30,695 bases of DNA from the IMG/VR virus record IMGVR_UViG_3300044626_000442, positions 1 to 30,695 of that record; one strand, given 5' to 3'. Each line of letters starts with the position of its first letter. Within the stretch, counting starts at the first letter, position 1. The translations under genes were made by a program, and so were the position numbers. Shown here one piece after another: positions 1-30,695 of this stretch. The notes beneath the pieces were generated by a model, which saw nothing but the letters and a program-made list of their open reading frames with translations, was not told where the DNA came from and ran no database searches. The stretch is from a virus.

Positions 1-155
1 CAACGAGTACAAGGATAAGCTTGACATTGTTCGATAAGCCACAAAACACCGAGAGCGGATTTGCCACCACCGGCAGCACCACCGTATAATATTTCTTTTG
101 TGATATTATCTTTAAGATAATAAACAGCGTGTTCTTGCTTAATTAATAGTTTCAT
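1..155 (-). CDS. terL: Terminase large subunit, N-terminal part (runs off the left edge)
   Basis: The first 51 codons or so of the large terminase gene lie here and the gene leaves the window at base 1. The fragment holds the Walker A motif GGAAGGGKS, the ATP-binding loop of the packaging motor. The full-length copy is at the right end (29223-30521). The two copies differ by one synonymous AAA/AAG change in the codon before the EILYGG segment. The start codon at 155 lies inside the small terminase gene, giving a 17-bp overlap, which is usual for terS-terL pairs. Confidence 0.93.
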   Translation of the reverse strand, partial: MKLLIKQEHAVYYLKDNITKEILYGGAAGGGKSALGVLWLIEQCQAYPCTR

Positions 156-329
156 TTGGTTTTATTCCACTACCTAAACTAATAACATTTGTAGTGATTT
201 CACCGGAGTGTTCTGTTTGTATTCTGTCACTATATACTTTAGGTTTTAATTTAGAAAGTTCCCATTTCTTTGCATCTATTTTTAACCTTTGTAATTGAAC
301 CCATCCAGTATCTATTTTGCCAGTTATTG
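1..329. repeat. Left copy of the 329-bp end overlap
   Basis: These bases recur at the right end of the window, 30,366 bp further on, with substitutions only at positions 96, 186, 187 and 202. The overlap lies inside the terminase genes, so the simplest reading is that the ends join and the genome is a circle or a circularly permuted linear molecule of 30,366 bp. A short physical terminal repeat is possible but would have to cut both terminase genes. Confidence 0.95.
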
Positions 330-570
330 GATCTCTTTGAGGTTCTTCCATATAATCACTTTGAATGCTTTCAAATTTTGCTTCAATCCCTTCTTCTTTT
401 GCATGTACGTATTGGTCGGAAAATTGTACATCTTCTTTTAACCATTCATTAAAAGTATCTCTATTTATAGTTTTTGATTTTTTAATTGCAGAGCGCAAAG
501 ATGCACCATTTTTAATTTCTAAAATGATACTATTAAAGATTTTAATCTTTTGTTCTTTGCTATATGCCAT
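139..570 (-). CDS. terS: Terminase small subunit
   Basis: This 143-residue protein should recognise phage DNA and bring it to the large terminase at the start of packaging. The N-terminal 50 residues are helical and HTH-like, with the segment RSAIKKSKTINRDTFNEWL. The C-terminal half has the WVQLQRLKIDAKKWELSKL stretch and the YSDR motif that I associate with Sf6-type small terminases. It overlaps the large subunit start by 17 bp, which supports the call. The start at 570 follows an A-rich stretch with no Shine-Dalgarno site. A hairpin at 593-616 lies in its leader. The second partial copy at the right end differs by one Val/Ile change and two silent changes. Confidence 0.85.
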   Translation of the reverse strand: MAYSKEQKIKIFNSIILEIKNGASLRSAIKKSKTINRDTFNEWLKEDVQFSDQYVHAKEEGIEAKFESIQSDYMEEPQRDPITGKIDTGWVQLQRLKIDAKKWELSKLKPKVYSDRIQTEHSGEITTNVISLGSGIKPNETIN

Positions 571-592
571 ATCTTTTTTTTAAATACGTTAA

Positions 593-616
593 ACCTACTC
601 TATTGCTAAAGTAGGT
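593..616 (-). other. Leader hairpin ahead of terS
   Basis: ACCTACT at 593-599 pairs with AGTAGGT at 610-616 across a 10-nt loop, and a second weaker stem (GAGTA/TACTC) lies just upstream on the minus strand. No T-run follows on either strand, so this is not a standard terminator. It could be a processing or regulatory structure in the terS leader, or chance. Confidence 0.3.
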
Positions 617-644
617 AAAGAGTAACTTTAATTTACTACTCCCG

Positions 645-860
645 CTAATTTTTATTCATTAAGTTTCTAATCGCTATATTCTTTTTTATTTCATCATAAA
701 GCTCACCATTGAACTCCAATATGAAATCAGTTCCATTTAAAACCAAACACATTGTTTCGCTGTCGATTACATAACAGCCATTCACATCAGAGATAACAAA
801 ATCAAAGTTTCTGTATTCCTGATCATGTTCTGTTTCTATTAAAACACGTGGCTGCTTCAT
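645..860 (-). CDS. Small protein of unknown function (71 aa)
   Basis: I do not recognise this family. The protein is acidic and beta-rich by appearance, with no obvious membrane segment or signal peptide, and ends in a basic helix (IAIRNLMNKN). It is the first gene of the minus-strand packaging operon and is read toward terS, so a minor role in packaging or early late-phase regulation is possible, but nothing in the sequence shows it. A TATCTTTG box sits only five bases before the ATG. If that is a real -7 element, the mRNA would be almost leaderless. Confidence 0.6.
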   Translation of the reverse strand: MKQPRVLIETEHDQEYRNFDFVISDVNGCYVIDSETMCLVLNGTDFILEFNGELYDEIKKNIAIRNLMNKN

Positions 861-864
861 ATAA

Positions 865-872
865 CAAAGATA
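865..872 (-). promoter_or_regulatory. Possible -7 box for the minus-strand packaging operon
   Basis: On the minus strand this reads TATCTTTG, matching TAnnTTTG, and it is the same octamer found in the promoters at 25447 and 29174. No TTTG lies at the expected upstream distance. The box ends five bases before the start codon at 860, which would leave little or no 5' leader. Confidence 0.4.
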
Positions 873-895
873 TATAAAAAATAATTAGAAAAATG

Positions 896-926
896 TTTGG
901 TAGTTTATTATAAATAACTATATTTG
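896..926 (+). promoter_or_regulatory. Early promoter PE1 (Bacteroidota type)
   Basis: TTTG at 896-899 is followed after exactly 19 bases by TATATTTG at 919-926, a perfect match to the Bacteroidota consensus TTTG-N19-TAnnTTTG. Transcription should start near 930, about 28 bases before the first early gene. The bases around the -7 box (AAATAACTATATTTGCA) are nearly the same as in the second early promoter at 2305-2335. Confidence 0.85.
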
Positions 927-957
927 CATATAATTATTAACTAAAAAATCAAAAATT

Positions 958-1152
958 ATGACACCAAAAGAAATGATTAAAGCAGAGTACAAAAGAAGAA
1001 CAGATTTAGTAGAAGACATTAACTTTAGAAAACAATGTGTAAAAATGGCTAAAGCTTTAGGAATAACAGCTGATGAATGGAATAAAGATAAAGTTCATAT
1101 TATGCTAATATTCGCAGATAAATTTTGTCAATTAGAAAATCAAGCGGTGTAA
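958..1152 (+). CDS. First early gene, unknown protein (64 aa)
   Basis: This is a short, charged, mostly helical protein with no family that I recognise. The segment KMAKALGITADEWNKDK could be a small helical motif, but it is not a clear HTH. It is the first gene behind early promoter PE1, the position where phages often place small host-takeover proteins. That is position only, not evidence of function. The start ATG sits in the context AAAAATTATG, which recurs at several starts in this genome. Confidence 0.65.
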   Translation: MTPKEMIKAEYKRRTDLVEDINFRKQCVKMAKALGITADEWNKDKVHIMLIFADKFCQLENQAV

Positions 1153-1176
1153 TATCCGCTTTTAAAACCAAAAATT

Positions 1177-1263
1177 ATGAAAACATTTTTATCAAAACAG
1201 AAGTACCAAGTTTACGCAATCGGAGTTATTGCAGTATATTTTTTAACCCGATTTTTATATTAA
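1177..1263 (+). CDS. Tiny single-pass membrane peptide (28 aa)
   Basis: A 28-codon frame begins in the same ACCAAAAATTATG-type context as its neighbours and ends six bases before the next ATG. It encodes a short basic N-terminus (MKTFLSKQKYQ) followed by a hydrophobic stretch (VYAIGVIAVYFLTRFLY) long enough for one membrane pass. I infer an inner-membrane peptide. The function is unknown. Tight spacing, with little room left over on either side, argues that it is translated. Confidence 0.5.
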   Translation: MKTFLSKQKYQVYAIGVIAVYFLTRFLY

Positions 1264-1268
1264 TTATT

Positions 1269-1499
1269 ATGAGCATTAGAGCAAAACAAAAGTTCTATAA
1301 CCAGGCGGTAACGCTTGGAATAGATTTAAAGGATTTGGATGTTGAGAAATTAGATTTTTCTAATCCGGTAAAACACAAAAGCAGTTTTAAGAAACGAGCT
1401 TCTGAAATAAAAGAAATGTATAACTATAAGTTTCCTGCTTATGTAGAGCCTCGCAGTTTTGATTTTGGATTGTTTAATATTGAATTTACAAGAAAATGA
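1269..1499 (+). CDS. Unknown protein (76 aa)
   Basis: The frame is open from 1125, but the ATG at 1269, in the usual TTATTATG context right after the preceding stop, gives a 76-residue product and avoids overlapping two other genes. The protein begins MSIRAKQKFYNQAVTLGIDL and contains a basic patch (KHKSSFKKRASEIKE). I recognise no family. Its stop overlaps the next start as ATGA, so the two are probably translationally coupled. Confidence 0.6.
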   Translation: MSIRAKQKFYNQAVTLGIDLKDLDVEKLDFSNPVKHKSSFKKRASEIKEMYNYKFPAYVEPRSFDFGLFNIEFTRK

Positions 1500-1597
1500 C
1501 AAAAAAGGAATTAAAATTTTTACTCAAAACAGCATTTAAAGGATTTATATTTATTACTTTATTTACTATTTTATTCATCTTAATTTTTATAAAATGA
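1496..1597 (+). CDS. Tiny membrane peptide (33 aa)
   Basis: This frame overlaps both neighbours by ATGA (1496-1499 and 1594-1597), a strong sign of a real coupled gene. It encodes a lysine-rich start (MTKKELKFLLK) followed by a very hydrophobic stretch (GFIFITLFTILFILIFIK) that can span the membrane once. With the 28-residue peptide at 1177 it makes two micro membrane proteins in the first early operon. The function is unknown. Membrane disturbance or superinfection exclusion are possible guesses only. Confidence 0.6.
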   Translation: MTKKELKFLLKTAFKGFIFITLFTILFILIFIK

Positions 1598-1917
1598 AAA
1601 AGCTAATATTAGATTCAATAAAAGATTTTTGTAATGACAACTATAATTGGTTCGATTACTATATTAACTCCAAAGGCTTTGAAATTTACGATGAAGATTT
1701 TAATTGCATTGCTGTAGTTGATTTCGAGATTGAGGTTGAGGTGTATCGTAAGCCATGCACCGGCAATTATTTCAATCCACCCGAAACAGGTGAATGTGAT
1801 TTTATACTTTACGAGATAACTGTGCAGGAAGTATATAACTCAAAAGGCAAATTATTGCCAAACTATAAAGTAAAACTACAAAACGAATTGGATAACGTAA
1901 AAGGAAAAATAATATGA
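1594..1917 (+). CDS. Unknown acidic protein (107 aa)
   Basis: The protein is acidic and likely alpha/beta, with a Cys-containing central loop (RKPCTGNYFNPPETGECDF, about residues 52-70) that could bind metal or form a disulphide. Only two cysteines are involved, so this is weak. The N-terminus is a helix followed by beta-strands. It starts by ATGA overlap with the membrane peptide upstream and ends by ATGA overlap with the next gene, so it belongs to a translationally coupled chain of small early genes. Confidence 0.65.
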   Translation: MKKLILDSIKDFCNDNYNWFDYYINSKGFEIYDEDFNCIAVVDFEIEVEVYRKPCTGNYFNPPETGECDFILYEITVQEVYNSKGKLLPNYKVKLQNELDNVKGKII

Positions 1918-2150
1918 CAGCAGTTGAATGGTTAGAAGATTGCTTAACAGAGCAATATCCAAATGGTAAATTTGTTTGGAATACAAGAGCAGATATAGAA
2001 GCTTTATTTAGACAAGCCAAAGAAATGGAAAAGGAGCAGTTAGAATGCGCCTGGAACTCATCGGATCAAAACATGCGTTTTCAATTTAGTAGTTCGGCAT
2101 ATAAGCCAATTACATTTAAACAATGGTTAGAAAATTTTAAAGAAGAATAA
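1914..2150 (+). CDS. Unknown small protein (78 aa)
   Basis: This helical, Trp-rich protein begins MTAVEWLEDCL and ends with ITFKQWLENFKEE. I recall similar small proteins with a TAVEWL-type opening from Flavobacterium phages and prophages, but I know no function for them. It starts within the stop of the previous gene (ATGA) and is followed three bases later by another small gene, so it is part of the first early operon. Confidence 0.65.
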   Translation: MTAVEWLEDCLTEQYPNGKFVWNTRADIEALFRQAKEMEKEQLECAWNSSDQNMRFQFSSSAYKPITFKQWLENFKEE

Positions 2151-2153
2151 ACT

Positions 2154-2303
2154 ATGAAAAAAGAAAAAAATTTAGGAGGCAGACCTAAAGCATTTATTGA
2201 CGATGTGGCTGTTGTATTGCCAATATCAGTTCCAAGTAAAGAGCGTGAAAGATTGCGAATCAAATGGAACAAAGATTTGGATGAATTTAGAATTAAAAAA
2301 TAA
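2154..2303 (+). CDS. Small basic protein, possible ribbon-helix-helix regulator (49 aa)
   Basis: The 49-residue product starts with a basic GGRPK segment, then a short strand-like stretch (VAVVLPISVPSKER) and a basic helix (ERLRIKWNKDLDEFRIKK). That order resembles small ribbon-helix-helix DNA-binding proteins with a GRPK leader, but it is short for the fold and the match is only by eye. It is the last gene before promoter PE2 at 2305, whose upstream box starts two bases after the stop, so a role in controlling that promoter is conceivable. Confidence 0.55.
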   Translation: MKKEKNLGGRPKAFIDDVAVVLPISVPSKERERLRIKWNKDLDEFRIKK

Positions 2304-2304
2304 A

Positions 2305-2335
2305 TTTGTTTATTAATTATAAATTACTATATTTG
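2305..2335 (+). promoter_or_regulatory. Early promoter PE2 (Bacteroidota type)
   Basis: TTTG at 2305-2308 and TATATTTG at 2328-2335 are separated by exactly 19 bases, a perfect consensus. The core ATTATAAATTACTATATTTG differs by a single base from the same stretch of PE1. Transcription should begin at about 2339-2342, which is where the structured leader begins. Confidence 0.87.
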
Positions 2336-2339
2336 CAAA

Positions 2340-2430
2340 CGAGTTGGTCAGAACTCGATAAACCGAAACATAACTATTTCCCTCTGACGATTTGTACTGA
2401 CCTACATTTTGAAAGAGGGATTTTTATTTA
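2340..2430 (+). ncRNA. Kissing-loop leader A (candidate attenuator or small RNA)
   Basis: Hairpin 1: CGAGTT 2340-2345 pairs with AACTCG 2352-2357 and exposes the 6-nt loop GGTCAG. Hairpin 2: TCCCTCT 2379-2385 pairs with AGAGGGA 2414-2420 and is followed by TTTTTATTTA, like an intrinsic terminator. Its loop carries CTGACC 2397-2402, the exact complement of loop 1, flanked by GTA and TAC that can close a small inner stem. A second complement, TCTGAC 2383-2388, lies in the 5' arm of hairpin 2, so pairing of loop 1 there would break the terminator. The element starts at the predicted transcript start and ends eight bases before a start codon. I match it to no RNA family that I know. Confidence 0.7.
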
Positions 2431-2437
2431 AATTATT

Positions 2438-2653
2438 ATGAAGACACTATTTGACAATTTAAAAGAAGAACACAAAGAACAATTAAAAGAAATGTTGCCG
2501 TTATACCCAAGCGCATACGCAGCACTAATTAAAACATTAGAAGAAAATTATTTGTATTCACATTTAACAGTATCGGAAGCATACAGCTTGTTAATGAATA
2601 CCAGTAACAAAACTTTTAATATTATTAACCTTTCAGAACTATTTTATGAGTAA
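2438..2653 (+). CDS. Unknown protein behind leader A (71 aa)
   Basis: This is a soluble, mostly helical protein with the segment LYPSAYAALIKTLEENYLYSH and no recognised domain. It is the first gene after the structured leader and terminator-like hairpin at 2340-2430, so its expression, and that of the recombination genes behind it, may depend on readthrough. It overlaps the annealing-protein gene by eight bases, suggesting coupled translation and a role near recombination, but no direct functional evidence is visible. Confidence 0.65.
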   Translation: MKTLFDNLKEEHKEQLKEMLPLYPSAYAALIKTLEENYLYSHLTVSEAYSLLMNTSNKTFNIINLSELFYE

Positions 2654-3269
2654 TTTACCTAAAATTAATGATTTATATTCCGATAAACTTTCTATTCAAA
2701 AAGCGGATGTATTTGTAACTTTAATGAATCAGCACCCTAAACAAGAATGGGTAAAGGATCATCCTTTTATAAGAGGTTATAAATACTTACCTATTGAAAG
2801 GATTGAGTATTTATTAAAAACTATATTCAAGTCTTATAAGATTGAAATTACAGGCCAAGGCACATCGTTTAACGGTGTTTGGGTAACTGTTAGAATACAT
2901 TATTTGCATCCGGTAAGTGGCGAATGGTTGTTTCATGATGGCATTGGTGCTTCGCAGTTACAAACTGCCAAAGGAACATCCCCTGCGGATTTAAACAATA
3001 TCAATAATGGTGCTTTATCAATGGCCTATCCTGTTGCAAAGACAATAGCTATAAAAGATGCTGCGGATCATTTTGGTAAGCTATTCGGATCTGATTTAAA
3101 CCGTAAGGATTTAATTAATTACGAATTAGATTTGACATTGATTGAATTAACACCGGAGCATCCTAATTGGAATAAGGTAAAAGAAGCTGTAAAAAGCGGT
3201 AATTATACGATTGAACAAATACGAACTAAATACAATTTATCAGATGAAAACGCAAAACAACTTATTTAA
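2646..3269 (+). CDS. Rad52-like single-strand annealing protein
   Basis: The 207-residue protein should coat single-stranded DNA and anneal complementary strands during recombination or replication-linked repair. The centre has strands with GVWVTVRIHYL and GEWLFHDGIGAS, followed by the helix TIAIKDAADHFGKLFGSDLN (about residues 135-154). This order (strands, a glycine-rich turn, then an alkali/Ala-rich helix ending F-G-x-x-L) is the pattern of Rad52/Sak-type annealing proteins. The C-terminal 40 residues look like a small helical tail. It is followed directly by an exonuclease and an SSB-like gene, the usual partners of a phage annealing protein. The family assignment is by motif only; Erf- or RecT-type relatives are less likely. 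Confidence 0.72.
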   Translation: MSNLPKINDLYSDKLSIQKADVFVTLMNQHPKQEWVKDHPFIRGYKYLPIERIEYLLKTIFKSYKIEITGQGTSFNGVWVTVRIHYLHPVSGEWLFHDGIGASQLQTAKGTSPADLNNINNGALSMAYPVAKTIAIKDAADHFGKLFGSDLNRKDLINYELDLTLIELTPEHPNWNKVKEAVKSGNYTIEQIRTKYNLSDENAKQLI

Positions 3270-3861
3270 GGCACGAGCTTCGGCTTCAGGAAAGCTAATG
3301 ACTGCTCCAAGAGCAAAGAGCGAAACATTATCAGAAACAACAAAGACTTATGTTTACGAATGGTTAAAAGAAAGCATTTACGGCATTCGTAAAAATATCA
3401 ATAACAAATATTTATCTAAAGGATTATGGCTTGAAGATGAAGCTATTGATAAGACTATTGAATTATTAGATTTGTCCTTCGCTATTAAGAATGAGAAATT
3501 TTTTGAAGATGATTATTTTACAGGCACTCCGGATTTAATTGTTGATGGTGTTGTTTACGATACGAAATGCAGTTGGGATTGTTTTACTTTTCCATTATTT
3601 GATAATGATATACCAACTAAAGATTATTACTATCAATTACAGGTTTATATGCACCTTACAGGATGTAAAAAAGCATGTTTAGTTTATGTATTGCTTAACA
3701 CTCCTGAAGAATTAACTTATGAAGAAAAACATAACTACGATGATATGGATGCGAAGTATAGAATTAAGCATTTTGAAATTGATTATAATGCAGAGGTTAT
3801 TGAGCAATTACAAAATAAAGTTTTAGAAGTTAGAGAATTTATAAATAACATTAAATATTAG
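3244..3861 (+). CDS. YqaJ/lambda-exonuclease-like recombination nuclease
   Basis: This 205-residue PD-(D/E)xK nuclease probably resects double-stranded ends to make substrate for the annealing protein. Visible motifs are the N-terminal FKARASASGKLMT, an acidic helix with E64, the TGTPDLI motif with D97, then DTK at 106-108 in place of ExK, and YYYQLQVYMHLTG with Q131. The order G-x-PD, (D/E)xK, YxxQLQ is that of YqaJ-type exonucleases. An in-frame TTG at 3211 would add 11 residues, but the ATG at 3244 gives a 26-bp overlap with the upstream gene and puts the conserved start of the domain at residue 8. The neighbours are the annealing protein and the SSB-like protein. Confidence 0.78.
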   Translation: MKTQNNLFKARASASGKLMTAPRAKSETLSETTKTYVYEWLKESIYGIRKNINNKYLSKGLWLEDEAIDKTIELLDLSFAIKNEKFFEDDYFTGTPDLIVDGVVYDTKCSWDCFTFPLFDNDIPTKDYYYQLQVYMHLTGCKKACLVYVLLNTPEELTYEEKHNYDDMDAKYRIKHFEIDYNAEVIEQLQNKVLEVREFINNIKY

Positions 3862-3866
3862 AAATT

Positions 3867-4208
3867 ATGGCGGAAATTCAAGTAACGTTAAACGCACAAG
3901 CGTTGCGTAATTTAGTAACAAAAAGAAGTTACAAAAACAAAGATGGTCAGGATGTAGAAGTCCAGGAGATTAAATTTAAATTAGTTGAGGTTAAAGAAGC
4001 GAAAACTATATTTACTTCTGACAAATACAAGATTAACAAAACGCATTTCGCTTGTGTTATTCAAACAAAAGAGGAACGAGAGGCCAAAGCTGATACTATT
4101 TACATTGGCGAAGGATTTACAACCGTTTGGAACGCTGATAATGTACAAGTTCATCAGGCAGAGGTTATCAGTCCTAAACCTGTTGTTGAAGATGATTTAC
4201 CATTTTAA
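3867..4208 (+). CDS. ssb: SSB-like protein with acidic C-terminal tip
   Basis: This protein has 113 residues and ends VVEDDLPF, which matches the acidic-hydrophobic tip (DDDIPF-like) by which single-stranded DNA binding proteins recruit other replication proteins. The body is basic and strand-rich (KFKLVEVKEAKTIF, THFACVIQTKEE), consistent with a small OB fold, but I cannot see a clear classical SSB signature. It stands after the annealing protein and exonuclease and before the helicase, the right place for a phage SSB. An alternative is a distinct SSB-analogue family sharing only the tip. Confidence 0.7.
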   Translation: MAEIQVTLNAQALRNLVTKRSYKNKDGQDVEVQEIKFKLVEVKEAKTIFTSDKYKINKTHFACVIQTKEEREAKADTIYIGEGFTTVWNADNVQVHQAEVISPKPVVEDDLPF

Positions 4209-4218
4209 TATTATTAAC

Positions 4219-4261
4219 AACCGCTGCGGTAGTAAATTAATTTTTGCTACCAAAAGCGGTT
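4219..4261 (+). promoter_or_regulatory. Structured intergenic hairpin C
   Basis: AACCGCT 4219-4225 pairs with AGCGGTT 4255-4261. Inside it GGTAG 4228-4232 pairs with CTACC 4247-4251, leaving GC on one side and AAA on the other, and a 14-nt T-rich loop. The layout (outer stem, GC, GGTA...TACC, AAA, outer stem) resembles hairpin 2 of leader B at 7205-7242. No long T-run follows, so termination would be weak. It lies 27 bases before the helicase start and may tune its expression. Confidence 0.5.
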
Positions 4262-4288
4262 TAATTTAAACCTTATAAAAACTATTAT

Positions 4289-5656
4289 ATGAATTATAAA
4301 GAATTTATTGAAAACAAAAAACATTCAATAGGTAACTTTGGATTTAAAGCAAATTATATTCCGGATATAGCATTTGACTTTCAAAAGTTTGTTATTGAGA
4401 AAGCTATTTTAAAAGGCCGTAGTGCTGTCTTTTTAGATACAGGATTAGGTAAGACTTTAGTACAATTATCTTTAGCTAAAAACATTGTAAACCACACTAA
4501 CAAAAAGGTTTTAATTTTGACTCCTTTAGCTGTTGCATTTCAGTTTATACTTGAAGCTGAAAAATTAGGTATTGATGATATCGAATATTCAAAAGATGGT
4601 AAGCATACTAAAAAAATAGTTGTTTGTAACTATGAGCGTTTGCACTACTTTAATGAAAAGGATTTTGAAGGTGTGATTTTAGATGAAAGCTCCATACTAA
4701 AAAATTTTGATGGAAAAATTAAACAAGAGGTTACGTCATTTGTTAAAAAAATACCTTTTAGATTTTTATCAACTGCTACACCTTCCCCTAATGATTTTAT
4801 TGAATTAGGCACAAGTTCCGAAGCATTAGGATATATGGGTTATATGGATATGTTAGGTAAGTTCTTTAAAAATAATCAAAATAGTGTTGATAGTAATAAT
4901 AGAAATATTGGAGAAAAATTTTATTTAAAACCTCACGCTGAAAAGGATTTTTTTGCTTGGGTAAATCAATGGTCTATTATGGCTAAAATGCCAAGTGATT
5001 TAGGATTTTCAAATGAACGTTACAACTTACCTGAATTGATTGTAAATAAACACGTAGTTGAAAATCAAAGTTTATTTGATGTTGATGGTCAAATGTCAAT
5101 GTTTGTTCCTATTGCTAAATCTATGACAGAAGTAAGACACGAACAAAAGCAAACCGAAGAAAAAAGATGTGAAAAAGCTATTGAATTAGCAAAAGGCAAA
5201 ACCTCTGTTTATTGGTGCAATACAAATAACGAAAGTAGTATTTTAAAAGCATCCGATAAAAATGCAGTTGAGATAATAGGAAGTCAAAGCATAGACAAAA
5301 AAGAAGAAATACTTTTAGCGTTTGCAAATGGCGAAATTGAAAGGCTAATAACCAAAGCAAAAATGACTTCTATGGGTTTGAATTGGCAACATTGTAATCA
5401 TTCTGTATTTTTTCCAACATGGAGTTATGAGCAATATTACCAAGCTATAAGACGTTTTTGGCGTTTTGGACAAACAAAAAACGTAACTATTGATTTAGTT
5501 GTTTCAGATGGACAAACAAGGGTATTAGAAGCCTTACAGCAAAAAACAGAAAAAGCAATACAACTACATAAAAATTTAACTGAAAATGTTAATCGTTCAT
5601 TTGAACACAAAGTAAAAGAATTTAACAAAGAAATAATAAAACCTAACTTTTTATAA
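4289..5656 (+). CDS. SNF2/SF2-type helicase
   Basis: This 455-residue ATPase of helicase superfamily 2 uses ATP to move on or remodel DNA. Visible motifs are Walker A TGLGKT (51-56), motif Ia LTPLAVA, Walker B variant LDESS (131-135) in place of DEAH, motif III STATPSPND (161-169), motif V near MTSMGLNW (359-366), and motif VI QAIRRFWRFGQ (385-395). The motif VI form with RRFWRFGQ is typical of phage SNF2-like helicases. A DNA methyltransferase starts two bases after its stop and a nuclease follows, so the three may act together. The likely role is in replication, recombination or template switching; target and polarity cannot be read. Confidence 0.85.
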   Translation: MNYKEFIENKKHSIGNFGFKANYIPDIAFDFQKFVIEKAILKGRSAVFLDTGLGKTLVQLSLAKNIVNHTNKKVLILTPLAVAFQFILEAEKLGIDDIEYSKDGKHTKKIVVCNYERLHYFNEKDFEGVILDESSILKNFDGKIKQEVTSFVKKIPFRFLSTATPSPNDFIELGTSSEALGYMGYMDMLGKFFKNNQNSVDSNNRNIGEKFYLKPHAEKDFFAWVNQWSIMAKMPSDLGFSNERYNLPELIVNKHVVENQSLFDVDGQMSMFVPIAKSMTEVRHEQKQTEEKRCEKAIELAKGKTSVYWCNTNNESSILKASDKNAVEIIGSQSIDKKEEILLAFANGEIERLITKAKMTSMGLNWQHCNHSVFFPTWSYEQYYQAIRRFWRFGQTKNVTIDLVVSDGQTRVLEALQQKTEKAIQLHKNLTENVNRSFEHKVKEFNKEIIKPNFL

Positions 5657-5658
5657 TT

Positions 5659-6672
5659 ATGGAAAACAAAGTAAAAGACCAAGTAGTAACAGATCGTTAC
5701 GCTATTTATAACAGCGATTGTATGTTAGTAATGCCAACACTTGAAAACGAAAGTATTGATTTAAGTGTTTATAGTCCACCTTTTGCAGGATTATACAACT
5801 ATTCAAGTAGCGAAAATGATTTTAGTAACTGTGAAAGTAAAGAACAATTTTTAGATCAATATGAGTTTTTAGTAGCTGAAATTTCAAGAGTAACAAAATC
5901 AGGTCGTATAACTGCTGTACATTGTACTGATGTATTTGACAATACATGTCGACTTTGGGATTTTCCAAATGAAATAATTAGAATACATACTAAATATGGT
6001 TTTGAATATCGTAATCGTATTACAATTTGGAAAGAGCCATTAAAAGTTCGTATGCGTACGATGGTGCAAAGTTTAATGCATAAATTTATAGTTGAGGATA
6101 GTACAAAATGTTTTACTGCTATGCCTGATTATGTTTTGGTATTTACAAAAAAAGGCGAAAATAAAGTGCCAGTAACTCACCCTTTTGGAATTAATCATTA
6201 TGCCGGTGAAATACCAATTTTACCAAATATTTTAAGAGCTTGGAATAATGCAAATAATTCTGATTTAAATGAAGTAGAACTTTGGGATTATCTTAATAAT
6301 CATAATGAGGATGATAAAATAACAAAACTAAATCATTATATATGGCAAAGATATGCTTCGAGTGTTTGGGATGATATTAGAATTGATAATGTTTTACCTT
6401 TTAAAGATAGCAAAGAAGATGATGACGAAAAACATGTACATCCTTTGCAATTAGATGTAATTGATAGAATTGTTGAATTATATTCAAATCCTAATGAGGT
6501 TGTTTTAACACCTTTTATGGGTGTAGGTAGTGAAGTCTTTAGTCCTGTTTCAATGGGAAGAAAAGCAATAGGTATAGAATTAAAAGATAGTTATTTTAAA
6601 CAAGCTAAATTGAATTTACAAGAAGCTACAAAAAGATTTAAAGAAACTATAAAACAAGAAACTTTATTTTAG
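5659..6672 (+). CDS. DNA methyltransferase (beta class, N4-cytosine or N6-adenine)
   Basis: The enzyme transfers a methyl group from S-adenosylmethionine to an exocyclic amino group in DNA. Motif IV is SPPF (39-42), the catalytic loop. SPP forms are commoner in N4-cytosine enzymes, but adenine enzymes cannot be excluded. The S-adenosylmethionine motif TPFMGVGSE (284-292) and GIEL (305-308) come near the C-terminus, and HPLQ (261-264) serves as motif X. The order IV...X-I marks a beta-class enzyme, with a long middle region (about 60-255) as target recognition domain. No cognate restriction enzyme is obvious, so it is probably a stand-alone phage enzyme protecting phage DNA, although the nuclease gene four bases downstream deserves attention. 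Confidence 0.85.
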   Translation: MENKVKDQVVTDRYAIYNSDCMLVMPTLENESIDLSVYSPPFAGLYNYSSSENDFSNCESKEQFLDQYEFLVAEISRVTKSGRITAVHCTDVFDNTCRLWDFPNEIIRIHTKYGFEYRNRITIWKEPLKVRMRTMVQSLMHKFIVEDSTKCFTAMPDYVLVFTKKGENKVPVTHPFGINHYAGEIPILPNILRAWNNANNSDLNEVELWDYLNNHNEDDKITKLNHYIWQRYASSVWDDIRIDNVLPFKDSKEDDDEKHVHPLQLDVIDRIVELYSNPNEVVLTPFMGVGSEVFSPVSMGRKAIGIELKDSYFKQAKLNLQEATKRFKETIKQETLF

Positions 6673-6676
6673 CGAT

Positions 6677-7150
6677 ATGAATAAAGAAAACAAAGCACGT
6701 TATACCAAACTATTTATTCATGATAAACTAACACGTTATCCATCGTTTATAGGTCGTGAAAATGCCATTCCGCCCCCTAATTTAAAAGAAGCCGGAGCTA
6801 ATGATTTAACTCGATTAGTAATTGACTTTTTAAACATGAGTAATTGCCAAGCGGAGCGTATTAGTTCACAAGGTCAATATAGGGATGGTAAAAAACAAGT
6901 TACTGATGTAATAGGTCGAGTTCGTACTATTGGAAGCGGAGTTTGGACTCCCGGAACAAGCACAAAAGGAACTGCGGATATTTCAGCAACTATCAAAGGT
7001 CGTTCAGTTAAAATTGAGATTAAATGGGCAAAAGATAGGCAGTCTGATGCACAAAAGGAATATCAATTATCAATAGAAAAATCATTAGGAATATACATTA
7101 TAGTTAAAACTTTTGATGATTTTATAGAATGGTTTGATAAATTTTATTAG
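6677..7150 (+). CDS. VRR-NUC-like PD-(D/E)xK nuclease
   Basis: The C-terminal half has the nuclease pattern GTADISA (D101), then EIKWAKDRQS with E114 and K116, then Q126 in a helix, followed by a GIYIIVKTFDDF strand-helix. The G-x-x-D, E-x-K, Q order is that of VRR-NUC and related Holliday-junction-resolvase-like nucleases. The N-terminal 90 residues contain PPPNLKEAGANDLTRLVIDFL and a basic region, perhaps for DNA binding. It could resolve branched replication intermediates before packaging. Because it follows a helicase and a methyltransferase directly, a restriction-like role is an alternative but less likely reading. Confidence 0.75.
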   Translation: MNKENKARYTKLFIHDKLTRYPSFIGRENAIPPPNLKEAGANDLTRLVIDFLNMSNCQAERISSQGQYRDGKKQVTDVIGRVRTIGSGVWTPGTSTKGTADISATIKGRSVKIEIKWAKDRQSDAQKEYQLSIEKSLGIYIIVKTFDDFIEWFDKFY

Positions 7151-7155
7151 ATTTG
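7148..7155 (+). promoter_or_regulatory. Possible -7 box before leader B
   Basis: TAGATTTG matches TAnnTTTG and overlaps the stop codon of the nuclease gene. No TTTG lies 19 bases upstream (7125-7128 reads TAGA), so the promoter would be weak or activated. Start near 7160 would place leader B at the transcript 5' end, as in leader A, but would remove the 5' arm of the 7151-7159 stem. Confidence 0.35.
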
Positions 7156-7164
7156 TAATTGTAT

Positions 7165-7249
7165 TAATGGTGGAGCATTATTACAAATGAAAGCATTTTA
7201 ACAGTCCTATCAGGGCGGTACTCCACTACCAAACTGATAGGATTTTTTA
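7165..7249 (+). ncRNA. Kissing-loop leader B (same design as leader A)
   Basis: Hairpin 1: TAATG 7165-7169 pairs with CATTA 7176-7180 and exposes the 6-nt loop GTGGAG 7170-7175. Hairpin 2: TCCTATCAG 7205-7213 pairs with CTGATAGGA 7234-7242 and is followed by TTTTTTAT. Its loop contains GGTA, CTCCAC 7221-7226, TACC, so the exact complement of loop 1 is itself shown as a 6-nt loop on a 4-bp stem. A competing outer stem, ATTTGTAAT 7151-7159 with ATTACAAAT 7180-7188, is available on readthrough RNA. The element ends nine bases before the primase-helicase start. It shares architecture but not sequence with leader A. Confidence 0.7.
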
Positions 7250-7257
7250 TATAAATT

Positions 7258-9510
7258 ATGTATTACTTAAAACTTCTCGATAAATTCTCACTGCTTACAG
7301 TTGGAGATGACAAAATACCTAACTTCGGATGGAAGAAGTTACAAACTCAAAAGCTAACTAAAGAACAATTCTTAATTAACTATCAATATTCAGGCGGTAA
7401 AACTTTTACTGATTCGGATGGTGTTATAACAGAAATAAAAGGAACTAAAAACGTTGGTATAATTACAGGTTTTGAAGATTTAGAAGTTATTGATATTGAT
7501 TTAAAAGTATTTTCAACTGCAAAAGAAAAAACAGACTTTTGGAATGAATATTTAGGTTACTTAAAAGATAATATTTTAGACTTTGAAGATAAGTTTGTTA
7601 TTTACAAAACAATGAATGACGGTTATCATATATTGTACAAGTCAAAAAGAGTTGATAAAAACACAAAGATAGCCAAGTTAAAAGGCCATACTGAAGCTAT
7701 TATAGAAACAAGAGGCAAATTTGGTTATGTTTTCATTTATGAGAATAACAAAGTATCTAAAAATGATTATTTAGGAATTACTTATATTTCAGATTCAGAC
7801 AGGGAAATACTTTGGAGCTTTTCTAAAATGTATAATTATATTGATGAAAAACCTATTGAGCCAAAAAAAGATAATAAAGTTTATGATATAGATCAGTTAA
7901 CTCCTTGGGAAGATTATAATCAGAAAACATCAATTTTAGACCTTATAAGCGATAGTTTTACAATAGTAGGTAATCATTCAAAAAAATATGTTATTAAGCG
8001 TAATGGTGCTACTTCTCCACATTCCGGATATGTTTTTAAAGATAATGGATTTATGTATTTGCATTCAACAGGTTCTATGTATGATGCAGAAAAAATATAC
8101 ACTCCTTTTTTAGTCTATTGTAAAAAATATCATGGTGATGATTTTAAGGCAGCAGCTTCAGATTTGTATAAACAAGGTTACGGATCACGTTTTGTTAAAG
8201 AAATTGTGCCGATTGTTTCTGAAAAAATAAAATCTATTGAATTTCCTTTACAGATATTTCCGGATGTAGTTGAAAAATATATTTTGCATTGTAAAGAACG
8301 TTTGATGCTAAACGAGGATTTTATGTCAGGTGCTTTGCTTTGGATGACTTCTATATTAATTGGTAACTCTTTAAAAATTGAAGCTAAAAAAGGATGGTTA
8401 GAAAGTCCTATTTTATTTATTGCTTTAGTTGGTCGTGCCGGATTAGGTAAAACTCCAAGTACAAAACCAATTATTGCACCAATAAAAAAAATTAATCAAA
8501 AAAAGATTGAAGATTATTTAAATAAATATAAAGAATATGAGCGTTATATTGAAGCTACAAAAAAAGAACAGGCAGGTTTAGTGCCAATAGATAAGCCAAG
8601 AAAAAAACAAATACTTGCTGAAGATACTACTATTGAAGCATTAATAAACTTACATAACGAAAGCAATAAATCAATCGGAGTTTTTAAAGATGAACTTGAT
8701 GGATGGTTTAAGGATATGAACAAATATAGAGATGGATCTGATAAACAGAAATGGCTATCTATTTGGAGCAATGAAAGTATAATAGTTAATAGAGTATCCA
8801 GACCTGATTTGTATATTGCTTCACCTTTTATTTCTGTTATGGGAGGTATTCAGCCAACTATATTAGATGAGCAGTTTACTACTGAAAATATAGCAAATGG
8901 TTTTATTGATAGGTTTTTATTTTGTTATCCTGAAAAAATAATTTTTGAGCAATTTTCATTAACTGATTTAGAAGAACATATTTCTGAATGGTGGAGCGAT
9001 AGCATTATTAAAATAAGCGATAGCGTAGCACAGTTTATAAAAAAAGATGAAAACGATAACATTATACCATTTATTTGTAAAATGTCAACAGATGGCTTTA
9101 AAACGTGGATTTTGATATTTAATACTTATTCTTCAATACAAAATTCAGATGATGAAATAGAAAGCAATAAAAGCATGATTGCAAAAATTAAAGTTTATAT
9201 ACCTCGTTTTGCTTTAATTATACATTTTTTGGATTGCATGTTTTATTCAAAAGATATTCGAGAAACTTATGTTAGTAAAGAAACTATTTTAAAAGCTGAT
9301 TTATTAGCTCAATATTTTATTAATCAATTTAAAAAAATAAAAATAGATAGTGCTGAAACATCAAAGATAAAATCTAATATTTCAACTGCTACTGATAATG
9401 AAAGTTTTGTTAAAAAATGTTATGAAGAAAACCCAGACTTTAACCGTACAAAGATTGCTGAATTATTAGGCATTTCTCGTCAAACTATTTACAAATATTT
9501 AAAAAAGTAA
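7258..9510 (+). CDS. Primase-polymerase/DUF3987-type helicase fusion
   Basis: This 750-residue replication protein probably primes and unwinds DNA at the phage origin. The N-terminal domain (1-165) fits an archaeo-eukaryotic-type primase-polymerase: NVGIITG then VIDID with D79 and D81, H124 in GYHILY, and IIETRG (148-153). The middle (about 325-650) has Walker A GRAGLGKTPS (392-401), a KDELDGWF acidic motif and SPFISVMGGIQP, typical of DUF3987 helicases. The last 25 residues form an HTH (RTKIAELLGISRQTIYKYL). This terminal HTH is a candidate reader of the heptamer array that starts ten bases after the stop codon. Leader B lies directly upstream and may limit synthesis. Confidence 0.85.
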   Translation: MYYLKLLDKFSLLTVGDDKIPNFGWKKLQTQKLTKEQFLINYQYSGGKTFTDSDGVITEIKGTKNVGIITGFEDLEVIDIDLKVFSTAKEKTDFWNEYLGYLKDNILDFEDKFVIYKTMNDGYHILYKSKRVDKNTKIAKLKGHTEAIIETRGKFGYVFIYENNKVSKNDYLGITYISDSDREILWSFSKMYNYIDEKPIEPKKDNKVYDIDQLTPWEDYNQKTSILDLISDSFTIVGNHSKKYVIKRNGATSPHSGYVFKDNGFMYLHSTGSMYDAEKIYTPFLVYCKKYHGDDFKAAASDLYKQGYGSRFVKEIVPIVSEKIKSIEFPLQIFPDVVEKYILHCKERLMLNEDFMSGALLWMTSILIGNSLKIEAKKGWLESPILFIALVGRAGLGKTPSTKPIIAPIKKINQKKIEDYLNKYKEYERYIEATKKEQAGLVPIDKPRKKQILAEDTTIEALINLHNESNKSIGVFKDELDGWFKDMNKYRDGSDKQKWLSIWSNESIIVNRVSRPDLYIASPFISVMGGIQPTILDEQFTTENIANGFIDRFLFCYPEKIIFEQFSLTDLEEHISEWWSDSIIKISDSVAQFIKKDENDNIIPFICKMSTDGFKTWILIFNTYSSIQNSDDEIESNKSMIAKIKVYIPRFALIIHFLDCMFYSKDIRETYVSKETILKADLLAQYFINQFKKIKIDSAETSKIKSNISTATDNESFVKKCYEENPDFNRTKIAELLGISRQTIYKYLKK

Positions 9511-9519
9511 GAATTTTAG

Positions 9520-9775
9520 TGTAAACTTTAGGTTTACAGTAGTTTACACTATGTTTACAGTTGTAAAGCCTTGATTTTATTGTTACTCACAAGGTTTTTA
9601 TAGTTAGTGTAAACTGTAAACCCCTAAAAAACAAAAAAAATAAATTTCTAAAAAATAAAAAAATAAATATTTTTATGCAGGTTTACAGTTTACAGTTTAC
9701 ACTTGTTTAAAAAGTCAATAAAATAAAGGGTTAAGACAATATTAATACTGTAAACTTAGTTTACACTGGTTTACA
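9520..9775. repeat. Twelve-copy GTTTACA/TGTAAAC array, probable replication origin
   Basis: Perfect heptamers occur at 9520, 9608, 9615 and 9749 as TGTAAAC, and at 9532, 9542, 9553, 9681, 9688, 9695, 9759 and 9769 as GTTTACA. Two (9608) and three (9681) copies stand head to tail with no spacer, giving an exact 7-bp period. Others form inverted pairs with 5-bp (9520/9532) and 3-bp (9749/9759) spacers. Between the clusters, 9622-9680 is almost pure A and T. Repeated binding sites around an AT-rich unwinding stretch, next to the primase-helicase gene, fit an iteron-type origin. A multi-site operator for the genes downstream is the alternative. Confidence 0.75.
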
Positions 9776-9790
9776 CTAAAACAAAAAAAT

Positions 9791-10012
9791 ATGATACAAA
9801 TTGACAATCCATTTGAAAAAAAGAAAAAAAAAATAATTGAAGAAAAAAACTGGAGTTTTCCATTTAAATTTTACATGAGTAAAAATAAAAAACCTTTTAG
9901 ATTATCCGGTATTGAATTAACAGACTCCGGATATTTAACAACAATTTTTTGGCTTGATGAAGAAAAATACGAAACATTCCCTTTTGAAAAAATAGAACCT
10001 TATTTAATATAA
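9791..10012 (+). CDS. Small unknown protein behind the heptamer array (73 aa)
   Basis: The protein has a lysine-rich N-terminus (KKKKKIIEEKNW) and a C-terminal half with alternating hydrophobic residues (KFYMSKNKKPFRLSGIEL) that looks like a small beta-barrel. I know no family. It starts 16 bases after the last heptamer, so any protein bound there would control it directly. The following gene starts five bases after its stop. Confidence 0.65.
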   Translation: MIQIDNPFEKKKKKIIEEKNWSFPFKFYMSKNKKPFRLSGIELTDSGYLTTIFWLDEEKYETFPFEKIEPYLI

Positions 10013-10016
10013 AAAT

Positions 10017-10271
10017 ATGATTTATACAGTTAGAAATATAGCAGAGTTTTGCGATGTAGATTTTGGATTTATAAGACGAATAATTGACTCCAATGAATTA
10101 AGACCTAAACTTATTTGCGGAAATGCAAACGAAAAAAAAGGATATAGCTTTTATCAGTTATTTATTATACAGTCTTTTTTAGAGCAGCTATCTCAAAACA
10201 ATTTACATTTTGATTTTGAGAATGAAGAGATTTATACAATTTATGAAAGCAAACTAAATTTTGAATTATGA
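10017..10271 (+). CDS. Small MerR/excisionase-like HTH protein (84 aa)
   Basis: The N-terminal part, TVRNIAEFCDVDFGFIRRII, followed by a turn and KGYSFYQLFIIQSFL, resembles the winged helix of MerR or excisionase-type DNA-binding proteins, where the helix pair is followed by a short wing and a linker helix. It probably binds DNA as a regulator of early or replication genes. The tail is acidic. Its stop overlaps the next start by ATGA. No integrase is present, so an excision role is unlikely. Confidence 0.6.
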   Translation: MIYTVRNIAEFCDVDFGFIRRIIDSNELRPKLICGNANEKKGYSFYQLFIIQSFLEQLSQNNLHFDFENEEIYTIYESKLNFEL

Positions 10272-10621
10272 ATATTCACGAAAGAATTACCGAAATTAAT
10301 AGCACTTTACTGCAACTTAATTACAAGGACCAGGAGATATTATCCTTTTGGGATGAGTGTATAAAAATTGCTAAAGATAAACAGCAAATATTTACTGATG
10401 AATTTAAGATTTCTATAAACGGCAAACGATTAGCTGACAAATTAAATGAAAGCTTCGGTTTACAATTATTGCCAAAAATCAAAAGAAATATTAAGAAGGA
10501 TATTAAATTTTTAATGTTGGATCAGTCAGGCAAAGTATATGAGTTTAAAGGAATTGTTTTAGACTTTTTAGATAATGATGTTACTATTGAATTAAATGAC
10601 TCAACCTTTAGCCTTTATTAA
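10268..10621 (+). CDS. Unknown protein (117 aa)
   Basis: This protein has a helical N-terminal half (HERITEINSTLLQLNYKDQE) and a strand-rich C-terminal half (VYEFKGIVLDFLDNDVTIEL). I recognise no domain. It is translationally coupled to the HTH gene upstream by ATGA overlap and is followed one base after its stop by another HTH gene, so it may belong to a small regulatory set, but its role cannot be read from sequence. Confidence 0.65.
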   Translation: MNIHERITEINSTLLQLNYKDQEILSFWDECIKIAKDKQQIFTDEFKISINGKRLADKLNESFGLQLLPKIKRNIKKDIKFLMLDQSGKVYEFKGIVLDFLDNDVTIELNDSTFSLY

Positions 10622-10622
10622 T

Positions 10623-10817
10623 ATGAATCAGCACAAAATGTATAGATGCATAAGGCTTATGCAATTCCTCCAGGACAAGCCAAGAAATATGTACACAATA
10701 GAAAGATATTTGGGCGTAAGTAATAGAACAGTTTACCGGTATCTAAAACTTTACGAAGCACTTGGATATATTGTAAAAAAAGACAAATTTAATAAAGTTG
10801 AACTACTAAAACCATAA
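10623..10817 (+). CDS. Small winged-HTH DNA-binding protein (64 aa)
   Basis: The product is almost entirely a winged helix-turn-helix of the HTH_11/DeoR-like kind. LMQFLQDKPRNMYTIERYL is the first helix pair, GVSNRTVYRYLKLYEALG holds the recognition helix, and YIVKKDK is the wing. It should be a transcription regulator, possibly the reader of the GTTTACA heptamers or of a promoter. The frame is open to an ATG at 10596, but the ATG at 10623, directly after the preceding stop, leaves the domain whole and avoids a 26-bp overlap, so I prefer it. Confidence 0.7.
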   Translation: MNQHKMYRCIRLMQFLQDKPRNMYTIERYLGVSNRTVYRYLKLYEALGYIVKKDKFNKVELLKP

Positions 10818-10819
10818 CT

Positions 10820-11047
10820 ATGAATTACCTATTATCAAAAGATCATTTTCTTGCTTATGAACAGACTAAAGAAGATTATAAAAATTTAATTTGCCATTAT
10901 GCAGATTTTAAACTTTATCGCAAAGGAACTGCACAACATGATAAGGCAAAGCAGAACTGCCATAAATATCTATTATCAATTATTAAAAATAAGAAGATAT
11001 TGAAAATTGATTCTACTGCTGATGAAACTATGTTGGATGAATTGTAA
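10820..11047 (+). CDS. Unknown protein, last gene of the early operon (75 aa)
   Basis: This is a helical basic protein with the segment HYADFKLYRKGTAQHDKAKQ and two scattered His-Cys pairs (ICHYAD, NCHKY). These could bind zinc as CHx(n)CH, but the spacing is long and unproven. It starts three bases after the winged-HTH gene and is followed at once by a strong hairpin terminator, so it closes the plus-strand early block. Confidence 0.6.
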   Translation: MNYLLSKDHFLAYEQTKEDYKNLICHYADFKLYRKGTAQHDKAKQNCHKYLLSIIKNKKILKIDSTADETMLDEL

Positions 11048-11077
11048 AAAAAAAGGTGGATGCTTGGCATCCACCTA
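11046..11077. terminator. Strong terminator between converging operons
   Basis: AGGTGGATGC at 11054-11063 pairs perfectly with GCATCCACCT at 11067-11076 around a 3-nt loop. Nine A residues at 11046-11054 become a T-run for minus-strand transcripts, so it is a textbook terminator for the lysis operon. For plus-strand transcripts the trailing run is weak (TATTT), but the GC-rich stem may still stop the early operon. Confidence 0.85.
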
Positions 11078-11114
11078 TTTCAACCTTAAACCAAATTATT
11101 ATGAAGCTTCAAAT

Positions 11115-11624
11115 TTAAACAAAAAAGTTTAATTTATCTTTATATTTTTTGTATAAAATATAAACCGGTATTAAAAGTAAAAACCAAAGCAACCACCAAT
11201 AAGACTCTTTTCGCTCTGTTTGTTTTACTTCTATTATTCTGTTGGATTTAATCACCTTTAAATCGCTTTTTTGTGCTTTGTGTTGAAATTTTACATCTTT
11301 TGCAATACTTATATTGTTTTTCTTTTTTGAACGCTTTATTTTAGCGTTTTTGTACGTTATTCCATTTATAACCATAGGAATTGTATCAGATACCGGACAA
11401 ATCTCTATTTCATCAGTTGTTGATGTATCAACTATTTTAGTGTTATCTGTTAGTTTAGTTTCTGTTTTGACTTCCGTTTTTATTTCTGTCTTCTCCGTTT
11501 CTTTGATTTCTGACTTTGCCACCTTTCGTGATCCGCAAGAGGTCAAAAATATAGCGCCTAATAAAGCCAATACAATGGCTATTAGTAAAATATTATTTCC
11601 GTTGTTGTTTTCTGTTGTAGTCAT
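11115..11624 (-). CDS. Unimolecular spanin (u-spanin)
   Basis: This protein should fuse inner and outer membranes at the last step of lysis. The N-terminus is a lipoprotein signal: hydrophobic residues 11-27, then the lipobox LTSC with the acylated cysteine at 30. The C-terminus has a transmembrane segment, YWWLLWFLLLIPVYILY, about residues 142-158, followed by a basic tail. The middle is rich in Lys, Glu and Thr and can stretch across the periplasm. An outer-membrane lipoprotein anchor plus an inner-membrane anchor in one chain is the defining layout of T1 gp11-type u-spanins; 169 residues is a little longer than T1 gp11. It shares its region with the lysozyme and holin-like genes and starts by ATGA overlap with the small gene upstream. 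Confidence 0.8.
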   Translation of the reverse strand: MTTTENNNGNNILLIAIVLALLGAIFLTSCGSRKVAKSEIKETEKTEIKTEVKTETKLTDNTKIVDTSTTDEIEICPVSDTIPMVINGITYKNAKIKRSKKKNNISIAKDVKFQHKAQKSDLKVIKSNRIIEVKQTERKESYWWLLWFLLLIPVYILYKKYKDKLNFFV

Positions 11625-11776
11625 TCGTTATCTTCTATTATTTGGTTAATTAAATCTTGGCTATAACCGCAAAACATAAGCATGATTTTTAATTTCGGTA
11701 TAAGTTCCCAGATTGTATTATCGTTGTGTAAATCCAATACAAGTGATTCTCCGTTTGTTTCTACTGTTATTTTCAT
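11621..11776 (-). CDS. Small protein coupled to the spanin (51 aa)
   Basis: A 51-codon frame starts at 11776 and its TGA overlaps the spanin ATG (ATGA), which argues for a real coupled gene. The product starts MKITVETNGESLVLDL, then WELIPKLKIMLMFCGYSQDL and an acidic end (IIEDNE). It has one moderately hydrophobic helix but no clear membrane segment. I do not recognise a family. Position suggests a lysis accessory or unrelated cargo gene. Confidence 0.6.
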   Translation of the reverse strand: MKITVETNGESLVLDLHNDNTIWELIPKLKIMLMFCGYSQDLINQIIEDNE

Positions 11777-11811
11777 TCTCGTCTCTAATTTAGTGTATAT
11801 TTGGGACTAAA

Positions 11812-11841
11812 TGTCAAGTATAATGTGCTATAAACTTGACA
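11812..11841. promoter_or_regulatory. Inverted repeat in the spanin leader region
   Basis: TGTCAAGT 11812-11819 and ACTTGACA 11834-11841 are perfect 8-bp inverted arms 14 bases apart. A further GACAA/TTGTC pair follows at 11838-11850, and TATAC/GTATA pairs lie further along. The 211-bp gap 11777-11987 has no gene that I can support and is extremely AT-rich. This looks like operator or leader sequence for the spanin operon; no clear TAnnTTTG box faces that operon. Confidence 0.45.
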
Positions 11842-11987
11842 AATATTGTCTAAATGTTGCTTATATTATACATTTTGTATAATTTTTAATGTTTTTGTAT
11901 AGTATAATATACATTTTACATTACTTTTTATGTCTATTTAAACCCTATTTTTTAAGGTCTATCTTTAAACGATTAGTAAGTTATAAG

Positions 11988-12239
11988 TTACGCATCTTGT
12001 ACGCATTTTGGATAAGTACAATATTTTAAATTACATATTTCACCCTCTTTTTTAACTCCATTCTGTTTGCACTTGTTTGAGTCTTTGTCATTAGGCCAAA
12101 ACATATCGCAATTATCAGCATCATCTTCACGATTGAAAGATCCGTAAGTTTGATAAACTAAACTTGCCGGAGCAGTATACCTATAACAATATTCTTTACT
12201 TGGACATAAAGCATCATTACATTTTGCTAAATCAGCCAT
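11988..12239 (-). CDS. Conserved Cys-rich small protein (83 aa)
   Basis: The protein has nine cysteines in short motifs: AKCNDALCPSKEYCYRYTAP near the start, NCDMFW in the middle, and GEICNLKYCTYPKC at the end. The opening MADLAKC...CP...CYR and the later CDMFW closely resemble a small Cys-rich family that I recall in many phages, with no assigned function. The cysteines could bind zinc. It overlaps the upstream gene by eight bases. Confidence 0.7.
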   Translation of the reverse strand: MADLAKCNDALCPSKEYCYRYTAPASLVYQTYGSFNREDDADNCDMFWPNDKDSNKCKQNGVKKEGEICNLKYCTYPKCVQDA

Positions 12240-12372
12240 TTTTTTGTTTTATTAATTCTCTATAAATAGTATTTGTTTTCTCGCAATTTTGTCCTCTTAA
12301 ATATTGACGAAGCATTTTATTCGCTACTTTCTCAATTCGCGAATCAAGATCAGGCACAACTTTCTTTTCCAT
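12232..12372 (-). CDS. Small helical protein (46 aa)
   Basis: A 46-codon frame begins at 12372 with the ATG sharing one base with the stop of the phosphoesterase (TAATG), and it overlaps the Cys-rich gene downstream by eight bases. The product, starting MEKKVVPDLDSRIEKVANKM, is charged and helical. The tight junctions on both sides support translation. No family is recognised. Confidence 0.6.
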   Translation of the reverse strand: MEKKVVPDLDSRIEKVANKMLRQYLRGQNCEKTNTIYRELIKQKNG

Positions 12373-13397
12373 TACACAATTTTATAATCGATTATTCTAA
12401 TATTCTTTAATTCGTAATTACCATCACTTGCTACCTTAACGTGAGCAAATCCATGATTGTAATTATTATAAGGCGCATATTCAGGCTCTAAACCACATAG
12501 ACATCCTGTTGACCAGGTTGTTGTAACTTCACCGCTTAAAGTCTTTTCTGTATGCTCTGAAGTTCTATGATGATGACCTACGATTGCGCTCTCTTTAGCT
12601 TTCATAAACAAACCTCTTGCAGGATTAACAGGCGGTGCAAATCCACCAAACCATTCGTGTCCATGAAGTATTGGAAGCCTTCCTGCCATTGCCATTTGCT
12701 TATCTTTAACCAATGTAACACCAAACTCCCTAAATCTTAAAAGTTGTTCAAGTTTAAAATCATCAATCCCCAATAACTCGGGAGCTTTAATCATTAAATA
12801 ATCCTCATATCTTTTTTCGTGATTTCCAATTTTATAATAGATAGGGCATTTAAATAAATCTTGCATCATTTTTAAAAAGCCTCTCACCATTTCTAACTCG
12901 CCCGCCATATCTCTCAATCGTCTGTCTTTTGTAAATCGACTGCATTGGTAAAAATCAGCAATATCACCATTTAAATAGATTGTATTGACTTTATTTTCTA
13001 AACCATAATTTATTGCCAATTCAAGAGCTTTATTGTCTTGATATGGGAAATGAATGTCACTTAAAATTAAAATATTATTTTGGCCTTTTGGAATTATAAA
13101 AGCTTCGCACTTTTCATAATCGCTTTCCGGTAAATCAATTATTCTGCTCATAGATTGTTTTTTTTGATTTTCAGTACGCACTCCCGCTTGGGAAATGGGC
13201 GAACTATTTTTACCATTTTCGCCTCTATATCTTCTGACATTTGTTCGAACACTATCAAATGAATTAAAGTCTAATTTATGTTGATCATAAATCATTCTCG
13301 CAATAGCCATTGTTGTTGCATTTGGGAACTGATTTATAAAAGACAATACAATATTTTTTTTGTAAGTTGCAGCGTTTTGATTCCCTTTTAGGCTCAT
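12372..13397 (-). CDS. Calcineurin-like metallophosphoesterase with HTH-like N-terminus
   Basis: The domain from residue 108 carries all the metal-binding motifs of the calcineurin-like family: SDIHF (D114, H116), NGDIAD (D145), GNHE (N192, H193), HGHEWF (H245) and GHHHRT (275-277). It should hydrolyse a phosphodiester or phosphomonoester with two bound metal ions. The N-terminal 60 residues, including TTMAIARMIYDQH and VRTNVRRYRG, look like an HTH and suggest DNA binding. The natural substrate cannot be read; nuclease activity is a possibility. It lies between lysozyme and spanin genes, has its own likely promoter at 13418-13448 and is followed by two coupled small genes. Confidence 0.82.
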   Translation of the reverse strand: MSLKGNQNAATYKKNIVLSFINQFPNATTMAIARMIYDQHKLDFNSFDSVRTNVRRYRGENGKNSSPISQAGVRTENQKKQSMSRIIDLPESDYEKCEAFIIPKGQNNILILSDIHFPYQDNKALELAINYGLENKVNTIYLNGDIADFYQCSRFTKDRRLRDMAGELEMVRGFLKMMQDLFKCPIYYKIGNHEKRYEDYLMIKAPELLGIDDFKLEQLLRFREFGVTLVKDKQMAMAGRLPILHGHEWFGGFAPPVNPARGLFMKAKESAIVGHHHRTSEHTEKTLSGEVTTTWSTGCLCGLEPEYAPYNNYNHGFAHVKVASDGNYELKNIRIIDYKIV

Positions 13398-13417
13398 AAG
13401 TTTATAGTTTGGTTGTT

Positions 13418-13448
13418 CAAACCTACAAAAAAAGTATTGAATAACAAT
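13418..13448 (-). promoter_or_regulatory. Promoter for the phosphoesterase operon
   Basis: On the minus strand TAGGTTTG (13425-13418) matches TAnnTTTG, and 19 bases upstream lies ATTG (13448-13445), a TTG-type -33 box. Transcription would start near 13412, about 15 bases before the start at 13397. The upstream box falls inside the terminator hairpin of the lysozyme gene. Confidence 0.6.
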
Positions 13449-13453
13449 ACTTT
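13427..13453 (-). terminator. Terminator after lysozyme
   Basis: AAAGTATTG 13431-13439 pairs with CAATACTTT 13445-13453 around a 5-nt loop. On the minus strand it is followed by a run of seven T. It overlaps the lysozyme stop codon by two bases and ends the tail fibre/holin/lysozyme transcript. Confidence 0.75.
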
Positions 13454-13901
13454 AAGGTAAAAAATATAAATCAGCTTCTTCGATTCTTCTGTTGGTTAAG
13501 CCATTTATAACTTTACCATTTGCTTTATTCCATTTTAAAAACTCCGCTTTTATCGTTAAATCATTTGGATTTTTATTTACTTTTTTTAATAAAGTAGATA
13601 TAGCAAAATTTCCAGTTCCAACATTATAAGCAAATGAAACTAAAGCGTTAAATTGATTTTGATTTATATTTGAAATAACTAATGTATCTACTCTTTTAGC
13701 AAATCTATTAGCTATTTCTTTAAACATTTCAAATGCTTCCTGTTTAGTAATATCTTTATCTAATAAAGTTACACGTTTACCATCAGGATAGTAAGTATTT
13801 CCGTAACCTATGGTAGGAATTTTAGCAGGACACAAATAAGGTTTTAATCTTAATCCTTCGTGTTTAGTTATAAATAGATAACCTTTATTATTCAGTATCA
13901 T
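13452..13901 (-). CDS. Endolysin, GH24 lysozyme
   Basis: The enzyme cleaves the glycan strands of peptidoglycan to burst the host. Catalytic E15 lies in KHEGLRLKPY, followed by C24 and T30 in PTIGYGNT. The spacing E-x8-C-x5-T fits the E-x8-(D/C)-x5-T triad known for T4-type lysozymes, with Cys in the middle position instead of Asp. Later motifs NQNQFNALVSFAYNVG and GLTNRRIEEADLYF are typical of GH24. There is no signal peptide, so it needs a holin, and two small membrane proteins lie directly upstream. The start overlaps the upstream 56-residue gene by 14 bp. Length (149 aa) is normal. Confidence 0.93.
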   Translation of the reverse strand: MILNNKGYLFITKHEGLRLKPYLCPAKIPTIGYGNTYYPDGKRVTLLDKDITKQEAFEMFKEIANRFAKRVDTLVISNINQNQFNALVSFAYNVGTGNFAISTLLKKVNKNPNDLTIKAEFLKWNKANGKVINGLTNRRIEEADLYFLP

Positions 13902-14058
13902 TTTTTTTATTTTTTTCCATTAACCACCATCTCCTCGCAGTATAACCTGCAGCCAATAATAATGATAAAATCTTCAATCCTAATTCTACATTAGAGAAAC
14001 TGAAACTAATTAAAAAACCGTTTACAATTAAAACCTTTATATCATGTGCATTATTCAT
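13888..14058 (-). CDS. Small membrane protein, holin candidate 1 (56 aa)
   Basis: A 56-codon frame runs from 14058 into the lysozyme start, overlapping it by 14 bp. The product has two hydrophobic stretches, VLIVNGFLISFSFS and LKILSLLLAAGYTA, joined by an acidic turn, then a very basic tail (RRWWLMEKNKKN). Two membrane segments, a charged C-terminus and a place directly before the lysozyme fit a small holin. It could also be the antiholin, with the gene upstream as holin. Confidence 0.68.
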   Translation of the reverse strand: MNNAHDIKVLIVNGFLISFSFSNVELGLKILSLLLAAGYTARRWWLMEKNKKNDTE

Positions 14059-14060
14059 TA

Positions 14061-14243
14061 TTATGTTTTTAATTTTGCGACAATATCAGTAAAACCTTGA
14101 ATTCCTATATAAGCAGTCGCAACAATTACCCAATCACTTGATGTTATATTACTAAAAAATAAACCTACACAAGCCACAAAAAAAACTAATAGCTTTCTGC
14201 TAATCCATTTGTTTAATAATTTGTCTAAAGTTTCTTTGCTCAT
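14061..14243 (-). CDS. Small membrane protein, holin candidate 2 (60 aa)
   Basis: After a polar start (MSKETLDKLLNKWISRK) come two hydrophobic segments, LLVFFVACVGLFFS and WVIVATAYIGIQGF, with a short polar turn between them and a small charged end. This is a two-pass layout like many small holins. It ends two bases before the other membrane gene. Together with that gene and the lysozyme it forms the lysis cassette; which of the two makes the lethal pore cannot be decided here. Confidence 0.68.
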   Translation of the reverse strand: MSKETLDKLLNKWISRKLLVFFVACVGLFFSNITSSDWVIVATAYIGIQGFTDIVAKLKT

Positions 14244-14245
14244 TT

Positions 14246-14683
14246 TTATATTTGTATCGCTTCGGCTTGTTGGAATATCTCGTCAACTTGGTCGTCTGTC
14301 ATTTGTGTTACTGACTGTATGAATAAAACAGTTTGACTATATCTTTCTACTGTTGTGCCATAATTCCAAACATTTTTAGCTGCAGTTTTATTTGGTTCAG
14401 GTAATTGGTCTAATGCACTCTCTATTGTAGCTATTAAATTCATTAAATTTAAAATAGTTCTCAATCTCCACAATTGTACCTCTGCCGGAGTTTTGTCCTT
14501 AAACGCTTGTTCTATTTCAGCAGGTGTTGCTCCTTCGTAAAACTCTCTTGTATCAAAATTAAAATAAGGTTTTACCATTTCAACTTCTAAAAGTTCATCA
14601 ATTAAAACTTCAGTTTCTAAACATTCATCATTTAAAGTAACTCCTACAACTTGATTTGTTGCTATTTCTATTATTGTTTTCAT
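14246..14683 (-). CDS. Tail-fibre-associated protein, probable assembly factor
   Basis: The last 75 residues (from about WRLRTILNLMNLIATIESAL to DDQVDEIFQQAEAI) match the helical pattern W-x-x-R...L...I..AL...W.Y...V.R.S..V......L-T-D-x-Q-x-D-x-x-F-x-x-A seen beside phage tail fibre genes and thought to help assemble them. The N-terminus is beta-rich. It lies directly downstream of the large fibre gene and shares one base with it (TAATG), which supports a fibre role. Whether it is a chaperone or part of the virion cannot be told. Confidence 0.6.
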   Translation of the reverse strand: MKTIIEIATNQVVGVTLNDECLETEVLIDELLEVEMVKPYFNFDTREFYEGATPAEIEQAFKDKTPAEVQLWRLRTILNLMNLIATIESALDQLPEPNKTAAKNVWNYGTTVERYSQTVLFIQSVTQMTDDQVDEIFQQAEAIQI

Positions 14684-16932
14684 TAATTTGTAATATTTGC
14701 TAAAGTTAAAGTCACACTATCACTTGATGTAGCTAATTGTAAAGTAAAAAATACATAAAGTGTATTTGCAGTATTATAAGTCGTGTTAACTGGACTAAAA
14801 GAGTTAACTCCAAAATCAGTAAATGAGTTTTGTGTTGGAAATGCAATTAAATTACCACCTTGTAAAGTAAATGTTCTGATGCCGGTTCCTTGAAATAATG
14901 CAGTTGTTAATGTATTTTGAGCTATTAAAGTAGCACCCGTTAAAGTATTTGAAGTATTAATTTTTAGTCTAAATGTAGCTGCACTTACTCCACCACTTGG
15001 CCTTGTTAATTGCCAAATAACTTTCATTACATCACTACTGTTAAAAGTACCACCAGCAATAGTTGCAGTTGCTATAATAGTTTCAGCAGTTGTACCGGTG
15101 TGAGCAGTTTGTGAAGTTTGAACAAATCTATAAGGTGTATATCCTAAAATTGTACCAAGTGATTTATTTTTCCATAAATCAGTTGAACTTTCATAAGTTA
15201 AAACTTGATTGTTAGTTGGCGCATTAGTTATTAAGTCAATGTCATGTATCTCCGATAATTCAAAACCGTTTTGAATACGAACATACATTCTACCTGCGCT
15301 ACCATTTGAAGCTGTTGTAACAACTCCCAAATAAACTAAATGATTAGGCGCATAAGGTTTAACATTTGTAATTGTGCCTGCTGTAGCTCCAAGGTATACA
15401 GGATCTCCATCGTTCCAAGTTGATGTTGGAAGGATACTTAACCCATCCAATAACCCTTGCATCATTATTAATCCCTTTTGATTAGCTCCAATGGATGTCG
15501 ATAATACTAATCCAACTGTTTGAGCTGAAGTAGCATCAGTTGTATTATTTGCTCTTTTTACAGTCATTCTGTCTCCTGTTCCACTAAAAGCATAAACAGG
15601 CATTCCTTTAGTTAAAGTAACAGAGTCATCATTTGTAACATAGGCAAATAAACTATTTGGAGCAGTTCCAATTACTTGAAAGTGATTATTTGTTGAATTA
15701 TATACACAAAGCATTTCCCCTCCATTAATAATATCACCACCTATTAAAGCTCCATCATTATTTCTATATAAAGGTATTGCGCCAAGTGAATTTATATTTA
15801 GTGTTGCACTCGTAGTATTTCCATTTGTAAACCTAATTAAATAGGCATCAGCATCGTTATAAGCAGCAACACCTGTAATTGTTGCAGTATAGGTGTCTGT
15901 TCCGGATGCTGTTGCGTGAGGTATTCCGCTTGATCCTGATGGAATATCAGAAAGTAAAGCCATTGTACCGCTTAATCCTCTAATTAAAACTTCTTGGTCT
16001 GTAACTGATGTATTTTCAAATCTTAAAATAGTATTTCCACCATCATCTAAATCTTCAAAAAGCATTAAATTAGCCTGTAAACTAAATGAGTTTTCACTAT
16101 CCTTAACTATTATCTTATTTGTAGTTTCATTTCCTTCATCAGTTACTTCTTGAAGTGTTGGAGTAGTAATATCAGAAGTTAAAGCTATTGTTCCATCAGC
16201 ATCTTGAAAAGTTTGTACTTTATTTGTGCCAACTATTGAAGTTGGATAGTTAATTTGTAAATTTTTAGTTGTGGTTTCATCAACATGGTATATACTATTA
16301 GATTTATAATTAGTTTGACTAACATCTCCATTTACTAATAAACCATCACTATTTATAGAAGCACCTTCAGTAGGTGCAATAATATTTGTAACACTTACAC
16401 TATCATCACCTAATGTTATAATAGATAAATCCCCTGTTATTGTATTACCCTCATCAGTTACCTCTTGAAGTGTTGGAGTAGCACCTCCAGTTGAATTTAT
16501 TACCGGATTTAAAGGATCAGTATTATCAACTGCGCTACCTGTTACACTTTGAACTGTTCCGCTTAATGGATTTATAGGAATTTCAACAGCCAACTCCCAA
16601 TGGTCAGTTAATGACATAACAGCGTTTAAATTCTCGGTGCAAATAACATCGGGATATCCATTAATATTTAAATAAGTTCCTGCACCACATAAAAAGAAAC
16701 TTGGTAATTCGGGAACATCCGGCAACTGTTGCCCATCGGTAACTGATATCGCAATATAACCAACACCACCACTCACACCAATAGCAGTAGCAACTAAATC
16801 AACTAACTCTTGTATTGTAGCTGATTTCAAATCAGTTCCTACAGTATGTGGAAATAAATTTGTTAAACTTAACGTTTCATCAGGAAGTTGGTCAACTCTA
16901 ATCGTTGTAATTAATTCGGGATTTATTGCCAT
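14683..16932 (-). CDS. Large tail fibre protein (749 aa)
   Basis: This is a long Thr/Ser/Asn-rich structural protein, probably the receptor-binding fibre. Residues 1-50 (MAINPELITTIRVDQLP...GTDL...QELVDLV) match the N-terminus of the next protein upstream and probably anchor it to the tail. The motif TPTLQEVTDEGN occurs at 152-163 and again at 257-268, and a GTIALTSDI/GTMALLSDI element repeats after each unit, marking a modular fibre with repeated shaft units. The rest is low-complexity beta-rich sequence. It is expressed with the collar protein and the fibre-assembly-like protein. Confidence 0.78.
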   Translation of the reverse strand: MAINPELITTIRVDQLPDETLSLTNLFPHTVGTDLKSATIQELVDLVATAIGVSGGVGYIAISVTDGQQLPDVPELPSFFLCGAGTYLNINGYPDVICTENLNAVMSLTDHWELAVEIPINPLSGTVQSVTGSAVDNTDPLNPVINSTGGATPTLQEVTDEGNTITGDLSIITLGDDSVSVTNIIAPTEGASINSDGLLVNGDVSQTNYKSNSIYHVDETTTKNLQINYPTSIVGTNKVQTFQDADGTIALTSDITTPTLQEVTDEGNETTNKIIVKDSENSFSLQANLMLFEDLDDGGNTILRFENTSVTDQEVLIRGLSGTMALLSDIPSGSSGIPHATASGTDTYTATITGVAAYNDADAYLIRFTNGNTTSATLNINSLGAIPLYRNNDGALIGGDIINGGEMLCVYNSTNNHFQVIGTAPNSLFAYVTNDDSVTLTKGMPVYAFSGTGDRMTVKRANNTTDATSAQTVGLVLSTSIGANQKGLIMMQGLLDGLSILPTSTWNDGDPVYLGATAGTITNVKPYAPNHLVYLGVVTTASNGSAGRMYVRIQNGFELSEIHDIDLITNAPTNNQVLTYESSTDLWKNKSLGTILGYTPYRFVQTSQTAHTGTTAETIIATATIAGGTFNSSDVMKVIWQLTRPSGGVSAATFRLKINTSNTLTGATLIAQNTLTTALFQGTGIRTFTLQGGNLIAFPTQNSFTDFGVNSFSPVNTTYNTANTLYVFFTLQLATSSDSVTLTLANITN

Positions 16933-16936
16933 ATTT

Positions 16937-17506
16937 TTATAATTTCATTATTTTTAACAATACCATGTAAGGTTGCATATTTTTATTAATTCCACTAACT
17001 CCTTCGATAGCTGTATAACCTGCGGGATTTGATTGTATACCATTTGGCTCTCCATTACCTGTTATAATATAAAGTCCAGGATCTCCATTGTCTCGGTTTG
17101 ATCCGCCTACAAATAAACCTTGATGAGAATGTTCAACTACAACTGCATTTTTACTACCTCCAATGGCTTTAATAACATTATAATTATTTCCATAACCAAT
17201 GCTTACTAAACCATCTAAATTTGGAGTTCCATTTTGACCATTACAAATAGCATAACCTTCGCATAAATCAACACCTAATCCTGTTTCATCAAAATTGTCA
17301 TCAATATAACCTTGCGTAACCCATAAATCTTTAATTTCAAATTGGAAAGCGTTAGCGTTTATATTGACAAAATCAACTAAATCTTGACCATCTATTTGTT
17401 GTAAATCAGTTCCATTTTCAACTGCTATTTTAGATGTTAATTCTATTGTCCCTGTTGGTAACTCACCAACACGAATTGTGGTTATTTCTGATGGATTTAT
17501 TGCCAT
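16937..17506 (-). CDS. Tail collar-domain protein (189 aa)
   Basis: After an N-terminal anchor shared with the large fibre (MAINPSEITTIRVGELP, GTDLQQIDGQDLVDFV), the C-terminal part has the phage tail collar pattern: CEGYAICNGQNGTPNLDGLVSIGYG, then GGSKN, VVEHSHQG, and a final NMQPYMVLLKIMKL. The collar domain occurs in T4 gp12-type short fibres and in many phage fibre tips, where the two histidines of the H-S-H motif bind metal. It probably forms a second fibre or collar. The following gene starts four bases after its stop. Confidence 0.82.
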   Translation of the reverse strand: MAINPSEITTIRVGELPTGTIELTSKIAVENGTDLQQIDGQDLVDFVNINANAFQFEIKDLWVTQGYIDDNFDETGLGVDLCEGYAICNGQNGTPNLDGLVSIGYGNNYNVIKAIGGSKNAVVVEHSHQGLFVGGSNRDNGDPGLYIITGNGEPNGIQSNPAGYTAIEGVSGINKNMQPYMVLLKIMKL

Positions 17507-18018
17507 TATTCTGTTGTTTTAATTATATAATTTGCATCTGTATTTGTTGTCAGTATTACATCCGGATCACCATCATTTAATACAAATTCACCTAAACCTC
17601 TTGTTTGTGGAACACCATAACCAACCATTGAACCGCTAAAAGTTAAAAAGTCATCAACTGCCGAAGCTTCCGAAATTTCAGTAATATAGCATTTACCATA
17701 ATCAACTGTTGGGAATAAAGTGCCTTGTATCTTCCAATCCAATAATATTTTTGAACGCTTTAATAATTTTAGCTTATCGTAAGATGCAACCGTAAAAGTT
17801 CCACCTGCAACAGCTGAATTGATTTGTATTCCTTCAAATGAAATACTATACCCCTGCATCATTGGTCTTGAAGTATTCCATCCGTTATTATCTCTTGTAG
17901 TTGTAGATAGCATTTCGGCATTTTCAGAAAGCGAATTACTTGTTAAACAGCCAATTGGTAACCAGTTCCCTTGTTGTTTAATATACAAAATCCTATCGTT
18001 GCCATTGTAGAAATCCAT
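17506..18018 (-). CDS. Second tail-tube-like protein (170 aa)
   Basis: This protein is a paralogue of the tail tube protein at 24968-25411. Both share LYI near residue 11, a P-x-x-CLTSN-x-L motif, an ESTT/STTT motif, a K-x-L-x-x-W-K strand and YG-x-x-YIT-x-(I/L)S followed by TFS-x-x-L-x-G. I take both as members of the TP901-1-type major tail protein fold. It is the first gene of the fibre operon, 100 bp from the divergent portal gene, and shares one base with the collar gene (TAATG). It may be a second tube layer, a terminal ring carrying fibres, or a diverged copy recruited for fibre attachment. Confidence 0.72.
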   Translation of the reverse strand: MDFYNGNDRILYIKQQGNWLPIGCLTSNSLSENAEMLSTTTRDNNGWNTSRPMMQGYSISFEGIQINSAVAGGTFTVASYDKLKLLKRSKILLDWKIQGTLFPTVDYGKCYITEISEASAVDDFLTFSGSMVGYGVPQTRGLGEFVLNDGDPDVILTTNTDANYIIKTTE

Positions 18019-18033
18019 TAAAAGTAGTTTTAA

Positions 18034-18051
18034 TTACTACAAATGTAGTAA
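18034..18051. promoter_or_regulatory. Palindromic operator in the divergent promoter region
   Basis: TTACTACA 18034-18041 and TGTAGTAA 18044-18051 are perfect 8-bp inverted arms two bases apart. A third half site, GTAGT, lies at 18024-18028. The palindrome overlaps TACATTTG (minus strand, 18047-18040), the likely -7 box of the fibre operon. A dimeric repressor or activator bound here would act on the fibre operon and perhaps on the portal promoter 27 bases away. Confidence 0.5.
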
Positions 18052-18077
18052 AAAATATTCTTTGTTTATAATCATTC

Positions 18078-18099
18078 TAAATAAATTTTATTACATTTG
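18078..18099 (+). promoter_or_regulatory. Late promoter for portal operon
   Basis: TACATTTG at 18092-18099 fits TAnnTTTG. No TTTG lies 19 bases upstream. Instead TAAATAAA at 18078-18085 precedes it, the same box that stands 12-13 bases before the -7 elements at 25447 and 29174 on the other strand. The start codon is 18 bases after the -7 box. Confidence 0.62.
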
Positions 18100-18117
18100 T
18101 ACATATAAACAATACCA

Positions 18118-19503
18118 ATGGTAAAAAATAGAATCGCTTTAGCTTGGGATGTATTAACAGGTGCAAATAAAAACCTATTTAACGAAAGCATTTATAGATT
18201 AGTCGGAGGCCTTACTTCCACATATAACACTACTTTAGAAACTTTAATAACAAAAGGTTATGGAGAGAATCCTGATGTTAATGCAATAGTAAATCAACAA
18301 GCCTCGAAAACAACATCAGTTCCTTATTGCGTTAAAAAAATAGATGATAAAGAGGCTTATAAAAAGTTAAAAAAATATCCTAACAATCCAACGTTTCAAC
18401 AGAAGTTAGCAATTAACAAACTTAAACGCAAAGCATACGAAACTGATACCGAGTTGCCAATGCCATTAGAACGGCCTAATGTTAACCAAACTTGGAACGA
18501 TATATTTTTCCTTTATAAAGTTTATCTAAAAGTTTGCGGTAATGTTTATTTATATAAGCAAACAATTAGAGAAGGAGTAAACGCAGGGAATCCATTGCAA
18601 CTTTATATCCTTCCTTCCCATTGGATGCAAATAGTCTTAAAACCAAATGCGGCTTTAATGAGTATTGAAAATCCAATTGATTATTATATTATGCAACAAG
18701 GTAATCAATTAATAAGGTTTGAAGCTGCTGACATAATCCACATTAAACGATCCAATCCTTTTTATAATCAGAGTGGGACACACCTTTACGGTTATAGCGA
18801 ATTAATGGCCGCTATTAGAAATATAAATAGTTCTAATAATGGAATTGATAACAATTCTAAAACAATGCTTAACAGCGGAGTTTATGGATTTATTCACGCT
18901 GGTGATGGAGCAACACCATTAACAGCAGAGCAAGGCCAATCTTTAAAGGAAAGGCTTGTTGAAATGGATAATGATAGTACAAGACTTTCAAACATTGCAG
19001 GAGCCAGTGCAAAATTAGGATTTACACGTATTTCACTTACTACCGATGAACTTAAGCCTTTTGACTATTTAAGTTATGACAGACGTACTTTAGCAAACTG
19101 CCTTAATTGGAATGTTGATTTATTAAACGAAGAAAAAAACGGAAGCGGTTTTGGTGTTGATACCATGAACGAAGCACGTAAACGAGTTGTAACTGATAAT
19201 ATTAAACCCGATTTAGATTTGTTAGCGGAATATTTAAATCTTGAATTTATACAAAAGTTTAAAGGTTATGAAGATGCCGAGATTGAATGGGATATTTCAG
19301 AACTACCTGAAATGCAAACAGACATGGAAACAATGTCTAAATGGGTTAACTCTGTTCCTTTAACATTAAACGAGAGAAGAGAAGTTTTTAACTACGAAGA
19401 AATTGACGATGAAATGATGAATGAAATTTATATCCCTACCGGAATAGTCAATTTAAACGATCCAACTCTTAATACGTTAATGGATGGACAAACTACGATT
19501 TAG
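18118..19503 (+). CDS. Portal protein
   Basis: The portal forms the ring at one head vertex through which DNA enters and leaves. The 461-residue length is normal for HK97/SPP1-type portals. Visible family features are an alpha/beta core with QLYILPSHWMQIV, then AADIIHIKRSNPFYNQSG and LYGYSELMAAIRNINSS, a long helix region with NGSGFGVDTMNEARKRVVTDN, and the acidic C-terminus. It overlaps the MuF-like gene by 20 bp, a standard portal-MuF pair. The odd point is placement: it is on the plus strand, 10 kb from the terminase and protease genes, which are on the minus strand and lack a portal between them. Confidence 0.88.
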   Translation: MVKNRIALAWDVLTGANKNLFNESIYRLVGGLTSTYNTTLETLITKGYGENPDVNAIVNQQASKTTSVPYCVKKIDDKEAYKKLKKYPNNPTFQQKLAINKLKRKAYETDTELPMPLERPNVNQTWNDIFFLYKVYLKVCGNVYLYKQTIREGVNAGNPLQLYILPSHWMQIVLKPNAALMSIENPIDYYIMQQGNQLIRFEAADIIHIKRSNPFYNQSGTHLYGYSELMAAIRNINSSNNGIDNNSKTMLNSGVYGFIHAGDGATPLTAEQGQSLKERLVEMDNDSTRLSNIAGASAKLGFTRISLTTDELKPFDYLSYDRRTLANCLNWNVDLLNEEKNGSGFGVDTMNEARKRVVTDNIKPDLDLLAEYLNLEFIQKFKGYEDAEIEWDISELPEMQTDMETMSKWVNSVPLTLNERREVFNYEEIDDEMMNEIYIPTGIVNLNDPTLNTLMDGQTTI

Positions 19504-20227
19504 ACAAGAAGTTCAAGCCTATCGAATAGTTAGAAGAAATGTTATTAAAATAGTTAATGCTATTCCTTTTAACAATATGTCTAAAGTAACTTATGAAGCT
19601 TTAATTAATTCAAACGTTACCGAAAAACAAATAAAGGATATGTATAAAGAGATTTATACTACTTTAGGCAATCCACAATACAAACGTATTAAAAGAAGCA
19701 TTAAAGTTATTGAATTAGACTTTGAGACAATTATTGCTAATTGGATTAATTCTAATATGGGTTTGCGTATTGTTTCAGTACATCAAACTTTAATTGAAAG
19801 TATTATTGCCGTTATTGCTAAAGGATATGAAGATAATATTTCAGTTGCCGATATAACAAGAAATCTACAAAATAAATTCGGATGGTATAAATACCAAGCT
19901 TTACGAATAGCACGAACTGAAACTACAACCGCAACTAATTTTGCTACTGTTGTAGCTGCACAAAACTCCGATTTTGTATTAGAGAAAACTTGGATTAGCA
20001 TACAAGATAACAGGACCAGGAGACCGCCTAAATCTGTTTATGACCATTTAGACATGAATGGTGTTAAAGTTGATATTAATCAGCCATTTTTCACAAGTGG
20101 TGAATATATAATGTATCCTGGTGATCCAAATGCAAAGGCAGGAAATGTAATTAACTGCCGATGCAAAGTGGTGTTTACTGTTAAAGAAGATGAAAACGGA
20201 TTACCAATAAGAAAAACTATCCTTTAA
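19484..20227 (+). CDS. MuF-like minor head protein (SPP1 gp7 type)
   Basis: The protein is probably a minor head component that binds the portal. The C-terminal half carries the MuF pattern: ALRIARTETTTATNFA, KTWISIQDNRTRRPPKSVYD, HLDMNGVKVD, YPGDPNAKAGNVINCRC and a final KVVFTV strand. N-terminal helices (1-130) precede it. It starts inside the end of the portal gene and ends in an 11-bp head-on overlap with the tail-tip gene on the other strand. Its separation from the other head genes is shared with the portal. Confidence 0.85.
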   Translation: MDKLRFRQEVQAYRIVRRNVIKIVNAIPFNNMSKVTYEALINSNVTEKQIKDMYKEIYTTLGNPQYKRIKRSIKVIELDFETIIANWINSNMGLRIVSVHQTLIESIIAVIAKGYEDNISVADITRNLQNKFGWYKYQALRIARTETTTATNFATVVAAQNSDFVLEKTWISIQDNRTRRPPKSVYDHLDMNGVKVDINQPFFTSGEYIMYPGDPNAKAGNVINCRCKVVFTVKEDENGLPIRKTIL

Positions 20228-20232
20228 TAGTT
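20212..20232 (-). terminator. Weak terminator at the head-on junction
   Basis: AACTAT 20215-20220 pairs with ATAGTT 20227-20232 around a 6-nt loop, and on the minus strand the stem is followed by TTTC. It overlaps both stop codons. The stem is short and AT-rich, so I expect partial termination at best. Confidence 0.35.
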
Positions 20233-22454
20233 GGCTTAACTGTATTATTTCCATAATCAGGACTTACTGTATATTGAATATCTGATAAATCAGTATTATA
20301 AAATTGTAATAATTTTATTTTAGTTATATTATTTTTATAATCATAATCCCATTCAATAGGCATAAATAATCCAACTATATTGTCAATAGTAACTACTGAC
20401 AAATAAGGAATATATCCATAAACATCGCCAGTAAATACTTTAATAGGATTTGATTGAATCCTTAAATCATCCATAGCTGAAATACCTAATAATGGTAAAT
20501 TTTCAAACTTATTTTTTCGTGACCATAATGTTGTTAAAGTGATTAAATCATCTTTATATATAGAACCAATCAAAGAAGCTATTCCATCACCATTAAATAC
20601 TTTTTGATTTTCTTTTGTTATTGAGCTTGGAGGTATTAAACGAGTAACTGTGTGAAATTCTCCAACCAATCCTTGTGTTTCTAAAATATTACTTAATATA
20701 TCAATAGAAGTATAACCTGCAAAATAATAGCCGCCATAATTTTCACTTGTATCTGTTATATTACATATTATTATTTCAAAAACGCAATCATTAATTAATG
20801 GTGGTGTTGTTAATTTGAAAGATGCAAAAACTTGTCCGTTTTGATTTTGTTCTTGGTTATTAAATGGAATACTAAATGAATAAAATGTATCATAATTAAC
20901 CCAATAATTTTCTTGATGTAAATAATATCCATCATCTGTTTTTATTTTAATTTTATAAACAAAACTACCATTTAACCAACTTGCAAACAAATTCATTTTT
21001 AAATCATAAGTTTCCCCTAATTTACCATTTATAGCATTTGAAGTTATTAATTCATAAGTTCCATTTATAGGGCGTAGTGAAAAACGAGGAACATAAGAAT
21101 TAGTTAAAGGATATAAAATTATATTTGGAGGTGTTGATGGTGCTGTTGTCCAGTTATAAAAAACTGGATCTTCTTGCCATTCCATTACCGGAATAGTTGT
21201 ATCAAAATTAAAAGTAGGATTAGTTATTAAACCAGTTACTAATCCATATTGATAATTTAATCGATATGCTGATATTGCTCCTTTTACTTCGATTTGTTGA
21301 TTTGCACCTGCATGATGAGGATAAAATCCATTAATTTGACTTCCTAAAACTGCATTTAAATTCTTTGTAAAAACAGCATCAGTTGTTTGATTAATAAATT
21401 CAGTATAACCGTTTAACTCTAAATCGTTAGGTCTATATATCCACCATTGGCCATCTTGTTGAGTTATAACTGCTGAAAATAAATTTAACATCGAAGTTAA
21501 CACCTCGTTGCAATCCATTATAACAATATCGTTTTTATCTTTTATAAAACGATCTGAATTAACATAAATATCTTTTAAAATATTTGTTCCTGTATAATCA
21601 ACATATTCAACGTAAACGCTTGTATTTATATCTAAAGACAAACGTGTTCTGTCTAAACAACCTTTAATAACATCATAAACGGAAAGTTTACCTGTAAAAG
21701 GTAATCCATTAGTTTGAACAAAAGATAAGTCTTTTAAAGCACCTAAAACATCATTGCTTTCTATATTAACATACCAAACATCATTAACAAAACTTTGTTG
21801 GCATCCATCGGGTTTAATATATCCTTCAAATATAATTTGACTGCCTTTTAATAGTTCAGTTTTATAGGTAAACTCATCTTCAAGTAAAAACTCATCAAAG
21901 GTTAATGTTTGGTTTGCTTCTAAAGACAAGTCTAATCCTGTACCTCTAATCTGATCCAATATGCTATCAACATTTGATTTTTTTAGTATAAATGTTCCAT
22001 ATATTTCAGATGCAGTACCTTGATAATTGCTTTTATAAATATTTAATGTATAATCATCAAAATATAAATAATACTTTAAATTACTTCCAAAAGGCTCTAC
22101 ATCTTCAGTAGTTATTGTAATGTTTTCGTTTAAATCTTCACCAATGGTAACAACAGCATCAGCTTGGATTAAAACTTCAATAGTATTATTAACTAAACTA
22201 TATTGAATTAAATCATTTTGATATGTTTGCCGTAAAAAACTCAACAATATTTGCAAAGTTTCATCAAGCGAAGTGCCTATTGGAACTTCGTAAAATTCTG
22301 TAGGTGTTGCATTATTAGCAATAAAATCAACTTTCAATTCAAAATCACCTGTTGGATAATATAAAGGAAATGAATTTACAGTTATGGTATAACTATATCC
22401 AATTACATTAATAACCGGTTGTGCGCTAAAATCTATTATTATTTTTTTTGCCAT
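20217..22454 (-). CDS. Tail tip/baseplate protein (745 aa)
   Basis: This large protein directly follows the tape measure gene (one-base TAATG overlap), the usual place for distal tail or tail-tip hub proteins. It is beta-rich and Asn/Tyr-rich, with a middle segment DCNEVLTSMLNLFSAVITQQ and GQWWIYRPND that I recall from tail proteins of Bacteroidota phages. No enzymatic motif is visible. The N-terminal 190 residues look like beta-sandwich repeats. It probably seals the tail tube end and holds the fibres made by the 14-18 kb operon. The call rests mainly on position and composition. Confidence 0.68.
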   Translation of the reverse strand: MAKKIIIDFSAQPVINVIGYSYTITVNSFPLYYPTGDFELKVDFIANNATPTEFYEVPIGTSLDETLQILLSFLRQTYQNDLIQYSLVNNTIEVLIQADAVVTIGEDLNENITITTEDVEPFGSNLKYYLYFDDYTLNIYKSNYQGTASEIYGTFILKKSNVDSILDQIRGTGLDLSLEANQTLTFDEFLLEDEFTYKTELLKGSQIIFEGYIKPDGCQQSFVNDVWYVNIESNDVLGALKDLSFVQTNGLPFTGKLSVYDVIKGCLDRTRLSLDINTSVYVEYVDYTGTNILKDIYVNSDRFIKDKNDIVIMDCNEVLTSMLNLFSAVITQQDGQWWIYRPNDLELNGYTEFINQTTDAVFTKNLNAVLGSQINGFYPHHAGANQQIEVKGAISAYRLNYQYGLVTGLITNPTFNFDTTIPVMEWQEDPVFYNWTTAPSTPPNIILYPLTNSYVPRFSLRPINGTYELITSNAINGKLGETYDLKMNLFASWLNGSFVYKIKIKTDDGYYLHQENYWVNYDTFYSFSIPFNNQEQNQNGQVFASFKLTTPPLINDCVFEIIICNITDTSENYGGYYFAGYTSIDILSNILETQGLVGEFHTVTRLIPPSSITKENQKVFNGDGIASLIGSIYKDDLITLTTLWSRKNKFENLPLLGISAMDDLRIQSNPIKVFTGDVYGYIPYLSVVTIDNIVGLFMPIEWDYDYKNNITKIKLLQFYNTDLSDIQYTVSPDYGNNTVKPTIKG

Positions 22455-24295
22455 TATCCTAAACCTAAAGTTCCTCCTAAACGTTTATTTGAGTTTAAAG
22501 TATTATTTAAAACTCCTATTAACTTTTGCCCTGCGATTTCAAAGACTACCGTTCCACCACCATCACCACGAGAACTAAATCCACTTGAAGTAAAACTACT
22601 GTTGTTTGCACCTGCGCCGCCACCGCCACCACCACTACGACCACCACTTGCAGCAAAAGAACCTATTGCTCCTCCTGCTGCTTTTAAAGCAACACCAACT
22701 GCAATAGCAGCAATACCCGCTGCAATTGATACTGGTCCACCCGATAAAATTGCCAAATCTAATTTACCTTTTAATACTGCTAATGTTCCATACTTAATTA
22801 ATAAGTCACCCATGTCAGATAAGAAACCTGCAAAAGCTTGTATTAAACTTGTTCCTATTGCGGAAAGTACATCACCACCAGTTGCTATTGCGTTTCCTAT
22901 TGCTTCGCCTAATTTGCTAAAAGTACTTCCTATTGTATTAACAATTAAATCATTTGCAGAGTTATTAAAATTAAGTAATGCTTCAGTCATTAAAATAGCA
23001 CCTTCATCAATAATATCAGGTATTTGAACTAATGATGATTTTATTACGTTAGGTAATTCTTTTATCTTATTTCCAAAAGCATCAACTTGACCATTAAAAA
23101 CTTTTGTTCCCAAAACATCAAATAAAGGAGCGGGAATAATATTATTTGATATTCCTGATACTTGTGGTGTGTTAAATGTTTTAACTGGTTTTTCAACTTC
23201 TTGTTTTAACCTAATACTTGCAGCTACATTTTCATTTATTCTTGAAGTCCATTTAGCTTGTGCCTCTGCATTTTTTGCTAATTCAATAGCATTTTCAGAA
23301 AGCTGACTATCTAAATCCTTTATTGCTTTTATATTTCTAATTGCAGCATTTATTACAAAATCTTGATTTTTACCAGTCGCAGCTAAAGCCGCAGCATTTT
23401 TAGAAGCAGAAGTTTGCTCTAATTTTGCTTTTTCAGACAATAATTGTAATTTTTTTTCTTCAAGTTTAAATTCCTCTTGTGATAATTTAACTAATTCTCC
23501 TGTATATGCTTGTGCTTTTGCTTTAGCTATTAACGCATCTGTAACACCTTTTACAGCAGTAGCTACATTACCGTTTAATATTTGTTCTTGTGTTAAATTT
23601 CCAAAGTAACCAGGATATTGTTTTTGTAATTCTTTAACAGCAATTAATCTGTCATTCATTGACAAATTAACATTTTTAGCTGTAGTAACTAAAGAATTCA
23701 TTCCGGAAATTTCAGCAGCTGAATTTTTTACAGCTTCATCATTAGCCTTGCTTAATGCAGCACCAAACTCATCAAAGTTTCCTGTAATCTTATCAATAAC
23801 ATCGCCGACACTTAAACCACTTTGCGCTAAATATGTTAATCCTGTTGTAAGAAGTGAAACACCTAATAATATACCGCCAGGACCGGCAATAGAAGCACCT
23901 AAAGCTTTTAAAGCTCCTTTTGTGCTTCCTGTTTGGTTTTTAAGATCTGCAAACGATTCAGCAGTAGCAGTAATGTTGTTACCAATACCAATAATTCCAA
24001 ATGGAGCATCTTGCGCTATTCTACTAAATTGCGTTAATGTATTACCCGCATTGGCAACCTTTGGAGTTGCTGATGCAAAACTTTGTCCTGTATCTTTTAT
24101 AGTGTTTTTAAGACTATTTAAATTTGCCTTTGCATCTTTAATTTGTGCATTGATTTCAGTTGTATCTAAACCAACTTTTAACCTATCAAGTTTTATCTTT
24201 GACAGTTCTTTTATATCAAACTCAACTTCTTTGATTTTCTTTTCAAAGTCGGTAATGTCTGCTCCAATCTCAACTGATAATTTACCTCCTGCCAT
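22454..24295 (-). CDS. Tape measure protein (613 aa)
   Basis: This protein fills the tail tube and sets its length. It begins with a helical charged region (FEKKIKEVEFDIKELSKI, KANLNSLKNTIKDTGQSFAS), then hydrophobic segments around residues 125-155 (GASIAGPGGILLGVSLLTTG), a long Ala/Lys/Glu coiled region, and a C-terminal hydrophobic/Gly-rich part (GIAAIAVGVALKAAGG, GGRSGGGGGGAG). This pattern and the place behind the frameshifted tail chaperones are diagnostic. At about 0.15 nm per residue, 613 residues predict a tail near 90 nm. It shares one base with each neighbour (TAATG). Confidence 0.9.
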   Translation of the reverse strand: MAGGKLSVEIGADITDFEKKIKEVEFDIKELSKIKLDRLKVGLDTTEINAQIKDAKANLNSLKNTIKDTGQSFASATPKVANAGNTLTQFSRIAQDAPFGIIGIGNNITATAESFADLKNQTGSTKGALKALGASIAGPGGILLGVSLLTTGLTYLAQSGLSVGDVIDKITGNFDEFGAALSKANDEAVKNSAAEISGMNSLVTTAKNVNLSMNDRLIAVKELQKQYPGYFGNLTQEQILNGNVATAVKGVTDALIAKAKAQAYTGELVKLSQEEFKLEEKKLQLLSEKAKLEQTSASKNAAALAATGKNQDFVINAAIRNIKAIKDLDSQLSENAIELAKNAEAQAKWTSRINENVAASIRLKQEVEKPVKTFNTPQVSGISNNIIPAPLFDVLGTKVFNGQVDAFGNKIKELPNVIKSSLVQIPDIIDEGAILMTEALLNFNNSANDLIVNTIGSTFSKLGEAIGNAIATGGDVLSAIGTSLIQAFAGFLSDMGDLLIKYGTLAVLKGKLDLAILSGGPVSIAAGIAAIAVGVALKAAGGAIGSFAASGGRSGGGGGGAGANNSSFTSSGFSSRGDGGGTVVFEIAGQKLIGVLNNTLNSNKRLGGTLGLG

Positions 24296-24573
24296 TATGC
24301 TTTTATTTTTTCTTGATATTTTCTAAATTCATTCATAAACCTTTCCTTCATCTCATCCGTTACACCTGACCTAACTTGCTTTTCATTATTCAAAGGTAAA
24401 AACGCTTCCTTACGTTTAACCATCTTTTTTGGATCTTGATGCGGTGCAATGTAACTCGTCCACATTAACTCCCTTAACTTTTGCCAATCATATAAGTCCT
24501 GCCTTTTATATGCAAAAAGTCGAATTTGAAACTCCGCCCACGTCATATCGTAAACCGCTTCCAAACTCGACAT
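24295..24573 (-). CDS. Tail assembly chaperone, T part (made by -1 frameshift)
   Basis: The ATG-started frame of 92 residues is probably not used alone. If ribosomes slip back one base in the A10 run at 24644-24635, the upstream protein continues as KKKNSNEKINWSEDVISF and then through IGELRMSSLEAVYDMTWAEF into this frame. From 24968 to 24295 with one base re-read gives 675 nt, that is a 224-residue fusion, which fits exactly. This is the G-GT scheme of lambda and many siphoviruses, where the fusion helps polymerise the tube around the tape measure. Its stop shares a base with the tape measure start. Confidence 0.82.
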   Translation of the reverse strand: MSSLEAVYDMTWAEFQIRLFAYKRQDLYDWQKLRELMWTSYIAPHQDPKKMVKRKEAFLPLNNEKQVRSGVTDEMKERFMNEFRKYQEKIKA

Positions 24574-24617
24574 TCTTAATTCACCAATGGCAAAAGAAAT
24601 TACATCCTCGCTCCAGT

Positions 24618-24968
24618 TTATTTTTTCGTTACTATTTTTTTTTTGCTTTTATCTTCCGGAACATCCTTTGTTAATGATTGAGTAAAGGCTTGAAAAAACG
24701 ATGTAACTACTTCGCTATCCATTCCAACCTCATCAATCCACTCTGCCACATCAAAAGCATCAAAGTCCGGAAATTGATTTCTACGTTTAAATCCAAAAGC
24801 ACAACTGTGAAACATAATTAAAGGAATCCATTTAAATGGATTCTCTGCTAATTTAGCATCAATCTCATTCATTGCTATTTTTTCAGTTTCAAGTAAGTTT
24901 CCTAAAAAACCTAAACCGAAATGAAATAAACGCTCTTTTCCACCAATAGTTAAGGTTATTTGTTTCAT
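24618..24968 (-). CDS. Tail assembly chaperone, G part (116 aa)
   Basis: This protein assists assembly of tail tube around the tape measure and is not expected in the finished virion. It starts with a beta-hairpin (MKQITLTIGGKERLFHFGLG), then a helical region with IPLIMFHSCAFGFKRRN and DAFDVAEWIDEVG, and ends lysine-rich (SKKKIVTKK) because the slippery A10 codes for lysine. It sits between tail tube and tape measure genes and shares one base with the former (TAATG). It is the frame-0 product of the -1 frameshift pair. Confidence 0.82.
   Translation of the reverse strand: MKQITLTIGGKERLFHFGLGFLGNLLETEKIAMNEIDAKLAENPFKWIPLIMFHSCAFGFKRRNQFPDFDAFDVAEWIDEVGMDSEVVTSFFQAFTQSLTKDVPEDKSKKKIVTKK
24635..24644 (-). 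promoter_or_regulatory. Slippery site for -1 frameshift (A10)
   Basis: On the minus strand AGC is followed by ten A residues and TAGTAACG. Read in frame 0 this is AAA AAA AAA ATA. Slipping back one base gives AAT AGT AAC and opens the T frame. The frame-0 product ends 15 codon-bases later at 24618. No clear downstream pseudoknot is visible; a run of ten A may suffice. Confidence 0.78.
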
Positions 24969-25411
24969 TAATCGTTAGGATCTGTTAATACTATTGCACC
25001 ATCACCATCCAAAGTAAGTGAAAAAGTTGTAACCTCATCACCACTTCCGAAAGTAGCACTTAAATCAGTAATGTAAGCATCACCATAGTATTTAACAGAA
25101 GTAGCATCATCAACATTTGTATCAAGTTTCCAAGTTACTAACGTTTTGTTTTGTTGCAATAAAAACAAAGCATCATGTGAAGTTTTTGCATCATCGCCAC
25201 CTACAGTAGTTGTATCGATATATTCACCCTCTGCATCTATTGAATAACTAAAAGTTCCTGGCGTTTTTTTAACTACACCCGGAAAGCATTTAGTTGTGCT
25301 TTCAATCATTGCTAATGTTGTGTTTAATCCATTTGAAGTAAGACACGCAACAGGTTTGTATGCCGGTGAATCCCAAATGTAAAGTATTCCTTTTTCGCCT
25401 CTTATTGACAT
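24968..25411 (-). CDS. Major tail tube protein (147 aa)
   Basis: The main building block of the tail tube. It starts MSIRGEKGILYIWD and has P-x-x-CLTSN, IESTTK, TLVTWKL, and YYGDAYITDLSATF followed by a C-terminal TFSLTLDGDG strand, the features of TP901-1-type tail tube proteins. Position (after tail-terminator-like and connector genes, before the chaperones) agrees. A paralogue lies at 17506-18018. It has its own late promoter at 25447-25467, as expected for a protein needed in many copies. Confidence 0.87.
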   Translation of the reverse strand: MSIRGEKGILYIWDSPAYKPVACLTSNGLNTTLAMIESTTKCFPGVVKKTPGTFSYSIDAEGEYIDTTTVGGDDAKTSHDALFLLQQNKTLVTWKLDTNVDDATSVKYYGDAYITDLSATFGSGDEVTTFSLTLDGDGAIVLTDPND

Positions 25412-25446
25412 AATATTTATTTTTTATAAATTAATGATTTCAAATT

Positions 25447-25467
25447 CAAAGATAATAATTTTATTTA
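25447..25467 (-). promoter_or_regulatory. Late promoter for tail tube operon
   Basis: On the minus strand TATCTTTG (25454-25447) fits TAnnTTTG, and TAAATAAA lies 12 bases before the last six (25467-25460). TTTA, not TTTG, stands 22 bases upstream of the -7 box. The same arrangement, including TAAATAAAATT, is found at 29174-29194. It is 36 bases before the tail tube start. Confidence 0.65.
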
Positions 25468-25492
25468 TATTTATTCTAAATAATTATAAAAT

Positions 25493-25894
25493 TTATTCTA
25501 ATGTTAAAATTACTCGAATAAAGCTACGATAAACCGTTTGTGTTGCTGTACTGCTGTCTAAATTACTTGGAAACTCATATCTACGATTCACAACTGTAAA
25601 TCCATCAATAGTAACGTTTTCAATTAATGATAATATATTGTTTTCCATGTCATCGTTAACCAATCTACTTCCAACATTACCGGCACCATTATAAATTTTT
25701 ACAATATCCAAAAGTGTGTATGAAATCCATTGATAATTGCATTTAGTAGCTTTGTCAATCTCTTTATCCTGTGTTGAAATAATAACGTATTCAGTTGGAT
25801 TATCATTGCCTGTTACTTGCATATCGTAACAATCATAATCGCCTATTATGGCATCGTATAAAGCTTTCCTAACGTATTTATTTGGATTTACCAT
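25493..25894 (-). CDS. Tail terminator/completion protein (133 aa)
   Basis: The protein probably caps the tail tube where it meets the head. It starts with a helix (NKYVRKALYDAIIG), then YVIISTQDKEID, a YQWISYTLLDIVKIY strand with two later helices and a final beta pair (TVYRSFIRVILTLE). This order resembles the DUF3168/gpU-like tail terminators that follow HK97-gp10-like genes. It overlaps the gp10-like gene by 17 bp. The tail tube promoter lies in the gap after it. Confidence 0.7.
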   Translation of the reverse strand: MVNPNKYVRKALYDAIIGDYDCYDMQVTGNDNPTEYVIISTQDKEIDKATKCNYQWISYTLLDIVKIYNGAGNVGSRLVNDDMENNILSLIENVTIDGFTVVNRRYEFPSNLDSSTATQTVYRSFIRVILTLE

Positions 25895-26306
25895 ATTTCT
25901 CTAATACTTTTTTTAACTTCTCTAAATATTCAGTTCTACCTTGCAATAATGCAGGATATAAATAAGGTCTTGGTCTTAAATTAACTTGCTTTATTCCTTT
26001 GCCTTTAAACTTAATCGCCTGGTCCTTTAGTTCGTTTGGAACATCAACTAAACCACCTGTTCCAAATTCAACGAATGGAGCATAAGGAGCAATAACTCCT
26101 CCAGCTTCAACTTTCCAATTTAATGGAGTATCTTTTACCGCTTGTATAGATTGACCTAATTTACCAAAGTTTGCCGGAGCGTAATTTTTAGCATTCTTTT
26201 CAATATTACGAGCAACCAATTCAGTAACTCCTTCAATATCCTTTTCAGCTTCTTTGCCGTACTTTCGTATATTAGCCAAAACAGTATTTAAGCCTTTTAT
26301 TTCCAT
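25878..26306 (-). CDS. HK97 gp10-like head-tail joining protein (142 aa)
   Basis: The segment APYAPFVEFGTGGL and the later LRPRPYLYPALLQGRTEYLEKL are the signature of the HK97 gp10 family, where a Y-A-x-x-V-E-F-G-T core is followed by RPxLxPA. The N-terminal half is helical (RNIEKNAKNYAP). It takes part in joining tail to head or finishing the tail. It shares one base (TAATG) with the gene upstream. Confidence 0.86.
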   Translation of the reverse strand: MEIKGLNTVLANIRKYGKEAEKDIEGVTELVARNIEKNAKNYAPANFGKLGQSIQAVKDTPLNWKVEAGGVIAPYAPFVEFGTGGLVDVPNELKDQAIKFKGKGIKQVNLRPRPYLYPALLQGRTEYLEKLKKVLEKYGKSK

Positions 26307-26632
26307 TAGGTTCTTTGTGTGGCTTGTATTTGAATATCAATATTATCCAGGTCAATATTTAAAACGCTATCGATATTGTAAATAACACTATTATAAACAA
26401 TGAAGTTATCTTTTATAGAAATATTTAAATTTGGATTATTACGAACGGTAAAAACTACCTGAACAAAATTATCGTTTTGTCCGTTCTCGTTTGTTCTTGA
26501 AGCATTGTTTGTAGTTACGTTTGCCCAAAGAGTATAATCTTGAGCTGTTGTTACGGTATTTCCACCGAATCCATCGGAAACAGTTGTAGTGATCCACATT
26601 TCAATAATCCTATCGTATTTTCGTGCAATCAT
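26306..26632 (-). CDS. Head closure/head-tail adaptor protein (108 aa)
   Basis: This short beta-barrel protein (RIIEMWITTTVSDGFGGN, DYTLWANV, VQVVFTVRNN, YNIDSVLNIDL) has the composition and layout of the SPP1 gp16/phage head-tail joining family, in which a W-A-x-V strand, a loop and an R-N-N-P strand recur. It sits between the connector and gp10-like genes, the expected order. It shares one base with each neighbour. Confidence 0.8.
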   Translation of the reverse strand: MIARKYDRIIEMWITTTVSDGFGGNTVTTAQDYTLWANVTTNNASRTNENGQNDNFVQVVFTVRNNPNLNISIKDNFIVYNSVIYNIDSVLNIDLDNIDIQIQATQRT

Positions 26633-27093
26633 TATAAAAATCGTCTGTTAACATCAATATTAGATAAGACAAAATCAGGAACGCTATTCATTGCGTTTTT
26701 AGTTTCGGAATTGTAAAACCAAAAGTTTATCAATTGCAAAGCACTATCAATTAACTCCGAAGGAATATCCTCAACAGAAGTATATCCAATTGTTAAAGTA
26801 ACCATATTATTGACAGTTGGAACAATAGCGTAAAGAGGTCTGTAAATTATATCTAATTCGGTTTCGGTATTGTCAATAGGATAATCGTAAACTTTAACCT
26901 GTTGCACTAAAGCGCAATCTTTAAAATATACTTTATCACGTGTTTTGAATATATGATTTGTACGTTTCTCAATAAAAGAAAGTGCAGAGTTTATCATTCC
27001 GGTTATTTCATCATCGGTAACGGTTTGACCTTCATCGATTTTTAAATATAACTTCGCTTGTTCTAAAGAAATAACATCGGTATAATCAGTCAT
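26632..27093 (-). CDS. Head-tail connector protein (gp6/gp15-like, 153 aa)
   Basis: The start ISLEQAKLYLKIDEGQTVTDDEI, then INSALSFIEKRTNH and a C-terminal helix (PSELIDSALQLINFWF) with YNSET form the helical pattern of HK97 gp6-type connector proteins (V/ISLEEAK-x-xLRID...DDE/x-I). They bind below the portal. It lies after the small gene at 27093 with one shared base and leads the joining-protein genes. Confidence 0.84.
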   Translation of the reverse strand: MTDYTDVISLEQAKLYLKIDEGQTVTDDEITGMINSALSFIEKRTNHIFKTRDKVYFKDCALVQQVKVYDYPIDNTETELDIIYRPLYAIVPTVNNMVTLTIGYTSVEDIPSELIDSALQLINFWFYNSETKNAMNSVPDFVLSNIDVNRRFL

Positions 27094-27254
27094 TATTTTT
27101 TGCTTTTAGTTTCTTTAACTTCTTTCACTTCCTCTATATAACCATCAGTAAGCATTCCTAAAGCTTGCTCTTTAGTCAACTCAATAGTTTCATTTACTTT
27201 ATAGTTTTGTTTATTGGAATGAGTGTAAAATGGTTTTAATACTTTAAATGTCAT
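27093..27254 (-). CDS. Small protein between capsid and connector (53 aa)
   Basis: A 53-codon frame starts at 27254 and its stop shares one base with the connector start (TAATG), so it is likely translated. The product starts MTFKVLKPFYTHSNKQNYKV, has an ETIELTKEQALGMLTDGYI motif, and ends in a Lys/Glu-rich tail. Such short V-L-K-P...Y-x-x-G-x-I proteins often stand between capsid and connector genes in phages; I know no proven function. Confidence 0.65.
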   Translation of the reverse strand: MTFKVLKPFYTHSNKQNYKVNETIELTKEQALGMLTDGYIEEVKEVKETKSKK

Positions 27255-27277
27255 GTGGAGTTTTATTTAATTAAAAT

Positions 27278-27309
27278 AAAAAAAGCCACCACAATCAAGT
27301 AGTGGCTTT
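27278..27309 (-). terminator. Terminator after the capsid gene
   Basis: On the minus strand AAAGCCACTAC pairs with GTGGTGGCTTT through one G-U pair around a 6-nt loop, followed by a T-run (27284-27278). It is a good intrinsic terminator, placed to end most transcripts of the protease-capsid unit and limit expression of the connector genes behind it. Confidence 0.85.
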
Positions 27310-27329
27310 AGTTTAAAAAATCTTAATGA

Positions 27330-28481
27330 TTATGCAGTAGCAGTGAAATCACCGTAAACAATTGCTAATGGTTGCTCAACAGCTAAAGCAACTTGAGCTT
27401 CAATACGAGCAGTGATGTTGTTGTTCACAAAGTTTGTTCCTTCTGTTTCAGAAAACTCTAAAGATAAACCTTCAGTAGTTACTTTGTTTACTCTTGTCCA
27501 ATCACCAACATAGTATTTGTTAGCAGCTAACCAAGTAGCTTTAAATACTTGAACTCCTGCAACTCTTAAAACTCCAGCTTCGTAAGTAACGGCAGAAGCT
27601 AAATCCATTTGAGCAGTTTTCAATATAGAAAGGTAGTCAGTTGGTCTGATAACGATACCATTTACAGTATAGTTTGCATCTTCTAATTTACCAATCTCAT
27701 TGATAAGCATTCCTGCTTTAGAACTTCCTGTTATGATTTCAGTTGAAGCTGTAGCAGCACCTGCTAATACTGTGTTGAATGCAGTATTTTCAGCTTTTAA
27801 GTAATCTCTTCTCAATAAATCAGGAATAGCTGAAGTAATGTAAGATAAGTTATTACGCATTTTTTTAGAGTAACGAGCAAAACCAGCAATAAAGTTTGTT
27901 GAAACATCAACAGCAGTAAAGTCATAATCTCTTTGGTTTTTAGCACTTCCTTCTGTTTGCGCTCCGATTGATCCTTCTCCAGCACCTTCTACTGTATAAG
28001 TATAAGTTCCACCATTGATATTAATGTTACCTGTTAAGTCAGCAACGTTTAACGTTTGTGATGGGAATCTAACTATGTCGAAGTTGTAATCTCTTGGCTC
28101 TTCTCCAGTAAAGTTAGCAGTAGTCATGTTTCCTACAGCTTTCAATCTGATTTTGTTGTTTTCACCAACAGTAGCAATTCTTTCAGCATTATCTTTAATT
28201 AAAGATTTGATGTTGTCAACATTTGCATTAGCTTCAGCTCTTGCTTTCTCTTGAAGTTTTACATCCAATTTGTCAGCGTGATCTTGTACAGCTTTCAAGT
28301 CAGCAGTAAATTTAGCTTCCAATTCTTCACGTACTGATTTAATATCAGCTTCGAAAGAAGATTTGATTGAAGCAGTTAATTTTGTTTCAAAAGCATCGAT
28401 TGCGCTTTTTACTTCTGTAGCGGTTTTAGTTTCTAATCCGCTTTTAATGTTTGCCAATTCGGCCAATAATTTTTCGTCCAT
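27330..28481 (-). CDS. Major capsid protein (HK97 fold)
   Basis: The main shell protein. Residues 1-100 are charged, Ala/Lys/Glu-rich coiled coil (ETKTATEVKSAIDAFETKL, ELEAKFTADLKAVQDHADKL) that should act as the scaffolding delta domain and be removed by the protease. The rest has the HK97 features ARYSKKMRNNLSYITSAI, a DYLKAENTAFNTVL helix, GIVIRPTDYLSIL, and late VGDWTRVNKVTTEGLSLEFS then a conserved final AIVYGDF. The length of 383 residues is normal. It follows the protease by two bases and is followed by a strong terminator. Confidence 0.93.
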   Translation of the reverse strand: MDEKLLAELANIKSGLETKTATEVKSAIDAFETKLTASIKSSFEADIKSVREELEAKFTADLKAVQDHADKLDVKLQEKARAEANANVDNIKSLIKDNAERIATVGENNKIRLKAVGNMTTANFTGEEPRDYNFDIVRFPSQTLNVADLTGNININGGTYTYTVEGAGEGSIGAQTEGSAKNQRDYDFTAVDVSTNFIAGFARYSKKMRNNLSYITSAIPDLLRRDYLKAENTAFNTVLAGAATASTEIITGSSKAGMLINEIGKLEDANYTVNGIVIRPTDYLSILKTAQMDLASAVTYEAGVLRVAGVQVFKATWLAANKYYVGDWTRVNKVTTEGLSLEFSETEGTNFVNNNITARIEAQVALAVEQPLAIVYGDFTATA

Positions 28482-28483
28482 TT

Positions 28484-29152
28484 TTATTTAATTTTTAACG
28501 AGTTTGTAAATGATTTTAACGTGTCTAATATAAGCGGCTCATTTGTAAAAGTGTCAGGTTCTGACGGCTCATCTGTAAGTGCTTTTAATAATGTTTCGAT
28601 TTGTTTTAACCTGGCATCAGAATAATCCAAATCATATGCTTTTGTTATCAATTCCATTAAACCATAATGCGATTTAATAGCTTTTATATTTTGAACTGTA
28701 CTCAATTCATTCGCTGCCCAACTTGACAGGAATGAATATTCAGCAAGTTTATACTCTGTAATTTTGGCTTTCTCTTTTGCATCCCGGCTCATTACCTTAT
28801 AACCAATACTTAACTCTGCATTTAGATTGCTATCATGCATAAGTTTAACATCCGTAAACATATCACGACCTAAATCCTTCTTCATATTGAATTGGGTTGT
28901 AGTTAACAAACCATAAGTATCTTTAGTATCAATTTCCAAAGGAACACCAATCATCATTGTAGGATTGTGATCCTTTAATACTCTAATACGTTTGAAGTTC
29001 TCTGCAACCGTTTTGTTAAACGATCCATAAGCGGAAATATCACCATCGCTATCTTTAACATTGTAAACGTTAGCATAAGCAGTAACAACTCCTTTGCTTT
29101 CGTCTAACTCTTTTAAGTCATATGCTAATTGTTTGAACTCTATTCTATCCAT
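28484..29152 (-). CDS. Prohead protease (HK97 family, S78-like)
   Basis: The enzyme cuts the capsid scaffold domain during maturation. It has the S78 pattern: VVTAYANVYNVKDSDGDI near the start, RVLKDHNPTMMIG with catalytic H62, and NAELSIGYKVMSRD with S115, then a strand-helix LAEYSFLSSWAANELS. A long C-terminal tail (150-222) is typical. It stands directly before the major capsid gene. A portal gene would normally lie between it and the large terminase; here that place is empty and holds a promoter (29174). Confidence 0.88.
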   Translation of the reverse strand: MDRIEFKQLAYDLKELDESKGVVTAYANVYNVKDSDGDISAYGSFNKTVAENFKRIRVLKDHNPTMMIGVPLEIDTKDTYGLLTTTQFNMKKDLGRDMFTDVKLMHDSNLNAELSIGYKVMSRDAKEKAKITEYKLAEYSFLSSWAANELSTVQNIKAIKSHYGLMELITKAYDLDYSDARLKQIETLLKALTDEPSEPDTFTNEPLILDTLKSFTNSLKIK

Positions 29153-29173
29153 TAAAATTAGTGTTTATAGATA

Positions 29174-29194
29174 CAAAGATATAAATTTTATTTA
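29174..29194 (-). promoter_or_regulatory. Late promoter for protease-capsid operon
   Basis: On the minus strand TATCTTTG (29181-29174) fits TAnnTTTG. TAAATAAAATTTATA (29194-29180) runs into it, nearly the same as at the tail tube promoter. TTTA stands 22 bases upstream of the -7 box. The protease start is 22 bases downstream. Confidence 0.65.
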
Positions 29195-29222
29195 GACTTA
29201 ATATAAATAGTATATATTTTTT

Positions 29223-30521
29223 TTAGAATGTAAAGAAAGTTTGTTTTAAGTCAAAATAGAATCGCATTGCTAAAGCATCCGAGTAATCGGGTGAATGGCC
29301 AATTAACTCCTTTACTTTTTCTTTTGGCAATATCCTCAACTTACCATCTTGGTCAATCTTATCCCTTTTAACCTGTTCTAACTCTTTGCTTATTATATCT
29401 TGTACATCGGCATTATTGCAATCGATAAATAGTTTGTTTGCCTGGATTAGTTCAGCAAGTTTATAATAGCATTGCGTTTTTAGGTTTTGATACTCGACAT
29501 TATTGTTTTCTTCTTTTAATGCTTTGGAATTATTTACAAATCCTTTGCAACGTACAATATCTACAACACCACCACCAACACCATCCTCATCGGCAATAAC
29601 GTTAGACAATGGAACACGATGTTTATTCATTAAAGATTTGATTGCTTCGGCAGTTTCGGTAATACTGGATTTGTCTAAAGTAAATATCTCAATAACCCTG
29701 AATCCACTCCAAACTAATATAACCATCTTATCGCTTCCGTATCGAGCAATATCGGCACTAATATACATATCACCGGCATCAACAAAGTCATTAGTAAATA
29801 TGTTCTGAATCTTATCAAAATCGATAAGCCTTGCAGGATCATTGTCAAACTCCCAATTGCCATAATACAACCTTTGTTTACTATTCTCATCCAAAGCGAG
29901 TAAACTATCTAAATATGATAAAGGTAAGTTAGGATTGTCAGTTGGAAGCGATTGTATAAACTTTCTCGTTTCATTTATAGTTCCGGAAGCAGTTGGAATG
30001 TAAAACTTTGAATAGGTCCAGTTCTTTGCCGGGTTGCATGTTCCTAATATCTTCGGTGTTAAGTTATATTCGTTTAACTTATATCTTATCCTGGATGTAA
30101 CTATTTGCCATGCTTTAAATGATATTTGATTGCACTCATCTATAAAGGCTCCGGTTATCTCTAACGAACCCAAACTATCAAAGTTTGGATCAGCGGGATA
30201 TGAATATAAATCCTTTAATAATATTTCACTTCCATTGGTCCAGGTGATCACTCCTGTTTGACTATTGTAGTTATAGGAATTAGATAGTTTTAAATTAGAT
30301 GTAAGTTCAAAGAAAGTATTTAAAGTAGTTTCTTTTAATGTCTTTAGCTTTGACCTTCCCATTAGCCAACGAGTACAAGGATAAGCTTGACATTGTTCGA
30401 TAAGCCACAAAACACCGAGAGCGGATTTGCCACCACCGGCAGCACCACCGTATAATATTTCCTTTGTGATATTATCTTTAAGATAATAAACAGCGTGTTC
30501 TTGCTTAATTAATAGTTTCAT
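29223..30521 (-). CDS. terL: Terminase large subunit
   Basis: The ATP-driven DNA packaging motor with nuclease. Residues 25-33 hold Walker A (GGAAGGGKS), 124-130 hold Walker B (GAFIDEC, D128/E129), and 159-164 hold the coupling motif (LGTCNP). The RNase H-like nuclease shows D257 in SADIARYGSD, D311 and D313 in IADEDGVGGG and D415 in SPDYSDALAM. All key residues are present and the length of 432 is normal. The start at 30521 overlaps terS. On the circular map it follows terS and precedes the protease; no portal follows. Confidence 0.93.
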   Translation of the reverse strand: MKLLIKQEHAVYYLKDNITKEILYGGAAGGGKSALGVLWLIEQCQAYPCTRWLMGRSKLKTLKETTLNTFFELTSNLKLSNSYNYNSQTGVITWTNGSEILLKDLYSYPADPNFDSLGSLEITGAFIDECNQISFKAWQIVTSRIRYKLNEYNLTPKILGTCNPAKNWTYSKFYIPTASGTINETRKFIQSLPTDNPNLPLSYLDSLLALDENSKQRLYYGNWEFDNDPARLIDFDKIQNIFTNDFVDAGDMYISADIARYGSDKMVILVWSGFRVIEIFTLDKSSITETAEAIKSLMNKHRVPLSNVIADEDGVGGGVVDIVRCKGFVNNSKALKEENNNVEYQNLKTQCYYKLAELIQANKLFIDCNNADVQDIISKELEQVKRDKIDQDGKLRILPKEKVKELIGHSPDYSDALAMRFYFDLKQTFFTF

Positions 30522-30695
30522 TTGGTTTTATTCCACTACCTAAACTAATAATGTTTGTAGTGATTTCCCCGGAGTGTTCTGTTTGTATTCTGTCACTATA
30601 TACTTTAGGTTTTAATTTAGAAAGTTCCCATTTCTTTGCATCTATTTTTAACCTTTGTAATTGAACCCATCCAGTATCTATTTTGCCAGTTATTG
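30367..30695. repeat. Right copy of the 329-bp end overlap
   Basis: This repeats bases 1-329 with four mismatches. Three are silent and one is Val/Ile, so the copies look like two natural variants of one locus and not like random error. Joining the ends gives a 30,366-bp circle. Confidence 0.95.
30505..30695 (-). CDS. terS: Terminase small subunit, C-terminal part (second copy, runs off the edge)
   Basis: This is the last 63 codons or so of the gene found complete at 139-570. It leaves the window at the right edge because of the assembly overlap. Relative to the complete copy it has Ile for Val in the TTNVIS segment and two silent changes. Confidence 0.9.
   Translation of the reverse strand, partial: ITGKIDTGWVQLQRLKIDAKKWELSKLKPKVYSDRIQTEHSGEITTNIISLGSGIKPNETIN

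Follow-up and report, generated by a model that had tools for sequence, protein, structure and literature searches.

Putative attenuators in flavobacterial phages: kissing-loop leader RNAs as an apparently undescribed family

In kissing-loop riboswitches such as guanidine-II, two leader hairpins carry kissing loops whose fixed letters bind the ligand; in ColE1 RNA I/II and ColIb-P9 repZ the loops are fully complementary over 6-8 nt, and in repZ the contact lies in a leader 5′ of a replication gene. Among phages, the HK022 putRNA is located at the start of early transcripts, folds into two stem-loops within ~73 nt that are held by a tertiary contact, and needs no phage protein (PMC9378689). Phage T4 has structured leaders on gene 32 (a pseudoknot) and on homing-nuclease genes (hairpins) (PMC3014915). 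In the mobile element Tn916, terminator T1 guards the replication genes, and the antiterminator canT is a cis-acting RNA past the promoter (PMC11658703).

Here we describe leader RNAs from a phage window (the whole stretch of DNA that was analysed, 30,695 nt) and from its relatives. Like HK022 put, these leaders begin a phage transcript with two stem-loops, the RNA start being predicted here; unlike put, they are without the conserved putL/putR nucleotides that bind the polymerase zinc-binding domain, they use loop-loop kissing rather than a triplex, share no common sequence, belong to another host phylum, and combine freely varying loops with a conserved U-tract that is followed by a gene. 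As in transcription attenuators, a terminator-like hairpin and a U-tract lie between promoter and gene, but what comes on top of them is a loop-loop contact by which the terminator is not disrupted; no mutually exclusive antiterminator helix is seen above chance. The loops differ in nearly every cluster (71 distinct loop-1 segments among 150 leaders) and have no Rfam match, unlike guanidine-II; in contrast to ColE1 RNA I/II and repZ, no antisense RNA was seen, a terminator comes next, and many different genes are led. The likeness to T4 is that of a structured phage leader on a replication gene or homing endonucleases (PMC3014915), but the pseudoknot allows the gene 32 product to regulate its own gene, and the nuclease hairpins mask a Shine-Dalgarno-type ribosome-binding site, of a kind that flavobacteria do not use (PMC6847099). 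Tn916 likewise has a terminator at replication genes and a cis-acting RNA following the promoter; there, T1 and canT are two separate elements of other size and in another phylum, whereas terminator and 5′ hairpin form one unit here.

Two leaders in one phage window

Leader B, read directly from the sequence, spans window positions 7148-7257, 5′ of a primase ORF that starts at 7258:

7148-7155, + strand: -7 promoter element TAGATTTG, TAnnTTTG type (sequence)
7161-7184, + strand: hairpin 1, GTA-T-TAATG [GTGGAG] CATTA-T-TAC (sequence, fold)
7170-7175, + strand: loop 1, GTGGAG, kisses 7221-7226 (perfect complement; compensating partner changes in relatives)
7185-7202, + strand: linker, A/T-rich, single-stranded (unpaired in the MFE fold)
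7203-7244, + strand: hairpin 2, with outer stem AGTCCTATCAG/CTGATAGGATT, internal loop GGC/AAA and inner stem GGTA/TACC (sequence, fold)
7221-7226, + strand: loop 2, CTCCAC, kisses 7170-7175 (sequence, strict search)
7243-7248, + strand: T-run TTTTTT, abuts hairpin 2, intrinsic-terminator-like (sequence)
7258-9510, + strand: primase/helicase ORF led by leader B (Pfam and PHROG matches)

The pattern is as the initial annotation had described it, with perfectly complementary loops at 7170-7175 and 7221-7226, a stem, a T-run and an ATG at 7258. The core of hairpin 1, TAATG[GTGGAG]CATTA at 7165-7180, had been given correctly; its stem is longer than stated (GTA-T-TAATG/CATTA-T-TAC). A 24-nt stretch (7181-7204) separates this core from a 9-bp stem, TCCTATCAG/CTGATAGGA (7205-7213/7234-7242), which can grow to 11 bp and encloses GGTA[CTCCAC]TACC at 7217-7230. 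Folded from the predicted RNA start at ~7160, the leader reaches -26.4 kcal/mol (z = -4.3), and none of 200 shuffles was as good.

A Bacteroidota promoter directly 5′, which had gone unmentioned, is part of the element. Mapping in F. johnsoniae has defined a TAHHTTTG promoter with G at -5, in which G at the third position is disfavoured and RNA starts 5 nt after the last G (PMC6847099). The promoter element of leader B overlaps the stop codon of ORF 6677-7150 and is atypical in having the disfavoured G at its third position (TAGATTTG); no clear -33 TTTG is found at the usual distance from it, and relatives keep the element as TAGATTTG or TAAATTTG. Because its own promoter is atypical, leader B may be read mainly from upstream, or it may work inside a longer transcript. 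The ORF at 7258-9510 matches PF13148 (4.8e-49, DUF3987 helicase part) and, weakly, the Prim-Pol family PF09250 (0.0083), as well as phrog_2373 (helicase) and phrog_19930 (polymerase/primase), and its product has a C-terminal HTH. Directly 3′ of this gene, window positions 9516-9780 are dense with copies, in direct and inverted orientation, of AGTTTACA(C/G)T / AGTGTAAACT; these iteron-like repeats are possibly a replication origin.

Leader A (window 2328-2437) has the design of leader B in common with it, and not its sequence:

2305-2335, + strand: promoter TTTG-N19-TATATTTG, TTTG at -33 (sequence; consensus from PMC6847099)
2340-2357, + strand: hairpin 1, CGAGTT[GGTCAG]AACTCG (sequence, fold, strict search)
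2379-2420, + strand: hairpin 2, TCCCTCT...TGTA[CTGACC]TACA...AGAGGGA (sequence, fold)
2438-3269, + strand: ORFs led by leader A, of 71 aa (2438-2653) and 207 aa (2646-3269) (ORF list, PHROG search)

Its RNA is predicted to start at ~2340, its loops lie at 2346-2351 and 2397-2402, the inner segment TGTA[CTGACC]TACA occupies 2393-2406, and the T-run (2421-2425) is followed by an ATG at 2438. The folding z-score against shuffles is -4.25, and hairpin 2 is found again in at least 12 relatives, 5′ of the same 71-aa ORF; in the window, a RecE-like exonuclease ORF (3211-3861) comes after the two led ORFs. The common geometry without sequence identity that had been proposed for the two leaders holds, loop 2 starting 51 nt after the start of loop 1 in each. 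Under a strict search that demands a 6-nt loop and a perfect complement, the + strand of the 30.7-kb window yields leaders A and B only. With a looser descriptor, shuffled sequence scores high within a single window too, and significance was therefore judged on comparative data.

Two further sites in the window deserve mention. A hairpin at 4210-4262 (ACCGCT/AGCGGT, inner GGTAG/CTACC), 5′ of a helicase ORF starting at 4289, is without loop partner or promoter. At 883-957, 5′ of ORF 958, a second promoter that resembles the leader A promoter (81% over 46 nt) heads a short leader without hairpins of the leader A/B kind.

Complementary loops across the family

Kissing-loop leader RNAs are a real and apparently undescribed family in phages of flavobacteria. 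Sequence comparison has shown their architecture and conservation: a host-type TAHHTTTG promoter is followed by hairpin 1, an A/U-rich linker, hairpin 2, ~8-9 U and, ~17 nt on, a start codon, and the loops of this ~90-nt leader RNA are exact complements over 6-10 nt. Loci were gathered via three proteins and one leader pattern. The primase of leader B as query yielded 80 phage contigs whose upstream regions were compared, and two further proteins used as queries brought additional loci.

A descriptor that combined complementary loops, the hairpin 1 stem, a terminator-like hairpin, an ORF start and the promoter TAnnTTTG gave 63 non-redundant matches on the sense strand and one on the opposite strand, itself family-like; 1.33 M strand-bases of shuffled sequence gave none. 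In 196 phage records, a promoter-anchored scan with neither T-run nor ORF required and an ad hoc score threshold of >=28, as all scan scores were ad hoc, found 174 non-redundant matches, whereas shuffling a quarter of the data gave none; an ORF follows ~160 of these matches (~92%), and a T-tract (>=5 T in 10) follows 159 (~91%). The match rate in real sequence is far higher than in shuffled sequence in both scans (63 versus 0; 174 versus 0), as the earlier proposal of a family had anticipated. In the same comparison, phage contigs held 209 leaders (redundant) in 3.9 M strand-bases, whereas parts of three host chromosomes of similar GC held no full leader in 1.56 M strand-bases.

At 72% identity, loops excluded, the leaders fall into 46 clusters that have hardly any base in common outside promoter and U-tract. 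What is constant is the spacing: the median distance from promoter to loop 1 is 11 nt (family criterion 7-18 nt), from promoter to the end of hairpin 2 it is 86, and from there to the ATG 17, with ORF starts at 11-27 nt. Across the clusters, T is present at 63-83% over about nine positions after hairpin 2, with GG preceding, and the linker is A-rich and almost without G near hairpin 2; the median stability of hairpin 2 is -17.5 kcal/mol, and in some clusters the U-tract is interrupted (GGGCTTTACTTTTT). The fixed geometry initially suggested (6-nt loop, GTA...TAC, linker of 21-24 nt) describes one case, the kissing helix ranging from 6 to 10 nt and the linker from ~9 to ~35 nt.

The kissing contact itself covaries. 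Among the 15 leaders of one cluster, all 105 cells of the kissing helix are paired, and three of its seven pairs show double changes; hairpins 1 and 2 covary as well, and the signal is lost when the partners are slid. Since the leaders had been found by complementarity, a covariance model was made without the kissing pairs. It returned 70 matches, 55 of them distinct and other leader types among them, and the loops are complementary over >=6 nt in every one of the 55, compared with 12% when the 5′ half was shuffled and 22% in chimeras. The scan matches, the compensating relatives and the full complementarity of the model matches support the reading of a new RNA family with selection on structure.

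Among the 80 primase loci, primases with their own promoter have leaders whose loops differ yet stay complementary, and those without a kissing-loop leader mostly sit directly 3′ of another gene. Loop pairs 5′ of homologous primases include GTGGTAG/CTACCAC (L016), TGGCAG/CTGCCA (L022), CATCCAC/GTGGATG (L030), AGTAGTAG/CTACTACT (L036), GTAGGATT/AATCCTAC (L037), GCTCTAC/GTAGAGC (L040), GGTGGC/GCCACC (L043), ATGCAG/CTGCAT (L049), TGTGCG/CGCACA (L053) and GTGCGGA/TCCGCAC (L057); the cluster of leader B also contains other loop pairs. Compensatory changes, which had been asked for in close relatives, are present there: TGGTGG/CCACCA in L008 versus TGTGTGG/CCACACA in L012 and, in cultured phages, GTGAGACG/CGTCTCAC in tooticki6-1 versus GTGGAACG/CGTTCCAC in mumin9-1. 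L099 and L107 are a further near-identical natural pair with compensating loops. With such compensating pairs available in nature, as in tooticki and mumin, a direct test is feasible.

In three primase leaders (L052, L055, L065) a 5′ segment, CCTCTTAC, pairs with loop 2 and no clear hairpin 1 is seen; a linear 5′ strand may replace hairpin 1 there. In one leader type (L040, L101, L111, L113, L183) the linker between the kissing hairpins holds an extra short hairpin.

The element is common and recognisable in flavobacterial phages (Flavobacterium, Polaribacter, a Psychroflexus bin) and missing from Rfam. At gathering score, the window and 18 leader-holding loci match only tRNAs in Rfam 15; a permissive Rfam search of window 1-12500 gave chance matches elsewhere, none of them relevant; and a search of the literature for the element or for phage transcriptomes returned nothing describing a kissing-loop leader. 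Ordinary homology searches overlook the family as its loop letters are free: it is an RNA family definable largely by a tertiary contact.

Led genes and phage distribution

The genes led mostly belong to DNA metabolism. Placement extends beyond the recombination and primase genes first proposed, to a range of primases, ResIII helicases, a methylase-helicase, an MT-A70 methylase, DUF6291 proteins and, especially, homing endonucleases of the NUMOD4/HNH or GIY-YIG kind. In IMG/VR, 65 stretches fit the exact pattern of one leader type; of the 36 distinct leaders of this type in the newly fetched loci, 16 lead genes with an HNH-like and one with a GIY-YIG-like pattern, seven lead a small 78-aa protein, and several of the other 12 lead products that start like NUMOD4 proteins. 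A further 35 distinct leaders, with 30 other loops, lie on their contigs.

Among cultured phages, the Flavobacterium 'Moomin' phages carry the leader 5′ of an endonuclease gene and 5′ of the replication module, elemoA carries it 5′ of a small gene, replication protein and primase/helicase, and it also precedes a gene annotated 'replication protein' in Polaribacter P12002S and gp62 in Flavobacterium 11b. No kissing-loop leader was found in crAss001 (first 45 kb), Nonlabens P12024S or Cellulophaga phi38:1 (first 30 kb).

Tooticki and mumin have the same leader with compensated loops, and their downstream replication modules are annotated as different, non-homologous genes. At L194 (12625-12780) and L197 (12701-12830), in two close Flavobacterium phages, a common leader with compensated loops stands 5′ of differently annotated replication modules; the module seems to have been swapped and the leader kept. 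A single leader type is found on non-homologous genes, and many unrelated leaders are found on homologous primases; leader type and led gene are not tied to each other, and autoregulation by the downstream product was therefore rejected. A regulatory RNA of the host was also discarded: in 396 genomes of one order, model R1 under strict filters gave a single match, on a contig also carrying a phage primase, and the promoter-anchored scan gave none in the parts of three host genomes.

Proposed attenuation and other readings

The kissing-loop leaders most likely act as attenuators; that this is how phage DNA-metabolism genes are controlled we put at about an even chance, inferring termination from the stability of hairpin 2 and its T-tract, the marks of an intrinsic terminator. 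With an RNA start predicted 5 nt past TAHHTTTG, hairpin 1 begins at ~+1 to +5 and hairpin 2 ends at ~+82. Hairpin 1 would fold at the RNA 5′ end while RNAP departs from the promoter; the emerging hairpin 2 loop would pair with loop 1, and hairpin 2 would close under the kissing helix, forming an intrinsic terminator together with the U-tract. Some transcripts would stop as ~85-95 nt RNAs and others continue into the gene, the kissing contact setting or switching the proportion of the two, and some factor or infection phase might raise read-through. Such control would be generic for phage DNA-metabolism and homing-nuclease genes, without autoregulation by a single product, and would reveal how replication genes are timed in phages of a phylum that does not use Shine-Dalgarno translation.

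Closed hairpin 2 and the kissing contact are conserved together, and the contact therefore probably acts on the formed terminator hairpin; we favour kissing that helps the terminator, with low read-through by default, over kissing that blocks it, a direction that we infer. The U-tract occupies a region in which flavobacterial translation favours A and little structure (PMC6847099), a location more in keeping with a terminator than with a signal for translation. A classical attenuator with antiterminator strand exchange was dropped, because pairing of the terminator arm upstream was not above chance (0.270 in real versus 0.283 in shuffled sequence). Kissing and hairpin strength do not correlate, nor do linker and helix length. 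Tentatively, and at somewhat below even probability, the leaders would form a categorically new class of regulatory RNA whose architecture is sequence-free, selection acting only on the complementarity of the loops and on their position between promoter and terminator; flavobacterial phages would use it as a portable expression unit for replication genes and homing-nuclease cassettes, with the tertiary contact itself tuning intrinsic termination.

HK022 put suggests another role: a folded 5′ RNA, with its two hairpins joined by kissing, would bind the elongating RNAP and render it resistant to pauses and terminators, both the leader's own U-tract and terminators further downstream. Place and size are those of HK022 putRNA (early transcript start, two stem-loops with a tertiary contact), and the leader is often at the head of multi-gene replication operons. 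Yet many leaders drive a single homing-endonuclease gene, where processivity would be of little use; the put nucleotides that contact polymerase are conserved, whereas kissing-loop clusters share hardly any base; and put is without a conserved U-tract. We regard this role as unlikely, if worth some weight. The U-tract abutting hairpin 2 is also left unexplained if a terminal hairpin locked by kissing guards the mRNA from 5′-end-dependent decay and keeps the start region free, a rather unlikely account with which the start of hairpin 1 at the predicted RNA end and the generic use on many genes agree. Promoter, 5′ hairpin and terminator further resemble a small RNA gene, of which the terminated ~85-95 nt RNA would be the product and read-through would give the mRNA, but an ORF starts almost always 11-27 nt on, and freely varying loops leave no common target, making such a gene improbable.

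A translational switch, in which loop 2 would pair with the start region instead and loop 1 would be its competitor, draws on the primase clade L045-L080, where a copy of loop 1 stands at the start codon (ATGCAGA-ATG in L049, GGGCGGA-ATG in L057) and changes along with the loops. Such a match occurs in just 2 of 83 representatives, about the chance rate; we hold the switch to be quite improbable, and start-codon competition was abandoned as a general rule and retained for this one clade only. The pattern might instead belong to the DNA, as paired operators or a hairpin at a replication origin, or might arise by chance in AT-rich leaders: the loops are an inverted repeat, and several leaders lie near replication genes. 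This reading, to which we give next to no weight, is already contradicted by the sense-strand bias of 63:1, single-stranded geometry and covarying stems, leaders that also precede homing nucleases, the lack of full matches in the 1.56 M host strand-bases, and the lack of matches with promoter in shuffles.

Some details recur in subsets of leaders. The loop-1 copy at the start codon (ATGCAGAATG or GGGCGGAATG) is found in L045, L049, L054, L057, L061-L064, L067 and L070-L080, all in one primase clade. Hairpin 2 of L008, L022, L029, L043 and L044 holds an internal loop, AGTA/GAAA, that resembles the bulged-G (loop E) motif, and in type II leaders it has a TGAT/TGAT internal loop in which tandem G-A pairs could form.
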